Source: Dechloromonas sp. ZY10 (GTDB taxonomy: Bacteria; Pseudomonadota; Gammaproteobacteria; Burkholderiales; Rhodocyclaceae). Taken from it: a stretch of DNA of 64,000 nt. Both the position numbers and the translations under genes were made by a program. This document shows, piece after piece, positions 1-64,000 of the stretch (position 1 is its first letter; every line of letters begins with the position of its first letter). The notes below the pieces were generated by a model. The model was not told where the DNA came from, ran no database searches, and saw only the letters and a program-made list of their open reading frames with translations. The stretch spans positions 3,457,501 to 3,521,500 of the forward strand of contig NZ_CP144212.1 in assembly GCF_041378895.1 (NCBI RefSeq), written 5' to 3'.

Positions 1-34
1 GCTGCAAGGTATCCGCAGCGCCTTTCCCGGCTGA
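1..34 (+). CDS. Possible C-terminal tail of a gene starting outside the window
   Basis: An open frame enters the window and stops at TGA 32-34; the visible tail reads LQGIRSAFPG. With only ten residues no family can be named, and the frame may be chance. Confidence 0.2.
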   Translation, partial: LQGIRSAFPG

Positions 35-57
35 ACCACGGTCAACCGCGGCCAGGC

Positions 58-390
58 TCAAAAATCGCTGGCCGCTTCCCAGATGATGTTGGCTTCAGGC
101 CCCGCTTTGGCCGTTCGCTCCAAGGCATCGAGCAGCGGCCAGGCGCGCTGACCGAAGCTCACCGGTAGCGGCTTTTTCTCGCGCCGGCATTCCGCTTCCT
201 CAGCCTCGTCTGGTGCCGGCGGCGCCGCTCTCATCGCCTCGCGCAAGGCGGCAGCTGCCGCCAGCATCTCCGGCTGCAAGAACACTCCGCGCGCGGTGCA
301 TTCCTTGCCCATGGCCTGCAGCAAGGCCCTTGCCGTTTCGGCATACATCAGGATTTCTCCGGTTTCGGAGGATTCAAATCTGACCAGCAA
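58..390 (-). CDS. DUF1840 family protein
   Basis: The N-terminus LVRFESSETGEILMYAE followed by a long Ala/Glu-rich helical stretch is characteristic of the DUF1840 family, small cytoplasmic proteins of unknown function found mainly in betaproteobacteria. I place the start at TTG 390 because an AGGAG box lies seven bases upstream and the family usually begins right at this LVRF; ATG 405 and ATG 444 are in-frame alternatives. The product is about 110 residues, the normal family length. It is transcribed away from the methyltransferase-like gene at 513, so the gap between them should hold promoters for both. Confidence 0.75.
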   Translation of the reverse strand: MLVRFESSETGEILMYAETARALLQAMGKECTARGVFLQPEMLAAAAALREAMRAAPPAPDEAEEAECRREKKPLPVSFGQRAWPLLDALERTAKAGPEANIIWEAASDF

Positions 391-512
391 TCCATTTCTC
401 CTCATGGTCTTGCCCCTGGCCGGCCAAGCTCTGGCATCGAACAAGAAGCAGCGACACGGTTGTAATCCTCCCGTCGCATCATGCAGAATGCAGGCAGAGT
501 CGGAGGAATGCG

Positions 513-1157
513 ATGAATATTAACGCCGTTCATCTCGAAACAGGTGCGGACGAACTGGAACGCTTGGCGCTCGAAGAATGTTTCAAGCGCATGCGTCACG
601 ATCATACGGTCAGCGTTTTTGTCACACCGGCAGGACGCTGCGAGTTGGCCGCCAAATTTGCCCGCATGGGTGCCCTGGTTGATGTTGCCGACCACGCCGA
701 GTGCCGCCAGGATATCGAAGGCCGCATCCTGGCCGCCGGTTGCGGCGCGGAGATCCGCTTTCTCGGTGCTGCGCTGCCGGAAGCCGCAGGGCAGGCCGTT
801 ACCGAACCCTACGACATCATTTTCGTCCGTCGCGGGCTGTGCTCGGTGCCTTACCCGGAAGCCAAGCGCATCGTCCGCCAGTTGCTGCAAAAGCTCAAAA
901 TCGGCGGCCGCATCTATCTATCCATCCTCGGCCTGCACTCTGAACTGGGTGATGGCTACAGCGCCCTCGACCTGCCGGTCGGCAAACGCTTCGGCCCGCT
1001 GGCCCCGGCGATCGCCCAGAAATACGGCATCAGCAGCGATATCTGCCTGTACACCGAACGCGACCTGTTCATGCTGCTGCTTGAATCCGGCGCCAGCGTC
1101 CTGCGCACGATGACCACTTCCTACGGCAGCGTCAAGGCGGTGGGTGGCCGTACCTGA
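513..1157 (+). CDS. Class I SAM-dependent methyltransferase-like protein
   Basis: A 214-residue protein preceded by a good GGAGGA ribosome-binding site. The central part, with YDIIFVRRGLCSVPYPEA and then LLQKLKIGGRIYLSILGL near residues 105-150, resembles the late half of a Rossmann methyltransferase, in which a strand is followed by the 'L(K)pGGrlyls' turn. The glycine-rich SAM-binding loop in the N-terminal half is weak, so activity is uncertain. It overlaps the next gene by 14 bases and so is probably co-transcribed with the TPR-glycosyltransferase-like protein and the ROK kinase. The substrate cannot be told from the sequence. Confidence 0.6.
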   Translation: MNINAVHLETGADELERLALEECFKRMRHDHTVSVFVTPAGRCELAAKFARMGALVDVADHAECRQDIEGRILAAGCGAEIRFLGAALPEAAGQAVTEPYDIIFVRRGLCSVPYPEAKRIVRQLLQKLKIGGRIYLSILGLHSELGDGYSALDLPVGKRFGPLAPAIAQKYGISSDICLYTERDLFMLLLESGASVLRTMTTSYGSVKAVGGRT

Positions 1158-2529
1158 AATTCCCATGCGCGAGGCTGGCGACGACGAACTGGAAGTCCTG
1201 TTTGCGCGTGGTCTGGGGCGGCTACAGGGCGGCGACCCGACAGGTGCCGTGCAGGCATTCGCCGTTGCCCGCGAGATCGCTCCCGGCATTCCCGAAATTC
1301 ACGCCAATCTCGCCCTCGCCCACGAAGCCTGCGGAAACATTGGCGCCGCCCAAGCCGCTTATCGCGAAGCCCTGTGGCTGGCCCCTGACGATGTCCAGAT
1401 CCTGCTCAATTACGGCGCCCTGCTGACCCGCCAGCAGCAATTTGGTGAAGCCGAACTCAGCTACCGGCAAGCCCTGGAACTGCAGCCCGACCATCCCGCC
1501 ATCTGGTCCAACCTGGGCGTGCTCTACGCCTGCCTGCAGCGCGAAATCCTGGCGGAGGACTGCTACCGGCAGGCGCTCGAACTCGACCCGGCGCATCGCA
1601 ACAGCCAGTTCAACCTGGCTTATCTGCTGCTCCGCCAAGGTCGCCTCAACGAAGGCTGGCAACGCCTCGAAGCCCGTGACAGCCGCCACCACCTGTTGCA
1701 GACCCTAGCGCTACCGGAATGGCAGGGGCAGGACCTGCGGGGACGACGGATCGTGATTGCAGCCGAGGGCGGCCACGGCGACATGCTGCATTTTGGCCGC
1801 TACGGCGCCTGCCTCAAGGCCGCCGGTGCGGCCAGCGTCGGCATTGTCGCCTATCCCGGATTGCGCAGCCTGTTTTTGGCCCTGAGCGGCGTGGACCGGG
1901 TACTGGCGCACGACACACCGCTGACGGCCGCCGAATGGGACTACTGGGTCGCCCCGTTGAGCCTGCCCGGGCAACTGGGCGGTGACGCCGGAGAAGTGCC
2001 TGCGCAACTCCCCTACCTGCGCGTCGATACCACCAAATACGAGTACTGGCACAACCGCCTGCCACGCTCCGGCCAGCGGCGGATCGGACTGGTATGGCAG
2101 GGAAACCCGCAGTTCGCCAACGACCGCCAGCGTTCCTTGCCCACCCCGGAGTTGCTGGCGCCATTGCTCGCGCTGCCTGACTGCGAATTTTTCTCCTTGC
2201 ACCGCGACGGTGCCGCTCCGCTCGCCGGCGTCTGCGAACTGGGCGCCGAACTGGCCGATTTCTCCGACAGCGCCGCCGCCTTGCAGCAACTCGACCTGCT
2301 GATCAGTGTCGACACCGCGCTGGTTCATCTTGCCGGTGCCCTCGCCCGCCCTTGCTGGATGATGTTGCCGGCCTATCAGACCGACTGGCGCTGGGGCAAG
2401 CAAGGTACCGAGAGCCTCTGGTACCCACAGGTGCTGCGCCTCTACCGCCAGCCTGCACCGGGTGACTGGCGCACGGTGATTGACCGGATCGCCGAGGACC
2501 TGCGGCAATTCACCGGAACCGCAAGATGA
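1144..2529 (+). CDS. TPR protein with C-terminal glycosyltransferase-9-like domain
   Basis: Residues from about 15 to 180 form tandem tetratricopeptide repeats (for example AEDCYRQALELDPAHRNSQF). The C-terminal half has the GT-B features seen in TPR proteins related to heptosyltransferases: GLVWQGNP, then FFSLHRD, then LISVDTALVHLAGALARP. Such proteins are predicted to transfer sugars or to act as scaffolds in glycan assembly; donor and acceptor are unknown. The GTG start is chosen for an AAGG box just upstream and the short overlap with the preceding gene; ATG 1165 is possible. The stop overlaps the ROK kinase start as ATGA, suggesting translational coupling. Confidence 0.7.
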   Translation: MAVPEIPMREAGDDELEVLFARGLGRLQGGDPTGAVQAFAVAREIAPGIPEIHANLALAHEACGNIGAAQAAYREALWLAPDDVQILLNYGALLTRQQQFGEAELSYRQALELQPDHPAIWSNLGVLYACLQREILAEDCYRQALELDPAHRNSQFNLAYLLLRQGRLNEGWQRLEARDSRHHLLQTLALPEWQGQDLRGRRIVIAAEGGHGDMLHFGRYGACLKAAGAASVGIVAYPGLRSLFLALSGVDRVLAHDTPLTAAEWDYWVAPLSLPGQLGGDAGEVPAQLPYLRVDTTKYEYWHNRLPRSGQRRIGLVWQGNPQFANDRQRSLPTPELLAPLLALPDCEFFSLHRDGAAPLAGVCELGAELADFSDSAAALQQLDLLISVDTALVHLAGALARPCWMMLPAYQTDWRWGKQGTESLWYPQVLRLYRQPAPGDWRTVIDRIAEDLRQFTGTAR

Positions 2530-3440
2530 ACCCACCGCTGCGACTCGGCGTAGACCTTGGCGGCAGCAAGATCGAAATCCTCGCTCTCGCTGCCGACGGG
2601 CAGGAACGGCTGCGCCGCCGGATCGCAACGCCGCAAGGCGACTATCAGGCGACCGTGATGGCCATCGCCGGGCTGGTCGAAGCCGTCGAAAACGAATTGC
2701 ACCAGCGCGGCAGCGTCGGGATCGGAATTCCTGGCGCCGAATCGCTGAGCAGCGGCCTGATCAAGAATGCCAACTCGACCTGCCTGATCGGCAAACCACT
2801 GCGCCGCGACCTGCAAGCGCTGCTGCAACGCGAAGTGAGGCTGGCCAACGACGCCAACTGCTTCGCCTTGTCCGAAGCCCGCGACGGCAGCGGCTACGGT
2901 GCCGCCAGCGTCTTCGGGGTGATCCTCGGTACTGGCGTTGGCGGCGGCATCGTCATCGACGGCCACATTCTTGCCGGCCACAACGCGATCGCCGGTGAAT
3001 GGGGGCACAACCCGCTACCACCCGGCAGCCCCGAGGAATGGCCGGGCCCCGCCTGCTACTGCGGCCGTCGCGGCTGCATCGAAAGCTGGCTCTCCGGGCC
3101 GGCGCTGGCAGCCGACCACCTGCGCCACAGCGGCGAAGCGCTCAGCGCCGAGCAGATCGGCGAGCGCGCTGCCGCCGGCGATGCCGCCTGCGCGGCCAGC
3201 CTGAGCCGTTACGAAAGCCGGCTGGGGCGAGCGCTGGCGACGGTGATCAACCTGCTCGACCCGGAGGTGATCGTGCTCGGCGGCGGGCTGTCGAAAATCT
3301 CGCAGTTCTACCGGAATCTGCCGGCCAGCTGCGCGCCGCACGTCTTTTCCGATACCTTCAGCACCCGCATCGTTGCCCCCCGGCATGGCGACTCGTCCGG
3401 AGTGCGCGGTGCGGCCTGGCTGTGGCCGGCGCCGGGTTAG
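2526..3440 (+). CDS. ROK family sugar kinase, fructokinase-like
   Basis: A 304-residue ROK kinase. The N-terminal phosphate loop GVDLGGSKIE, the catalytic segment LANDANCFALSEA, the glycine-rich ILGTGVGGGIVIDG and the zinc motif CYCGRRGCIESWLSGP are all present. GEWGHNPLP before the zinc cluster is closer to Mak-type fructokinase than to the N-acetylmannosamine kinases. The expected reaction is ATP-dependent 6-phosphorylation of a hexose such as fructose or glucose in the cytoplasm. It is the last gene of a three-gene overlapping set with the methyltransferase-like and TPR-glycosyltransferase-like genes. The exact sugar is an inference. Confidence 0.85.
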   Translation: MNPPLRLGVDLGGSKIEILALAADGQERLRRRIATPQGDYQATVMAIAGLVEAVENELHQRGSVGIGIPGAESLSSGLIKNANSTCLIGKPLRRDLQALLQREVRLANDANCFALSEARDGSGYGAASVFGVILGTGVGGGIVIDGHILAGHNAIAGEWGHNPLPPGSPEEWPGPACYCGRRGCIESWLSGPALAADHLRHSGEALSAEQIGERAAAGDAACAASLSRYESRLGRALATVINLLDPEVIVLGGGLSKISQFYRNLPASCAPHVFSDTFSTRIVAPRHGDSSGVRGAAWLWPAPG

Positions 3441-3507
3441 CCAGCACACTGCTCGATGCACTGCGCAGCAGCGGACATCATGGCAGCTTTGATGGCACAA
3501 TCAGACG

Positions 3508-4212
3508 ATGCATCCCACCCAGCTATTCATCGGCGAACTCCGCCCCCTACCGCAATCCGGTCGCCCCAGCGGCATTTTCAAAACCCCGGTCTGCGCACCG
3601 GTGAGCATCGCCGAGACCGGCTTCGCCGGCGACCAGCAGGCTGACCTGCGCGTACACGGCGGTCCGGAAAAGGCTGTACACCTCTACCCGGCAGATCACT
3701 ATCCACGCCTGGCAGCGGCCTTTCCCGAAGTTGCTGCGCAACTGGTTCCGGGCAGTCTCGGCGAGAATATCTCGGTGGCCGGGCTCGACGAGCACGCGGT
3801 CCGGATTGGCGAAACCTTTGCCCTCGGCAGTGCAGTCCTGCAGCTTTGCCAACCGCGCAATCCGTGCTGGAAAATCGACGAGCGCTTCGGCGTGGACGGC
3901 ATGGCCGCGCTGATTGCCCGAGAGCAGCTGACCGGCTGGTATTTCCGCGTCTGTCAGCCGGGGCTGGCTGACAATGGGACGCCCTTGCGCTCGCTGGGTG
4001 CGCCGCCGCAAGCCCCGACGCTGTATGCGGCGATGCACAGCTGGCAAGCGCATCGCCCCGACCCGGCACAACTCGAACAATTGGCTGCAACGCCGGGCAT
4101 TGCCCGGCACTGGCAAGCCAAGATCGAACAGCGGCTGGCCTGGCTGCGTGCGTACCCTGCCGCCCTCCCCACTCCGGTCGCCAGCTTCCACCCCCGACCG
4201 GCAACCGACTGA
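3508..4212 (+). CDS. MOSC domain protein, YiiM-like
   Basis: A 234-residue MOSC protein. The features are TGFAGDQQADLRVHGGPEKAVHLYP in the N-terminal third (broken here by no gap), GSLGENISVAGLDE, and LCQPRNPCWKIDERFG with the conserved cysteine that binds the molybdenum cofactor. The order and the extra C-terminal helices match YiiM, which reduces N-hydroxylated bases such as 6-hydroxylaminopurine and so protects against base-analogue mutagenesis. No electron-transfer partner is adjacent; a MFS transporter follows 31 bases downstream. Confidence 0.82.
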   Translation: MHPTQLFIGELRPLPQSGRPSGIFKTPVCAPVSIAETGFAGDQQADLRVHGGPEKAVHLYPADHYPRLAAAFPEVAAQLVPGSLGENISVAGLDEHAVRIGETFALGSAVLQLCQPRNPCWKIDERFGVDGMAALIAREQLTGWYFRVCQPGLADNGTPLRSLGAPPQAPTLYAAMHSWQAHRPDPAQLEQLAATPGIARHWQAKIEQRLAWLRAYPAALPTPVASFHPRPATD

Positions 4213-4243
4213 TCCCCGCCCCTAGTTTCCCGGCAGTGACCCC

Positions 4244-5473
4244 ATGACTCAAGCTTCCACCATCGATACCCGCCTCTATCTCCGCCTGCTGCTGCCCTTC
4301 GCCGCCGGCTACTTCCTGTCCTACCTGTTCCGTACCGCCAACGCGGTGATCGGGCCGGTACTGGGCAACGAACTGGCGCTCCCCGACAACGCCCTCGGCC
4401 TGCTCACCAGCACCTATTTCCTCGCTTTCGGAGCCGCCCAGTTGCCGCTCGGCATCCTCCTCGACCGCTTCGGGCCACGCCAGGTCGAAGCCCTGCTGCT
4501 GCTGGTGGCGGCTGGCGGTGCGGTGGCTTTTGCGCTGGCCGACAGCCTCTCCGGCCTGGCCACCGGCCGGGCGTTGATTGGCCTCGGCGTCGCCGCCTGC
4601 CTGATGGCCTCGCTGAAAGCCTTCTCCCAATGGTTTCCGCCTGAGCGCCACGCCTCGCTGACCGGCTGGATCATGGCTTCGGGCGGTCTCGGCGCACTTG
4701 CCGCCGCCAAACCGCTGGAGTTAGCCCTCGGCTATTCGAGCTGGCGCAGCATCATGCTCGGGCTGGCCGTCGCCACCGTCGCCGTCGCCCTGATCCTGTG
4801 GCTGTTCGTTCCCGACAAAAAAGAGGCCCAGCACCAGGGCAGCGGCCTGCACGCGCAGCTCTCCGGCGTGGTTCAAGTCTTTTCGCATCCGCACTTCTGG
4901 CGCTACGTGCCGATGGGCTTTTTCTTCACCGGCGGCTTCATGGCCGTGCAGGGCCTGTGGGCCTCGCGCTGGATGATGGTGCTCGAACATCTCGACGCGG
5001 CCCAGGTCGCCGCCCGGCTCACCTGGATGAGCGCGGCGATGCTCGGCGGCTTCCTGTTCATGGGCTTCTTCGCGACTACACTGGTGCGGCGCGGGCTGAG
5101 CATGGAACGGCTGTATCTCTACGCAATGAGCCTGTCCACCCTGGTCCTGGCCCTGCTCTGCGCCAGCCCGGAACTCGCCGGCTGGCTGCTGTGGCCTATC
5201 CTCGGCGCCTGCTTCTCGCTCTCCAACCTGTCTTACTCGCTGGTTGCGCAAGCTTTCCCGCCAACCCTGTCGGGACGGGCAACGACTGCCCTCAACCTGC
5301 TCATCTTTGCCGGTGCCTTCGGCTTGCAATGGGGTACCGGCGTCCTCGTTGACGCCTTGCGGGCGGGCGGCTGGGAGGCCGGCGGCGCGTTTCGCGCCGC
5401 CTTCCTGACCCTGTTAGGCGGTCAACTGCTGGCGCTCGCCTGGCTGGTGCTCAGTGGCCGACGCGCTCGCTGA
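4244..5473 (+). CDS. MFS transporter
   Basis: A 409-residue protein with about twelve hydrophobic segments. The first cytoplasmic loop holds the MFS signature LGILLDRFGPRQVEALLL, and a second copy of the fold starts near residue 210 after the charged loop PDKKEAQHQGSG. This is an inner-membrane secondary transporter. The substrate is not evident. The last 60 bases overlap, on the opposite strand, the end of the convergent EF-hand gene, so transcription of the two genes collides there. Confidence 0.8.
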   Translation: MTQASTIDTRLYLRLLLPFAAGYFLSYLFRTANAVIGPVLGNELALPDNALGLLTSTYFLAFGAAQLPLGILLDRFGPRQVEALLLLVAAGGAVAFALADSLSGLATGRALIGLGVAACLMASLKAFSQWFPPERHASLTGWIMASGGLGALAAAKPLELALGYSSWRSIMLGLAVATVAVALILWLFVPDKKEAQHQGSGLHAQLSGVVQVFSHPHFWRYVPMGFFFTGGFMAVQGLWASRWMMVLEHLDAAQVAARLTWMSAAMLGGFLFMGFFATTLVRRGLSMERLYLYAMSLSTLVLALLCASPELAGWLLWPILGACFSLSNLSYSLVAQAFPPTLSGRATTALNLLIFAGAFGLQWGTGVLVDALRAGGWEAGGAFRAAFLTLLGGQLLALAWLVLSGRRAR

Positions 5474-6445
5474 CGCTTCCTCGATGGCCAGGTCGACCTG
5501 CATCAGCTGGCCGGCCTGGCCGGCCTCGCTGAGATAGACGCCGGCAGCGCGGATTTCGCCGAGCAAGGCGTTGTCGGCCGTCTTCAGCGAAAACGGTGCC
5601 GTCACCCGCGCCGTGGCCAGCGCCCCGATCCCGGCTTCGGCCAGGGTTTTGCTGCCGTCCACGGTCCACAGCCGCAAACGCGAAAAATCGGGGTCGCCTT
5701 CATCGACCCAGCCGTTGCCGTCGCGGTCGAGTTGCGCCAGGTCGGCAAAGCCATCGCCGCTGGTCACCCCGAACAACTCCTTGCCGTTATCGGCCTTGCC
5801 ATTGCCGTTGCGGTCGAAGACCAGAAAGCCGCAACCGCGATTGAGGCCGGGAATGCGTTCGGCCTGACCGTCGGCATCGAGGTCGAAATCAATCCGCTGC
5901 TCGCTCAGTTCGGCCGCGCAGCCGGGATAGCTGAGGATCAGCGGATCGCGCAACTGGGTCACGCCTTCACTCGATTCCAGCGAGGTTTTTTCGAATTCAC
6001 GGGCGCGGGCGAATGAGAAATTGAAATCGAGGCTGCGCCCGTCGGCGCAAACCACCTTGCCCTGGCCGCAGACCTCGCTGCGCTCGCTCTCATACAGGTA
6101 TTCAAAGCGCGTCGAACGCCAGGCGATTTCGCCACTCACCGCCGGTGTCGCTGCCAGCTCTCCCGGCTCTTGCGGCTTGCCGCGTGCCTCGCCTGGCGTG
6201 CAGCCCTCCGGCAAGGCCGGCGATTTTTCGCATTTTTTGCCGTCGACCGCGGCAATGATGGCATCAATCAGGGACTGCAACATTTTCTGCACCCGCTTTT
6301 TCGCTGCCTCGGCATTTTCTCCTTCCGCCGCCTTCAAGTCCGAAAAAACCCGGCGAAACTCGCGCTGCATGGTGACTTCGACCTTGTGCGTCCGCTTGGC
6401 TTCGTGGCTGGCCTGCAACTGCAGGCTGGATTCCTGGATTTTCAT
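5414..6445 (-). CDS. EF-hand-like calcium-binding protein of unknown function
   Basis: A 343-residue protein with a GGAGG ribosome-binding site. The first 85 residues are charged and helical. From about residue 190 there are Asp/Asn/Gly loops of the EF-hand or dockerin kind: DFDLDADGQAE, DRNGNGKADNGKELFG and DRDGNGWVDEGDPDF. A pair of cysteines sits in the middle (VCGQGKVVCADG). No signal peptide is visible, so it may be cytoplasmic or exported by a non-Sec route. Calcium binding is inferred from the loops; the role is unknown. Its 3' end overlaps the MFS gene on the opposite strand. Confidence 0.65.
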   Translation of the reverse strand: MKIQESSLQLQASHEAKRTHKVEVTMQREFRRVFSDLKAAEGENAEAAKKRVQKMLQSLIDAIIAAVDGKKCEKSPALPEGCTPGEARGKPQEPGELAATPAVSGEIAWRSTRFEYLYESERSEVCGQGKVVCADGRSLDFNFSFARAREFEKTSLESSEGVTQLRDPLILSYPGCAAELSEQRIDFDLDADGQAERIPGLNRGCGFLVFDRNGNGKADNGKELFGVTSGDGFADLAQLDRDGNGWVDEGDPDFSRLRLWTVDGSKTLAEAGIGALATARVTAPFSLKTADNALLGEIRAAGVYLSEAGQAGQLMQVDLAIEEASASASATEHQPGERQQLTA

Positions 6446-6503
6446 GATCCCTCCTCGACGTGACTGGGAGAAAGATCACGCAAGCAGCATGCCTGCCGCC
6501 GGA

Positions 6504-8486
6504 TCAGAAGTCGAAGGGATCGACTTCCAGATGCCAGCGCAGCTTGCCCGGCGCCCGCAGTTGCTCGATGGCCTCGCGCCAGCGCGGCAGGAAGGCCTGC
6601 AACAGCGGCCGCGAATGCGATTCGACCAGCAGCTGGCCGCGCTCCAGGCTGGCCAGCCGCGCCATGCGCATCGGCACCGGATCGTAGACCAGCACGTCGG
6701 GAAATTCGGCGACCGGCGGCAGGCCGCTGGCCGCCTTGAGGAAGGCGATGGCGTCAGCCATTTCCGGCGCCTCGGCCCGCAGCACGGCCTGGAAGGAATA
6801 CGGCGGGAAGCCGGCCTGCTCGCGTTCGCGCAACTGGCCGGCGGCAAAGCCGGGGTAATCGTGGGCAACCAGCGCGGCAAACAGCGGGTGATCCGGGTAC
6901 TGGGTCTGGACGATCACCTCGCCTTTCAACTCGGCACGGCCGGCTCGCCCGGCGACCTGCATCAGCTGCGCAAAGAGCCGCTCCGGCGCCCGCCAGTCGG
7001 CGGCGAACAGCGCCGAATCGGCGCCGAGCACGCCGACCAGGGTCAGCTTGGGAAAGTCGTGGCCCTTGGCCAGCATCTGGGTGCCGACCAGGATGTCGGC
7101 CTCGCCGCCGTGGATGCGTTCGAGCACTGCCTCCCACTGTTTTCGGCTTTTGACCGAATCGCGGTCGACGCGCAGCACGCGGGCGCCGGGAAAGGTCTCG
7201 GCGAGCCAGGCTTCGAGCCGCTGGGTGCCGCGCCCATAGGGATGGATGTCCTGGTTGCCGCAGGTCGGGCAGGCCGGCGGCACGCGATGCTCGAAACCGC
7301 AGTGGTGGCAGCGCAAGCGGCGGTCGGCCAGGTGCAGCACCAGGTTGGCGGCGCAACGTTTGCAACGTGAGACCCAGCCACAGGCCGGGCAAGCCAGCAC
7401 CGGCGCGTAGCCACGGCGGTTGAGAAAGACCAGACTCTGCTCACCGCGCTCCAGCCGCTCGCGGATCGCGCTCAGCAGGCCGTCACTAACGCCTTCGCGC
7501 AAGGGCATGCGCCGGGTGTCGTAGAGCCGCACCTGCGGCAGCACCGCCGCCGGATTGGCGCGCTTGGCCAGCGTCTGCAGCCGGTAGCGGCCGTGCCCGG
7601 CATTGGCCCAGGACTCCAGCGACGGCGTCGCCGAACCGAGCAGGATCGGCACATCGTGCTGGCGGGCGCGCACCACCGCCAGATCACGCGCCGAGTAGCG
7701 CATTCCGTCCTGCTGCTTGAACGAGGGATCGTGCTCCTCGTCGACGATGATCAGCCCGAGGCGCGGCAGCGGCGCAAACACCGCCAGGCGGGTCCCAAGG
7801 ACGATCCCGGCACTGCCGGAAAAAGCCGCCCGCCAGTGGCGCTCGCGCGCGGCATCGGCGAGTTCGCTGTGCAGCGCGACCACCTCGACCTCGGCAAAGC
7901 GCCCGCGCACCCGCTCTTCGAGCTGCGGCGTCAGGTTGATTTCGGGCACCAGCAGCAGGACCTGGCGGCCTTGCGCCAGCGCCTTGGCGATCAACTGCAA
8001 GTAAACCTCGGTCTTGCCGCTGCCGGTGACCCCGTGCAGCAAGGTCACGGCAAAGCCGCCGCCCGGCTCGACGGCGGCGACGGCGGCGATCTGCTCGTCG
8101 GTCAGCGGCGGCGACGGCAGCGGCTTGGCGGCCTTGGCTTTACGTCCGGCCTGGCGCTTGGGCGGATTGAGTTTTTTCAGCCCGGCCGGCAGCGCCTGGA
8201 GCAGGGCCTCGCCCGGCGGCGCCTGGTAATAGGTCGCGGCAAAGGCACAGAGATCGAGAAAGTCGGGCGGCAGCGGCGGCAGGTCGCCGAGGATTTCGAG
8301 CGCGTCCTTCAGCTGCTCGCGCGGCCACTCGCTCTCGGCGAGGACGGCGACGATGACGCCGATTTTTTCGCCCCGGATGAAGGGGACCCGCACCCGGCGG
8401 CCAATATCCACGGTCGACGCCGATTCCGACCAATAATCGAACAGTCGGTACAGGGGAACATCGAGTGCAACGCGGAGAACGGGCAT
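6504..8486 (-). CDS. priA: Primosomal replication protein N' (PriA helicase)
   Basis: The 660-residue product restarts stalled replication forks by binding branched DNA and loading DnaB. The N-terminal 3'-DNA-binding domain begins VALDVPLYRLFDYW. The helicase core holds HGVTGSGKTEVYLQL (Walker A) and IIVDEEHDPSFKQQ (Walker B, DEEH box). Two zinc clusters follow: CPACGWVSRCKRC, CHHCGFEH and CPTCGNQ. It is somewhat shorter than E. coli PriA (732), mostly in the linker after the first domain. The hemE gene lies just upstream on the same strand. Confidence 0.96.
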   Translation of the reverse strand: MPVLRVALDVPLYRLFDYWSESASTVDIGRRVRVPFIRGEKIGVIVAVLAESEWPREQLKDALEILGDLPPLPPDFLDLCAFAATYYQAPPGEALLQALPAGLKKLNPPKRQAGRKAKAAKPLPSPPLTDEQIAAVAAVEPGGGFAVTLLHGVTGSGKTEVYLQLIAKALAQGRQVLLLVPEINLTPQLEERVRGRFAEVEVVALHSELADAARERHWRAAFSGSAGIVLGTRLAVFAPLPRLGLIIVDEEHDPSFKQQDGMRYSARDLAVVRARQHDVPILLGSATPSLESWANAGHGRYRLQTLAKRANPAAVLPQVRLYDTRRMPLREGVSDGLLSAIRERLERGEQSLVFLNRRGYAPVLACPACGWVSRCKRCAANLVLHLADRRLRCHHCGFEHRVPPACPTCGNQDIHPYGRGTQRLEAWLAETFPGARVLRVDRDSVKSRKQWEAVLERIHGGEADILVGTQMLAKGHDFPKLTLVGVLGADSALFAADWRAPERLFAQLMQVAGRAGRAELKGEVIVQTQYPDHPLFAALVAHDYPGFAAGQLREREQAGFPPYSFQAVLRAEAPEMADAIAFLKAASGLPPVAEFPDVLVYDPVPMRMARLASLERGQLLVESHSRPLLQAFLPRWREAIEQLRAPGKLRWHLEVDPFDF

Positions 8487-8564
8487 GCCGCCAGGGGAGC
8501 AGCGGGCAGCGACCGGCGCGGCCGAAACGGGCAGCTAGCCCGCCCCGGCCCGGTCGCCGGCGAC

Positions 8565-9632
8565 TTACTTGCGCAGCGTGCGGCTGTGCGAGTGCACCGC
8601 CTCGACCAGCGCGGTAACGCTCTCGGGCGGCGTGAATTGCGAAATGCCGTGGCCGAGGTTGAAGACGTGGCCGGTATTGCCGGCGCCGAAGCTGTCGAGC
8701 ACCTTCTTCGCTTCGGCTGCGACGACTTCCGGCGGTGCAAACAGCACGTTCGGGTCGAGGTTGCCTTGCAGCGCCACCTGGTCGCCAACGCGGCGGCGGG
8801 CTTCGCCAATGTCGATGGTCCAGTCCAGGCCGACGGCATCGCAGCCGATGGCGGCGATCTTTTCCAGCCACAGGCCGCCGTTCTTGGTGAACACGATGCT
8901 GGGAATGCGCTGGCCGTCCTTTTCCTTCTTCAGTCCAGCGACGATGCGCTGCATGTAGGCCAGCGAGAATTCCTGGTAGGCCGCGTTCGACAGCGAACCG
9001 CCCCAGGTGTCGAAGATCATCACCGCCTGGGCACCGCAGTCGATCTGGGCGTTCAGGTAGGCCGTCACGGCATCGGCAGTCACCGACAGGATCTTGTGCA
9101 GCAGATCCGGGCGGCTGTACATCATCCCCTTGATGTGACGGAAATCGCTGGAGCCCTGGCCTTCGATCATGTAGCAGGCGAGCGTGTAGGGGCTACCGGA
9201 GAAGCCGATCAGCGGCACCGAGTTATCCAGCGCGCGGCGGATTTCGGAAACCGCATCCATCACGTAGCCGAGGTGTTCGTAGGGGTCCGGCGCGGTCAGG
9301 TTGTTGATCGCCCATTCCTCGCGCAGCGGCCGCTCGAAACGCGGGCCCTCGCCTTCGGCGAAGTAGAGGCCGAGGCCCATCGCATCGGGCACGGTGAGGA
9401 TGTCGGAAAACAGGATCGCGGCGTCGAGGTCGTAGCGCGCCAGCGGCTGCAGCGTGACTTCGCAAGCCATGCTCGGCGACTTGCACAGGTTGAGGAAGTT
9501 ACCGGCGCGCTTGCGGGTTTCGCAATACTCGGGCAGGTAGCGGCCGGCCTGGCGCATCAGCCACAGCGGCGTGTATTCGGTCGGCTCCTTGAGGAGGGCG
9601 CGCAGGAAGGTATCGTTGCGGGGTCGGCTCAC
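8565..9632 (-). CDS. hemE: Uroporphyrinogen decarboxylase
   Basis: A 355-residue enzyme that removes four carboxyl groups from uroporphyrinogen III to give coproporphyrinogen III in heme synthesis. The hallmark [15 protein letters not shown] is near residue 25, followed by [33 protein letters not shown] and the C-terminal [14 protein letters not shown]. The start is GTG 9632 ([12 protein letters not shown] follows); the reading frame is open further upstream but that part crosses the trkH terminator-like hairpin and has no family similarity. priA follows on the same strand. Confidence 0.96.
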
Positions 9633-9658
9633 AATGGGCTCCGCTCTAGGGAAAAGTC

Positions 9659-9682
9659 GAAAGGCGGAATTATCCGCCTTTC
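9659..9682 (-). terminator. Hairpin after trkH
   Basis: A perfect 10-bp stem (GAAAGGCGGA) with the four-base loop ATTA lies between the trkH stop and the hemE start. The tract after it on the minus strand is only modestly T-rich, so termination strength is uncertain. Confidence 0.55.
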
Positions 9683-9693
9683 CGGGCCGCAGG

Positions 9694-11172
9694 TCACTTC
9701 CGCCAGAAGGCGGGGGTGAGCACGACGAGCAGGGTGAAGATTTCCAGGCGCCCGAGCAGCATCGCAAAAATGCAGACCCAGGTCTGGAAATCCTCAAGGA
9801 CTTCGTAAGTGGTCGACGGACCGACCACCCCCAGGCCGGGGCCGGTGTTGTTGACGCTGGCAACCACGGCGGTGAAGGCGGAAACGATGTCGAGACCGGT
9901 GAAGGCCAGGATCAGCGTCAGCGAGACGATGCTGACCATGTACATGAAACCAAAGGCGAGCACCGCGAAGAGGATGGGCTGCGGCGCCACCTGACCGCCG
10001 ATGCGCACGTTGTACACCGCGTTCGGATGCATCGCCCGCAGCAGTTCGCGATAGACCTGCTTGTAAAGCAGCAGCGCCCGCATCATCTTGATCCCGCCGC
10101 CGGTCGAGCCGGCGCTGGTGACGAAACTCGACAGGAAGAGCATCCACAGCGGCGCAAAAATCGGCCACAGCGCGTAATCCTGGCTGGCAAAACCGGTGGT
10201 GGTGGCAATCGAGACCAGATTGAAGGCCACGTGCCGCAGCGCGGTCTCGAACTCGGCGTAGGTACCATCTTTCCAGATGTAGATCGCCACCACCAGGATG
10301 CTGAGCAAGGTCACGCCGAGAAACCAGACCGCCTCGGGGTCGTCCCGGTAAGGCCGCAAGGAGCGACCGCTGACGGCCAGGAACAGTGTCCCGAAGTTCA
10401 TCCCGGCGATCAGCATGAAGACGATAGCGACCCCTTCGATGGCCGGCGAATCGAAATGCCCGAAACTGGCGTCGTGGGTCGAAAAGCCGCCCAGCCCCAT
10501 GGTCGAGAAGGTATGGCAGACCGCATCGAACCAGTCCATGCCGGCCCAGCGATAGCTGAAGGCGCAGGCCACGGTCACCCCGAGATAGACCAGCCACAGT
10601 CCCTTGGCGGTTTCGGCAATGCGCGGCGTCATCTTGCTGTCCTTCATCGGCCCCGGGGTTTCCGCCTTGAACATCTGCCGGCCGCCGATCCCGAGCAGCG
10701 GCAGGATCGCGATTGCGAGCACGATCAAACCCATGCCGCCGACCCAGACCAGCTGATGCCGCCACAGGTTGATCGACATCGGCAGCTGGTCGATGTTGCT
10801 GAGAATGGTTGAACCGGTCGTGGTCAGCCCGGAGACGGTTTCAAAATAGGCATCGGTATGGCTGATCCCGAGTTGCAGCATCAGCGGAATCGCGGCGAAG
10901 GCCGGCAGCACGGTCCACACCAGCACCACCATCAGGAAACCGTCGCGGATGTTCAGTTCGCGCTTGCAGCGGCGGTAGCGGTACCACAGCCAGGCGCCGC
11001 AGAGCATGGTCAGGGCAAAGGCTTCATCGTAGGCGGTCTGGGCGCCGTCATTGACAACGTAAGAGAGGATCAGCGGCGCCAGCATGGTCAGCCCGAAGAG
11101 CATCACGATCATGCCCAGAGCCCGGAAAACCGGCGCGAAGCGGTTGGCGGCAGGCATCGACACGAAATTCAC
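9694..11172 (-). CDS. trkH: Trk potassium uptake channel subunit TrkH
   Basis: The 492-residue membrane subunit of the Trk K+ system. The four selectivity-filter regions of the M1-P-M2 repeats are visible: [35 protein letters not shown] and [12 protein letters not shown]. The GTG start at 11172 has an AGGAG box, and the recurrent CACGGTCGAC motif lies across this start; ATG 11157 is an alternative. The gene follows trkA by ten bases, so the channel and its regulatory subunit are made together. Confidence 0.95.
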
Positions 11173-11181
11173 GGTCGACTC

Positions 11182-12615
11182 CTAAAAAAAGTGAAAACCG
11201 ACCGCGAACAGCTTCTCGACCTTCTTGACCAGTTTCTTGCTGGTACAGAAGACGATCACATGGTCGCCGGCCTCGATCACCGTGTCGTGATGCGCGATCA
11301 CCACCTCGCCATGCCGGGTGATCGCGGTCCAGTCGTCGGTCTGGCCAACGATCACCGCCTTGTCGAAATTGCGCACCAGCGCCGCTACGGTCGCCCCGGC
11401 CGGCCATTCGATCTGGTCGATCCGCTTGCCGACAATCTTGGAATTGGCCGGATCGCCGTGGGCGACGATTTCCAGCGCTTCGGCCGCGCCCCGGCGCAGC
11501 GAATGCACCTCGGCGACATCGCCATGGCGGACGTGCGCGAGCAAGGTACCGATCGAGACCTGGGCCGGCGAAATCCCGATGTCGATCGGTCCGCCCTCGA
11601 TCATTTCGGCGTAGGCGCGGCGATTGACCAGCGCCACCACCCGTTTGCAACCGAGCCGCTTGGCCAGGCTGCCGGCCATGATGTTGTCTTCATCGTCGTT
11701 GGTAACAGCAAGAAAGAGATCCATCTCGCGGATGTTTTCCTGCTCCAGCAACTCCTCGTCGGTCGCATCGCCGAGCAGGACCAGCGTGTCGTCGAGTTCG
11801 TTGGCGAGGAATTCGGCACGTTCGCGGCGACCTTCGATGACCTTGACCTCGTAGCGTTTCTCCAGCGCGCGGGCGAGGCGGATGCCGATATTGCCGCCAC
11901 CGGCAATCATGATCCGCTGCACCGGATTCATCATCCGCCGCAATTGCCGCAAGACCGGGCGGATGGTTTCAGCGGCGGCCAGCAGGAAGACCTCGTCGCC
12001 GTCTTCGATCACCGTATCGCCGTTCGGCGCCAGCGGCTGGTCACGGCGGAAGATCGCAGCAATCCGCGCCTCCATGCCCCAGGGCAAATGCTCGCGCATT
12101 TCACGAATCGGCCGCCCCACCAGCAAGCCACCTTCGTAGGCGCGTACCGCCACCAGACTGACCCGGCCCTTGGCAAACTGCAGCACTTGCAGGGCTTCGG
12201 GAAACTCGATCAGGCGGCCGATATAGTCGGTGATCACCTGCTCAGGGCAGAGTGCAAAGTCGACCGCAAAATTGTCGGTCGAGAGCAGGCTTTCGTCGGA
12301 CAGGAAATCGTGCGAGCGCAGCCGGGCAATCCGCGTCGGAATATTGAATACGCTGTGCGCGATCTTGCAGGCGACCAGATTCGACTGATCGCTCTGGGTC
12401 ACCGCAATCACCATGTCGGCATCGTCGGCACCGGCATTGCGCAGTACCGATGGCGTCGCGGCATTGCCGACCACGGTGCGCAGATCGAGCCGATCCTGCA
12501 ACTGTGCCAGCCGTGCGGCGTCCTGATCGACGATGGTGATGTCGTTTTCTTCCGAGACCAGGCCCTCGGCCACGCTGGCGCCGACCTGACCGGCGCCGAG
12601 AATGATGACTTTCAT
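11182..12615 (-). CDS. trkA: Trk system potassium regulatory subunit TrkA
   Basis: A 477-residue cytoplasmic protein with two RCK modules. The first Rossmann fold begins MKVIILGAGQVGASVAE, the second IAGGGNIGIRLARALEKR near residue 240, each followed by an RCK-C domain. It binds NAD(H) and ATP/ADP and gates TrkH. It lies between the two-component regulator and trkH on the same strand, an order conserved in many betaproteobacteria. Confidence 0.95.
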   Translation of the reverse strand: MKVIILGAGQVGASVAEGLVSEENDITIVDQDAARLAQLQDRLDLRTVVGNAATPSVLRNAGADDADMVIAVTQSDQSNLVACKIAHSVFNIPTRIARLRSHDFLSDESLLSTDNFAVDFALCPEQVITDYIGRLIEFPEALQVLQFAKGRVSLVAVRAYEGGLLVGRPIREMREHLPWGMEARIAAIFRRDQPLAPNGDTVIEDGDEVFLLAAAETIRPVLRQLRRMMNPVQRIMIAGGGNIGIRLARALEKRYEVKVIEGRRERAEFLANELDDTLVLLGDATDEELLEQENIREMDLFLAVTNDDEDNIMAGSLAKRLGCKRVVALVNRRAYAEMIEGGPIDIGISPAQVSIGTLLAHVRHGDVAEVHSLRRGAAEALEIVAHGDPANSKIVGKRIDQIEWPAGATVAALVRNFDKAVIVGQTDDWTAITRHGEVVIAHHDTVIEAGDHVIVFCTSKKLVKKVEKLFAVGFHFF

Positions 12616-12673
12616 CTCCCCTCCCCCTTGCTGCCTTTAACCCCCGGTCGCCCCCGCGACCGGGTCCAGCGGC

Positions 12674-13939
12674 TTATTCCTCGCCGCGCTTGCCGAGTGC
12701 CACGCCCAGTTGCTTGAGCTTGCGGTACAAATGCGTGCGCTCCAGACCGGAACGCTCGGCCAGACGGGTCATGTTACCCCCCTCGCGACGCAGGTGATGC
12801 TCGAAATAGAGTTTTTCGAAGGCGTCCCGGGCTTCGCGCAAGGGCTGATCGAACAACGGCTGCAACAGCACCTCGCCCGCATCGCCGTCATCCTGCGCCG
12901 GCATCACCCGGGCCACGTCGTCGGCACCGATTTCCTCGTCGAGGGAAGTCAGTGCAAGATTGCGCACCAAAGCGTACAACTCGCTCCAGCCGGCCTCCGG
13001 CAGCTTGTGCCAGGGCAAGGTGCGCAAGGCATTCAAGGCGCCGGTCGAGAAGCGGCGCGGGGATACTTCGCCACGCTCGACAAAGTTGCTGAGCAACAGG
13101 CTGGCAATCTCGGGCAGGTCGTCGACATGCCCGGCCAGCGCCGGCAGCGCCACCCAGACCTCGCCCAGGCGGGCCAGCAACTTGCCGTCCCAGCCGGCTT
13201 CGCCGAGAGCGCTGAGAGGCACCGTGGTTGCGGCGACCAGTAGCAGATTCTGCCGCTCCAGCCGGTCGAGCGCAAAGGCCAGATTCATCTGCTGCATTTT
13301 GCCCAGCACCGCCAGGTCGGGGACAAAAATCACCCCGCCGGCGAGCTTTTCCAGGGTTTCCTGGGTCAAGGCACTGCTCAGCGTGGTCAGGTCCAGCCAA
13401 GGCGCGCGCGGTGCCTGCAAGGTCCGCGCACAGATTTCGGCCATCCCGCCGACCGCCCCCTTGAGCAGCAGGGAGGGCGTCCGCGCCGCCGCCTGCTCAA
13501 GCCGGCGGCGGAACTCCTTGACGAAAGCCGCGCGCGAAAAGGCCTCCAGGGTCAGCGGCGGGCGCTGCACCGGCTTGTCGTGTTTCAAGGCTTTTTGCAC
13601 GGTCGACAGCAGTTTTTGCAGCGCAATCGGCTTTTCCAGGAAGTCGCAGGCGCCAAAGCGGGTCGCCTCGACTGCGGTGTCGATGGTGCCATGCCCCGAC
13701 ATCATCACTACCGGCATGGTCAGGTGCCCGGCTACGTGCCATTCCTTGAGCAGCGAAATCCCGTCCATATCCGGCATCCAGATATCGAGCAACACCAGAT
13801 CCGGACGCAACTCGTTACGCAGACGGCGAGCCGCACCGGCATTTTCCGCAAGACGCACGTCGTAGCCCTCGTCAATCAGGATCTCCGACAACAGTTCGCG
13901 AATTCCGACTTCGTCATCAACGACCAGTATGATGGCCAT
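12674..13939 (-). CDS. NtrX-like response regulator with degenerate AAA+ domain
   Basis: A 421-residue NtrC-family protein. Residues 1-120 are a receiver domain with DD near residue 8, the phosphoacceptor in LVLLDIWMPDMDG (Asp 52) and FLEKP. Residues about 385-412 are a Fis-type helix-turn-helix (NMTRLAERSGLERTHLYRKLKQ). The middle has the outline of a sigma-54 AAA+ domain but has lost the key residues: LLKGAVGGMAE replaces Walker A, GGVIFVPDLAVL replaces Walker B, and no GAFTGA loop is present. It should bind DNA but probably cannot remodel sigma-54 polymerase. ATG 13939 overlaps the kinase gene by 23 bases. Confidence 0.85.
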   Translation of the reverse strand: MAIILVVDDEVGIRELLSEILIDEGYDVRLAENAGAARRLRNELRPDLVLLDIWMPDMDGISLLKEWHVAGHLTMPVVMMSGHGTIDTAVEATRFGACDFLEKPIALQKLLSTVQKALKHDKPVQRPPLTLEAFSRAAFVKEFRRRLEQAAARTPSLLLKGAVGGMAEICARTLQAPRAPWLDLTTLSSALTQETLEKLAGGVIFVPDLAVLGKMQQMNLAFALDRLERQNLLLVAATTVPLSALGEAGWDGKLLARLGEVWVALPALAGHVDDLPEIASLLLSNFVERGEVSPRRFSTGALNALRTLPWHKLPEAGWSELYALVRNLALTSLDEEIGADDVARVMPAQDDGDAGEVLLQPLFDQPLREARDAFEKLYFEHHLRREGGNMTRLAERSGLERTHLYRKLKQLGVALGKRGEE

Positions 13940-16073
13940 GCTTGCCTTCCTCCTCCTTGAGCAGCGGCAGACGGATGTCGATCCGACCGCCGCCGTTGGG
14001 CGCATTTCCGATTTCGATTGTGCCCAGGTGTTCTTCGACGATTTTCTTGACGATGGGCAGGCCCAGCCCGGTCCCTCTCGCCTTGGTCGTCACATACGGT
14101 TCAAAAATGCGCGGCAGCAACTCGACCGGAAAACCCGGCCCGTTGTCCGCAATCAGCAGCCGGGCATGCCGCCCGCTGCGTTCGGTGATGATTTCTATGC
14201 ACGGCTCGGCACGCCCCTCCAGGGCATCCTCGGCATTGCGCAGCAGGTTGTGGATGACCTGGCGCATCTGGGTCGGGTCGCCGAGCAGCAAGGGCAGATC
14301 GGCCGCCAGTTGCGGCACGATCCGTGCCGACGAGCTTTCATAGAGCCCCAGCACCTCGCCGATCAGCGCATTGAGATCGAGCGGCGCCAGTTCCGGTGCC
14401 GGCAGGCGGGCATAGTCGCGGAAATCGTCGACCATCCGCTTCATTGCCTGCACCTGATTGATGATCGTCTGGGTGCCGCGCGCCAGCATTTCGGCATCGC
14501 CGTTGGCCAGCTTGTCGGCCAGTTTGAACTGCAGACGCTCGGCCGACAACTGGATCGGGGTCAGCGGGTTCTTGATCTCGTGCGCCAGGCGCCGCGCCAC
14601 CTCGCCCCAGGCCGCGCTGCGCTGGGCCGCGATCAGCCGGGTCACGTCGTCGAAGACGACAATGTCGCCGCCGCTCGCTTCCGGCAGACGCGAACCGCGC
14701 AACAAGAGTACCTGCGGCATCCCGTTCGGGCGCTCCAGTTCAAGCTGGTCCTGCCACTCCGGCTCCTGCGCAGTGGCAAAATGCTGCCGGATGAATTCGC
14801 CGAGGGCATGCTGATGCGGCCATTCGTCGACCGCAACATTGATCAGCGCCGAAAAATCGTCATTAAGAATGGTCAGCGCCCCCTCGTTGACCGTGCGCAG
14901 TACGAAGCGGCGGTCAAAAACCAGCACGCCGGTCGACAGATTGGCGAGGATAGACTCCAGATAGCCGCGCGCAGCCTCCAGATCGGCACGGTTGCGCTCA
15001 GTTTCGCGGCGGGCATCGTCGAGCTGCCGGGTCATCCGGTTGAAGGACTGGGTCAGCACCCCGAGTTCATCGCCGCTGTAGATTGCCTGGCGCGGCGAGA
15101 AATCGCCCTGGGCCACCGCCTGCGTCCCTTCGGCCAGGATGTACAGCGGTGCCGACAGCGAACGGGCCATCAGGTAGGCCAACGCAAAGGCCCCGAACAG
15201 TGCGACCAGTACGGTCAGAGTCAGGGTCAACGCGTAAATCCTGGTCAGCCCTTCGCGCGCCAGCTGCAATTCCTGGTAGTCGCGGTACACCGTCTCGACC
15301 GCTTCGGCATCACTGGCCAGCGATGCCGGAACCGGCTGGATCAGTTGCAGGATGCGCGGCTCCTCAAACACATCGCGTGCCGAGACCGGGACCAGCACCC
15401 GCAGGTGCAGCTTCTCTCCCTCACCCTCAATGCTTGCCTGCACCCGCGTCCGCGCCTGTTTCAACTGGGTCTGCGAGGGCAATTCCGGCAACAGGCTGCC
15501 AAGGTCGGCGCTGGCACTGGTCAGCAGTTGCCCGCCCACCGAGAACAACGCCGCCGACTGCACCCCACGCTCCTCGCGCAGACGCAGCAAGGCCGAGCGA
15601 CGCGGCGCCTCGCGCAGGTCGGAGAGTTCGACGGCCATCGTCCGCCCTTTTTCGCTGAGGTCGGCCAGCATCGATTCGAGCGCCGAGCGGCCAAGGTGCA
15701 AGCCCGATTCGAGCGCTTTCTCGACCCGCACGTCAAACCAGCTTTCAATCGAGCGGGTAACGAACTGGACCGAAACGCCATACACCAGCGCCCCCGGCAA
15801 CACCGCGATCACTCCGAACATCAGCATCAGCCGCAGCTTCAGCCGGGCCCCGAAAACCTGGGCCTGGTAGTCGCGCCACAGGGAACGCAACTGCCAGCCA
15901 ACCAGTGCCAGCATGCCAAGGGCAAGGATGACGTTGAGCCCGATCAGCAGCGGATAATTACGCGAGAAAATCACCGTGTCGGCACCGGTCGACACCAGCA
16001 TCAGGAACCACAGGATCCCGGCAATCGCAGCCACCAGTGCGCTGCCGGCGGCAAAAATCCGGCGCAGCGTCAT
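13917..16073 (-). CDS. NtrY-like membrane sensor histidine kinase
   Basis: The 718-residue partner of the response regulator at 12674. It starts with two membrane segments, has a third before a large periplasmic region, and a fourth near residue 290 leading into a HAMP domain. A PAS domain follows (VFDRRFVLRTVNEGALTIL), then the dimerization helix RLAHEIKNPLTPIQLSAERLQ-like segment with His 498, and the ATPase boxes LLRNAEDALEG, IADNGPGF and GTGLGLPIVKKI. Start ATG 16073 overlaps the stop of the DUF4390 gene as ATGA. NtrY-type kinases respond to nitrogen or redox state; the signal here is not known. Confidence 0.9.
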   Translation of the reverse strand: MTLRRIFAAGSALVAAIAGILWFLMLVSTGADTVIFSRNYPLLIGLNVILALGMLALVGWQLRSLWRDYQAQVFGARLKLRLMLMFGVIAVLPGALVYGVSVQFVTRSIESWFDVRVEKALESGLHLGRSALESMLADLSEKGRTMAVELSDLREAPRRSALLRLREERGVQSAALFSVGGQLLTSASADLGSLLPELPSQTQLKQARTRVQASIEGEGEKLHLRVLVPVSARDVFEEPRILQLIQPVPASLASDAEAVETVYRDYQELQLAREGLTRIYALTLTLTVLVALFGAFALAYLMARSLSAPLYILAEGTQAVAQGDFSPRQAIYSGDELGVLTQSFNRMTRQLDDARRETERNRADLEAARGYLESILANLSTGVLVFDRRFVLRTVNEGALTILNDDFSALINVAVDEWPHQHALGEFIRQHFATAQEPEWQDQLELERPNGMPQVLLLRGSRLPEASGGDIVVFDDVTRLIAAQRSAAWGEVARRLAHEIKNPLTPIQLSAERLQFKLADKLANGDAEMLARGTQTIINQVQAMKRMVDDFRDYARLPAPELAPLDLNALIGEVLGLYESSSARIVPQLAADLPLLLGDPTQMRQVIHNLLRNAEDALEGRAEPCIEIITERSGRHARLLIADNGPGFPVELLPRIFEPYVTTKARGTGLGLPIVKKIVEEHLGTIEIGNAPNGGGRIDIRLPLLKEEEGKHGHHTGR

Positions 16074-16705
16074 CGGCCATCGCTCCAGGCCGCGGGCGCC
16101 GGCGGCAGGTTCAACTGCCACAAGCGCCAATCGGAGGCCAGGTTCCAGTCGCGATTACCCAGGGCGCTGATCTGAAAGGGACGCGGCAATTGGGTGATAT
16201 CCAGCCGCAAGCGCAGCGCGGCCAGATAGGTTTCTCCCGGCCGCAGGCTGCCACCGGCGACCAGCGATTTATCCACAACCTGCCAGTTGCGCAGCCGGGA
16301 AAGCATCTGCAGGCCTTCGCTCAAGGTGGCAAACGACTGGTGCAGCCCCCCGCCGTTGGCCAGGCGATACTGCCGGGTCAGGATGTTGTACGACAGACGC
16401 CAGGTCTGGCTGCGGCTCACCAGCTTTTCATCGAGCCAGTACCAGCGTGGCCGGGTCAGTTCGAAATCGGCAACGAAATGCAGCGAAACCCCCTTGGTCA
16501 CTGCTTCCTCGAGACGCGGCCCGAGCTCGAAGGCAAAATCGGCCGACAGCACGTAACCGTCTTCCGCCGCACTCAATTGCGGATTGGCGATTTCGATTTC
16601 TGCTGCCCTGCCTGCCAGCGGCCAGCACAGCAGCAGGCAGCAGCAGAGTCGCCAGACGACCTGCAGGTCAGCGAGCTTTTTCAAGCAGACAGTAGAAGAA
16701 ACCAT
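16070..16705 (-). CDS. DUF4390 family exported protein
   Basis: After a hydrophobic, cysteine-rich leader (WRLCCCLLLCWPLAGRAAE) comes a roughly 180-residue domain with ADFAFELGPRLEEAVTKGV and LRLRLDITQLPRPFQ, typical of DUF4390, a periplasmic family usually encoded between rsmB and an NtrY-like kinase, as here. Function is unknown; context suggests a link to the kinase. The 5' end overlaps rsmB by 38 bases if ATG 16705 is used; TTG 16684 would shorten the overlap. The stop overlaps the kinase start. Confidence 0.8.
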   Translation of the reverse strand: MVSSTVCLKKLADLQVVWRLCCCLLLCWPLAGRAAEIEIANPQLSAAEDGYVLSADFAFELGPRLEEAVTKGVSLHFVADFELTRPRWYWLDEKLVSRSQTWRLSYNILTRQYRLANGGGLHQSFATLSEGLQMLSRLRNWQVVDKSLVAGGSLRPGETYLAALRLRLDITQLPRPFQISALGNRDWNLASDWRLWQLNLPPAPAAWSDGR

Positions 16706-17996
16706 CACTGGCATCCGTTGGTAGCAACTGTTCCTGACGCAGGCAGCGGGCATCGCTGTGGCGCTGCCGGAAACTTTCCATCTGCTCGCCATTTTCGGCG
16801 GCAAACAGCGAGCAGGTGGCGTAGAGCATACGCCCTCCGGGGCGCAGCAGCGGCCACAAGGCATCGATGATGCGCGCCTGGGTCGCGGCAAAACTGGCCA
16901 CATCCTCCGGTCGGCGCAGCCACTTGGCGTCGGGATTGCGTCGTACGACACCGCTGGCGGTGCAGGGCACGTCGGCCAGGATCGCATCGAAGGGGCGACC
17001 ATCCCACCATTTTTCGGGCTGCGCGCAGTTGGCCACCCGGACCTCGGCCGTCAGCCCGAGGCGCCCCAGGTTTTCCTCGATCCGCCGGCAGCGGCTAGGC
17101 TTGAGATCCAGCGCCAGCAAGTCGAGCTCAAGCTGCTCAAGCAGATGCGCAGTTTTCCCCCCCGGCGCCGCACAGGCATCGAGCACGCGCATGCCGGCCT
17201 GCGGCGCCAGCCAGTTCGCGGCCTGCTGCGCGCCCGGGTCCTGGACCGACACCCCACCACTGGCGAAATGCGGCAGGCGCTCGACCGGCAGGGGCCGCGC
17301 CAGATGAATCGCCTCGTCCTCCCCCCAGGGCGCAGCCTCGATCCCGGCGCTGACCAGCTCGGCGAGGTACTGCTCGCGACTGAAACGCCGGCGATTGACG
17401 CGCAGACCCATCGGCGGCGGCGTATTGGCGGCAGCGACGATCGCCGGCCAGGCTGCGGGATAAGCCCGCTGCAGTTCGGCCAGCCACCAGTCCGGCAACT
17501 GGGCTGCCACCACCGGATCGGCGGCAGCGACGGCCGTCAGTTCCGCCTGCTGCCTGAGAAACTGGCGCAATACCGCATTCACCAGCCCCCGGCAACGGCC
17601 GGCGGCCAGTTCGCCGGCCGCGAGCACTGCCTGGTCGACCACGGTATGCACCGAATCCGGCCGGGTTTCCAGCCGATACAGGGCGACCAGCAACAGGGCA
17701 CGCACGGCCTCATCGGACAAGGGCCGGTCGAGCAGACGGGCAAGAAAGAAGTCGCCCCGGCCATAGCTGCGCAGGCTGCCATAAACCAGATCCTGGACTG
17801 CCGGCCGGGCCACCGCCGGGACTTCCGCCAGTTGCCCCTCGGCCAGGCTCTGGCCGGCCAGTACGCCGGCGCAGATGTGCGCGGCCTGCCGCAAGGCGAA
17901 GGCCAGCGAATCGAGCGGCAAGGACGGAGCGGCGGTGCGGCGCGACGAAGTCGCAAGCGGGGGCGAAGAAGAATCGGGACGATGGTTTTTGCGCAT
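16668..17996 (-). CDS. rsmB: 16S rRNA (cytosine-967-C5)-methyltransferase RsmB
   Basis: A 442-residue enzyme that puts a methyl group on C967 of 16S rRNA. The N-terminal NusB-like RNA-binding domain ends near residue 165 (PVVAAQLPDWWLAELQRAYP). The Rossmann domain shows DACAAPGGKTAHLLE (SAM site) and ADVPCTASGVVRRNPD with the catalytic cysteine; the second cysteine is in YATCSLFAAENGEQ. The first 25 residues are a Ser/Pro/Arg tail that may not be part of the fold. It heads the minus-strand block running to trkH. Confidence 0.95.
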   Translation of the reverse strand: MRKNHRPDSSSPPLATSSRRTAAPSLPLDSLAFALRQAAHICAGVLAGQSLAEGQLAEVPAVARPAVQDLVYGSLRSYGRGDFFLARLLDRPLSDEAVRALLLVALYRLETRPDSVHTVVDQAVLAAGELAAGRCRGLVNAVLRQFLRQQAELTAVAAADPVVAAQLPDWWLAELQRAYPAAWPAIVAAANTPPPMGLRVNRRRFSREQYLAELVSAGIEAAPWGEDEAIHLARPLPVERLPHFASGGVSVQDPGAQQAANWLAPQAGMRVLDACAAPGGKTAHLLEQLELDLLALDLKPSRCRRIEENLGRLGLTAEVRVANCAQPEKWWDGRPFDAILADVPCTASGVVRRNPDAKWLRRPEDVASFAATQARIIDALWPLLRPGGRMLYATCSLFAAENGEQMESFRQRHSDARCLRQEQLLPTDASDGFFYCLLEKAR

Positions 17997-18031
17997 AGCC
18001 CACCATTATCGCACGGTGCATAATCTGCGCC

Positions 18032-18931
18032 ATGTTCGCCCGCCTCCTTCGTTACGCACTGTATGCCACCCTTGGTTTGGCCTGGCCGGCCGCAGCCTGG
18101 AACGCCAACGGACACCGGCTGATTGCCGGCATGGCCTGGCACCAGCTGACCCCGCCGGCTCGCCAGCATTGCCTGCAACTATTGGAACAGCACCCGGATT
18201 ACCCGCGCTGGGCGGAAAAAACACGGTCAACCACGCCATCGGCGATTTTTGCCGAAGCGGCCACTTGGGCTGATGACATCCGCGACGACCCTCGCTATTA
18301 CGATGCCGACCGCGAACCACCCGTCCCGCCGCCAGCCGGGCTGAGTGACAACCGCCGGCACCGGCACTGGCACTACGCCGACCGCGACCGTCAGGCGCAG
18401 CGTGGCCAGGGCGAACTCGATCTGCGCAGCGAGCAGTTGCTGCGCACCTTGCGCGAGGATGCGCATGGCGCAACGGCGGTCTGGGCACTGCCCTGGCTGC
18501 TGCATCTGATTGGCGACCTGCACCAACCGCTCCACGTCGGCCACGCCGAAGACCAGGGTGGAAACCGCTTCGCAGTGGAAAACCTGCTCACCCCGAGGCA
18601 GCCGTTCACCAACCTGCATGCTTACTGGGATGGTCTGCCGGGCCGCCAGTCGCTGCGCGGCGAACGGCTGGAACGGCAGGTCCGGCACCTGTTGCAGCAC
18701 TACCCGGCGCCATCACGTGGCGACCCCCGGCGCTGGTACGCGGAAAGCCGCGCCGCCCTGGCCGGCGCCTACCCGCCGGAAGACGGCTCGCTCTTGCCGG
18801 TGATCGATGCCGAGTTCGACCGGCGCGCCCGGGATCTCGCCGCACGTCGCCTGGTCGCCGCCGGCTATCGCCTGGGCTGGGCACTGGAAGAAATTTGCGG
18901 AACCGCAGTTGCACGGCAAACCCCGCGTTAA
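18032..18931 (+). CDS. S1/P1 family nuclease, exported
   Basis: A 299-residue zinc nuclease. The signal peptide ends at AAAWNANGHR, so the mature protein would start with the Trp that ligates zinc. Further ligands are in ATWADDIRDDP, HWHYADRD, WLLHLIGDLHQPLHVG and NLHAYWDG. Such enzymes cut single-stranded nucleic acids and remove 3'-phosphates outside the cytoplasm, probably for phosphate or nucleoside scavenging. It starts 35 bases from the divergent rsmB start, so the two share one very short promoter region. Confidence 0.9.
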   Translation: MFARLLRYALYATLGLAWPAAAWNANGHRLIAGMAWHQLTPPARQHCLQLLEQHPDYPRWAEKTRSTTPSAIFAEAATWADDIRDDPRYYDADREPPVPPPAGLSDNRRHRHWHYADRDRQAQRGQGELDLRSEQLLRTLREDAHGATAVWALPWLLHLIGDLHQPLHVGHAEDQGGNRFAVENLLTPRQPFTNLHAYWDGLPGRQSLRGERLERQVRHLLQHYPAPSRGDPRRWYAESRAALAGAYPPEDGSLLPVIDAEFDRRARDLAARRLVAAGYRLGWALEEICGTAVARQTPR

Positions 18932-18968
18932 AATCGACAAATTAGCGATTAATGAAAAACCCGTCCCC

Positions 18969-20444
<1,476 letters not shown>

Positions 20445-20462
20445 ACCGGAAAATCCGGGTTT

Positions 20463-20498
20463 TGGGTAATTGCCACGGTCGACCGTGGCAATTACCCA
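20463..20498. terminator. Perfect 36-bp palindrome between convergent genes
   Basis: Two 18-base arms are exactly complementary with no spacer; the centre is CACGGTCGACCGTG (20475-20488). It sits between the stops of the diguanylate cyclase gene and fmt. A run of five T follows on the plus strand and A-rich sequence precedes it, so it probably acts as a bidirectional terminator, although the missing loop is unusual. Confidence 0.7.
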
Positions 20499-20516
20499 TT
20501 TTTCCGCAGCCGGCAG

Positions 20517-21452
20517 TTACTCTGCCGGCACCTCGAAAGCGTCTCCCGCCTTGAGCGGATGCCCGGCCAGGAATTCGCGCACCGGCAGGCGCTTGCCCCC
20601 GGCCTTCTGCAATTCGCTGACCGCCAGCGCACCCTCGCCACAGGCGATCACTACCTGCTCGCGATCGACCGCCAGCACCGTACCCGGCGCCCCATCACCG
20701 GCCACCGGCCGCGCCCGCCAGAGTTTGACCGTCTGCCCGGCAAAACGGGCCTGCGCGCCAGGGAACGGGTTGAAGGCGCGGACGTGGCGATCAAGCGCAA
20801 GCGCCGGACGCCGCCAGTCGACCAGAGCTTCGGCCTTGTCGATCTTGTGCGCGTAGGTCACGCCAGCCTCGGGCTGAGCCGTGGCCGGCAAAGGCAAGGC
20901 CGCCAGTGCCTCGACACAGAGGCGGGCGCCGAGTTCGGCCAGCTTGTCGTGCAGGCTGGCGGCGTTATCCTCGGCCGCAATCGGCAAAGCCCCGGCCAGC
21001 AGCACCGGGCCGGTATCAAGCCCGGCCTCCATCTGCATGATGCAGACCCCGGTCTCGGCATCGCCAGCCTCCAGTGCCCGCTGAATCGGTGCCGCCCCCC
21101 GCCAGCGCGGCAACAGCGAGGCATGGATGTTGATGCAGCCGAAGCGCGGCAGATCAAGCACCGCCTGCGGCAGGATCAAGCCGTAGGCTGCCACCACCAT
21201 CACTGCGGCACCGTCGGCCACCGCTGCCGCCACCCGGGCCTGAGCCTCGGCGGCTTTCAGGCTCAAGGGCTGGAAAACCTCGATTCCGGCCGCCAGAGCG
21301 CGTTGCTTGGCCGGCGACGGCTGCAGGCTCATGCCGCGTCCAGCCGGCCGGTCGGGCTGGGTGAGCACCAGCGTGACCTGGTGCCCGGCGGCAATGATGG
21401 CGTCCAGTGCCTGGGCGGCAAACTCCGGCGTCCCGGCAAAGATCAGCTTCAT
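20517..21452 (-). CDS. fmt: Methionyl-tRNA formyltransferase
   Basis: A 311-residue enzyme that formylates initiator Met-tRNA from 10-formyl-tetrahydrofolate. Visible features are [16 protein letters not shown] at the start, the formyl-transfer signature [17 protein letters not shown] and the C-terminal OB-like domain ([21 protein letters not shown]). ATG 21452 overlaps the def stop as ATGA, the usual def-fmt coupling that makes formylating and deformylating enzymes together. Confidence 0.97.
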
Positions 21453-21952
21453 GCAGTCACCCGCGCCTGCTTGGCCAGCTTGTTCTTGATCCGGCCCTGC
21501 TTGAGTTGCGACAGGTGGTCGACAAAGACCTTGCCGTTGAGGTGGTCGAGCTCGTGCTGGACGCACACCGCCAGCAAACCGTCGGCGGTAAACGAACGGT
21601 TCTTGCCGTCGAGGTCCTGATAGTGCACGGTCACTTGCTCGGCGCGTTCGACCTTCTCGTAGATGCCGGGCACCGACAGACAGCCTTCTTCACCGACATG
21701 GCAGCCCTGCAGGCGCTCGATGCGCGGATTGATCAGCACGCGCAGGTCGCTCTTGTCCTCGCTGATGTCGATCACCACCAGCTGCAGGTGGACGTCGACC
21801 TGGGTCGCGGCCAGCCCGATGCCGGGCGCCTCGTACATCGTTTCGGCCATGTCAGCCGCCAGCTTGCGGATGGTGTCGTCAATTTTTTCAACCGGCTGGG
21901 CAACTTTTTTCAGACGGGGATCGGGGTAACGGAGAATGGGTAGCAGGGCCAT
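21449..21952 (-). CDS. def: Peptide deformylase
   Basis: A 167-residue metalloenzyme that removes the formyl group from nascent proteins. All three motifs are intact: [17 protein letters not shown] and QHELDHLNG, the last with both metal-binding histidines and the catalytic Glu. Start ATG 21952 gives [15 protein letters not shown], the normal N-terminus. It is divergent from the LysM gene at 22104. Confidence 0.97.
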
Positions 21953-22103
21953 GATAAAAACGCAGAATGCTTGCTCGGATAACGGTTTGTGGCAGAATCG
22001 GCGAAGACTCCGAGGGCTGGACAAAGAGATGGTAGAACTGTCCGGTCTCGCTTCGGACAGCCGCAACGGCGCCGCGTTCCGGCGGCACACGAGGTTAATC
22101 ACT

Positions 22104-23129
22104 ATGCTCCGCATTATATCCGCGCTGCTTCTGGCCGCGACGACCGCCACTGCCACCGCCGACGACGGCCCGCCGCTGGTCAGCAATCCCCCCGAGCGCC
22201 ACATCGTCGTCCCCGGCGACACGCTGTGGGGAATCTCCGGGAAATTCCTGCAGCAGCCCTGGCGCTGGCCGGAAATCTGGCGCCTCAACAAGGAGCAGGT
22301 GGCCAACCCGCACCGGATTTACCCCGGCGACGTGGTCGTCCTCGACCTCTCGCAGGGCAGCCCGCAGCTCAAGCTGGCCAAGCCGCTGACCCCGGCCCGG
22401 CTGCAGCCGCAGGTCTATAGCGAGCCGGTGCGCAGCAGCATCCCGAGCATTCCGACCAACGTCATCGAACCCTTCATCTCGCGCCCGCTGATCGTCGAAG
22501 CCGGCGATCTCGACAAGGCACCGCGCATCCTGGCGGCCGAGGAAAGCCGGGTCCTGATCGGCGCCGGCGACCTCGCCTTCGTCAAGGGCATGCAGCACGA
22601 CGACATCGAGAAATGGCAGATTTTCCGCCCGGGCAAGCCGCTGAAAGACCCCGAAAACGGCCAGGTGATCGCTCACGAGGCCTTCTTTCTCGGCGATGCG
22701 CGCCTGATCCAGGGCGGTGACCCGGCCGTAGTCAAGGTGGTCCGGGCCAAGGAGGAAATCACCCGTGGCGACCGCCTGGTGCCAACCCCGCCGCAAACCA
22801 TCATCACTTATGCCCCGCACCGCCCGGACAGCGAAATCGCCGCCCGGGTGATGTCGATCTACGGCGGCCTCAACGAAGCCGCCGCCGGCTCGGTGGTTTC
22901 GCTCAACCGGGGCAGCCGCGACGGCCTCGAAATCGGCCACGTGCTGGCACTCTTCCGCAAGCGCAATGCTGCCGACCACGATCAGGATGGCCGGCGCACC
23001 AGTACTGCGTTACCGGAACAGCGCTATGCGCTGGTTTTTGTCTTCCGCGTCTTTGAACGCGTGGCCTACGCGCTGGTGATGGAATCGTCGCGCCCGGTCA
23101 TCGTCGGCGACGCCGCCCGTAACCCCTGA
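22104..23129 (+). CDS. Exported LysM domain protein
   Basis: A 341-residue protein with a signal peptide ([18 protein letters not shown]) and one LysM domain near residues 33-85 ([26 protein letters not shown] broken across the fold, then [11 protein letters not shown]), which binds peptidoglycan. The rest is a conserved region of unknown function ending in a SH3-like stretch ([23 protein letters not shown]). The same gene lies between def and dprA in many betaproteobacteria, as here, suggesting a periplasmic cell-wall role. Confidence 0.85.
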
Positions 23130-23146
23130 ACGGCAACGGGGCAGGC

Positions 23147-24271
23147 ATGTCGGACCAGCACAGTCTCGCTGCCTGGCTACGCCTGACCCAGACCCCGGAG
23201 ATCGGCGGCGAAACCCAGCGCAAGCTACTGACCGCCTTCGGTCTGCCCGAAGCGATCTACGCCGCCGGGCGCGAAGCGGTGCGACAAGTGATCGGTCCCC
23301 GCGCCGACCTGCTCTTCGATTTTTGCCCGCAAGCTGCCGTCGACCGTGCGCTGGCCTGGTCCGAAGTCCCCGGCCAACACATCGTCACCCTTGCCGATGC
23401 CGCCTATCCGCCGGCGCTCCTGCAAATTGCCGACCCGCCCTGCGTGCTCTACGTACGCGGCCAACCGGAGTTGCTGCAAACCCCGACGCTTGGCGTCGTC
23501 GGCAGCCGCAATGCCACCACCCAGGGCCTGCGCAACGCCGAGGACTTTGCCCGCACCCTGGCCGATGCCGGCCTCAGCATCGCCAGCGGCCTCGCCCTGG
23601 GGATCGACGCTGCCGCCCATCGCGGTGCGCTGGCTGCCAACGGCGTTACCGTCGCGGTGATCGGCACCGGCGCCGATCGGATGTACCCGGCCCGCAACAA
23701 GGAACTGGCGCTGGCGATTGCCGAACACGGCGCAATCGTTTCCGAATTCCCGCTTGGTACGCCGGTGATGGCGCACAATTTCCCCCGCCGCAACCGGATC
23801 ATTGCCGGCCTTTCGCTGGGCGTACTGGTGGTTGAGGCAGCGCTCGAATCGGGTTCGCTGATCACCGCCCGCCTGGCCGGCGAACAAGGCCGGGAAGTCT
23901 TCGCCATTCCCGGTTCGATTCACTCGCCCCTGGCGCGCGGCTGCCATCGGCTACTCAAACAGGGCGCCAAGCTGGTCGAAAGCGCTGCCGACATTCTCGA
24001 CGAACTGGCAACCCAACTGCCCCCCCAGACGATCCCCCGCCGTCCCGCCGAGTCGCCGCCCCAATCGCATGCCGCCGCACCCGATACCTCGCTCGGCGAA
24101 GACGCGGCAAACCTGCTGACCGCGCTGGGTCACGACCCTTGCTCCTTCGACGAACTGGCAGCCCGCTCCGGCCTTGCCAGCGCCCTCCTGGCCAATACCC
24201 TGCTCGAGCTCGAACTGGCCGGGAAAATCACCCCCCTGCCCGGCAACCGCTACCAGCGTCTGGGCCCCTGA
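23147..24271 (+). CDS. dprA: DNA-processing protein DprA
   Basis: A 374-residue protein that loads RecA on incoming single-stranded DNA during natural transformation. The Rossmann core shows GVVGSRNATTQGLRNAE, ASGLALGIDAAAHRGAL, GTGADRMYPARNKELA and FPRRNRIIAGLSLGVLVVEA. The C-terminal winged-helix domain (FDELAARSGLASALLANTLLELE) is present. It follows the LysM gene by 17 bases. The smg gene that often comes next is missing here; topB follows after 80 bases. Confidence 0.95.
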   Translation: MSDQHSLAAWLRLTQTPEIGGETQRKLLTAFGLPEAIYAAGREAVRQVIGPRADLLFDFCPQAAVDRALAWSEVPGQHIVTLADAAYPPALLQIADPPCVLYVRGQPELLQTPTLGVVGSRNATTQGLRNAEDFARTLADAGLSIASGLALGIDAAAHRGALAANGVTVAVIGTGADRMYPARNKELALAIAEHGAIVSEFPLGTPVMAHNFPRRNRIIAGLSLGVLVVEAALESGSLITARLAGEQGREVFAIPGSIHSPLARGCHRLLKQGAKLVESAADILDELATQLPPQTIPRRPAESPPQSHAAAPDTSLGEDAANLLTALGHDPCSFDELAARSGLASALLANTLLELELAGKITPLPGNRYQRLGP

Positions 24272-24351
24272 GGCAGCCCCGGCCGGGACGACAACTTGCC
24301 AAGGCGCCGACCGGACACTAACATGCCCCGGCAAAACTACAGGCAGGAACC

Positions 24352-26889
24352 ATGAGCAAGAAGCTGATCATCGCCGAAAAACCCTCCGTCGCCAGCGACA
24401 TCGCCAAGGCGCTGGGCGGGTTTACCAAGCACGACGACTATTTCGAGAGCGAGCAATTCGTCCTTTCGTCGGCGGTCGGCCACCTGCTCGAACTGGCCTG
24501 CCCGGAAGAATTCGAGGTCAAGCGCGGCAAATGGTCATTTGCCCACCTGCCGGTGATCCCGCCGCATTTCGCGCTGTCGCCGATTGAAAAAAGCGCCGCC
24601 CGGCTCAAGGTGCTGACCAAGCTGATCAAGCGCAAGGACGTCGAAGGCCTGGTGAACGCCTGTGACGCGGGCCGCGAAGGTGAATTGATCTTCAACTACA
24701 TCGCCCAGCACGTCGGCAGCAAGAAGCCGGTGCAGCGCCTCTGGCTGCAGTCGATGACGCCGCAGGCGATCCGCGACGGCTTCGCCCGCCTGCGTCCGGG
24801 CAGCGAACTGCAAGGGCTGGCCGACGCCGCCGTCTGCCGTTCCGAATCCGACTGGCTGGTCGGGATCAACGGCACCCGCGCGATGACTGCCTTCAACTCG
24901 AAGACCGGCGGTTTCCACCTGACCACCGTCGGCCGCGTACAGACGCCGACGCTGGCGATCGTGGTCGAGCGCGAAAAGAAGATTCGTGAATTCAAGCCGC
25001 GCAACTATTGGGAAGTCGAAGCCGAATTCGCTGCCGCCGCCGGCAATTACACCGGCAAGTGGTTCGACGAAGGCTTCAAGGGCAAGCAGGATGACGAACA
25101 CGCGCGCGCCGACCGCCTCTGGGAGCAGGCCCGTGCCGAAGCGATCCGCGCCGCAACCAGCGGCCAGCCGGGCGAAGTCAGCGAAGAATCGAAGCCGGAA
25201 ACCCGTCTCTCGCCGCTGCTCTTCGACCTCACCAGCCTGCAGCGCGAAGCCAACTCACGCTTCGGCTTTTCGGCCAAGACCACGCTGTCGCTGGCGCAGG
25301 CACTCTACGAAAAGCACAAGGTCCTGACCTATCCACGGACCGACTCGCGCTATCTGCCGGAAGATTATCTGGCGACGGTCAAGGCGACACTTTCGGTACT
25401 CACCGGCGAAGGCGCCGGCAAGGGCCACGACGAGGTCCTGCTCTCGCGTTATTCGCCGTTCGCGCATCAGGTGCTGGCGCGTAACTGGGTCATTCCGAAC
25501 AAGCGCATCTTCAACAACGCCAAGGTCAGCGATCACTTTGCGATCATCCCGACGCCGCAAGCACCGAAGAACCTGAACGAAGCCGAACAGAAGCTCTACG
25601 ACTTCGTCGTCAAGCGCTTCCTCGCTGTCTTCTTCCCAGCCGCCGAATATCTGGTCACCACCCGCATCACCCGCGTCGCCAGCCATCCGTTCAAGACCGA
25701 AGGCAAGGTGCTGGTGCAGCCCGGCTGGCTTGCCGTCTACGGCAAAGACAGCCAGGAAGACGGCGAAGGCACGCTGGTTGCGGTCAACCCCAAGGAAAAG
25801 GTCAAAACCGAGGAAGTCACAGTCAAGGCCAACGCCACCAAGCCACCGCCGCGCTATTCCGAAGCCACCCTGCTCTCCGCGATGGAAGGCGCCGGCAAGA
25901 TGGTCGACGACGAGGAGCTCAAGGCAGCGATGGCCGGACGCGGCCTCGGTACGCCAGCCACCCGCGCCCAGATCATCGAAAACCTGATCGGCGAGCAATA
26001 CATGCTGCGCGAAGGCCGCGAACTGATCCCGATGGCCAAGGCCTTCTCGCTGATGACCCTGTTGAACGGCCTCGGGGTTAACGAACTGACCCAGCCGGAA
26101 CTGACCGGCGAATGGGAAGCCAAGCTGTCGCGGATCGAAAAGGGCGAATTCACCCGCGCCGAATTCATGCGCGAAATCGCCGAAATGACCCGCCACGTCG
26201 TCGAACGCGCCAAGAGCTACGAAGCCGACACCATTCCCGGCGACTTCGGGGTTCTGACCGTGCCCTGCCCCAAGTGCAGCGGCCAGATCCGCGAGACCTA
26301 CAAGAAGTTCCAGTGCGGCGGCTGCGACTATGCGCTGTGGAAGATCGTCGCCGGCCGCCAGTTCGAGCCGGAAGAAATCGAAACCCTGCTCACCGAAGGC
26401 CAAGTCGGCCCGCTGACCGGTTTCCGCAACAAGATGGGCCGCAGCTTTGCCGCCGCGATCAAGCTCAACGCCGACAAGATGCCGGAATTCGATTTCGGAC
26501 AGGACAAGGACGACGACGAGAACGCCGAACCGGTCGATTTCTCCGGCCAGACCGCACTCGGCAAATGTCCGAAATGCAGCGGCAACGTCTACGACAACAG
26601 CAGCAACTACGTCTGTGAAAAAGCCGTCGGCAGCGGCAAGAGTTGCGATTTCCGTTCCGGCAAGGTGATCCTGCAGCAACCGATCGAAGCCGCACAGATG
26701 CAGAAGCTGCTCGGCGAAGGCAAGACCGACCTACTCAAGGAATTCGTCTCCAACCGCACCCGCCGCAAATTCTCGGCCTTCCTGGTCCTGGGCAAGGACG
26801 GCAAGGTCGGCTTCGAGTTCGAAGCGCGCAAACCAGCCGCGAAGAAAGCCCCGGCCAAGAAAAAGGCCGAAGCCGCAGAAGAAGCCTGA
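24352..26889 (+). CDS. topB: DNA topoisomerase III
   Basis: An 845-residue type IA topoisomerase. The Toprim domain has LIIAEKPSVASDIAKALGG and VNACDAGREGELIFNY. The active-site tyrosine is in LTYPRTDSRYLPEDY. Two C-terminal zinc-ribbon-like modules follow (CPKCSGQIRETYKKFQCGGC; CPKCSGNVYDNSSNYVCEKA) and a Lys/Ala-rich tail (AAKKAPAKKKAEAAEEA). It relaxes and decatenates DNA. This long form with cysteine modules is common in betaproteobacteria. Confidence 0.95.
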   Translation: MSKKLIIAEKPSVASDIAKALGGFTKHDDYFESEQFVLSSAVGHLLELACPEEFEVKRGKWSFAHLPVIPPHFALSPIEKSAARLKVLTKLIKRKDVEGLVNACDAGREGELIFNYIAQHVGSKKPVQRLWLQSMTPQAIRDGFARLRPGSELQGLADAAVCRSESDWLVGINGTRAMTAFNSKTGGFHLTTVGRVQTPTLAIVVEREKKIREFKPRNYWEVEAEFAAAAGNYTGKWFDEGFKGKQDDEHARADRLWEQARAEAIRAATSGQPGEVSEESKPETRLSPLLFDLTSLQREANSRFGFSAKTTLSLAQALYEKHKVLTYPRTDSRYLPEDYLATVKATLSVLTGEGAGKGHDEVLLSRYSPFAHQVLARNWVIPNKRIFNNAKVSDHFAIIPTPQAPKNLNEAEQKLYDFVVKRFLAVFFPAAEYLVTTRITRVASHPFKTEGKVLVQPGWLAVYGKDSQEDGEGTLVAVNPKEKVKTEEVTVKANATKPPPRYSEATLLSAMEGAGKMVDDEELKAAMAGRGLGTPATRAQIIENLIGEQYMLREGRELIPMAKAFSLMTLLNGLGVNELTQPELTGEWEAKLSRIEKGEFTRAEFMREIAEMTRHVVERAKSYEADTIPGDFGVLTVPCPKCSGQIRETYKKFQCGGCDYALWKIVAGRQFEPEEIETLLTEGQVGPLTGFRNKMGRSFAAAIKLNADKMPEFDFGQDKDDDENAEPVDFSGQTALGKCPKCSGNVYDNSSNYVCEKAVGSGKSCDFRSGKVILQQPIEAAQMQKLLGEGKTDLLKEFVSNRTRRKFSAFLVLGKDGKVGFEFEARKPAAKKAPAKKKAEAAEEA

Positions 26890-26894
26890 GTATC

Positions 26895-26916
26895 CACTGG
26901 CGGCTCGCCGCCAGTG
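26895..26916 (+). terminator. Hairpin after topB
   Basis: A 9-bp perfect stem (CACTGGCGG) with loop CTCG begins six bases after the topB stop. No T-run follows, so it may stabilise the mRNA end rather than terminate by itself. Confidence 0.4.
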
Positions 26917-26966
26917 TCGGGCAGAAGGCGTAGAATGCATCAGGGGACATAAGCGGCGGAGGCTGC

Positions 26967-28997
26967 ATGGCACGCATGCACTACGACGAAGAATTCCGCA
27001 TCTCACTGCGCAAGGCCATCCTTGACCAGGCTCCGGACGGAATTCTCGTCGTTGATCAGAACAAGCGGATTGTTTCGGTCAACGAGCAGTTTTTCCGGAT
27101 TTGGCAAATTGACTGGGCGCACGCCCATTCTGCCGAAGGCGAACTGCTGTCCGACCTTGAACTCCTGCCCCAGGCGCTGGCCAAGCTGGTCGACCCGGCC
27201 GCCTTCATCAGCCGGGTACAAGATCTTTACGCGCATCCCGAACAGGACGACGACTGCCAGTTGCAATTCCGTGACGGTCGCACCATTCACCGCCACTCCA
27301 AGGTATTGCTCGCCAGCGATGGCGGCTATCTTGGTCGGGTCTGGTATTTCCGCGACATTACCGAGATCGTCCATTCGCGAAACGCGCTGGCCTTGAGCGA
27401 GGCGCGTTACCGGATCGCCTTCGAGACCTCCCACGATGCGATGGCGATTACCCGCAGCAGCGACGGGCTCTACCTCGACATCAACGATGCCTTCGTGAAC
27501 ATGTCGGGCTTTGCGCGCGAGGAAATCGTCGGCCATACCTCGATCGAATTGGGCATCTGGGTCGATCCGGAAGATCGCCAACGGATTCGCCAGCTGCTGG
27601 CCACTCCGGAACAGGCGAAGGCGCTGCTGGAAGCCCGTTTCCGGCGCAAGAACGGGGAATTGTTCTGGGGGTTGTTCTCGGTCTCGCCGATGGAAATCGA
27701 CGGCGTCCCTTGCCTGCTGTCGCTGACCCGCGACATTACCCGGGCCAAGGAGACCGAAGCCGAACTGGCACGCTATCGCCAGCAGCTCGAAGCCGAGGTT
27801 GCCGAGCAGACCCGCGAACTGCGCCTCGCCAAGGAAGCCGCCGAGGCTGCCAGCGTTGCCAAGAGCGCCTTTCTGGCCAACATCAGCCACGAGATCCGGA
27901 CCCCGCTCAACGCGATCACCGGGATGGCCCATCTGGTTCGCCACGGCGGCCTGAACGCCAAGCAAGGCGCGCAGGTGGACAAGCTGCTGCACGCAGCCGA
28001 ACATCTGCTACAAATCATCAACACCGTGCTGGAGCTTTCGAAAATCGAGGCCGGCAAGCGGCCGACCAGCGAAGTGCCGGTGGTGCTGGACGAAATTTTT
28101 ACCAATGTGCGGGCGATGCTGGCCGATAAAGCCGGCGAAAAAGGCCTCGTTTTCACGGTCGACCGTGATTTTCCCGATATTCCACTGGTTGGCGACGCCA
28201 CGGCGGTACAGCAGGCGCTGCTCAACTACGCGGCAAACGCCGTCAAATTCACTGAACGCGGCGAGATCCGGTTTGGCGTCAGCGTGCAAGCCGAGGATTT
28301 CGACAGCCTGCTGCTGCGTTTCACCGTCAGCGACAGCGGCATTGGCATCCCCGCAGCAACGCTGGCCCGACTGTTCGCCCCCTTCGAGCAGGCCGACAAC
28401 TCCAGCACCCGGCAATACAGCGGCACCGGCCTCGGCCTGGCGATCACCCGCCGTCTCGCCGAAAGCATGGGCGGTGCCGCCGGCGCCGAAAGCCAGCCGG
28501 GCCAGGGGAGTTGTTTCTGGTTCACCGCGCGCCTGCGCAAAGCCGCCCACTCGCTACTCCCCGGCGGTAACGACGACCTCGACCTGAGCCTTGGGCAACT
28601 GCGCCAACGACAGCACGGACGGCAGGTGCTGGTGGTGGACGATGAACCACTGAACCGCGAAATCGCCGGCGAACTGCTTGCCGAAGCAGGCATCAAGGCG
28701 ATCCATGCCAGCGACGGGCAGCAGGCGCTGGAATTGTTGCAGACCTCGGTGACCTGCGATCTGGTGCTGATGGATATGCAGATGCCGCGGCTTGACGGTC
28801 TGGCGGCGACCCGGCAAATCCGGGCGCTGGCAGCACGGAAAAGAGTGCCGATCATTGCCATGACCGCCAATGCCTTCAACGAAGACCGGCAGCGCTGCCT
28901 GGCTGTCGGGATGGATGACTTTCTCGCCAAGCCGATTCAACCGGCCCGCTTTTACGCCACCCTGTTGCGCTGGCTTGAGGCCCGCAGTTCCACGTGA
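26967..28997 (+). CDS. PAS-PAS hybrid sensor histidine kinase with receiver domain
   Basis: A 676-residue protein without membrane segments. Two PAS domains (LDQAPDGILVVDQNKRIVS and FETSHDAMAITRSSDGLY) are followed by a short coiled coil, a dimerization domain with FLANISHEIRTPLNAITG (His 308), an ATPase domain (LLNYAANAVKFTERG, SDSGIGIPAA, GTGLGLAITRRLAESMGG) and a receiver domain with LVLMDMQMPRLDGL (Asp 603). It is a cytoplasmic signalling kinase; no cognate output gene is adjacent, so a histidine phosphotransfer protein elsewhere is expected. Confidence 0.92.
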   Translation: MARMHYDEEFRISLRKAILDQAPDGILVVDQNKRIVSVNEQFFRIWQIDWAHAHSAEGELLSDLELLPQALAKLVDPAAFISRVQDLYAHPEQDDDCQLQFRDGRTIHRHSKVLLASDGGYLGRVWYFRDITEIVHSRNALALSEARYRIAFETSHDAMAITRSSDGLYLDINDAFVNMSGFAREEIVGHTSIELGIWVDPEDRQRIRQLLATPEQAKALLEARFRRKNGELFWGLFSVSPMEIDGVPCLLSLTRDITRAKETEAELARYRQQLEAEVAEQTRELRLAKEAAEAASVAKSAFLANISHEIRTPLNAITGMAHLVRHGGLNAKQGAQVDKLLHAAEHLLQIINTVLELSKIEAGKRPTSEVPVVLDEIFTNVRAMLADKAGEKGLVFTVDRDFPDIPLVGDATAVQQALLNYAANAVKFTERGEIRFGVSVQAEDFDSLLLRFTVSDSGIGIPAATLARLFAPFEQADNSSTRQYSGTGLGLAITRRLAESMGGAAGAESQPGQGSCFWFTARLRKAAHSLLPGGNDDLDLSLGQLRQRQHGRQVLVVDDEPLNREIAGELLAEAGIKAIHASDGQQALELLQTSVTCDLVLMDMQMPRLDGLAATRQIRALAARKRVPIIAMTANAFNEDRQRCLAVGMDDFLAKPIQPARFYATLLRWLEARSST

Positions 28998-29018
28998 AAC
29001 CGGCGCCCGGCGCCGCGC

Positions 29019-29936
29019 CTAGCGAACCGCCAGCGCGCCCGGCAACTGGCAGGAAAGCACCGCAGCGCGCAAGGCATCGATGGCCTGCGGACGCGGAAAG
29101 CTGACCCGCCAGACCAGCCCCACGGTCCGCTGCGGCGGCTCGGCGGCGGCAAACGGCAGCACCTTGACCAAGGATTCGCGGCCCTCCAGCGGATCGGCGG
29201 CCGTACTCGGCATCACCGCCACCCCGGCGCCACTGGCGACCATGTGACGGATGGTTTCCAACGAACTGCCTTCGATCGCGTGTTGCAGTGCATTTTCGCC
29301 GGAAAGACGGGGGCAGGATTCGAGCACCTGATCGCGGAAGCAGTTGCCCTGACCGAGCAGCAACAGGTTCTCGCCGTCCAGTTCGCGGCTGTCGACCATT
29401 TCGCGCACGGCCCAGGAATGGCTGCTCGGAACCACCACCCGGAAGGGCTCGCGATACACCGGCTGGGCCACCAGTCCCGGCTCGGCAAAGGGCAAGGCGA
29501 TCACGATCACATCGAGATCGCCGGCCTTGAGCGCCGGAATCAGGTTGCCGGTGAAATCTTCCTTGAGGAAGAGCGGCATTTTCGGCGCCTCGCGGTGCAG
29601 TGCCGGAATCAATTGCGGCAGCAGATACGGGGCAATGGTGTAAATCACCCCGACGCGCAGCGGCCCGGTCAGCGGATCGCCAACGCTGCTGGCGATTTCT
29701 TCCAGACGCACGGCTTCGTCGAGCACCCGCCGGGCCTGGGCGACGATCCGTTCGCCCAGCGGCGTGATCCGCACCTCGCTGGCCGCGCGTTCGAACAGGG
29801 GCGCGCCGAGTTGCCCCTCGACCTTTTTCAGCGCCACCGACAAGGTCGGCTGGCTGACATGACAGGCCTCGGCGGCCCGTCCGAAATGGCGCTCGCGGGC
29901 GAGCGCCACGACATAGCGCATTTCGGTCAGGGTCAT
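29019..29936 (-). CDS. oxyR: Hydrogen peroxide sensor regulator OxyR
   Basis: A 305-residue LysR-type regulator. The N-terminal winged helix reads MTLTEMRYVVALARERHFG, and the effector domain has the peroxide-sensing loop GQGNCFRDQVLESCP. By counting from ATG 29936 the two cysteines are residues 199 and 208, the same numbers as in E. coli OxyR, so disulfide-based peroxide sensing is well supported. The start overlaps the rsuA stop as ATGA. No catalase or alkyl-hydroperoxide reductase gene is adjacent. Confidence 0.93.
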   Translation of the reverse strand: MTLTEMRYVVALARERHFGRAAEACHVSQPTLSVALKKVEGQLGAPLFERAASEVRITPLGERIVAQARRVLDEAVRLEEIASSVGDPLTGPLRVGVIYTIAPYLLPQLIPALHREAPKMPLFLKEDFTGNLIPALKAGDLDVIVIALPFAEPGLVAQPVYREPFRVVVPSSHSWAVREMVDSRELDGENLLLLGQGNCFRDQVLESCPRLSGENALQHAIEGSSLETIRHMVASGAGVAVMPSTAADPLEGRESLVKVLPFAAAEPPQRTVGLVWRVSFPRPQAIDALRAAVLSCQLPGALAVR

Positions 29937-30640
29937 CGTGAATATCCGAGTTTTTCCAGGTCGACCGTGGATAACCAGCGCCACTCGCCGGGCTTGAGGT
30001 CGGCCGGCAGGGTCAGCTCGCCGATCCGCTCGCGGTGCAGGGCCTCGACCCGGTTACCGACCGCCGCGACCATCCGCTTGACCTGGTGGTACTTGCCCTC
30101 GGTAATCGTCAGCCGCAGCAACTGCGGCTCGACGATCTCGGCCCCCGCAGCCGCCACCGGCTCGGGATCGTCGTGCAACTCGACGCCCGCCAGCAGTTGT
30201 TCGATCTGGGCGGCGTCGAGCGGATGCTTGGTGGTCGCCAGATAAACCTTGGGCACCTTGCGCTTGGCCGAAGTCAGCACATGATTGAGCTGACCGTCAT
30301 CGGTGATCAGCAACAGTCCGGTGGTGTCCTCGTCGAGCCGGCCGACCGGCTGCACGCCGCGTTCGCGCAAGGGCAAGGGCAGCAGTTCGAGCACCGAAGG
30401 ATGGTGCTGCGGCTTGCGCGAGCATTCGTAACCGCCCGGCTTGTGCAGCAGCAGCGAGGCATGCTCGCAAAATGGCCATTCGACGCCGTCGACCGTGAAG
30501 ATCAGGCCGTCGGTATCGACATCGGCAAAGGGATCGTCGCAGATCGCCCCATTGACGCCGACGCGTTCCTGGCAGATTAAAGAGCGGCAGCCTTTGCGGG
30601 TGCCGAAGCCGTGTTTTTGCAGGAGTCGTTCGAGTTGCAT
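29933..30640 (-). CDS. rsuA: 16S rRNA pseudouridine(516) synthase
   Basis: A 235-residue enzyme isomerising U516 of 16S rRNA. An S4-like domain starts the protein (LERLLQKHGFGTRKGCRSLI), and the catalytic motif is PVGRLDEDTTGLLLITDDGQLNH, with the nucleophilic Asp. GKYHQVKRMVAAVGNRVEALHR is the family C-terminal signature. It overlaps oxyR and is divergent from the AtaL-like gene. Confidence 0.93.
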   Translation of the reverse strand: MQLERLLQKHGFGTRKGCRSLICQERVGVNGAICDDPFADVDTDGLIFTVDGVEWPFCEHASLLLHKPGGYECSRKPQHHPSVLELLPLPLRERGVQPVGRLDEDTTGLLLITDDGQLNHVLTSAKRKVPKVYLATTKHPLDAAQIEQLLAGVELHDDPEPVAAAGAEIVEPQLLRLTITEGKYHQVKRMVAAVGNRVEALHRERIGELTLPADLKPGEWRWLSTVDLEKLGYSR

Positions 30641-30663
30641 GGGCAGGATGCTACCATTCCGGG

Positions 30664-31134
30664 ATGAACTTCGAGCACCTTATCCAGATCAACGATCTGA
30701 ACAACCCACTGACCGAAACCCTGACCCGCGCCCAAATCTGGGCCGGATTGCTGCACCGCGTCGAAGACGCCACCCCCTTCCTCCCCGGATTGGAACGCTG
30801 CACCGTGATTGAGCGCCACGCCGATTACCTGCTGCGCGACCTCGACTTCGGCGCCGCGATCATCCGCGACCGGGTGACGATGGCTCATGAGCAGTGGGTC
30901 CGCTTCGAGATCGAAGCCAACGCCCAGCACGCCGGCGGCAGCCTGACCATCAGCATCGAGGAACCGGAAGCCGGCGCGCTGTTCCTGCGCTTTGCCTACG
31001 CCACCGGTTTCGCCGCCAACCCGAATTCGGAAGACCGGGCCTACATCGACTACGTGAAATCGGCGTATCAGCAGTCCGACCTCGATTGCGTCAGCATCAT
31101 CCGGACGCTGGCGGCGCAGGGCAGCCTGCAGTAA
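30664..31134 (+). CDS. SRPBCC family protein, AtaL-like (DUF1857)
   Basis: A 156-residue protein with the pattern TLTRAQIWAGLLHRVEDATPFLPGLERCTV at the start (split by one turn) and IIRDRVTMAHEQWVRFE, which matches the AtaL-like branch of the START/Bet v1 fold, a cavity that binds small hydrophobic ligands. The ligand and role are unknown. No signal peptide or membrane segment is present. Confidence 0.75.
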   Translation: MNFEHLIQINDLNNPLTETLTRAQIWAGLLHRVEDATPFLPGLERCTVIERHADYLLRDLDFGAAIIRDRVTMAHEQWVRFEIEANAQHAGGSLTISIEEPEAGALFLRFAYATGFAANPNSEDRAYIDYVKSAYQQSDLDCVSIIRTLAAQGSLQ

Positions 31135-31188
31135 GCGCGGCCCCGCCGCTGCCCTCGCTGCCGGGCGCCAGGCCCGGCCTGAACCAGC

Positions 31189-31740
31189 TTAGAAATTGAC
31201 GCCGAGCTTGACCGCCAGCGTCCAGTTTTCCAGCCCCACCGCCTCGCGCCGGTCGGTGTTCAGGTAGCGCAGGTCGATCCCCGAAAAATAATGGCCGCTG
31301 CGATATGCAACGCCAGCAGCGGCGCCGTAGCCGAACAAATCCTTGTCGCCGCGCTCGGCATCGGCCTTGACCCAGGCCAGCGCCGGACCCGCGCCGAAGG
31401 AGAAGCCCCCGCCCAGCGGCACGGTATAGCGCGGCGACAACTCCAGCGCGGTCGCCTTGAGCCCGGACTGATCGACACGGTTGAGCGCCAGATGGGTGCG
31501 AATCCGGTTGTCGGCGGTCTGCACCAGGCCGCAATTCATGCTCAACTCCAGGCCATAAACCGCCATCGACTGATCGCGGCCGGCACTGGCCTGCATCACC
31601 CCGGCGCTGACGGCCAGGGTCGGCTCGGCCTTGTAGCCGGACTCTAGGATGGGCAGGAACTTGAGCCCCTCGGCCAGAACCGGCGTGGCAACAACAGACA
31701 GGCCCGCCAGCAGCGCAGCGGCAAAAAGTTTCTTCGACAT
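31189..31740 (-). CDS. Outer-membrane beta-barrel protein, YfaZ-like
   Basis: A 183-residue protein with a clear signal peptide ending VVATPVLAEG. The mature part alternates hydrophobic and polar residues in strands (AVYGLELSMNCG, RYTVPLGGGFSFGAGPALAW) and ends in an aromatic residue (VKLGVNF), the signal for insertion by the BAM complex. The size suggests an eight-stranded barrel. YfaZ is the closest family I can suggest; the function is unknown. Confidence 0.7.
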   Translation of the reverse strand: MSKKLFAAALLAGLSVVATPVLAEGLKFLPILESGYKAEPTLAVSAGVMQASAGRDQSMAVYGLELSMNCGLVQTADNRIRTHLALNRVDQSGLKATALELSPRYTVPLGGGFSFGAGPALAWVKADAERGDKDLFGYGAAAGVAYRSGHYFSGIDLRYLNTDRREAVGLENWTLAVKLGVNF

Positions 31741-31956
31741 GCTTGCCTCACAAAGAAAATCAGAAAACGCTGATTTTCCCCTTTACCCCATCTGCCGTCT
31801 GTAACCCAGGTTACCCAGCGGGACTGAAAAACACAGAATTTCACCGCGAAAAATCAGTATTTTCCGAAGCGCGTTTCCACTCCACAAAGAGCAGCCGGCG
31901 GCGTAGGATTGCCCTGTTCGTTTTGTCCTACGTTCCAACCTGAAGGAGGCTTGCTA

Positions 31957-32148
31957 ATGAAGTCGACGATGTTGATCGAGCGCGGCGCAAACTATCTTTG
32001 CGTCAAACTGGGTGAAGTGGTCACCGCCATGCAACAGGTAGCCATGCTCAAGGGCCAACCGATGTGGGAGGTCGAACGAACGCAGGGCGGGCAAACCAAG
32101 CGCTACATCGTTCCGGCGCGCAGCCTGAGCCCCTTGGCCGCCGGCTGA
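31957..32148 (+). CDS. Small conserved hypothetical protein, 63 residues
   Basis: ATG 31957 has an excellent GAAGGAGG ribosome-binding site, and a strong intrinsic terminator follows 20 bases after the stop, so this is a real transcription unit. The protein (MKSTMLIERGANYLCVKLGE...) is slightly basic, has no membrane segment and matches no family I know. The 215 bases upstream, back to the barrel gene, hold no other gene and are AT-rich near 31780-31870, suitable for divergent promoters. Confidence 0.7.
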   Translation: MKSTMLIERGANYLCVKLGEVVTAMQQVAMLKGQPMWEVERTQGGQTKRYIVPARSLSPLAAG

Positions 32149-32167
32149 TCGCCGCCGCCAAGCACCA

Positions 32168-32196
32168 AGCCGAAGGCCTCTGCCTTCGGCTTTTTT
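32168..32196 (+). terminator. Intrinsic terminator
   Basis: A 10-bp perfect stem (AGCCGAAGGC / GCCTTCGGCT) with loop CTCT runs into six T. It ends the 63-residue gene; the stop codon of the convergent LysR gene lies in the T-run. Confidence 0.9.
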
Positions 32197-33106
32197 ATTG
32201 CCCAGGTGGGTCGACCGCGTCGGCCACCAGCGTCGGCAAGCAGGCGAGCAAACGCTGCGCCAGCGGCCCCGCTTGCAGCGGCACCGCCACCGCCCACTCG
32301 GCCTGGGCATCGGCGTCGAGCAGCGGCCGGCAGGTCGTTCCCGGCCCCGCCTGTGCGGCCAGTCCGGCAGGAACCACGGCGATGCCGAAGCCGGCCGCCA
32401 CCAGATCGAGCATCGCCGTCTTGCGCGACAGGACCGGCGCCAACAGCGGGACAAAGCCGCGTTCCAGGCACAGATCGGCCACACGGCGAGCCAGCCCCCC
32501 GCGTTCGCGGTGCACCGCCGAAACAAAGGGATAAGGCGCCAGCTCGGCCAGATGCAAAGCGGTCCGCTCAGCCAGCGGATGCCCTGCCGGCAGCAGCACC
32601 TGCAATGGCTCGGGCGGCAGCGGCAGCAGCCGCACCGCCGGGTCGCGACGCAGCAGCGGCAGGCGCACCAGGCCGAGGTCGGCCTTGCCAGCCGCGATCT
32701 CGGCGATTTGCAACTCCGACGACAAGCGGTCGAGATCGACCCGCAACCGCGGCACTTGCGCCAGCAACTGCCGCAGCCAGGGCAGGAAGACCGGCACCGG
32801 CGTCGAGCTCGAATGCAGCAGGCGCAGCACACCGCCCTGCCCGTGCGCCAGATCGCGCCCCTCTTCGGCCGCCTCGTCAAGCTCGCGCAGACAGTTCTGC
32901 ATCCGCACGCGATAACGTTCGCCGGCCGGCGTCAGGCGCACGCCGCGCGGTAGCCGCTCGAACAGCGGAAAACCGAGTTCCTCCTCCAGCAAGGCAATCT
33001 GGCGGCTGAGCGCCGGCTGCGCGACAAACAGGGCCGCCGCCGCTGCGGTAAAGCTGCCGAACTCGGCAACGGTCAGGAAATAGCGAATCTGGCGCAAGCT
33101 AGACAT
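32195..33106 (-). CDS. LysR family transcriptional regulator
   Basis: A 303-residue regulator. The N-terminal winged helix (MSSLRQIRYFLTVAEFGSFT, then AQPALSRQIALLEEELGFPLFER) and the periplasmic-binding-like effector domain (VLLPAGHPLAERT, GFGIAVVPAGL) are complete. ATG 33106 is preferred to ATG 33127, as it gives the usual LysR N-terminus. It is divergent from the TauE-type exporter gene, the classical arrangement for a LysR regulator and its target, so it probably controls that transporter. Confidence 0.88.
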   Translation of the reverse strand: MSSLRQIRYFLTVAEFGSFTAAAAALFVAQPALSRQIALLEEELGFPLFERLPRGVRLTPAGERYRVRMQNCLRELDEAAEEGRDLAHGQGGVLRLLHSSSTPVPVFLPWLRQLLAQVPRLRVDLDRLSSELQIAEIAAGKADLGLVRLPLLRRDPAVRLLPLPPEPLQVLLPAGHPLAERTALHLAELAPYPFVSAVHRERGGLARRVADLCLERGFVPLLAPVLSRKTAMLDLVAAGFGIAVVPAGLAAQAGPGTTCRPLLDADAQAEWAVAVPLQAGPLAQRLLACLPTLVADAVDPPGQ

Positions 33107-33210
33107 AACTTTAAAGAATACCAACAAGCATTATTTGATATTTTATTGATGGATAGCCTGGCGACACAATCGGCGCACCTGATCGGCACAACGCCCTACC
33201 GGAGCCCGCC
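33107..33210. promoter_or_regulatory. AT-rich divergent promoter region, LysR / TauE genes
   Basis: The 104 bases between the two divergent starts contain a strongly AT-rich stretch (about 33107-33150) in otherwise GC-rich DNA. It is the likely place for the LysR binding site and both promoters. I could not fix a single T-N11-A box with confidence. Confidence 0.4.
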
Positions 33211-34032
33211 ATGTCCCTTCTCCCCGTCTTCCCCAGCTTTACCTCGCTCGCAGAACTGGCGCCCCTGCCGCCACTGCCGCTCGCCCTCGACCTGCCGACG
33301 CTGGCTTGGGCCGGTCTGGCCCTGACCCTGGCCTACACGCTGTTTGCGCTGCTCGGCTTTGGCACCGCACTGATTGCCAGCCCGCCTCTGGCCAGCGTGC
33401 TGCCAGTTGCGCAGGTCATTCCCTTGCTTGCCCTGCTCGATTTTGCCGGCGCCGCCAGCCGGGCTTGGCGCGCCCGCCGGAACATCGCCACCGCCGAATT
33501 GCGGCGCCTGCTGCCGGGGATGCTCGCCGGGCAGACGCTCGGCATCATGCTGCTGGTGCAGCTGCCGGCGCCGCTGATGGCCGGCTTGCTGGGCAGTTTT
33601 GTCGTCGTTCAGGGCTGGCGCGGGCTGCTCGCCGCCCAGCCCGAAGCCACTGCCCCCGGCGCAGCACCGGCTCAACGGGCGATCTGGCCGGCGCTCTGCG
33701 GCGGCCTGCTGGGCGGACTGTTCGGCAGCGGCGGCTTCATGTACGCCAGCTATCTGGAACGCCAGCTTGCCGACCGGCAGGCCTTTCGTGCCACCCAGGC
33801 GGTGCTGATCGCGCTCTCGACGGCCTGGCGCATCGCGCTCTGCGTCGTCGCCGGCAGTCTCGACCGGGCCTTGCTGCTGACCGCGCTGCTGCTCTCGCCC
33901 AGCCTGCTGCTCGGGCACTGGCTGGCCGCCCGCATCGACGCCGGGCTCAATCGCCAACGCCTGCGCCAGTTGCTCAATCTGCTCCTGCTGCTCGCCGGCA
34001 GCCTGCTGATCTGGCGCCATCTGCCGCTCTAG
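33211..34032 (+). CDS. Sulfite exporter TauE/SafE family permease
   Basis: A 273-residue inner-membrane protein with about eight hydrophobic segments in two half-repeats. The repeat glycine pattern LFALLGFGTALIASPPL in the first half and CGGLLGGLFGSGGFMYASYL in the second is typical of the family, which exports sulfite, sulfoacetate or related organosulfur anions. The neighbouring divergent LysR gene is its likely regulator. The substrate is not determined. Confidence 0.82.
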   Translation: MSLLPVFPSFTSLAELAPLPPLPLALDLPTLAWAGLALTLAYTLFALLGFGTALIASPPLASVLPVAQVIPLLALLDFAGAASRAWRARRNIATAELRRLLPGMLAGQTLGIMLLVQLPAPLMAGLLGSFVVVQGWRGLLAAQPEATAPGAAPAQRAIWPALCGGLLGGLFGSGGFMYASYLERQLADRQAFRATQAVLIALSTAWRIALCVVAGSLDRALLLTALLLSPSLLLGHWLAARIDAGLNRQRLRQLLNLLLLLAGSLLIWRHLPL

Positions 34033-34105
34033 CCCCACCAGCCAGAGCGTTCCCCCGGCGGACGGGAACTGCTATCGTCGCGCCCCCGCTCCCCGGCTTC
34101 CGCTC

Positions 34106-34447
34106 ATGCTGCTCTTCGCCAAATCCCTGCTCGGCGCAGTCGCCGTGCTGATCATCGCGCTGCTGGCCAAAAGCCGCAGCTTCTACATCGCCGGTCTGGT
34201 GCCGCTGTTCCCGACCTTCGCGCTGATCGCCCACGCCCTCGTCGCGCAGGAACAAGGCCAAGCCGCGCTGCGCAGCACCGCGCTGTTCGGCCTGTTTGCG
34301 CTACTCCCCTACGCCGCCTACCTGGGCACCGTGGTCTGGCTGGCCGAACGCTGCCGCCTGCTGCACACCCTGCTCGCCGCCACCGCCGTCTGGCTGCTCG
34401 CCGCCGCCCTCCTGCTCTGGGCCTGGAGCCGCTTGCAAGCGGCCTGA
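34106..34447 (+). CDS. glpM: GlpM family membrane protein
   Basis: A 113-residue protein with about four hydrophobic helices. The segment KSRSFYIAGLVPLFPTFALI near residue 25 is the hallmark of GlpM, first described beside glycerol metabolism genes of Pseudomonas and linked there to alginate production. The molecular function is unknown. No glycerol genes are nearby. Confidence 0.8.
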   Translation: MLLFAKSLLGAVAVLIIALLAKSRSFYIAGLVPLFPTFALIAHALVAQEQGQAALRSTALFGLFALLPYAAYLGTVVWLAERCRLLHTLLAATAVWLLAAALLLWAWSRLQAA

Positions 34448-34465
34448 GCCGACGGCCAGCGCCGC

Positions 34466-34687
34466 TTACCTGGCGGTCGGCGCAGGCACCGCTGCCGACG
34501 GATCGTGCTCGCCCGGCTCGATCCCCCAGTCGCCCCATTGATACCAATCGTCGCCCAGCATCTCGGCCGGATGCTGGGTCCGCCCCGACCCATTGCCGCA
34601 CATCAACGCATCCTTGGCGCAATAACGGTCGCAACCCCAGCAAATGCGCTCGGGGTGCTTCGGGTGGAGGGGAAATTTCTTGGCCAT
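34466..34687 (-). CDS. DUF3079 family protein
   Basis: A 73-residue protein starting MAKKFPLHPKHPERICWGCD, with cysteines in CWGCDRYCAKDALMCGNG that probably bind a metal, followed by RTQHPAEMLGDDW. This is the DUF3079 pattern. Function unknown. Its start is the last core-type sequence before the cassette region. Confidence 0.85.
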   Translation of the reverse strand: MAKKFPLHPKHPERICWGCDRYCAKDALMCGNGSGRTQHPAEMLGDDWYQWGDWGIEPGEHDPSAAVPAPTAR

Positions 34688-34880
34688 GTGCGGCAGCTTA
34701 ACCGGGCCGGATTAAGTTGGCCTTGACCTTACGCAAGCGGGCTGAAGTAGGCTGAAACGAGATCAGTCTGGACGGTGGGAAGCGCCCTGAACGGTCTGTG
34801 ACCGTGATCAAAAGCTGATGCTCGACGTGATGGGCTGTCGACGGAATTGTTAGCCGCGCGCCAATGAACTATTTGTGTAG
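34688..34880. other. Border region with a possible truncated attC
   Basis: No gene is supported here. On the minus strand 34832-34855 reads like the 5' half of an integron attC (core GGCTAAC at 34849-34855 followed by CAATTCCGTCGACAG), downstream of the DUF2026 cassette gene, but I do not find the matching 3' half, so the site is probably truncated at the cluster border. Confidence 0.35.
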
Positions 34881-35200
34881 TTACCACGCTCCCTCCAAGA
34901 CCAGTTTCGACAATCCAACCTGCTTGATTCTCCCAGCCTGATCTCCGATGCCCACGAAGGGGGCCATCTTCTTTGGGGGCGGTACATACCACTGTGTGCA
35001 AATACTTACGAGGTCTGCGTGCGCCTTTTTTTGACCAAAATTTGCCATAAGTGAGACTGTAAGTTCAGGATTGGGAACGTGGATGAAAGCACCTGCATTA
35101 TTCAGACCATCGGGATGGATGGCTCGTGCCTCAGCCGGCTTCTGAAACATCAGACGAGGGACTATTTTTCCCGCGCGTTCAAAAGTAACCATTTCATTAA

Positions 35201-36525
35201 CAGGATGCTCAAAAACCCTGACTAACCGATGCTGATGAGATAATTGGCGGGTTGTCAGGACGAGATTGAAGCAGATGAGGACGGCGGATACGACACAGCA
35301 TGCGATGTTTAGCTATCGGAGTCTGGAGGAGCGGATCCCGGCAGGGCATCCGTTGCGCAAACTGCGCGTGCTAGTCGATGGCATTCTCGCTTCGATGAAT
35401 GGCACGTTTGCCAAGTTGTACTCGCACACGGGACGCCCGGGCATTCCGGCGGAACGACTGCTGCGTGCGAGCTTGATTCAGGTGTTGTTCTCCATCCGCT
35501 CGGAACGGCAACTGGTCCAGCACATTGAGTACAACCTGTTGTACCGGTGGTTTGTTGGCCTGTCGATGGATGAAGGCATCTGGGCGGCGACCACCTTTAC
35601 CGAGAACCGGGATCGGCTCTTTACCGAGGACATCATGCGTGAGTTCTTTGGCAAGGTCGTTGCCCTGGCACAGTGGAAGCGACTGACCTCGCATGAGCAT
35701 TTCACCGTGGATGGGACGCTGATTGAAGCCTGGGCCTCGATGAAGAGCTTTGTGTCCAAGGATGGTTCGGGGAAGCCACCCGAAGGTGGTGGCAAGAACC
35801 CGACGGTGGACTTCAAGGGCGAGAAGCGTAGCAATGAGACGCACGCCTCCACCACCGATGATCAGGCTCGACTCTTCAAGAAGAGTGCGGGCGACAAATC
35901 TCGCCTGTGCTACATGGGGCACGCCCTGATGGAGAACCGTAACGGTCTGGTGGTGGATGTTGAAGCGACCCAAGCGACCGGCAAGGCAGAACGCGAAGCA
36001 GCGCTGAGGATGACGGCCCGGACGATGAAGGCGGGCAGTACGCTGGGGGCGGACAAAGGCTACGACACCGCCGACTTCGTGCAATCACTGCGCGAGATGA
36101 AGGTGACCCCGCATGTGGCGGCAAAGCAATCTGGCTCGGCGATTGATGGCCGCACAACCCGGCATGCGGGCTATGCGGTCAGCCTGAAGAAGCGGAAGTT
36201 GGTGGAAGAGATTTTTGGGTGGAGCAAGACCATCGGAGGTCTGCGCAAAACCCGTTTGATTGGCTTGGCGAAAGTGAAGGCTCAAACCGTCTTCACTTTC
36301 GCTTGTTACAACCTGACCCGGATGGCAACGCTGTTCGGCTGGCGATTGTCTGCGACATAGGGCGAAGTCTGCCTGCTGATCGCCGAAAGGCGGGCAGCAA
36401 ACCCCAAAGAGGCAAAGAAACCGCCTGAAACCCGGTTTCGACGTGCCACAAAGGGAATGTCGGAGAAGTTTGAACATCGTCAGCAACGAATAGCCGAAGG
36501 CATCGCGGCGTTTTTGAGCATCCTG
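35201..36525 (+). mobile_element. IS5-family insertion sequence
   Basis: The 1,325-bp element has identical 16-bp terminal inverted repeats CAGGATGCTCAAAAAC at 35201-35216 and, inverted, 36510-36525. TTAA flanks both ends (35197-35200 and 36526-36529) as the target duplication. One transposase gene fills it. It sits inside the DUF2026 gene in the opposite orientation. Confidence 0.9.
35275..36360 (+). CDS. IS5-family transposase
   Basis: A 361-residue DDE transposase. The N-terminal SYRSLEERIPAGHPLRKLR and RLLRASLIQVLFSIRSERQL are typical of the IS5/IS1182-like enzymes; catalytic Asp residues lie in HFTVDGTLIEAW and LGADKGYDTADFV, and the Glu in KKRKLVEEIFGWSKTIGGLRK, with the Y-(2)-R-(3)-E-(6)-K-like signature. 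The gene appears intact. ATG 35275 is used; TTG 35266 is also in frame. Confidence 0.9.
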   Translation: MRTADTTQHAMFSYRSLEERIPAGHPLRKLRVLVDGILASMNGTFAKLYSHTGRPGIPAERLLRASLIQVLFSIRSERQLVQHIEYNLLYRWFVGLSMDEGIWAATTFTENRDRLFTEDIMREFFGKVVALAQWKRLTSHEHFTVDGTLIEAWASMKSFVSKDGSGKPPEGGGKNPTVDFKGEKRSNETHASTTDDQARLFKKSAGDKSRLCYMGHALMENRNGLVVDVEATQATGKAEREAALRMTARTMKAGSTLGADKGYDTADFVQSLREMKVTPHVAAKQSGSAIDGRTTRHAGYAVSLKKRKLVEEIFGWSKTIGGLRKTRLIGLAKVKAQTVFTFACYNLTRMATLFGWRLSAT

Positions 36526-36874
36526 TTAAAGAGAGGTGCTGTGAGGTCAACAATCCAACCGTCAATCTCAATCCAACAGTGGAAGTGATCCTCGTCAGAA
36601 ATACACACACTTTTTTCGATGCCTCCCAAAAAAACTGAAAGATTTGTTGGAGTACATAGGTTGTAACCCGCGAAACCAACAATAGGGCGAGCAGATTTCA
36701 AACGATGATGGTGGCTTAAGAGATAGGCTCCAGCAATACCGAAGAATAGGCAGGCCTTGGAAGGGTCTCCTTCTTCGTTTGCCACAACAGCGTGAATGGT
36801 GCGAAACAGTCGCTCATACTCGGGAAGGGTAAGTGGCGGTCGGGTCCGCTTAGACGTATGCGACATAGTTGTTG

Positions 36875-36943
36875 GACTAACGTGGAGGTCAGCGGCGCTG
36901 CACGGCTTTATCGCGCAACGCCGGGTGGACCGCAGGGTTACAC
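36875..36943 (-). other. attC-like integron recombination site
   Basis: On the minus strand the 69-bp site runs from GTGTAAC (R'', overlapping the TAA of the gene at 36938) to CACGTTAGTC (R', 36875-36881). The two ends are imperfectly complementary with unpaired spacers, GGTC/GACC pairs in the L boxes, and CGGCG/CGCCG at the base of the inner loop. The DUF2026 start follows nine bases after it. Confidence 0.7.
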
Positions 36944-37555
36944 ATCATTTCTCAGCCTCTGCGGAATTGGGTCGATGACTTCGAGAACCTTCGTTTCCAA
37001 ATTGAATGCCAAAAGAACGATGCCGCCTGACGCTCTTGGTGCCTCCAAATTCGCGGCAAATTCGGCTTCTGCGGCGTGCGAGTGATATGCCTCAAGAAAC
37101 CCAATAAATGCGCAAAGCATTTCGTCGTACTCGCACTCAGAAACTTCACGCTGAATGAGGAGCTTGAAACGCAAACTGCCATTACCCTCTGCCATGATGG
37201 AATAGACAAGCGAGTATGGCTGGTTCGGCGTCGTTTTCCCTGCACTCGATACCACAGCTATTTGCGGGGCGGCTGGCCCCAGGAGTTTCTCTCGAAGTGA
37301 CTGGAACCCTGCCTTCAGTAAGTTGTAGTGATCTTTCCCCATCTCTTTCAAGAAGCCATCGAAGTATGACTTTCCGATGTAGATGAAGACCGCGGTAGGT
37401 ATTAGCCACTCCAGCCCGGCGTAAATTCCCCCATCCTCGCGTGACTTAATATCGAGCTTCAAGCGTTCGGTAGAAATTGTTCGCACAAATTCGGAGAAGA
37501 GCTCTTCTGGAATTGAGTCGACGTGAACGATTGCGATCTGAGGAGAAGTAGTCAT
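36938..37555 (-). CDS. Hypothetical cassette protein, 205 residues
   Basis: I do not recognise this family. The protein has an N-terminal soluble part (IVHVDSIPEELFSEFVRTI), one hydrophobic stretch (WLIPTAVFIYIGKSYFDGF), then a mixed domain with SLREKLLGPAAPQIAVVSS and a C-terminal AFNLETKVLEVIDPIPQ. Stop codon and attC overlap, as usual in gene cassettes, and base composition is AT-richer than the core. An attC site also lies directly upstream. Confidence 0.7.
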   Translation of the reverse strand: MTTSPQIAIVHVDSIPEELFSEFVRTISTERLKLDIKSREDGGIYAGLEWLIPTAVFIYIGKSYFDGFLKEMGKDHYNLLKAGFQSLREKLLGPAAPQIAVVSSAGKTTPNQPYSLVYSIMAEGNGSLRFKLLIQREVSECEYDEMLCAFIGFLEAYHSHAAEAEFAANLEAPRASGGIVLLAFNLETKVLEVIDPIPQRLRNDV

Positions 37556-37571
37556 AGCCTGCGCCTATGGG

Positions 37572-37664
37572 GCATAACGTTGGATGCAACCGGCGGAGCG
37601 CTCAGCGCGGGGGGAACTCCAAAAGCGTAGCTTTTGGGGCGTCTGGTTGACGGACTTGTTATGA
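37572..37664 (-). other. attC-like integron recombination site
   Basis: On the minus strand the 93-bp site begins TCATAACAAGTCCGTCAACC (R'' and L'', overlapping the stop of the gene at 37659) and ends CCGGTTGCATCCAACGTTATGC (L' and R', here split for reading). The ends pair as CATAAC/GTTATG and CAACC/GGTTG; the middle holds a small AAAAGC/GCTTTT hairpin common in environmental attC sites. Confidence 0.75.
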
Positions 37665-38183
37665 CCCGGTTGCATTTGCATAGCGAGCCCAGAATGATGC
37701 TAATAGAAATATCATTCCGATGCCCGCGATTACCCCTTTTGATGTGAAGAGGAGGTAGGCCGCAAGTGCCCGCGCCCCAAGCGGAATTACCATTGGTGCA
37801 AGCCCCTCAATAACGAGGCGATCAAGAACAGTTTTGAACGCGCCTAGCATTAGTACAACAGACATTAGGCCGAACGCTATCGCAATCAGAACTGTTCTTT
37901 GATCTTGTTCGAAAACAGCGACGAAACGAAGGGAGATGGCGCCCGCTACCATTACTGCAAACGCAATGACGTAGGTACGCAAGTTGTGTTTGAGAACCTG
38001 TACTTGTGCCTTTATTGCGTCGTTGGATTGGATTTGAATGTCGTGAATTCGATTTTTCGCCCATTCATCGAGTCGATCCTTAATTTTGCTCGAAATGAAG
38101 TAGTCGTAGCCCATGAAGATGGCAGCGACAACTTGCAGTTTCAGAATTGTGAGTTCAGACACCATGGTGGCTTGTCTTTGCAT
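37659..38183 (-). CDS. Hypothetical membrane protein of an integron cassette
   Basis: A protein of 168-174 residues (ATG 38183 lies in the attC-type box; ATG 38165 is the more natural start, MVSELTILKLQ). After an amphipathic helical region with RLDEWAKNRIHDIQIQSNDA it has three or four membrane segments (YVIAFAVMVAGAISLRFVAV, LIAIAFGLMSVVLMLGAF, VIAGIGMIFLLASFWARY). No known family. It ends in the attC site at 37572. Confidence 0.65.
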   Translation of the reverse strand: MQRQATMVSELTILKLQVVAAIFMGYDYFISSKIKDRLDEWAKNRIHDIQIQSNDAIKAQVQVLKHNLRTYVIAFAVMVAGAISLRFVAVFEQDQRTVLIAIAFGLMSVVLMLGAFKTVLDRLVIEGLAPMVIPLGARALAAYLLFTSKGVIAGIGMIFLLASFWARYANATGS

Positions 38184-38186
38184 AAC
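38180..38186 (-). other. Lone R'-type integron core box
   Basis: GTTATGC on the minus strand, preceded by CACGTTATG context, lies directly upstream of the membrane-protein cassette and matches the R' box of the neighbouring attC. No partner R'' box is visible in the next 120 bases, so this may be an attI-like or secondary integration border. From here to 38490 no gene is well supported; an open frame at 38192-38413 (plus, one membrane helix, MDFNLAGSVACL) is possible but weak. Confidence 0.4.
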
Positions 38187-38493
38187 GTGAAATGGACTTC
38201 AATCTTGCAGGGTCTGTCGCCTGCTTGATATCCATATTAGTGCTGTGCATGCCTGTAATCCCCCTTGCCATCTTGTTCTTCGTGACTGCGCCGTACGTAC
38301 GAACAGCGCTAAATACCCGGCCAAACCCTGCTGGCCACGAAACGTGCCAATGGAATTATACGGCTGTCTTCGGACTCATTGAGCAGCGGCTGCTTCTGGC
38401 CGCTTCTTGCTAATGACTGCCTACAAGCCACAGGTTCAGGCAGCCTTCAGCCACACACCCAAGCGCCGCCCCACCAAACCACAGACGTAAAAA

Positions 38494-38517
38494 AGCCGAA
38501 GGCCAAGGCCTTCGGCT
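38494..38517 (-). terminator. Intrinsic terminator after the ABC-F gene
   Basis: An 11-bp stem (AGCCGAAGGCC) with a two-base centre, followed on the minus strand by a T-run, 41 bases after the ABC-F stop. One copy of the recurrent CACGGTCGAC motif (38524-38533) lies between gene and terminator. Confidence 0.8.
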
Positions 38518-38558
38518 GCTTTCCACGGTCGACGCCCGAAAACGGGCAAAAACCTGTT

Positions 38559-40181
38559 TTACTCGACGCCTTGCGAGGCGAGGTAGTCTTCGTAGCCGCC
38601 GAGGTAGTCGACGATGCTGCCGTCGCCCTTGACTTCGAGCACGCGGGTGGCGAGGGAGGAGACGAATTCGCGGTCGTGCGAGACGAAGATCAGGGTGCCG
38701 GGGAATTTTTCCAGGCCGCTGTTGAGGGCTTCGATGGATTCCATGTCCAGGTGGTTGGTCGGTTCGTCCATCACCAGCACGTTCGGCTTTTGCAGCATCA
38801 GCTTGCCGAACAGCATGCGGCCCTGTTCGCCGCCAGAAATCACGTTGACCGGCTTTTTCTGTTCGTCGCCGGAGAAGAGCAGGCGGCCGAGGGTGCCACG
38901 GATCAGGGTTTCGAGGTCGCCGCCTTCTTCGACCGAGGCGCGGGCGTAGCCGATGATCCAGTCGGTGAGGCTTTCACCGTTGGCGAATTCGGCGCTGTGG
39001 TCCTGCGCGTAGTAGCCGAGCTTGGCTTTTTCGGCCCACTTGAGGGTGCCGAACTGCGGCTGCAGTTCGCCCATCAGGAGCTTGAGGAAGGTGGTTTTAC
39101 CGACGCCGTTTTCACCGATCACCGCGATGCGTTCGCCGCCGTTGATGGTCAGGGTCAGGTTGTTGAAGATCTTGCGCTCGCTGCCTTCGTAGGCGAAGGA
39201 GAGGTTTTCGATCTCGACCGCCTGACGGTGCAGTTTCTGCTTGTCGTCGTGCTCGAAGCGGATCCACGGGTACTGGCGCGACGAGGGTTTGACGTCTTCC
39301 GGCTTGAGCTTGTCGATCAGCTTGAGGCGGCTGGTCGCCTGCTTGGCCTTGGAGGCGTTGGCCGAGAAGCGGCGGACGAAGGTCTGCAGTTCGGCGATGC
39401 GTTCCTTGGCCTTGGCGTTGGCCTGCGACTGGCGTTCGCGGGCCTGCTGCGCGGCTTCCATGAAGTCGTCGTAGTTGCCAGCGTAGGTGGTGATCTTGCC
39501 GTAGTCGAGGTCGGCCATGTGGGTGCAGACTTGGTTCAGGAAGTGACGGTCGTGCGAGATGATGATCATCGTCGAGTCACGGTTGTTGAGCACGTCTTCC
39601 AGCCAGCGGATGGTGTTGATGTCGAGGTTGTTGGTCGGTTCGTCGAGGAGCAGGATGTCCGGGTTGGCGAACAGGGCCTGGCAGAGCAGCACGCGCAGCT
39701 TCCAGCCGGGGGCGACTTCGCTCATCGGGCCGTTGTGCTGCGCGGTCGGGATGCCGACGCCGAGCAGCAGTTCGCCAGCGCGGGCTTCGGCGGTGTAGCC
39801 GTCGTATTCGCCAACCTTGCCTTCGAGTTCGGCGGCGCGCATGTAGTCGTCTTCGCTCGCTTCCGGGTTGGCGTAGATCGCGTCGCGTTCCTGGATCGCC
39901 GCCCACAGTTCCTCGTGGCCCATCATCACCACGTCGAGCACGCGCATGTCTTCGTAGGCAAACTGGTCCTGCTTGAGGTAGGCCATGCGCTCATGCACGT
40001 CCTTGGAGACGTTGCCGGCCGAGGGCTCCAGCGCGCCGCAGAGGATCTTCATGAAGGTGGATTTGCCGGCGCCGTTGGCGCCGATCAGGCCGTAGCGATA
40101 GCCTTCGCCGAACTTGACGTTGACGTTCTCGAAGAGGGGCTTGACCCCGAATTGCATGGTAATGTTGGCGGCGACGAGCAC
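38559..40181 (-). CDS. ABC-F family ATPase, YbiT-like
   Basis: A 540-residue ribosome-associated ATPase with two ABC domains and no membrane part. Domain 1 has [17 protein letters not shown] and [20 protein letters not shown]; domain 2 has [33 protein letters not shown] and [19 protein letters not shown]. The start GTG 40181 gives [12 protein letters not shown], which matches the YbiT N-terminus; earlier in-frame codons lie in the shared promoter with gshA. The GEQGR signature instead of SGGQ is normal for YbiT-like proteins. It tunes translation by acting at the ribosomal E site. Confidence 0.9.
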
Positions 40182-40341
40182 GGTGTTTCCGATCTCTGAA
40201 ATAAACGCAAAATAGTCGGCAATTTTACCTGCTTTCGTCGGTCGACCGTGGGCATTGAAGCTGGCGCATTCATCCCCATTTAAGAAAGCCCGCTGTAAGA
40301 TGCTTTCCGACTTCTTTCCGCCGCAAGGCAAGGCCTGACCC

Positions 40342-41628
40342 ATGGTTCCACATCTCACCACCGCGCTGAGCGGTCCCCTGCTCGAACTCGAACGCCGTTT
40401 TCTCGCGGCCAGCCCGCAAATCGAGCACTGGTTGCGCGGTCAATGGCAGGAACACACGCCCCCCTTCTATTCGTCGGTCGACCTGCGCAACTCCGGCTTC
40501 AAGCTGGCGCCGGTCGATACCAATCTTTTCCCCGGCGGCTTCAACAACCTGAACCCGGCCTTCCTGCCGCTGTGCGTGCAGGCGGCGATGAGCGCGATTG
40601 AAAAATTCTGCCCGGAAGCGCGCAGCCTGCTGCTGATTCCCGAAAACCACACGCGCAACGCCTTTTACCTGCAAAACGTCGCGCAGATTGCTGCGATCCT
40701 GACCCAGACCGGCCTCAACGTGCGCATCGGCAGCCTGATCCCCGATCTGCAGGCGCCGCTCACGGTCGACCTGCCCAACGGGCAGAATTTGCTGCTGGAG
40801 CCGCTGGTGCGCAAGGGCAACCGGATCGGCGTCGCCGGCTTCGAGCCCTGCGCGATCCTGCTCAACAACGACTTGTCGGCCGGCATCCCGGCCATCCTGC
40901 AGGGGCTGGACGAACAGTTCGTGCTGCCGCCGGTACATGCCGGCTGGGCGGTGCGCCGCAAGTCCAACCACTTTGCCGCCTACGACGAAGTGGCCAACGC
41001 CTTCGCCAAGGAAATCGGCATCGACCCGTGGCGGATCAACCCGGCCTTCTCGGTCTGCCGCAGCATCAACTTCCACGAGCGCCAGGGCGAGGAATGCCTG
41101 GCCGCCAACGTCGCCGCCGTGCTCGACATCGTGCGCGAGAAGTACAAGGAATACGGGATCGACGAAACGCCTTACGTGGTGGTCAAGGCCGACGCCGGCA
41201 CCTACGGCATGGGGGTGATGACGGTGCGCGACGCCGACGAGGTGATTGCCTTGAACCGCAAGCAGCGCAACAAGATGAGCGTGGTCAAGGAAGGTCTGGA
41301 AGTCAGCGAGGTGATCATCCAGGAAGGCGTGCATTCCTTCGAGACGGTCAACGAGGGCGTGGCCGAGCCGGTGGTGTACATGATCGACCGCTACGTGGTC
41401 GGCGGTTTCTACCGCGTGCACACCGGTCGCGGCAAGGACGAAAACCTCAACGCGCCGGGCATGCATTTCGAGCCGCTGGCCTTTGAAACCGGCTGCAACC
41501 TGCCCGACTACCGCTGCGGCAACCCCGATTCGCCGCCCAACCGTTTTTACGCCTACGGCGTGGTCGGCCGCCTGGCCTGCCTGGCCGCCGCGCTGGAACT
41601 GGAACGGACAGCGCCGGACGCAGTCTGA
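40342..41628 (+). CDS. gshA: Glutamate-cysteine ligase, ferrooxidans type
   Basis: A 428-residue enzyme making gamma-glutamylcysteine, the first step of glutathione synthesis. It belongs to the class found in Acidithiobacillus and many betaproteobacteria, not to the E. coli class: [54 protein letters not shown] and [19 protein letters not shown] are its marks. It is followed after six bases by gshB. It shares a 160-bp divergent region with the ABC-F gene, which carries a GTCGACCGTG motif at 40241. Confidence 0.92.
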
Positions 41629-41634
41629 GCGGGC

Positions 41635-42654
41635 ATGGGACAACAGCTACATTTCGAGAAACACCTGCTCGGCGGACGCAGCCAGACGCTCAAGTTCGCC
41701 TTCGTGATCGACCCGCTGCACAGCCTCAAGCCGTGGAAGGATTCGACCATCGCGATGATGCGCGCGACCGAAAAACATGGTCACGAGGTCTTCGCCATCG
41801 AGTCCCACACCCTCGGCTGGCGCTGCCCCGAGCCGGGCCAGAATGGCGGCGTCTTCGGCCTGGCGATGCATTTGCACCCGCGCCCCGACGACCATGACTG
41901 GTATCGCGAAACCGGCCGCGACTGGCTGCTGCTGAACTCCTTCGACGTGGTGATCATGCGCAAGGACCCGCCCTTCGACGCCGAATATCTGACCGCCACC
42001 TGGCTGCTGGAACGCGCCGAGGCCGAAGGCGTGCGCGTCTTCAACCGGCCACGGGCGCTGCGCGAACACTCGGAAAAGCTGGCGATCATGGAGTTCGCCG
42101 ACTTCATTCCACCGACCCTGGTCGCCCGCGACATCGCACAGCTGCAGCACTTCATCGACGAAGAACACGACGTGATCGTCAAACCGCTCGACGGAATGGG
42201 CGGCAGCCAGATTTTCCGCATCCAGAAGAACGACCCGAACCGCAACGTGATCCTCGAAACGATGACCCGCCTGGGCCGCCGGACGATCATGGCGCAACGC
42301 TACCTGCCCGAGATCGCGCAGGGCGACAAGCGCATCCTGCTGATCGGCGGCAAGCCGGTGCCGTATTGTCTGGCGCGCATTCCCAAGGCCGGCGAGACGC
42401 GCGGCAACCTCGCGGTCGGCGGCGTCGGCGTGGCGCAGGACCTGTCGCCGAACGACCGGCGGATCGCCGAACACCTCGGCCCGATTCTGGCCAAGCGCGG
42501 GCTGCTGCTGGTCGGGCTCGACGTGATCGGCAACCACCTCACCGAAATCAACGTCACCAGCCCGACCTGCATGGTCGAGATCAAGCAGCAAACCGCCTTC
42601 GACGCCGCCGGCGCCTTCATCACCACCATCGAGCATCTATGCGGCGTTTATTGA
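41635..42654 (+). CDS. gshB: Glutathione synthase
   Basis: A 339-residue ATP-grasp enzyme joining glycine to gamma-glutamylcysteine. Features are FVIDPLHSLKPWKDSTIAMM at the N-terminus, IMRKDPPFDAEYLTATWLLE, VKPLDGMGGSQIFRI (ATP-binding loop), KRILLIGGKPVPYCLARIP and GLDVIGNHLTEINVTSPT. It is coupled to gshA, and its end overlaps apbE by 16 bases. Confidence 0.96.
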   Translation: MGQQLHFEKHLLGGRSQTLKFAFVIDPLHSLKPWKDSTIAMMRATEKHGHEVFAIESHTLGWRCPEPGQNGGVFGLAMHLHPRPDDHDWYRETGRDWLLLNSFDVVIMRKDPPFDAEYLTATWLLERAEAEGVRVFNRPRALREHSEKLAIMEFADFIPPTLVARDIAQLQHFIDEEHDVIVKPLDGMGGSQIFRIQKNDPNRNVILETMTRLGRRTIMAQRYLPEIAQGDKRILLIGGKPVPYCLARIPKAGETRGNLAVGGVGVAQDLSPNDRRIAEHLGPILAKRGLLLVGLDVIGNHLTEINVTSPTCMVEIKQQTAFDAAGAFITTIEHLCGVY

Positions 42655-43694
42655 GTGCCGGGCTGCTGCTCGGCACGCTGTTGCTCACCGCCTGCCGCCC
42701 GACGCCCCTGCAGGAACAGCAGGCCTACGTCTTCGGCACCCGCGTCGAAGTCGTCGTCGTCGGCAGCGAGCCCGAGCGGGCGCGTAGCGCCATTGCTGCC
42801 GTGCTGCGCGAATTCGACCGCCTGCACCAGAACTATCACGCCTGGCAGCCGTCGCAGCTGAGCGACCTGAATTCGGCGCTGGCCGCCGGTCGACCGTGGC
42901 CGGTCGCGCCCGAAATGGCGGCGCTGATCCGCGATGCGCAGCAACTCACGGCGCAGGGCGAAGGCCTGTTCGACCCCGGTATCGGCCGGCTGATCGCGCT
43001 GTGGGGCTTCCAGTCCGAGGAGTTCAAGGCGCAATTGCCCGATCCCGCCGCGCTCGCCGCCTGGCAACGCGAACGCCCGGGGATCGCCGACCTCCAGCTC
43101 GGCCCCGAGGGCACGGCGAGCAGCCGCAAGCGCCTGCTCGCGCTCGACTTTGGCGGCTACCTCAAAGGCGTCGCCCTCGACCGCGCCGCCGCGATCCTGC
43201 GCGAACAGGGAATCAGGGACGCGCTGATCAACATCGGCGGCAATGTCATCGCCCTCGGCAGCAAGGATGGCCGCCCCTGGCGGGTCGGCATCCAGCACCC
43301 ACGCCAGCCGGGGCCGCTGGCAACGCTCGAACTGCACGACGGCGAGGCGATTGGCACCTCGGGCGACTACCAGCGTTTTTTCGAACTCGACGGCAAACGC
43401 TACTCGCACCTGCTCGACCCGCGCAGCGGCCAGCCAGTCGAACACACCCAGGCGGTGACCGTGGTGATTCCTGCCGGCCAGGGCGGACGCGGCGCCGGCA
43501 CCTTGTCGGACGCGACTTCAAAGCCGATCTTCGTCGCCGGCCCCGAGCGCTGGCACGAACTTGCCGACAAGCTGGGAATTTCGCTGGTTTTGCGCGTCGA
43601 CCGTGACAACGGCATCGAGTTGACGCAAGCATTGCAGCAACGCCTGCAATTTGTCGGCGAAACCAGGGATTTGTCGATCAAGGTCGTGCCATGA
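42639..43694 (+). CDS. apbE: FAD:protein FMN transferase, lipoprotein
   Basis: A 351-residue periplasmic lipoprotein that attaches FMN to Thr residues of redox proteins such as NqrB/C and RnfG/D. The lipobox is LLLGTLLLTAC. The catalytic region has FDPGIGRLIALWGF, LDFGGYLKGVALDRAA, INIGGNVIALG and, for magnesium, HLLDPRSGQPVEHTQAV with GTLSDATSK. It begins within gshB and is followed by a 55-residue membrane protein, so it belongs to the gsh operon by position. Confidence 0.92.
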   Translation: MRRLLSAGLLLGTLLLTACRPTPLQEQQAYVFGTRVEVVVVGSEPERARSAIAAVLREFDRLHQNYHAWQPSQLSDLNSALAAGRPWPVAPEMAALIRDAQQLTAQGEGLFDPGIGRLIALWGFQSEEFKAQLPDPAALAAWQRERPGIADLQLGPEGTASSRKRLLALDFGGYLKGVALDRAAAILREQGIRDALINIGGNVIALGSKDGRPWRVGIQHPRQPGPLATLELHDGEAIGTSGDYQRFFELDGKRYSHLLDPRSGQPVEHTQAVTVVIPAGQGGRGAGTLSDATSKPIFVAGPERWHELADKLGISLVLRVDRDNGIELTQALQQRLQFVGETRDLSIKVVP

Positions 43695-43858
43695 GCCCAC
43701 TCGAACATAGCCAGACTTTCCAGCGCCTGCGCCAGCTGGTCGCCGCCGAGCTCGCCGACGAACGCTGGAAGGCTCGCCAGGCTCGACGCCTGGGCGTGCT
43801 CTTTGCCGTCCTGGCAGTCGCCCTGCTGCTCCTGCTCGGCTGGCGCCTTGGCCGCTGA
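43691..43858 (+). CDS. Small single-pass membrane protein, 55 residues
   Basis: The frame starts with ATG overlapping the apbE stop (ATGA) and encodes MSPLEHSQTFQRLRQLVAAE, a charged stretch, and one membrane helix (VLFAVLAVALLLLLGW) ending LGR. The tight coupling to apbE and the Sir2 gene argues that it is translated. The function is unknown; position suggests a helper of the flavinylated redox system. Confidence 0.65.
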   Translation: MSPLEHSQTFQRLRQLVAAELADERWKARQARRLGVLFAVLAVALLLLLGWRLGR

Positions 43859-44681
43859 TCCGCTCACCGCCGCCTTAACCCGCGCCGCCGGCTGGCTGGC
43901 AGCGGCCGATGGGCTGCTGATCAACGCCGGCGCCGGCATGGGGATCGACTCGGGACTGCCCGATTTTCGCGGCCCGGGCGGGTTCTGGGGCGTATACCCA
44001 GCGCTCGGCCGGGCTCGCATCGCCTTCGAGGAAATCGCCAACCCCGCCGCCTTCGCCCGCGACCCACAGCTGGCCTGGGGCTTTTACGGCCACCGCCTGG
44101 CGCTCTACCGCACCACCGAGCCGCATGCCGGCTTTGCGCTGCTGCGCGAGATCGCGGCGCAACTGCCGCAGGGCGCCTTCGTGTTCACCAGCAACGTCGA
44201 CGGTCAGTTCCAGAAGGCTGGCTACCCGGCCGAGCGCATTTGCGAAATCCACGGCAGCATCCACCACCTGCAATGCAGCCGGCCGTGCAGCGAACGCATC
44301 TGGTCGGCAGCCGGGTTTGCACCCGAGGTCGATCACGCGGCCTGCCGGCTGCGCAATGAAGCGCCGCATTGTCCGCAGTGCGGCGCGCTGGCGCGGCCGA
44401 ACATTCTGATGTTCAACGACTGGCACTGGCTGGAGCAGCGCAGCGCGGCCCAGCAACAGGCCCTGGCCGACTGGCTGGGACAGGTCCGCCGCCCGGTGGT
44501 GATCGAAATCGGCGCCGGCAGCCGGATTCCCAGCGTCCGGCGCTTTTCCGAACAGTATGGCCAACGCCTGATCCGGATCAATCCGCTCGAAAGCGACAGC
44601 CCGCCCGGCAGCATTGCGCTGCCGCTGGGCGGTCTGGCGGGGATTCGAAGGCTGGCTGCGGCCTATTCGGCGCTCGCCTGA
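43848..44681 (+). CDS. Sir2 family NAD-dependent protein deacylase
   Basis: A 277-residue sirtuin. NAD-binding residues are in INAGAGMGIDSGLPDFRGPGG (given here to its conserved core) and FVFTSNVDGQFQKAG; the catalytic His is in ICEIHGSIHHLQC. Four cysteines for zinc are in CSRPC and CPQC, followed by LARPNILMFND. The TTG 43848 start, overlapping the small membrane-protein gene, gives a normal N-terminus. It removes acetyl or other acyl groups from lysines. The partner is unknown. Confidence 0.88.
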   Translation: MAADPLTAALTRAAGWLAAADGLLINAGAGMGIDSGLPDFRGPGGFWGVYPALGRARIAFEEIANPAAFARDPQLAWGFYGHRLALYRTTEPHAGFALLREIAAQLPQGAFVFTSNVDGQFQKAGYPAERICEIHGSIHHLQCSRPCSERIWSAAGFAPEVDHAACRLRNEAPHCPQCGALARPNILMFNDWHWLEQRSAAQQQALADWLGQVRRPVVIEIGAGSRIPSVRRFSEQYGQRLIRINPLESDSPPGSIALPLGGLAGIRRLAAAYSALA

Positions 44682-44691
44682 GGCCGCCGGT

Positions 44692-45144
44692 TTATTCCGG
44701 CTGCCGCGAGTCGATGGTCAGCGTCACCGGCCCGTCGTTAACCAGCGCAACCTGCATGTCGGCGCCGAAAACTCCGGTTGGCACCGGTTTGCCCAGCGCG
44801 GCTTCGAGTCTGGCAACAAAGTCGGCAAACAACGGCTGCGAAATTTCACCCCGCGCAGCCCGGCTCCACGATGGCCGGTTGCCCTTTTTGACCGAGGCAT
44901 AGAGGGTGAATTGCGATACGGCGAGAATTTCGCCGCCGACTTCCTGCACGCTGCGGTTCATCACCCCGTCGGCGTCGGCAAACAGGCGCAAGCGCAACAG
45001 CTTGCCGACCATCCAGTCGAGATCGGCCGCAGCGTCTTCCGCCTCGAACCCGGCCAGCACCAGCAAACCGGCGCCGATTTTTCCGCAAATTTGCCCGTCG
45101 ACCGTGACACTGGCTTGCGCTACCCGCTGCACTACCACCCGCAT
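44692..45144 (-). CDS. dtd: D-aminoacyl-tRNA deacylase
   Basis: A 150-residue enzyme that hydrolyses D-aminoacyl-tRNAs. It starts [18 protein letters not shown], has the catalytic segment [20 protein letters not shown] and the C-terminal [19 protein letters not shown] with the Gly-x-x-Pro-type NDGPVT. It converges with the Sir2 gene with a ten-base gap. Confidence 0.95.
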
Positions 45145-45201
45145 GAGACGTTCCCTATCCGAATCAAGAAGGCAACATCTTACCCAGGCTGCGGGCCTGG
45201 C

Positions 45202-45897
45202 TCAGCAATGCGCAGCGCCGGACTGGCTCTGACCGAGAGCGAAACACCGCTGGCAAACCCCGGCCGCAGTCAGCATGGCCCGCACATCGCCGGAACAACC
45301 AGTCAGCGCGACACCCCGAGCCACCGCCAGGGCAACCACGCCAACCCCCGCCCCATCGATGCCGCTACACTGGGCAAGGTCGATTTTTCTCACCCGATGC
45401 GAAAGATGCGTCAGCTGGCGCGCGGTTTCGAAATGCAGCCGACCGTGCACCCTTGCCTGCCCCCGCTGGTCCACCGAAATGCTGCCGAGATTCCAGTGCA
45501 TCCGCAGGTAGTCGACCAACCCCTTGAGTACCGGCTTGTTATCCCCGATGTGCAGGCCGAGCAGCAGATCGTCGCCATGCAATTGCTGGCGGCGGATGGT
45601 TGCCAGACCGCAGGTCAGACCAAGCGAAGAATAAATCTCCCATTCGACGGTCAGCATCTGATCGCGTATCGGCAATTTCGGCAACCGCCCCTGCAGGCGG
45701 GTACACAAGCCGGTTTCCGAAATGTCCAGCAGGCTGCCGATCAGATCGTGGCGCACCCCAAGCTGGACAATGCTGACGCCCACTTTGAGCTGCGCATGTT
45801 GCTGTGCGTTACCGGGGATGCGATAACGCACCTGCTGGCGCCGCTCGGTAACCTGCGCCTCCGCACTGTTGTGCAAGGCTTGTCTCGCATTGTTCAT
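45202..45897 (-). CDS. PilZ domain protein with STAS-like C-terminus
   Basis: A 231-residue protein. The first 130 residues carry the cyclic-di-GMP-binding signature of PilZ: ERRQQVRYRIPG (RxxxR at about 20-24) and LLDISETGLC (DxSxxG at about 58-63). The last 80 residues look like a STAS domain (RVHGRLHFETARQL, KIDLAQCSGIDGAGVGVVAL, ALTGCSGDVRAML), with Gly where STAS phosphosites have Ser/Thr. The fusion is an inference from pattern. ATG 45897 precedes the PilZ domain; the frame is open to 45960. Confidence 0.65.
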   Translation of the reverse strand: MNNARQALHNSAEAQVTERRQQVRYRIPGNAQQHAQLKVGVSIVQLGVRHDLIGSLLDISETGLCTRLQGRLPKLPIRDQMLTVEWEIYSSLGLTCGLATIRRQQLHGDDLLLGLHIGDNKPVLKGLVDYLRMHWNLGSISVDQRGQARVHGRLHFETARQLTHLSHRVRKIDLAQCSGIDGAGVGVVALAVARGVALTGCSGDVRAMLTAAGVCQRCFALGQSQSGAAHC

Positions 45898-46194
45898 GGC
45901 CTGCTTTGGCTCCCTCGTCCGCCTGGTCCGCATCATCCGCCCGGAATGGCTGGACGACATTTATCGATAATAAACCAATTGCATAAAATGACAAAATCGA
46001 CAAGAAGCGGATGGACGTCACTGCGGCAAATCAGCAGGCCTGCGCCAAACAAAAAAAATGCCCGCACAAGGCGGGCATAAATCCATTCTTGGAAATGGAG
46101 GAGACAGATCGCATTATGCGGCAACATCTTGTGCAATGCAGCAAATATTTTGTTGCAGTCTGTAACGGCAAGTAATCGATTTTGTTGCCGCGCA
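45898..46194. other. Intergenic region between PilZ-STAS-like and phasin genes
   Basis: No protein gene is convincing. The stretch is AT-rich around 45960-46010 and 46085-46190 and contains a terminator-like hairpin at 46052-46077. A small RNA between the two hairpins is possible but not shown. Confidence 0.4.
46052..46077 (-). terminator. Terminator-like hairpin
   Basis: Seven-base stem TGCCCGC/GCGGGCA with loop ACAAG, followed on the minus strand by eight T. It lies 118 bases beyond the phasin terminator, so it either backs that up or ends an unrecognised short transcript. Confidence 0.65.
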
Positions 46195-46229
46195 CAAAAA
46201 AGCCCCGCAGACCGGAGTCTTGCGGGGCT
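46195..46229 (-). terminator. Phasin gene terminator
   Basis: Nine-base stem AGCCCCGCA/TGCGGGGCT followed on the minus strand by a run of T; it begins 16 bases after the phasin stop. Confidence 0.88.
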
Positions 46230-46244
46230 ATCGGAAACGCCGGC

Positions 46245-46784
46245 TTACTTGCGCAAGCCTTTGCTCATTGCCTCAGCCGCCTGCGTCGCAGCGGAAAAAT
46301 TGGCCTGGGTCAGTTCGGCAAACTGTTTGCTGACCTCGTTCATCCGGGAGAACGATGCATTGACCTGATTCATCGCGGCCTGAATCCCGCCAAATGCGCC
46401 TTCGCCACCGACCGGAATGGCCTGCGTAGTCTGCTTGGCCAATTCGGTCAGGGCTTTCTGAAAACCGGAGAACTGGGCTTCCATCAGTTTGGCCAACTCA
46501 CCCTGGCTCTGCGCGGCAATCTCGTACACCGAACGCGAGTAAGCCACCGCCTTCTCTACCGCCGGCTGAGCCAGAGCCACCTGAATGTCAGCCGCCTCCT
46601 GCGGGCTCTTTGCCGCCAGCACGGCCTGGGCGCCGGAAGCGGAATCCTCGATCGCCGACCGGGCTGCGTTCAGGTTCAAGGCAGCAATCCGTTCAGCGGA
46701 AGCGAGTGCGACATTGGCCACGGCCAGCAGGGAATCGACCGTTGCCTTGTTGGCAACTGCAAATTGTTCGACATTCATCGTCAT
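46245..46784 (-). CDS. Phasin family protein
   Basis: A 179-residue, almost wholly helical and Ala/Gln-rich protein with the PHA-granule phasin pattern NVEQFAVANKATVDSLLAVA and SRMNEVSKQFAELTQANFSAA. Phasins coat polyhydroxyalkanoate granules and control their size. A GAGGAGAAG box precedes the start, a TATAAT lies 45 bases upstream and a strong terminator follows, so it is a single-gene, highly expressed unit. Confidence 0.88.
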   Translation of the reverse strand: MTMNVEQFAVANKATVDSLLAVANVALASAERIAALNLNAARSAIEDSASGAQAVLAAKSPQEAADIQVALAQPAVEKAVAYSRSVYEIAAQSQGELAKLMEAQFSGFQKALTELAKQTTQAIPVGGEGAFGGIQAAMNQVNASFSRMNEVSKQFAELTQANFSAATQAAEAMSKGLRK

Positions 46785-46828
46785 GGAGCTTCTCCTCTAA
46801 AAATATCAAATCTTCCATATCTCTGTTG

Positions 46829-46834
46829 ATTATA
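46829..46834 (-). promoter_or_regulatory. Sigma-70 -10 box of the phasin gene
   Basis: Perfect TATAAT on the minus strand, 45 bases upstream of the phasin start. The -35 position is poorly matched, so an activator or extended contacts may be needed. Confidence 0.5.
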
Positions 46835-46868
46835 GCCCCACCTGCGAGCCGACCGGACCCCGCGCCGC

Positions 46869-47555
46869 TTACATGCCCAGCGAATCGAGCAGGCGCTGGT
46901 TATCGCTCTCGCCGCCGTCCGCCGCAGCCTGCACCGGTTGGCCGCTCTTGGCAGCCTGGGCGAACAGGGCATCCGGATCGCGGTCTTCCTCGGTATCGAA
47001 ATCGGCAATCTTGATGAACTCCGTCCGATCAACAGCCAGTTCGAGATAAAAAGTATTGCTCTTGCCGGTAAAGAAGCTGACCCGTCGTGCCTCCGGGTTA
47101 TCCAGGTTGGCCCCGATGCTGAGCGTGACCTGTTTGTTGATCACCAGCATCTTTGGCTGATTCTGCGTGATGTGGGTCTGCAATTCACGTTCGACGCGGC
47201 TGGTGAAGTCGCCGACCATCTGGTTCATCAATTCGCCCATCACATTGCTGACTTCGTCCGAGGTGTAGGAGACGGCCAGATCTTCGCGCGCCATGCCCAT
47301 GTTCAGCATGTAGCTCTCGTAGAGTTCCATCGCCGCCTGGGCCGAGAAATTGAGCACGACCAGACCGGAAAAACCGCCGTCAAACAGGACAAAGCAACCG
47401 ATATCCGGCTTCAGGCAGGTCTTGCCGATCTTCTGCACCATCCCGGAATAGCGGATCGGCTGTTGCGTCGCCGTAGTCAGCACCCGGCTGACCGAATTAC
47501 ACAGGGTTTTCAGCAAATCCTCGGTACCGAAGACAACAGGTGCTTGCGTGCTCAT
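46869..47555 (-). CDS. DUF3334 family protein, CheX/CheC-like
   Basis: A 228-residue protein with the DUF3334 pattern: TEDLLKTLCNSVSRVLTTAT, YSGMVQKIGKTCLKPDIGCF, FVLFDGGFSGLVVLNFSAQA and SDEVSNVMGELMNQMVGDFT. The last segment resembles the active helix of CheC/CheX/FliY phosphatases, where E-x-x-N residues attack phospho-Asp; ELMNQ could serve the same end. A role in chemotaxis or second-messenger signalling is an inference. ATG 47555 is chosen. Confidence 0.78.
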   Translation of the reverse strand: MSTQAPVVFGTEDLLKTLCNSVSRVLTTATQQPIRYSGMVQKIGKTCLKPDIGCFVLFDGGFSGLVVLNFSAQAAMELYESYMLNMGMAREDLAVSYTSDEVSNVMGELMNQMVGDFTSRVERELQTHITQNQPKMLVINKQVTLSIGANLDNPEARRVSFFTGKSNTFYLELAVDRTEFIKIADFDTEEDRDPDALFAQAAKSGQPVQAAADGGESDNQRLLDSLGM

Positions 47556-47629
47556 GATCGAATATTCCAGACGAAAAATGTTCAATGTATAACAGCCGCC
47601 CAGTCTGGGCCAGCCATTACTGCCGGTGC

Positions 47630-47773
47630 TTAACAATTACCCTTCTTGGCCTGCCCTGGCGGGCAAAAGCCGCCACCGGAGGGATGTGGATCAATCACCA
47701 CACTCGTGCCCGGTGTGTGCACTGCACACCCGGCCAGCGCGGCCAGCAAAAAACATACGCTCAGATATTTCAT
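47630..47773 (-). CDS. Small lipoprotein, 47 residues
   Basis: The frame begins with a good AGGAGA box and encodes a short lipoprotein: leader MKYLSVCFLLAALAGC with a clear lipobox (LAGC), then HTPGTSVVIDPHP and the tail GGGFCPPGQAKKGNC. This Cys-Pro-Pro-Gly-Gln-Ala-Lys-Lys-Gly tail recurs in small proteobacterial lipoproteins of unknown function. It lies between yigZ and the DUF3334 gene on the same strand. Confidence 0.75.
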   Translation of the reverse strand: MKYLSVCFLLAALAGCAVHTPGTSVVIDPHPSGGGFCPPGQAKKGNC

Positions 47774-47808
47774 CTCGTTTCTCCTGGGCTCGCCCTTGCG
47801 CGCAACCG

Positions 47809-48396
47809 TCAGGTCGCTTCCCAGCAGACCTGCCCCCCGCCGTTCTCATCGAGCCGGCGACGAAGATTATCGGCCTGATCACAAGGCAACGAAAGCACTA
47901 CCCGCACCGCCTGCCCATGCTCGACCGCCTCCAGTACCGCACCGGCAGCCTGCAATTCCCGCCGCAACCAGCCTTCACGCGCATAGGGCAGGACGCAACA
48001 CAGTCGCAGGCGCGCGACCTGCGGGACCAGGCAGGCCTCGGCCAGGGCCCGGGCAACACTGTCGGTATAGGCCCGAATCAAACCACCGGCCCCCAGTTTG
48101 ACCCCGCCGAAATAGCGCACCACCGTCGCCAGCACCCCATCCAGATCGCGGTGCCGCAACACGTCCAGCATCGGTCGGCCGGCCGTACCGCTAGGCTCGC
48201 CATCGTCCACAGCCGCCGACTGCCCCCCAGCCAGCAAAGCCCAGCACACATGTGCGGCACCGGGGTGCTGGCGCCGCAAGTCGGCAACGATGCGCAGGGC
48301 CTCCTCGCGGCTGGCCACATTTTCGATCCGGGCCAGAAAGCGGCTCTTCCTGATCGTCAATTCGGCGGTCGCCGGCGCCATCAGGGCATTAGCCAT
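47809..48396 (-). CDS. YigZ family protein (IMPACT N-terminal domain)
   Basis: A 195-residue protein with ELTIRKSRFLARIENVASRE, HVCWALLAGG, DDGEPSGTAGRPML and VVRYFGGVKLGAGGLIRAY, the signature of the YigZ/IMPACT family, whose C-terminal part (DUF1949) resembles an EF-G domain. A role in translation control is proposed for the family. ATG 48396 has GGAGGG six bases upstream; ATG 48408 and 48420 are also in frame. Confidence 0.88.
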   Translation of the reverse strand: MANALMAPATAELTIRKSRFLARIENVASREEALRIVADLRRQHPGAAHVCWALLAGGQSAAVDDGEPSGTAGRPMLDVLRHRDLDGVLATVVRYFGGVKLGAGGLIRAYTDSVARALAEACLVPQVARLRLCCVLPYAREGWLRRELQAAGAVLEAVEHGQAVRVVLSLPCDQADNLRRRLDENGGGQVCWEAT

Positions 48397-48530
48397 GGCT
48401 CCCTCCATGCGTCCGCGCATGCATTGCGGCCAAATTTTCCGGCAGCGAACCGTCAATCTGTTGACAGCGGACAAAACAAGACATGCGAATTAGTTAATAA
48501 TAGAAACACGAAAATCAAAAAAAACGCGAA

Positions 48531-48971
48531 ATGAACCAAATGCTCAACTGGTCGCCCGACTTGCAGGTCGGCAATGCAACACTTGACCGCCAGCACCGGC
48601 AGCTGTTCGAAATCAGTCAGCAGGCGGGGCGCTGTGCGCTTGAGGCCGGCACCCAAGCCGACAGCCATTTTCACCTGCTGCTTAACGATATCGCGGTTTT
48701 GTTCGACCGGCACTTCAACGACGAAGAAAACTTTCTCGAACAAAATGCCAGTCCCAACCTCGAAGCTCATAAGGCCGAGCACGATCACTACCGGACTCGG
48801 CTGACTGACCTGCTGTGCGAGGCAAGCATCGGCCACATCGACCGCCAGGGACTCTATCGTCTGACCTGCGATTACCTGTGCGATCACCTGCAAAAAACCG
48901 ATCAAGCCGATCTGACAGGGCGGCATCCGCAGCCGGCGGCTGCCGGCAATGCGGCAAGCGAAACTGCCTGA
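48531..48971 (+). CDS. Bacteriohemerythrin
   Basis: A 146-residue di-iron protein. It starts NWSPDLQVGNATLDRQHRQLFE (conserved core), with the metal ligands His in DRQHRQLF, His in the second helix, Glu in HFNDEENFLE, His in HKAEHDHY, and His/Asp in DHLQKTD. It binds oxygen reversibly and may sense or carry it. The next gene, a CZB protein, is 58 bases downstream on the same strand. Confidence 0.87.
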   Translation: MNQMLNWSPDLQVGNATLDRQHRQLFEISQQAGRCALEAGTQADSHFHLLLNDIAVLFDRHFNDEENFLEQNASPNLEAHKAEHDHYRTRLTDLLCEASIGHIDRQGLYRLTCDYLCDHLQKTDQADLTGRHPQPAAAGNAASETA

Positions 48972-49029
48972 CCTGGCCGGCGGGGATTCTTCAGATAAAC
49001 TGCGAGTCAATCACGAAAGACGACACCGC

Positions 49030-49389
49030 ATGCCGCTCTCCAGCATCGATCAGGCAATTCTCGCCCATCGCACCTGGGTAGTCCGCTTCCAGACCGCGAT
49101 CCAGGGCGTGAACCGCGAGGCCTTCGATCTCGCCACCGCCCGCGACGACAATCTCTGCACGCTCGGCTGCTGGCTGAACTCCCCGGATTCTCTCAGGCTC
49201 CTGGGCGATGACCCGCACCAGAGAATCAAGGTACTGCACAAGACCTTCCATGAAATTGCCGGCGACCTGGCCGAAAAAATCAACCGCCACGACGCCCTCG
49301 ACGAACTTGAATTATTGCTCGGCGAGTTCGACAACCTGTCGGCACAACTTATCCAGTTGCTGCGGCTGGCCAAAAAGCGGATCGGCTGA
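49030..49389 (+). CDS. CZB (chemoreceptor zinc-binding) domain protein
   Basis: A 119-residue stand-alone CZB domain: His in ILAHRTWVVRF, Cys in DDNLCTLGCWLN, and two His in VLHKTFHEIAG form the zinc site. CZB domains regulate chemoreceptors and diguanylate cyclases in response to zinc or oxidants. ATG 49030 follows a short gap after the hemerythrin gene and a terminator follows the stop, so the two may form one unit sensing oxygen or redox state. Confidence 0.85.
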   Translation: MPLSSIDQAILAHRTWVVRFQTAIQGVNREAFDLATARDDNLCTLGCWLNSPDSLRLLGDDPHQRIKVLHKTFHEIAGDLAEKINRHDALDELELLLGEFDNLSAQLIQLLRLAKKRIG

Positions 49390-49419
49390 TCACGCAAACG
49401 GTAAAAAGCGGCGAAAAGC

Positions 49420-49508
49420 AAAAAAGCCAACCGGCATCGGTTGGCTTTTTCTTTTGCAGATCAATGATCTGCCTGAATTCGATGTGGAGCGGGCGATGGG
49501 AATCGAAC
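49420..49508. repeat. Left attachment repeat of the island (attL-like)
   Basis: This 89-bp stretch matches 63371-63459 at 84 positions. It includes the terminator, a linker and, at 49485-49508, the last 24 bases of a tRNA-Gly gene (minus strand) with no tRNA body after it. It is the displaced copy of the tRNA 3' end, as expected for integration into that gene. Confidence 0.85.
49424..49450. terminator. Bidirectional intrinsic terminator in the left att repeat
   Basis: A 10-bp stem (AAGCCAACCG) with loop GCAT, A-run before and T-run after. It ends the CZB gene, and a near-identical copy lies beside the tRNA at 63371. Confidence 0.85.
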
Positions 49509-49727
49509 ACGTCAACCCGACCATCGATCCGCTCATTATGGGCTTCACCAGTGATTCTATTACCCCGCTGTTTCCTTGGCAATTGAAGGAAATCACATGA
49601 ATACAAATTTTCGGGATAGGGCTTAGTTCTAACGCCTCAGTTTGACTGAATTGGATGGAATCCGCTTCTGCTGTGACCAGAATGTGACCAGACGCGAGAC
49701 CGAACAGTTACGAAACACCACGCGCGG
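49509..49727. other. Non-coding left end of the island
   Basis: No gene is supported. Two GACCAGA words spaced 12 bases apart (49673-49693) recur in nearly the same form at the right end (63347-63367). An integrase gene is usually located in such a place but I see no integrase motifs. Confidence 0.4.
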
Positions 49728-50507
49728 CTAAATGAGGATATCAGTAATCCGGTTTTCCCCGCCTGGCGATGTTGTAAAGCGCAAGTGCCCTCGGCTAGTC
49801 ATCTCTTTCACCAGTGGCATGAAGTTCTTGTACTGAGTTCGCGCAACGTCAAAACTGGGGTCAATTTCCTTCATCTTGTTATTAGCGGTCGAAACATTGA
49901 TTGGCAACTTGTTCCGATCAATGTTGCGGAGCGCTTTGACAAAGAGATTTTCGATTGCATCGTCAAAGGTCCTGATCTTCGCCTTCGCAAAATCCTCAAG
50001 AAATAGCAAGGTATCAAAAGCTTTAGCCAAAATTGCCCGGTCTTTGTCCTTTTTACGACAGACCAACCAGACCTCCTTCCCGTACTTCCGCAAACGGTCA
50101 CCAATGACTGTAAAGTCGGAGTCGCTAGTCAGGAAACAGTAGCGGTCGATCTTCGGGTTGCCGAGGTAGAGCGTTTCAAAAGCGTCCAAGCTGATGAAGA
50201 GATCGGCCCGGTTCTTCTCCGCGCCAATCTTCGGCGTGTCGATCAACGTGAAGTTGTGGTCGATTAGTTGCTCTTTGAGCGTCTTCTTACCAGTCGTCTG
50301 ATTTCCGTAAGCCGCCTTGATCACGAAAATGCAGTTGTGGTCGTCATCGGCTCGAAGCAATGCACTCATTAAATCTTCCAGCGCAAATTCGGTTGAAGCG
50401 ACATTCTCCATGTCTACGTAAACCGCAATGTTGTACATCTGCTTCTTCATGATTTTTGGATTGTTAGAACAAACGTCGATCGTATCCCGACCGCTATTAT
50501 TTGTCAT
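49728..50507 (-). CDS. NYN domain nuclease with LOTUS-like C-terminus
   Basis: A 259-residue protein. The NYN (PIN-like) domain has the acidic residues of the active site in IAVYVDMENVAST, KNRADLFISLDAFETLYLG and FLTSDSDFTVIGDRLRKYG. The last 80 residues (DDAIENLFVKALRNI, FDVARTQYKNFMPLVKEMTSRG) resemble an OST-HTH/LOTUS RNA-binding winged helix, a common companion of NYN. Expected activity is metal-dependent RNA cleavage. It is the last gene of the minus-strand group that starts with the reverse transcriptase; the 525-residue protein gene ends 12 bases upstream. ATG 50450 is an alternative start. Confidence 0.8.
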   Translation of the reverse strand: MTNNSGRDTIDVCSNNPKIMKKQMYNIAVYVDMENVASTEFALEDLMSALLRADDDHNCIFVIKAAYGNQTTGKKTLKEQLIDHNFTLIDTPKIGAEKNRADLFISLDAFETLYLGNPKIDRYCFLTSDSDFTVIGDRLRKYGKEVWLVCRKKDKDRAILAKAFDTLLFLEDFAKAKIRTFDDAIENLFVKALRNIDRNKLPINVSTANNKMKEIDPSFDVARTQYKNFMPLVKEMTSRGHLRFTTSPGGENRITDILI

Positions 50508-50519
50508 GATCTGGGGCGC

Positions 50520-52097
50520 TTATAACTGTGCGTAGGTGGCCTTTTGCATCATCGCGAAAACGAATTGCAGCGCCTCCTCGGTAGGCTCCTGAGCACGGAG
50601 CCAGCGGATGGAAACCCCAATGTATAGTGCCCATTCGACTCCTTTCTTGAAGCTTTTCCAGCGATCCGTTTTTGCGGCAAGCTCGATGAATTGGTTCACC
50701 AGCAGATACTGGCTACCGCCGGCTCGGTACTTCGCCTGCTCGAAGGCATATTCCATATGATAGAAGGCAGACTCGTAGTCACCGTTCCGGTAGCGAACGA
50801 CTGCACGCAACCAACGCTCCATCCAGTTGAGATGTGACGCTAAGCCGTCCTGTCGGAGTGCCTGCAGGTACTGATCAATATCCTCGTCGCTGCATTCGGA
50901 ATTTTTCTTTAACTCGAATCCTTCGCCTAGCCTTTGTGGAAAGCCGGAAGGAATGGAAAATTCGCGATTGATTTCCAATCTGTCGAGTGCGGTACGCACA
51001 CTGTACTCGCCATACCTCTGAATAAGTTCAGCAACCGTATCAGCGGGCAGAGGGTTGTAGTCGTTCTCGTGCAGCAAGTAATCCAGCGTATTGGCCAAGT
51101 CGGCGTAGCGATCGCGGAACCAGGTCCAGTATTGCTCCGAGAACTCCATCCAGACTGTATCTATGGCGATTGGCGGGACGCTGTATCCCTCGATATATGA
51201 AGTGGTTTCTTCTGTAAATGAATCAAGGTCGACTGATAGCCAATCGCGGTGTTGCGTGAATTGGGTGATTAACTGCTCCAGTATGACCGTCCCGTAGGCT
51301 TCCTTGATCAAATTGCAAATGTAGGTAGCCAGCCGGGCCAAGAAAAGCACCTGAAAGATGCTTTCACGCAACTTCTCTGGAAAATGGCGCTGATACGCTC
51401 TGTCGCTATGGCTTTCAAGATGCTCAAATGAGCGCGCAAAGTTCCAAGACAGACCGGGCCATGATGGAAGACGTTCTCCTTTAAACCAGTCCGACGCGTT
51501 CTCTAGGTTCTGCTGTAGCTCTGCATCATCAGTGTTGGCGCTCTTGCCCGGGTAGTGAAAGTGTGTCCGGCTGACACCGCAGGCTTCATAAACCCAAGAC
51601 ATGGCTTTCTTGATCGGCAAAATGATCTCGTCGCCGTTAACCGTAGGCAGGTACCAGTTGGGGTCAGGCGGAATTGCGAATCCCTCAGAAGCCAAATTGA
51701 AACGGAGTGCGTGCTTCTGGATTGATATCGCCAGTCGGGGAATTGCATGTGCGCGACAAAACCAAAGAATGCTGTCTTTCTTGTTGAGATAAGTACCCTC
51801 ATCACGAATGACGGCGTTGTAAACCTCGAAGAGGTCCATAACACCTTCGCCAAATGCCAAATTTACTTTGGCGTTCGGTATCGCACCGGCTGTCAGAAAA
51901 CCCAGGTTACGGATCAGCTCACCACAGCGATCCGTCAGGCTACCTTCTTCGTCGGTAAGGCGCTGGAGCTGTTTTTGAATACGCTTTTTATCTGTGTCGT
52001 TTAGGCCGTCGTTTTCTCCCCGTTTGCGGGGTAGAACGCCTGCTGCGTCAAAAGCAAACTTGACCAGTTCGCCCAGTGTCGGAAAGTTATCGTTCAT
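50520..52097 (-). CDS. Uncharacterised 525-residue protein of the reverse transcriptase group
   Basis: I do not recognise a family. The protein starts with a short helical region rich in charged residues (NDTDKKRIQKQLQRLTDEEG), then a Trp/Tyr-rich middle (ILPIKKAMSWVYEACGVSR, WFRDRYADLANTLDYLLHEN), and ends with helical hairpins that could be TPR-like (WLRAVVRYRNGDYESAFYH). No membrane segment, nuclease motif or ATP-binding loop is visible. It lies directly before the NYN gene and after the small Asn/Gln-rich gene on one strand, so it is probably a partner of the reverse transcriptase or of the nuclease. Confidence 0.75.
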   Translation of the reverse strand: MNDNFPTLGELVKFAFDAAGVLPRKRGENDGLNDTDKKRIQKQLQRLTDEEGSLTDRCGELIRNLGFLTAGAIPNAKVNLAFGEGVMDLFEVYNAVIRDEGTYLNKKDSILWFCRAHAIPRLAISIQKHALRFNLASEGFAIPPDPNWYLPTVNGDEIILPIKKAMSWVYEACGVSRTHFHYPGKSANTDDAELQQNLENASDWFKGERLPSWPGLSWNFARSFEHLESHSDRAYQRHFPEKLRESIFQVLFLARLATYICNLIKEAYGTVILEQLITQFTQHRDWLSVDLDSFTEETTSYIEGYSVPPIAIDTVWMEFSEQYWTWFRDRYADLANTLDYLLHENDYNPLPADTVAELIQRYGEYSVRTALDRLEINREFSIPSGFPQRLGEGFELKKNSECSDEDIDQYLQALRQDGLASHLNWMERWLRAVVRYRNGDYESAFYHMEYAFEQAKYRAGGSQYLLVNQFIELAAKTDRWKSFKKGVEWALYIGVSIRWLRAQEPTEEALQFVFAMMQKATYAQL

Positions 52098-52124
52098 GAT
52101 CGATCACACCGCTTCTTAAAAGTG

Positions 52125-52151
52125 CGTATCCCCGCACGCAGCGGGGATACG
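52125..52151 (-). promoter_or_regulatory. Hairpin inside the reverse transcriptase gene group
   Basis: An 11-bp perfect stem CGTATCCCCGC with loop ACGCA sits between the small gene and the 525-residue gene. Only four T follow on the minus strand, so it may be a partial terminator, an attenuator or an mRNA-processing site. Confidence 0.45.
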
Positions 52152-52156
52152 ACGCA

Positions 52157-52312
52157 TCACTTTTGGTTCGGATTGAACTGCTTACCCCGATTGCCATGAA
52201 CCTGAGCGTTGACCGGGTTCGTCCCAGAAGTCCCTCGATTGTTATTGAGTGCGTTCGCACGGTCGTTCAACTGTTGCTGGGTACGTGATTGCTGTTGGGA
52301 TTGCTTTGCCAT
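52157..52312 (-). CDS. Small Asn/Gln-rich protein, NRGTSGTN type
   Basis: ATG 52312 follows a TAGGAG box and encodes 51 residues: MAKQSQQQSRTQQQLNDR, NNNRGTSGTNPVNAQVHGN and RGKQFNPNQK. It is polar, probably unstructured, with no signal peptide. Small proteins with the NRGTSGTN and RGKQ-NPN words are seen in other bacterial mobile elements, often misnamed alpha-amylase; no function is known. It lies 93 bases after the reverse transcriptase stop. Confidence 0.7.
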   Translation of the reverse strand: MAKQSQQQSRTQQQLNDRANALNNNRGTSGTNPVNAQVHGNRGKQFNPNQK

Positions 52313-52405
52313 GATTACTCCTAGCTGGGTTAAAGGAGTAGCCATGGTATTTGCCGATGCTCAGCGCGTAACCTGGAGTTTTGGCGACGTGAATTTGGAA
52401 TGGAA

Positions 52406-55400
52406 TTAACCCGCCGGTTTGGTCTTTACAGGCTTGAAAACCTTGTGCGTTCTCCTGAAAGCAGCAGGATCAATGTCAGCCACATGAATGGAAATTTGGT
52501 CTGCGCCGTGCACATGGGAAACGAGCCGGTCGTAATGCTCTTTGTAGGGAGCTTGTACCGTCGATCCGCCGAACTCCCCCTTATTAACGACCACTACGTG
52601 CTGATACATATGGTAGTTAAGCGCTGCTGCCATAGTGTCGAAGGTACTCACATCTTTGTTATGTGCACAGACAACAAACAAATCTGTTTTCTTTTTCAAA
52701 TCGGCCGCCAAGTTTAGGTCTGTCGCGTCATAGCATATAGCCCCGCCGATGCGAATCGCCCCCTCCTCGGCTCCTGTTAGTTCGATAATGTGCTGACAAG
52801 GCCTATGGCCGGAAATGCCCAAATATTTCTCTCCTTTAGTCATATTGGCTTTCCCTTGATCTCGAATGATCCAGTGACGTCCAGACGGTCGGTAGTCTGG
52901 AATAAACCAGCGGGCAACATTTACCAACTTCCCTTTATGATCGAGAAAAACCAAACCGGCAAAGACGATCGACCTTGTCTTATCAGCAAGGCGCTTCAAT
53001 AAATCCTGATCGTCTTGATGTACTGCGACCTCTGGAAAGACTATCAAATCGGCGCCAGTCCCCGATTTATCTTTGTCTGCTTCGAGCTTGGCCGATAAGG
53101 TCTTGTAGGTTAATCGGCAGACTCTCGCCACGTGGGCACGTGCGTCCGCTCGTGCCTTTGGTAGATCTAGCTTAGGGTCACTAACCGTAAAATCTTTAGT
53201 CCGGGGCAACAATTGCTGCACCGTGACAATTCGAAACGTGGAACGCGATGCATCTGATGGCCGCTTAATCGTAGTAACCAAGGCTGGCATTCTTGAAGCC
53301 GAGCAGTAATTGCTGTTCAGTAACGCTTCCCGGTCTTTCAACACGCTCTTTAGCGTAGCAAGACCATCTATACCCGCGATGTCTTCACACTGAAGAAATG
53401 TCGACTCAAATCCAGGCCATTGCAGGCATTTCATCAGCAACTCAGACATCCAATTGGATACAGTTGCATAATTTCCAACCAACGCCTCCGCAGCATGCAT
53501 CATGCCCATTCGGCGTTTATACCATCCCGTTCTCAATCCCTTGTAACCGATAATTTTGCCTGACTTCCAGCGATTACCGGTGTAGTCGCTTCCTCCAACG
53601 ACCGCTGCTCTAAGGATAGTTCCAATCCAATAGACCACCACATGATCGGAATTATTGCAGTCCAACCATGGTGGGATTTCAAATCGAGGATCGATCGTCT
53701 TAGTCTGAGCGGTGCTCACGCATTTAAGCACCTCAACGCTGGGCAACCAAAGCTCATCCCAACCTGCATTCGCTTTTTCTTTGGATATATCTAATTCACT
53801 CGGAGAAAGCGGCAGTAAATCAAAGTTATTTTCTGCAAAGGTAATGAGTGCAAGCGCCAGTTTGACCAACGCCACTTCGTGCTCAAACCCATTATTTTCT
53901 GATGCAATAATTTTTGATAGTTTCTGCTTATGCGATTTAAGATCTGCGGCAAAAATTGGTGAGGCCCATTTGAGACGATCGGCAAGATTTTGCCATTCCT
54001 TCGCTTTTGACAATCGCTTCCAAACGCTGAGCCAGAACTCTCCTCCTCGCTTGGCAATTTCTTCAAGTACGCCATATTTGACGTCGTCGTTCTGCCTTTC
54101 AATTGTCTGCAGCAAATACGAGGCAAAGATATTAGGCTTTCCCGTTATCTGGGCAGCGACCTCAAAGAGCGCCGAACGTTGGCGCTGATATTCGGGTAGT
54201 CTGCCAGCCAAAATTGCATGCAGACTGTGCTGAATAGTTTTTTCTATTTCACTATCGCTGATAACAACCGGCTTCTGCAAGGTAGCTAGCAATAACAAGG
54301 CTTGTCGTTCGAGAAAACGTGGTATTTCAGGAACCGAAATGATTTTTTGAGCTAGGCTCGCGGCAACGTCCAGAGCTTCCTCAGGTGCAGCGGATAGCGG
54401 GTAATCGATCCGTTGGAAGAATCCGTTGAAATCAACACAGCAGCGGAAAATATCGGCAAGCAAGTAATCCATCATTGCTGCCGTTTGCAAATCATCCTTG
54501 AACCCGCCCACCGCACTTCTTCTGTAGACTGCGTTCAGAACAGGCTCGACAATTGCCGGAGAGGGGAATATTTCGATTGCCTTTCTCAACACAAGGCCGA
54601 GTGATGGATCTTGCATCCAAGCTCTTATCAGCTTTTTGGCCAAGAGCTCACTTTCGTTGTCCTCTAGGTTCGCTGCCTCTGCATCTTGTATTCCGCCCCC
54701 GGTCAGTTTTCGCTTGCTCCGAGTTATCGACTCCAATCGATTGGCCGCAAATCGCTTTAACGTATCTAAGCGGACATCATGGTCAAACCTAACCAGCCGA
54801 AATAGCGGTTTATCCTGATCATTTAGCTTATCGAAGGATTCATCGAGGTCATCAGATTGGGAGCTTAGCAACCCTTCTAATACTGCTGACGCATTCTCCA
54901 ACACATCACGATCAGCTGGGCCGCTCAGGTCCTCTTGCAATAGCGCGATGCGCCCAGATAGGCTCCCTCGATTATCCAAATCAGATAGCGCAGTAACCTT
55001 GGTTTTCTTACCATTGAGCTCAATTGAATTCCCGGCATAAGCTTTAAGCTGATGAGAAATCCAATTGTTGATCCCGAGAGCCAAAGTGTCTCTGTCATAA
55101 TTATCAAAACTGACCACCAACCGCAGATCATCGACATACCTGCAGTAATCATGCAGCACTACGCCTCGCATCTTTGGAAGGCTCTCACCGATATGCTTCC
55201 CAATGGCCCGATCGAACTCCACCATGTACGCGTTGGCAAAGAAGCCCGAAGCCACTAGCCCTTGCGGTAGCCCTTGGCCTAGTTGCATACCTAATTTATT
55301 TGCGGTCTCCTTCGCCTCGTCATGCCATTGCCAATCAATAATCTTCTGAGCAGTTGCCCAAAATCTTCGGCACTCATCCTTGTAGCCATATTCCTTGGCT

Positions 55401-56107
55401 AAAGATTTCAAGCGTTTCACTAATACTGCTCGATCAACATTGTCATAAAACTTGGAGAGATCGAGATTAATGACAAAAACGTGGTCGGTATCGCTAACCG
55501 AATTAGCCACGTTTCGCCCAATATCAATGGGGCGCCGCAAAAAGTTTTGATAATCGGTAAAAAACTTTCGATAGGTTTCCCCATTTCCCCATCGGAACCA
55601 TGCCCCCTGGTCGTTCCAGTCGCAAAGCAAGCGATTTCCGTAACTGAATACGCGGTTCTTATTCCGCGAAGTGACTGCCTTACTACAATCACCTTGTGCG
55701 GTCTCGACTGCATCAGCCAAGCAAAGCATCAGAGCAGATGCCCAAGTTTGGTCTCTGATTGTCAAATGGGCTAATGGTCGAAGCGGTGGCTTGATCTTCC
55801 GATCTTCCGCAGGTTGCAGAGGGGCCCAGCCCTCATCTGGTTTTATGTCCCATGTATCAGATTTCGCTGCTGGCACCAACTCCAGTGGGACCAATTCGAG
55901 ATTTTCATTTTCTAGTGCATCGGCCCACGCTTTAGAGTTGCGCTCCAGCCCTAGCGCGGACACATCTAAAGCCAAAGTGTCAGCGTACCAATTATGAGTA
56001 CGCATATAGCCATGTGTTTTCTTCCAAGCTTGGGCAATCACAACTTGATCGGCCAGATACTCGATCTGAGGTTTAAGCTTTCGATAGTGTTCTGAAATGA
56101 GTTTCAT
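52406..56107 (-). CDS. Reverse transcriptase-nitrilase fusion (UG1 / DRT type 1-like)
   Basis: A 1,233-residue protein. The N-terminal reverse transcriptase has motif 2 INLDLSKFYDNVDR (Asp 216), motif 4 QGLPQGLVASGFFANAYM (279-296) and the catalytic YVDD (324-327) in HDYCRYVDDLRLV. A long helical region without known motifs covers about 400-960. The C-terminal nitrilase domain has all three catalytic residues: Glu in LIVFPEVAV (about 1026), Lys in DQGKANM (about 1086) and Cys in GGAICYDATD (1125). RT plus nitrilase is the architecture of UG1 (DRT type 1) defence reverse transcriptases. No ribosome-binding site is obvious before ATG 56107. Confidence 0.88.
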   Translation of the reverse strand: MKLISEHYRKLKPQIEYLADQVVIAQAWKKTHGYMRTHNWYADTLALDVSALGLERNSKAWADALENENLELVPLELVPAAKSDTWDIKPDEGWAPLQPAEDRKIKPPLRPLAHLTIRDQTWASALMLCLADAVETAQGDCSKAVTSRNKNRVFSYGNRLLCDWNDQGAWFRWGNGETYRKFFTDYQNFLRRPIDIGRNVANSVSDTDHVFVINLDLSKFYDNVDRAVLVKRLKSLAKEYGYKDECRRFWATAQKIIDWQWHDEAKETANKLGMQLGQGLPQGLVASGFFANAYMVEFDRAIGKHIGESLPKMRGVVLHDYCRYVDDLRLVVSFDNYDRDTLALGINNWISHQLKAYAGNSIELNGKKTKVTALSDLDNRGSLSGRIALLQEDLSGPADRDVLENASAVLEGLLSSQSDDLDESFDKLNDQDKPLFRLVRFDHDVRLDTLKRFAANRLESITRSKRKLTGGGIQDAEAANLEDNESELLAKKLIRAWMQDPSLGLVLRKAIEIFPSPAIVEPVLNAVYRRSAVGGFKDDLQTAAMMDYLLADIFRCCVDFNGFFQRIDYPLSAAPEEALDVAASLAQKIISVPEIPRFLERQALLLLATLQKPVVISDSEIEKTIQHSLHAILAGRLPEYQRQRSALFEVAAQITGKPNIFASYLLQTIERQNDDVKYGVLEEIAKRGGEFWLSVWKRLSKAKEWQNLADRLKWASPIFAADLKSHKQKLSKIIASENNGFEHEVALVKLALALITFAENNFDLLPLSPSELDISKEKANAGWDELWLPSVEVLKCVSTAQTKTIDPRFEIPPWLDCNNSDHVVVYWIGTILRAAVVGGSDYTGNRWKSGKIIGYKGLRTGWYKRRMGMMHAAEALVGNYATVSNWMSELLMKCLQWPGFESTFLQCEDIAGIDGLATLKSVLKDREALLNSNYCSASRMPALVTTIKRPSDASRSTFRIVTVQQLLPRTKDFTVSDPKLDLPKARADARAHVARVCRLTYKTLSAKLEADKDKSGTGADLIVFPEVAVHQDDQDLLKRLADKTRSIVFAGLVFLDHKGKLVNVARWFIPDYRPSGRHWIIRDQGKANMTKGEKYLGISGHRPCQHIIELTGAEEGAIRIGGAICYDATDLNLAADLKKKTDLFVVCAHNKDVSTFDTMAAALNYHMYQHVVVVNKGEFGGSTVQAPYKEHYDRLVSHVHGADQISIHVADIDPAAFRRTHKVFKPVKTKPAG

Positions 56108-56350
56108 TTTATTGTCGTTACCCAGCGAGTAGTCCTAGCTTCGTACATGCTCTGAAAATCGTAGTGCCAGCATGAAAATACATGATCATAGCATGCAACA
56201 AAACGATCGAGACCGCGTGACATAGTGATCTCCGACATCCGTCACTTTCTATTCATGCTTGAGCATGGCGCGCTTACTCCAACCGAATGCCATCCGCGTC
56301 CGCAACTGTGGCAGTAGGGGCCGCATTGCCTTTTCAATCGTGAAAAGAAA
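56108..56350. other. Leader region upstream of the reverse transcriptase gene
   Basis: No protein gene. It is AT-rich near 56150-56220 with several overlapping short palindromes (around ATGATCATAGCATGC at 56185), fit for a promoter or for a short structured RNA made upstream of the reverse transcriptase. Function not determined. Confidence 0.35.
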
Positions 56351-56377
56351 AGACCCAGGAGATCGCTCCCCTGGGCC
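56351..56377. terminator. Intrinsic terminator
   Basis: CCCAGG/CCTGGG stem with A-run to the left and T-run to the right, usable in both directions. It ends the 74-residue gene at 56396 on the minus strand. Confidence 0.75.
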
Positions 56378-56395
56378 CTTTTTGTGCTCGACGTT

Positions 56396-56620
56396 TTATT
56401 CAGCCGAGCAGTAGGCAATCACCTCATCCGCAGTCAGATCAAACCGCTCACCTGCTTCAATGGTGCCCAGAATCGCATCGAGAATCCTGAACCCGCAGAG
56501 GTTATCGACGCAGCCAACTCCTTTACGAGACTTGATCGCTACGAGCCCAACGCTCTTTGCCTTGCGACGCGCACGCTGTTCCAGGGCCTTAACTGCACGT
56601 TCTTGCTGATTCCACATCAT
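56396..56620 (-). CDS. Small hypothetical protein, 74 residues
   Basis: The start MMWNQQERAVKALEQRARRK has a TGGAG box seven bases upstream, and the gene is followed by a terminator. The N-terminus is a basic amphipathic helix; the rest (VGCVDNLCGFRILDAILGTI, FDLTADEVIAYCSAE) is soluble. I know no family. Its upstream region is cut off by the left end of the IS3 element, so its promoter may have been lost or replaced by the element. Confidence 0.6.
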   Translation of the reverse strand: MMWNQQERAVKALEQRARRKAKSVGLVAIKSRKGVGCVDNLCGFRILDAILGTIEAGERFDLTADEVIAYCSAE

Positions 56621-56766
56621 GGTGAACTCCATTTCCATTAGTTTAGAAATGAAGAGCGGACTGGAAGCGTCCAGGGTATCCATCCCTGCTTCACACCGAG
56701 AAGGACTGAATCGCCCCGGCCTCATTAGATACTCCTGAGCCTTAAACTTAGGGTCAAGGAGGCCTC

Positions 56767-57045
56767 ATGAGCAGCAAGCGTTACCCGGAAGAGTTCAAGA
56801 TTGCGGCGGTCAAGCAAGTGACCGATAGTGGTCATTCAGCACCCGACGTAGCACAACGTCTCGGCGTGTCACAGCCGACGCTGTACGAGTGGATCAAGAA
56901 GTACAGCCTGCCAGAACCGGAGCGGCTGGAGCAACAGAGCCAGTCGGGCGAGATTCGGCGCTTGAAAGCGGAACTGAAGCGCGTGACCGAGGAGGGCGAC
57001 ATTCTAAAAAAGGCCGCAGCGTACTTTGCCAAAGAGTCCCGGTAA
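56767..57045 (+). CDS. IS3-family transposase OrfA
   Basis: A 92-residue protein with the helix-turn-helix KRYPEEFKIAAVKQVTDSGH and APDVAQRLGVSQPTLYEW, and a leucine-zipper-like helix. It binds the ends of the element. The slippery heptamer AAAAAAG at 57006-57012 near its end directs a -1 frameshift to make the fused OrfAB transposase. Confidence 0.92.
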   Translation: MSSKRYPEEFKIAAVKQVTDSGHSAPDVAQRLGVSQPTLYEWIKKYSLPEPERLEQQSQSGEIRRLKAELKRVTEEGDILKKAAAYFAKESR

Positions 57046-57914
57046 GGTACGCATTCATCGAATCGGAGGAGGTGCGGTACCCAGTGCGGAGACTGTGCCG
57101 CATGATGTCTGTGCATCCGAGCGGCTATTACGCCTGGAAAGCAAATCCTGCCTCTGAACGAGACAAGGAAGATCAGCGCCTGCTCGGATTGATCAAGCAA
57201 AGCTGGTTGGAAAGCGGCGGGGTGTATGGGTACCGCAAGATCGCCCATGATCTGCGCGATCTCGGCGAATCCTGTGGCAAGCATCGGGTCTATCGGCTGA
57301 TGCGACAGGAAGGGCTGCGCGCTCAAGTTGGCTATGGCCGCCGTTCGCATCGCTATGGCAAGCCGGCTGTGGTGGCTATCAACCAACTGGAGCAGAAGTT
57401 CGACGTTGAGGCCCCCAACCAAGCGTGGGTCACGGACATTACCTACATCCGAACTCATGAGGGCTGGCTATATCTTGCAGTCGTCCTTGATCTGTTTTCA
57501 CGCCAAGTGATTGGTTGGTCGATGCGCTCACGGATCGACAGCGAATTGGTTCTCAAGGCCTTACTGATGGCCGTCTGGCGCAGAAATCCATCTGGCCCGG
57601 TGATTGTGCATTCCGATCAGGGAAGCCAATACAGCAGCCATGACTGGCAGGCCTTCCTGAAGGCTCATGGGCTGGTAGCCAGTATGAGTCGTCGAGGCAA
57701 CTGCTACGACAACGCGGTCGCAGAGAGCTTCTTTCAGTTGCTCAAGCGCGAGCGTATCCGTCGCAAGGTCTATCTCGACCGAGAGGAGGCTACGCGTGAT
57801 GTCTTCAATTACATCGAAATGTTCTACAACCCGAAACGTCGTCACAGCCATGCCAACGACGTTTCTCCGGTAGAGTTCGAAAAGCAATATTTCAACCGGC
57901 TACAGAGTGTCTAG
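57012..57914 (+). CDS. IS3-family transposase OrfB (expressed as OrfAB by -1 frameshift)
   Basis: About 300 residues in the -1 frame after the slippery site. HTH_21-like region VHPSGYYAWKAN is followed by an rve integrase core with the DDE residues in WVTDITYIRTHEG, IVHSDQGSQYSS and NCYDNAVAESFFQLLKRE. It appears complete. The first in-frame residues after slippage are GRSVLCQRV. Confidence 0.9.
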   Translation, partial: GRSVLCQRVPVRYAFIESEEVRYPVRRLCRMMSVHPSGYYAWKANPASERDKEDQRLLGLIKQSWLESGGVYGYRKIAHDLRDLGESCGKHRVYRLMRQEGLRAQVGYGRRSHRYGKPAVVAINQLEQKFDVEAPNQAWVTDITYIRTHEGWLYLAVVLDLFSRQVIGWSMRSRIDSELVLKALLMAVWRRNPSGPVIVHSDQGSQYSSHDWQAFLKAHGLVASMSRRGNCYDNAVAESFFQLLKRERIRRKVYLDREEATRDVFNYIEMFYNPKRRHSHANDVSPVEFEKQYFNRLQSV

Positions 57915-57916
57915 TA

Positions 57917-58189
57917 ATGCCGGGGCGATTCATCTTGACGAGCCCCAACGGTCAAGGGCAGATCAAGGTTTATGAGAACGGCGCTGCTCAACCGAATCTT
58001 GGGGCAAAAAACGTCGCAAAATATCCAATTTCACTGCCGGACACCCCTGAGCAAAAGAGAATTGTTAAGGATCTCGATCTGTTGGCGCTTGAAACCCAGC
58101 GCCTCGACTCTCTCTATCAGCGCAAACATGCTGCGCTCGACGAACTGAGGCAATCCTTGCTGCATCAGGCTTTCAGCGGCAATCTGTGA
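57917..58189 (+). pseudogene. hsdS: C-terminal fragment of a type I restriction specificity subunit
   Basis: The frame runs out of the IS end and then reads SPNGQGQIKVYENGAAQPNL, ISLPDTPEQKRIVKDLDLLA and LYQRKHAALDELRQSLLHQAFSGNL, the second conserved helix and C-terminus of HsdS. Both target-recognition domains are gone. HsdS normally fixes the DNA target with HsdM; here neither is left, so the locus cannot methylate. Confidence 0.85.
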
Positions 58190-58201
58190 GGACACACTCG
58201 C

Positions 58202-59998
58202 ATGGCAACCCAGCGTTATTCCGTTACCCCCCACCCGATTGAAACTCTGCTGACCTGGGTCAAGTCTGGTGAGATCGCAATTCCCGAAATTCAGCGCCCC
58301 TTCGTGTGGGAGGCAACGCGAGTTCGTAATCTGCTGGACTCCCTGTATCAGGGTTATCCAGTGGGCTATCTGATTGCCTGGCGCAATCCGACCGTGAAGC
58401 TTAAGGACGGCACAGCCTCGGCAGGTAAGCGCATCCTGATCGACGGGCAGCAGCGGGTCACGGCGTTGATGGCTTCCTTGCTCGGCGTGGAGGTGTTGAC
58501 CGAAGATTACGAAACCGTGCAGATCCGCATCGCCTTTAACCCTCAGACAGAAGGGTTTGAGGTGAGCAACCCGGCTATTCGCAAGGATGTGGCTTGGTTG
58601 CCCGATGTGGCCAAGGTTTTCGACCCCAAAACTAGCGTTTTCCAGCTGGTGACCGAGTATTGCAGTGCTAATCCCGGGTGTTCGCAGGATACGGTCTTCA
58701 AGGTGATCGAGCGGCTGCGTGGGATTGTGCATAACCACGTTGGCATCATTGAGCTGGCGGAAGATCTGGATATTGAAACCGTCACGGAAATCTTCATTCG
58801 CGTGAACTCCGCCGGTGCCCAACTCTCGCAGGCAGACTTTGCCATGTCGAAGATCGCGGTAAACGAGACTTATGGCGGCAATGTGCTGCGCAAGGCCATC
58901 GATTACTTCTGCCATCTGGCGGTGGCGCCGGACTTCAAGTCCAAGATCGAGAAAGGTGACGCGGCCTTCGTCGGCTCGGAGTTCTACGGCAAGATGAAGT
59001 GGATCTGCGATGTGAATGACGACATCTACGATCCCACCTACACCGATATGCTGCGTGTGGCCTTCACCTCGGAATTTGGGCGAGGCAAGCTGCAGGATCT
59101 GGTGGCGCTGCTCTCCGGCCGCAATTTCGAGTCGAAGCAGTTCGAAGAGGCAATTGCCGAGCAGTCCTTCGCCAAGTTGAAAGACGGCATCCACGCCTTC
59201 ATCAACGAAACACACTTCAAGCGCATCACCATGATCCTGCGCTCGGCCGGTTTCATCACCAGCGACATGATCAGCAGCCAAAACGCGGTGAACTTCGCCT
59301 ACATCCTGTACCTTCGGGGGCGTAAGGAAGGCGTGCCGGCCGCAGAGCTGGAGCAACTGGTTCGACGCTGGTTCGCCATGTCGGTACTGCGAGGGCGTTA
59401 CAGCGGCTCCCCCGAATCGCAGTTCGATTTTGACATTCGCCAGATCGAAAGCCGGGGAGTAAAGGCTGTGGTGGAGACTGTGATAGCAGCCGAATTGCCA
59501 GAGAGCTTCTGGACCGGCATGCTGCCTCAGTTCATGGCCACGTCGTCAATCAAGAGCCCCTATTTCCTTTGCTACAAGGCTGCGCAGGGCAAACTTGGAG
59601 ACAAGGGTTTCCTTTCAACCAACATCACCGTGACGGATCTGCTGCTCAATCGCTCGGATATTCACCACGTCTATCCACGTCAGTACCTAAAGGGTTTGGG
59701 TTTCAGCGCCAGTACCTACAACCAAATCGCCAACTATGTGGTGGCACAAAGCGAAATCAATATCGCTATCAGCGCCACGGCACCGGGTGTCTACTTTGCT
59801 GCCTTGGCAGAGCAGTGCAAGGGCGGTGTGCTGAAGTACGGTGGTATCAGCGACGAGCAAACCATGCGCGAGAATCTGCGCATGAATTGCATCCCTGAAT
59901 CCATGCTTGACGGTGAAATCAAGGACTTTAGCGATTTCCTCGAAGAACGCCGCAAGCTCATGGCCTTGAAAGTTAAGGCTTGGTTTGAGGTGCTGTGA
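58202..59998 (+). CDS. DUF262 protein with HNH-like C-terminus (GmrSD-like)
   Basis: A 598-residue protein. The ParB-like DUF262 domain has [20 protein letters not shown] and the nucleotide-hydrolysis motif [12 protein letters not shown] (81-85). Further on, [20 protein letters not shown] is typical of the family. The C-terminal part has HHVYPRQYL (His 488-489) and an Asn-rich helix (SEINIAIS), as in DUF1524-type HNH nucleases. GmrSD-like proteins cut modified phage DNA. It stands between hsdS and hsdR, a place where such genes are often found, and its stop overlaps the hsdR start (TGATG). Confidence 0.82.
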
Positions 59999-62397
59999 TG
60001 AACGAAGCCGAAACCCGCGCCGAACATATCGACCCCGCACTGGCCGCCTCGGGCTGGGGCGTCATTGAAGGCAGCAGGATTCGGCGCGAGTATCCGATCA
60101 CCCTCGGCCGGTTGGAGGGGGGCGGAAAGCGTGGCAAACCGCTGACTGCGGACTATGTGCTGGAATATCGCAACACTAAGCTCGCTGTCGTCGAGGCTAA
60201 GGCCTGGGCCAAGCCTCTGACCGAAGGCGTTGGCCAGGCTAAGGATTACGCCGGCAAGCTCGCACTCCGCTTCACTTACGCGAGCAATGGCCAGGGCATC
60301 TACGGTATCGACATGCACACCGGCCACGAGGGCGAGCTGCCTGCCTTCCCCTCACCAGAGGCCCTATGGCAAGCCACCTTCGCTGTCGAGAATGCCTGGC
60401 GCAACCGCTTTGCCGCCGTACCCTTCGAGGATAAAGGCGGGTACTGGCAGGGGCGCTACTATCAGGATATTGCTATCGAACGGGTGCTGGCTGCGCTGGC
60501 GGACGGGCAGGACCGGATTCTCCTGACCCTGGCTACCGGCACCGGCAAAACCTTCATCGCCTTCCAGCTAGCCTGGAAGCTATTTCAAAGCCGCTGGAAT
60601 ATCACTGATTGGAAATCCAACATTGAGCCAACGCGGCGCCCACGCATTCTTTTCCTGGCTGACCGCAACATCTTGGCCGATCAGGCCTACAACGCTTTTT
60701 CAGCATTTCCGGAAGATGCTTTGGTGCGCATTTCACCGGACGACATCAAAAAGAAGGGCAAGGTACCTAAGAACGGCAGCATCTTCTTCACCATCTTCCA
60801 GACTTTCATGAGCGGCCCTCCCAAGGATGGTCACCCGTCGCCCTACTTCGGCGAATATCCGCAGGATTTTTTTGATTTCATCGTCATCGACGAATGCCAC
60901 CGGGGCGGTGCGAACGATGAAAGCAACTGGCGCGGCATCCTGGAATACTTCGCTCCCGCCGTACAGTTGGGGTTGACCGCCACACCAAAGCGCAAGGACA
61001 ACGCCGATACCTACGCTTACTTTGGCGAGCCAGTATTCATCTACTCCTTGAAAGACGGTATCAACGACGGTTTTTTGACGCCTTTCCGCCTCAAGCAGAT
61101 CGCCACTACGCTGGATGAGTACGTCTATACCCCTGACGACAAACTGGTGGAAGGTGAGATCGAGGCCGGCAAACGCTATGAAGAAGCCGACTTCAATCGG
61201 ATCATCGAGATCAAGGAACGGGAGAAGAAGCGGGTCGATATCTTCATGCAGTCCATCGACCAGAAGGAAAAGACGATCGTGTTCTGTGCCACGCAGGAAC
61301 ACGCCCTGGCGGTGCGAGATCTGATCAATCAAGCTAAGCAAAGCAGTGATCCGAACTATTGCCAGCGCGTCACAGCGGAGGATGGAGTGCTGGGCGAGCA
61401 GTGGCTTCGCGACTTTCAGGATAACGAGAAGACAATTCCGACCATCCTGACGACCTCGCAGAAACTCTCAACCGGGGTCGATGCCCGTAACGTACGCAAT
61501 ATCGTGCTGATGCGACCGGTGAATTCGATGATCGAGTTCAAGCAGATCATCGGCCGCGGCACCAGGCTCTACGACGGCAAGGACTACTTCACCATCTACG
61601 ATTTTGTGAAAGCACATCACCACTTTAGTGATCCAGAGTGGGATGGTGAGCCGGTAGAGCTTGAGGCCTGCAAGAAATGTGGCAATACGCCCTGCACTTG
61701 CGAAAAGAGGCCGCCTCAACTGTGTCCTGCCTGTGGAAATCAGCCCTGCTCATGCCCGAAGGAGCCGTGCCCGAAATGTGGCAATCGGCCATGCACCTGC
61801 AAGAAGAAGGCAAAGGTAAAGCTCGCGGACGGTAAGGAACGGCAAATTCAGTTCATGACCGCGACCAGTTTCTGGCACCCGGATGGCACACCCATGTCTG
61901 CCGCACAGTTCATGGAGGCCCTATTCGGCAAGCTGCCAGAGTTTTTCAAGGATGAGGACGAACTGCGGACGATCTGGAGCGCACCAGATACGCGCCGCAA
62001 GTTGCTTGATGGGCTCGCCGAAAAGGGGTTCGGCAAAGATCAGCTAGCCGAGATGCAAAAGATCATCGAGGCCGACAAATCAGACCTATTCGATGTGCTG
62101 GCCTTTGTCGCCTATGCGGACACACCGCTAACCCGCGAGGAGCGTGCAGAACGAGCGAAGGTTGTAATCAGCCAAGAGTTTGGCGACAAGCAGCGAGCCT
62201 TCCTGACCTTTGTGCTTGCTCATTACGTCAGTGCGGGTGTGGATGAACTGGATGAAACTAAGCTCGGGCCGCTGTTGAAGCTGAAGTACAACAATGCGAT
62301 CGCCGATGCGTTTGCTGACCTTGGCGCGCCTGACGTTGTGCGGAAAGCCTTTGTTGGCTTTCAACGGTATTTGTACTTCGATGCTCCCCAAAACTAG
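59998..62397 (+). CDS. hsdR: Type I restriction endonuclease subunit R, EcoEI type
   Basis: A 799-residue motor-nuclease. The nuclease site is ADYVLEYRNTKLAVVEAKA (D, E and K of PD-(D/E)XK near 52-68). Helicase motifs are LATGTGKTFIAF, FIVIDECHRGG, LGLTATPKRKDN and IIGRGTRLYDGKDYF. Around residues 555-600 a cysteine-rich insert has three CxxCGNxPCxC repeats, likely zinc knuckles, before the EcoEI-type C-terminal domain. The gene is intact, but without HsdM and full HsdS the enzyme should not assemble. Confidence 0.92.
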   Translation: MNEAETRAEHIDPALAASGWGVIEGSRIRREYPITLGRLEGGGKRGKPLTADYVLEYRNTKLAVVEAKAWAKPLTEGVGQAKDYAGKLALRFTYASNGQGIYGIDMHTGHEGELPAFPSPEALWQATFAVENAWRNRFAAVPFEDKGGYWQGRYYQDIAIERVLAALADGQDRILLTLATGTGKTFIAFQLAWKLFQSRWNITDWKSNIEPTRRPRILFLADRNILADQAYNAFSAFPEDALVRISPDDIKKKGKVPKNGSIFFTIFQTFMSGPPKDGHPSPYFGEYPQDFFDFIVIDECHRGGANDESNWRGILEYFAPAVQLGLTATPKRKDNADTYAYFGEPVFIYSLKDGINDGFLTPFRLKQIATTLDEYVYTPDDKLVEGEIEAGKRYEEADFNRIIEIKEREKKRVDIFMQSIDQKEKTIVFCATQEHALAVRDLINQAKQSSDPNYCQRVTAEDGVLGEQWLRDFQDNEKTIPTILTTSQKLSTGVDARNVRNIVLMRPVNSMIEFKQIIGRGTRLYDGKDYFTIYDFVKAHHHFSDPEWDGEPVELEACKKCGNTPCTCEKRPPQLCPACGNQPCSCPKEPCPKCGNRPCTCKKKAKVKLADGKERQIQFMTATSFWHPDGTPMSAAQFMEALFGKLPEFFKDEDELRTIWSAPDTRRKLLDGLAEKGFGKDQLAEMQKIIEADKSDLFDVLAFVAYADTPLTREERAERAKVVISQEFGDKQRAFLTFVLAHYVSAGVDELDETKLGPLLKLKYNNAIADAFADLGAPDVVRKAFVGFQRYLYFDAPQN

Positions 62398-62412
62398 GGC
62401 ATAGGAGTGGAA

Positions 62413-63318
62413 ATGGCCGATACTGCTGACAAGAACTTTACCCCTTACGATTCAGACGAGTTCATTGAGCAAGAATCTTGGGAACTGCGCTCTAGTACAG
62501 GAGCGCTTGATTCAGTACGTTCAATCGTCGCCTGGTCTGACATCTGCGGGATCGGGAATGCCTTAGAAAAAAGTGCCTGGAGTCTGGAAGAGCTTTCAAA
62601 ACAAGGGGTCTTTAAAGCCTTGGGGCTTGCATACAAGTATCTCGGAAATCCGTTCATCATTGGAGTTCCACCGCAGCCTTCAGAAAGGGTGCTTGTAATC
62701 AATGACGGAATCGCCCGCACCGTCGATTTAATTGATGCGCGACTTATCCTTGTGCCCCAGTTCTTGTTCTATGTTCGTGATCTGCTCATGCATCACTTCA
62801 TGCTTGAGCGGCAACTCGTGCGGATAGGGCTTGGACTACGCACCGTATTGGCTGGAGGGGAACGCTGCCAGTACTCACTTCCAAAAAAGACGGGAGAATC
62901 GTTTCTTTTTTATACCAATCAGCCATCGGAGTATGGGAAAAAGCTGATCGACCAGCAATTCGTTTACAACCCTTCAGAGTTTCAGATGAATACAGCTTTT
63001 GCGCTGGCCTATTCTCTCGAAGCAAAAGGTACTGCAGATGGTTTGATCCCGAATCGCTTATATATCGAGCAGAGATGGCTTGAAGTGATTGCAGGGCTAC
63101 TTCCAGGCTTTATCAGGATCGAAAACTGTTCAATTACCTTCATGTTTAACGGGCAGCCAGGAATTACCATCAACGCTGACCGCTGTTGGGAAGTCAATGT
63201 CCGAGGGCTCATGACAAAGGTTTTCCGTGTGAAGGAGTTCACCGTCCATCGCGAGTTTGAAGGTGAAACTACTCACTTTCCAATGGCCGAACATGATCTG
63301 CCGCTTAGAGCGAACTAG
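62413..63318 (+). CDS. Uncharacterised 301-residue protein downstream of hsdR
   Basis: ATG 62413 follows a GGAG box, 15 bases after hsdR. No family is certain. The middle (SIVAWSDICGIGNALEK, ERVLVINDGIARTVDLID, RLVRIGLGLRTVLAGGERC-like order) recalls the fold of class III nucleotide cyclases, where an Asp-bearing strand and a hairpin with Asp/Asn precede a 'LRGaI..G' segment, but catalytic residues are not clearly conserved. It could be an accessory protein of the restriction locus or an independent cargo gene. Confidence 0.65.
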   Translation: MADTADKNFTPYDSDEFIEQESWELRSSTGALDSVRSIVAWSDICGIGNALEKSAWSLEELSKQGVFKALGLAYKYLGNPFIIGVPPQPSERVLVINDGIARTVDLIDARLILVPQFLFYVRDLLMHHFMLERQLVRIGLGLRTVLAGGERCQYSLPKKTGESFLFYTNQPSEYGKKLIDQQFVYNPSEFQMNTAFALAYSLEAKGTADGLIPNRLYIEQRWLEVIAGLLPGFIRIENCSITFMFNGQPGITINADRCWEVNVRGLMTKVFRVKEFTVHREFEGETTHFPMAEHDLPLRAN

Positions 63319-63370
63319 ACTTGGTTTGATTGGGAATTACCCAGCTCTGACCAGATATCGACCAGACAAC

Positions 63371-63459
63371 AAAAAAGCCAACCGGTCTCGGTTGGCTTTT
63401 TCTTTTGCAGATCAACGACCTGCCGGAATTCGATGTGGAGCGGGCGATGGGAATCGAAC
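63371..63459. repeat. Right attachment repeat of the island (attR-like)
   Basis: Copy of 49420-49508 with five substitutions, two of them in the terminator loop. Its last 24 bases are the 3' end of the intact tRNA-Gly gene. It includes the terminator of the tRNA (stem AGCCAACCG at about 63376). Confidence 0.85.
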
Positions 63460-63509
63460 CCACGGCTCTAGCTTGGGAAGCTAGGGTATTACCATTATAC
63501 GACGCCCGC
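63436..63509 (-). tRNA. tRNA-Gly (anticodon CCC)
   Basis: A 74-base cloverleaf. Acceptor arms GCGGGCG/CGCCCGC pair fully, the anticodon stem CTAGC/GCTAG encloses the loop TTCCCAA, so the anticodon is CCC (reads GGG). The T arm has GGGTTCGATTCCC, and CCA is encoded. It is the integration target of the island; the 3' 24 bases are duplicated at 49485. Confidence 0.95.
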
Positions 63510-63577
63510 TCGGGCGTGAAGGCGGCATTCTATGCGGGAACCGGCGGCGCGGCAAGCCGCTTCGTGCTGCACTCCGC

Positions 63578-64000
63578 TCAGGCCAGGCGGGCGTAGTGGC
63601 CGGCGTGGAAAAGCAGCGGTGCCGGCTTGCTGTTTTCGCTGAAGTGTTCGACGCGACCGATGAAGACGGTGTGGTCGCCAGCGAGGTGGGCGGTATCGTT
63701 GGCGACTTCGAACACCGCACAGCAGCCGGGCAGCACCGGCGCGCCGCCGGCACCGGGATGCCATTCGAGCCCGGCAAAGCGGTCGGCCGGCCAGGTGGCG
63801 AAGCGGTTGGACAGTTCTTCCTGCTCGGCCCCGAGAATATTGATCGCATGATGGCTGGCGCGCGAGAAGGCGGCGAGATTGTGCGAACGGTTGTCGAGGC
63901 ACCACAGCACCAGCGCCGGATCGAGCGAGACGGCACTGAAGGAGTTGATGGTCAGGCCGACCGGGTGGCCGTCCGGATCGATGGCCGTGACAATGGCGAC
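63578..64000 (-). CDS. Flavin reductase family protein, 5' part outside the window
   Basis: The visible 140 residues show VTAIDPDGHPVGLTINSFSA, VSLDPALVLWCLDNRSHN, FAINIL-like spacing (HHAINILGAEQEELSNRFA) and VFEVANDTAHLAGDHTVFIGRVEH, the flavin reductase-like split barrel that binds FMN. It may supply reduced flavin to a monooxygenase or act as a ferric reductase. The start codon lies beyond base 64000. Confidence 0.85.
   Translation of the reverse strand, partial: VAIVTAIDPDGHPVGLTINSFSAVSLDPALVLWCLDNRSHNLAAFSRASHHAINILGAEQEELSNRFATWPADRFAGLEWHPGAGGAPVLPGCCAVFEVANDTAHLAGDHTVFIGRVEHFSENSKPAPLLFHAGHYARLA

Follow-up and report, generated by a model that had tools for sequence, protein, structure and literature searches.

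Do four genes that lie in a row on one strand, with a reverse transcriptase (RT) among them, make up a single antiphage system? The question is raised by a locus of Dechloromonas sp. ZY10, analysed here within a 64,000 nt stretch of contig NZ_CP144212.1 (positions 3,457,501 to 3,521,500), which is referred to as the window. A preliminary description of the locus had proposed a NYN nuclease and a 525-residue protein as possible partners of an RT-nitrilase, such that the RT or the nitrilase product could control RNA cleavage. An ORF check of the window verified that all four minus-strand genes lie where that description had placed them. It is likely that a single mobile island carries these genes as three independent pieces of cargo, namely the RT-nitrilase, the pair P51-P525 and the NYN gene, and that they are not one system.

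52406..56107, minus strand: RT-nitrilase DRT1 (UG1), 1233 aa; matches to PADLOC Drt1a and PDB 9yfd
52157..52312, minus strand: P51, 51-aa Asn/Gln-rich basic peptide, first gene of P51-P525; from ORF, alignment, dN/dS and linkage
50520..52097, minus strand: P525, 525-aa helical protein; model with pLDDT 89.6 and pTM 0.87
49728..50507, minus strand: NYN-domain protein (RNase-like), 259 aa; PF01936, aligned with a Stanieria NYN

The mobile island

The four genes are carried on an island of approximately 14 kb, the ends of which are 90-bp repeats of the 3' end of tRNA-Gly.

49419..49508, plus strand: island end, att-like 90-bp repeat of the tRNA-Gly 3' end, with 94% identity to 63370-63459
63370..63459, plus strand: second island end (90-bp repeat), overlapping tRNA-Gly(ccc)
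56707..57932, plus strand: IS3-like insertion with terminal repeats TGAATCGCCCCGGC and rve and HTH_21 domains
57917..62397, plus strand: Type I restriction remnant, with Methylase_S, Specificity_I, HEC-05 and REase_I matches
57917-58189, plus strand: HsdS C-terminal piece, part of the remnant
58202-59998, plus strand: gene that we take to be DUF262-like, part of the remnant
59995-62397, plus strand: HsdR, part of the remnant

The two repeats have exact common stretches of 34, 28 and 16 bases. The tRNA-Gly(ccc) gene was placed at 63436-63509 by ARAGORN, and the single Rfam match, which is sub-threshold, falls inside the att repeat. Between the repeats the order is NYN, P525, P51, RT, a small ORF, the IS3-like element, the HsdS C-terminal piece, the DUF262-like gene, HsdR and a 303-aa gene. 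The IS3-like insertion adjoins the truncated HsdS. Besides the IS3-like transposase, no integrase was noticed on the island by eye, with part of the ORFs domain-scanned.

The RT-nitrilase

The PADLOC model PDLC03745 (Drt1a) matches the RT-nitrilase with 1426.8 bits over residues 1-1233. The best model from another UG group, RT_UG5-nitrilase, scores 143 bits against 1427 for Drt1a, and the earlier assignment to UG1, or DRT type 1, is thus upheld by model score. The protein also matches the solved DRT1 (PDB 9yfd_A) over its full length, with an E-value of 5.8e-294. Both active sites reported at first sight are intact, and a serine aligns with the priming serine of the published protein.

55127..55138, minus strand: RT catalytic YVDD, residues 324-327
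54923..54925, minus strand: Ser395, aligned with priming Ser402 of published DRT1 (alignment to 9yfd)
53030-53032, minus strand: nitrilase Glu1026
52850-52852, minus strand: nitrilase Lys1086
52733..52735, minus strand: nitrilase nucleophile Cys1125

The YVDD motif is kept in 5/5 aligned RT rows, as are Glu1026, Lys1086 and Cys1125. The column of Ser395 holds Ser in four of the five rows, with Gly and a two-residue insertion in the other (L032), and its alignment with Ser402 borders a gap and is one step less certain. Together, the evidence supports the RT-nitrilase as a further DRT1 (UG1) member, the class being given by model score, and one without drt1b.

In the published account of DRT1 (PMC13275509), it is able to defend as a single gene, and phage protection requires the RT active site, the nitrilase active site and Ser402, each of them. 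DNA adducts are described there as driving a dormant filament, and drt1b is found beside approximately 18% of drt1 genes. The window protein is like this published DRT1, a class 3 UG/Abi RT (9yfd; PMC13275509), in its full-length homology, its YVDD, its nitrilase Glu-Lys-Cys, the serine aligned with Ser402 and its being a single gene. Like most of the DRT1 in that account (PMC13275509), it has no drt1b beside it; P51-P525 and NYN are merely its neighbours. By analogy with its published relative, the RT-nitrilase would be a stand-alone protective gene. It would make protein-primed, template-free DNA on itself, and these DNA adducts would build a dormant filament. Infection would then release the nitrilase, and the infected cell would be stopped.

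A tblastn search with three Drt1b sequences gave no match in the window, and a search of the strain's own genome found no drt1b either, its control being likewise silent. Among the 12 full-length relatives of the RT in the linkage set below, drt1b adjoins the RT in five (L031-L033 by PADLOC, L100 and L101 by tblastn), and the same three Drt1b found none by tblastn in the remaining seven. In the five loci that have it the RT is the same, whereas the small drt1b directly follows it.

RT matches were found in 4/60 genomes of relatives, those in G001 and G027 being partial and left out of the counts. The Drt1a model matches 88 of 369 genomes of the class at E <= 0.001, and a full-length match is present in the strain's own genome only (1427 bits, with the runner-up at 62 bits). 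Three genomes (G260, G275 and G308) have weak matches to both the RT and nitrilase parts of the model and may contain other kinds of RT-nitrilase.

Linkage of the four genes

Linkage was assessed with profiles run against all six reading frames (E <= 1e-3). On the RT side, 15 other loci were used: 12 with a full-length RT, from plasmids (L031-L034), the same genus (L036), genomes (L092-L095) and viral contigs (L099-L101), and three partial ones (L096-L098), of which L096 and L097 are contig-end pieces. The RTs were chosen by full-length match to the window RT, at 27-54% identity, rather than by a PADLOC scan. A single-sequence scan of genome contigs found no RT relatives, which were hence taken from plasmids, whole genomes and viral contigs; four of the seven matching plasmid records were taken, those with at least 80% coverage. 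The P525 side also comprises 15 other loci, from a Neptuniibacter plasmid (L006), a genome of the same genus (G030, locus L035), 12 genome contigs (L068-L079) and a viral contig (L080). The frame is broken in L076, and L079 is a fragment. The flanks are limited, with RT loci of 4.6-19.9 kb and P525 loci of 3.8-25.6 kb in all, and an upstream reach from P525 of only 0.6-1.4 kb in L069, L071 and L072.

Near the related RTs, the six-frame profile searches found P51, P525 and NYN in 0/15 loci each. The outcome was the same from the other side, with neither an RT nor a window-type NYN near any of the 15 other P525 genes. For NYN, the profile was built from two sequences and the linkage set holds no positive control; a tblastn search of the linkage loci with the window NYN likewise gave nothing above noise (best E 0.64; none at E <= 0.01). 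The proposal that NYN and P525 are partners of the RT is thus not supported: in these loci the RT shows no recurrent linkage with any of the other three genes, an outcome that the preliminary description had itself named as refuting its proposal.

The result is different for P51, which lies just upstream of P525 in 14 of the 15 other P525 loci, the exception being the P525 fragment L079. With the G030 locus set aside, as it was reached via P51, the pairing is 13/14. In L072 the start of P51 is absent, and it lies beside ORFs that by eye resemble IS3 transposase. A DNA comparison of the window with the 18-kb region of G030 gives a single match, at 50521-52388 (71.5%), which corresponds to P51, P525 and an upstream box described below and ends at both flanks of this block. 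This indicates that P51-P525 moves as a unit. P51 and P525 do belong together, in a unit of two genes, apart from the RT and NYN, that has an upstream box of its own. It is possible that RT, P51, P525 and NYN work together in this strain alone.

The NYN gene

The NYN domain is clear, with PF01936 at 67.3 bits against a cut-off of 24.2. The C-terminal winged helix falls under the Pfam cut-offs, both for eIF2D WH (26.1 vs 27) and for OST-HTH (16.1 vs 23.8), so that of the NYN-LOTUS architecture reported earlier the first half stands and the LOTUS half has a sub-cut-off match. The closest relative found is a gene on a plasmid of the cyanobacterium Stanieria (L030; 48%) that starts at about residue 20-24 of the window protein, from which the true NYN start is probably 50450 or 50438. 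The 12 bases previously given as the distance to P525 hold for the first ATG only; the gap is probably 69 or 81 bases. Asp positions D32, D102, D129 and D131 are common to the Stanieria protein. Thus, like bacterial NYN-domain proteins (PF01936), the window protein has the NYN core and conserved Asp positions, but differs in that its C-terminal winged-helix/LOTUS match is below cut-off.

Nothing here ties this gene to DRT1. Neither RT, P51 nor P525 is present in the 9.4 kb around the Stanieria plasmid gene. NYN domains are common, being found in 46/60 relatives at E <= 0.001, mostly at about 28% identity, and the strain's own genome has a second NYN-domain gene. A NYN match is present in 55 plasmid records, in one of which the neighbourhood was viewed. 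A close match (E <= 1e-15) occurs in 1/398 genomes of the phylum, which is the strain's own, and the viral scan gave none. A partnership of NYN with P525 was considered and dropped, as 0/15 P525 loci carry a window-type NYN. Searches of the open-access literature found no described link between NYN and DRT. The NYN gene is a lone passenger, and would have landed beside DRT1 and P51-P525 independently.

The P51-P525 pair

The window P51 is Asn/Gln-rich, as reported at the outset, with 39% Asn+Gln and a pI of 12. In an alignment of 15 rows the family is 48-68 aa long, with pI 10.4-12.0 in all 15 and 24-39% Asn+Gln, and its C-terminal half is conserved. The dN/dS is 0.04-0.29 in six of eight pairs, those with a finite value, and P51 therefore behaves as a protein-coding gene under purifying selection. 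The peptide is probably disordered; its model has a pLDDT of 56 and a single helix at 5-22. No signal peptide is visible by eye. P51-like peptides were also found without P525 in two records (L029 and L123), and P51 may for this reason have a wider role beyond P525.

P525 was modelled from 12 sequences as an almost entirely helical protein (pLDDT 89.6, pTM 0.87). Foldseek searches of PDB and BFVD gave no match to this fold at E <= 0.001. Near the C-terminus there is a TPR-like similarity to designed TPR proteins that is not significant (best E 0.073), and the SycD chaperone is matched with a probability of 0.92 but an E-value of 1.4. For both P51 and P525, no family was found at cut-off or E-value limit in Pfam, NCBIfam, PADLOC or PHROGs. 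The family libraries and the fold search revealed no toxin domain in P525, and no DNA-binding family is above cut-off (HTH_69 has 14 bits vs 27). The pI of P525 is 5.2-7.0 in 14/14 aligned proteins, two of them near neutral (pI 7.0), and the charges of P51 and P525 are opposite in most loci. The most conserved stretches of P525 are residues 143-184 and 425-490, with 13 invariant residues each.

P525 is rare in the genomes and records sampled. It occurs in 1/369 genomes of the class and 1/120 of the order, in both cases the strain's own, in 1/72,556 plasmid records (Neptuniibacter, L006), and in none of the phage records. Going by the titles of the records, the hosts of P51-P525 are beta- and gammaproteobacteria. 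A type IIG restriction gene lies downstream of P525 in four loci (L072, L074, L078 and L080; PDLC03598, with E at most 1.1e-259). In L071 and L077 there is an AriA-like ATPase together with a PDC-S66 match, and an integrase is near P525 in L068. In G030 (L035), the neighbours of P51-P525 are a TniQ gene at one end and a 337-aa gene at the other; a TnsA-like gene, an AAA gene (TniB, below cut-off) and a second TniQ gene are close by. The neighbours in the remaining loci come from reading by eye or a partial scan. Several P525 loci, including the four with the type IIG neighbour, may belong to one island family, in which case they are not independent. No description of a P51-P525 pair was found in the open-access literature; the pair is a solid and apparently undescribed two-gene unit.

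The upstream box and the intercistronic hairpin

Three sequence features accompany the pair.

52368..52388, minus strand: 21-nt box GTCKCCAAAANNCCNRGNTAC, conserved, 55 nt ahead of the P51 ATG; 17/17 positions in the window
52344..52349, minus strand: TACCAT, -10-like, at a constant distance from the box, inside a conserved 8-nt segment
52122..52153, minus strand: intercistronic hairpin, P51/P525; gap fold -24.4 kcal/mol, z -3.1

The box is located right after the RT stop. It scores at least 15/17 in 12/14 loci; the scores in L070 (12) and L075 (10) are not above shuffles, which have maxima of 12. Because these loci supplied the pattern, and best match fixed its position in them, the scores of the box are inflated and to some extent circular. 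Independent evidence comes from the -10-like segment, which keeps a fixed spacing and was not placed by best match. Over 10 chosen loci, mean pairwise identity is 0.67 in the box and 0.61 in the -10-like 8-nt segment, against 0.34 before the box and 0.27 in the spacer. The strain's own genome has one exact match to the box. That the box is a general sigma-factor site was considered and rejected, there being three genome matches with two or fewer mismatches vs nine for a reversed-pattern control. From this pattern of conservation, the box and the -10-like segment would be the pair's own promoter.

A GC-rich hairpin is present at the P51/P525 junction in 15/15 loci folded, the window included. 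It lies in the gap in all 14 loci that have one (z -1.2 to -4.9), and in L075 it lies inside the end of P51 (z -3.0). Its sequence varies between distant loci, and RNAalifold gives five common pairs, three with double changes, with an almost nil covariation energy. Counting the window, 15 loci carry P51. It overlaps P525 in L075 alone; in the other 14 the two genes are set apart, by 42-59 nt in the loci measured. One guess is that the hairpin sets the dosage of P51 against P525. Another hairpin, immediately ahead of the P51 start, was considered as a conserved feature and dropped, since z ranges from -4.3 to +0.3 across the 13 folded loci. When the region was scanned with consensus patterns, five promoter-like sites (7.6 in shuffles) and 10 terminator-like sites (7.0 in shuffles, sd 2.9) came up; the box promoter and the intercistronic hairpin are not among them.

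Possible functions of P51-P525

The best reading of P51-P525 is that of a protein under peptide control that belongs to mobile islands; the leading guesses for its function are defence and addiction. For P525, the favoured role is as a sensor or effector, bound by the peptide, in mobile-element defence. In such a scheme, the hairpin after P51 would make the peptide more abundant than P525, and P51 would bind P525 and set its state. On invasion by another element this binding would be lost or changed, and P525 would be free to act. The detailed form of this proposal is rather unlikely to be right in every part: an undescribed mobile defence system in which an excess of peptide, boosted by the hairpin, would be held by P525, with its unmatched fold and TPR-like end, the complex would repress or arm itself via the 21-nt box, and a phage or plasmid would disturb the peptide and free P525 to stop the cell.

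It is possible, if doubtful, that the pair is toxin-antitoxin-like, with P51 neutralising P525 or the reverse, and stabilises mobile elements or acts in abortive infection. The small gene comes first and the larger second in a conserved order, their products are mostly of opposite charge, the box has a single exact occurrence in the genome, as an autoregulated promoter would, and the pair is found on islands and a plasmid. Toxin-antitoxin gene pairs usually overlap tightly. However, these two genes are separate in 14/15 P51-carrying loci, with a strong hairpin between them or at their junction, P525 has no toxin domain, and P51 occurs alone in two records.

Another tentative explanation is a peptide-receptor switch, broadly TPR-receptor-like, that would sense invasion and regulate its own promoter via the box. 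Rap/Phr and AimR/AimP are pairs of a short peptide and a TPR receptor, of the RRNPP type. What the pair has in common with these is a gene for a short peptide next to one for a helical protein, P525, that may contain TPRs. The weak TPR-like C-terminal part is among the two most conserved stretches of P525 (425-490), P51 is under strong constraint and there is a dedicated box. On the other hand, P51 has no export signal or signal peptide visible by eye, the libraries searched gave P525 no match to a family of this kind, none of its DNA-binding matches is above cut-off (HTH_69, 14 vs 27 bits), and the TPR similarity is not significant.

That P51-P525 has no defence role, serving for example in stress or element maintenance and lying in defence islands because these are rich in cargo, is similarly conceivable and somewhat unlikely. 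The pair has no PADLOC match and P51-like peptides stand alone elsewhere, yet restriction and other defence-model genes repeatedly adjoin P525.

The original suggestion was a four-gene system in which P51 and P525 are partners and the NYN RNase is controlled by the product of the RT or of the nitrilase. The four genes do lie consecutively on the same strand, and restriction genes share their island. The suggestion is nonetheless highly improbable, given linkage of 0/15 from the RT side and 0/15 from the P525 side, a box common to P51-P525 loci right after the RT stop, the probable 69-81 nt between the NYN start and P525, and the published ability of DRT1 to defend alone (PMC13275509). A false lead is thereby closed, as nothing here ties DRT1 to the NYN RNase.

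The settings of P51-P525 are loci with restriction genes, a Tn7-like element and a plasmid. Should the pair turn out to serve defence or addiction, it would represent a peptide-controlled type with an unmatched fold. At 1.9 kb, P51-P525 is small enough for direct cloning.

Peptides resembling P51, the 51-residue Asn/Gln-rich peptide encoded in the window, are also found where P525, the 525-residue helical protein, is absent, at positions 4947-5114 of a viral contig (L123) and 5926-6078 of a Comamonas plasmid (L029). This suggests that the small Asn-rich peptides form a wider family. By eye, a tiny Gly-rich ORF comes after the peptide in the viral contig.

The sequence NRSNQLNPNN, in the opening stretch of an ORF (7147-7230) close to the P525 fragment of another locus (L079), is similar to the C-terminal GNRGKQLNPNQ of P51; this could be a common short motif or chance. 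Upstream of P51 in the same-genus region of G030 (L035, 9241-10254) is a 337-residue protein that probably has membrane segments, as judged by eye, and that has no match in Pfam, PADLOC or PHROG at the limits used.

The type I restriction system of the window looks broken, since its truncated HsdS adjoins an IS3-like element (the two together at 56707-58189) and no HsdM adjoining HsdR was seen in the ORF list around HsdR. Type I genes neighbour the RT both here, where DRT1, the UG1 RT-nitrilase, lies near this remnant, and in L099 (8001-14239), where a type I HsdR comes directly after the closest relative of the window RT found (54% identity).

In L095, the gene immediately after a DRT1-like RT is Abi_2 / AbiD (6228-7235); it overlaps the end of the RT gene and is possibly a local partner there. 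A convergent RT-associated PD-(D/E)XK gene (PDLC03797; L034, 10786-11538) is located after a Sphingobium DRT1-like RT (27% identity to that of the window).
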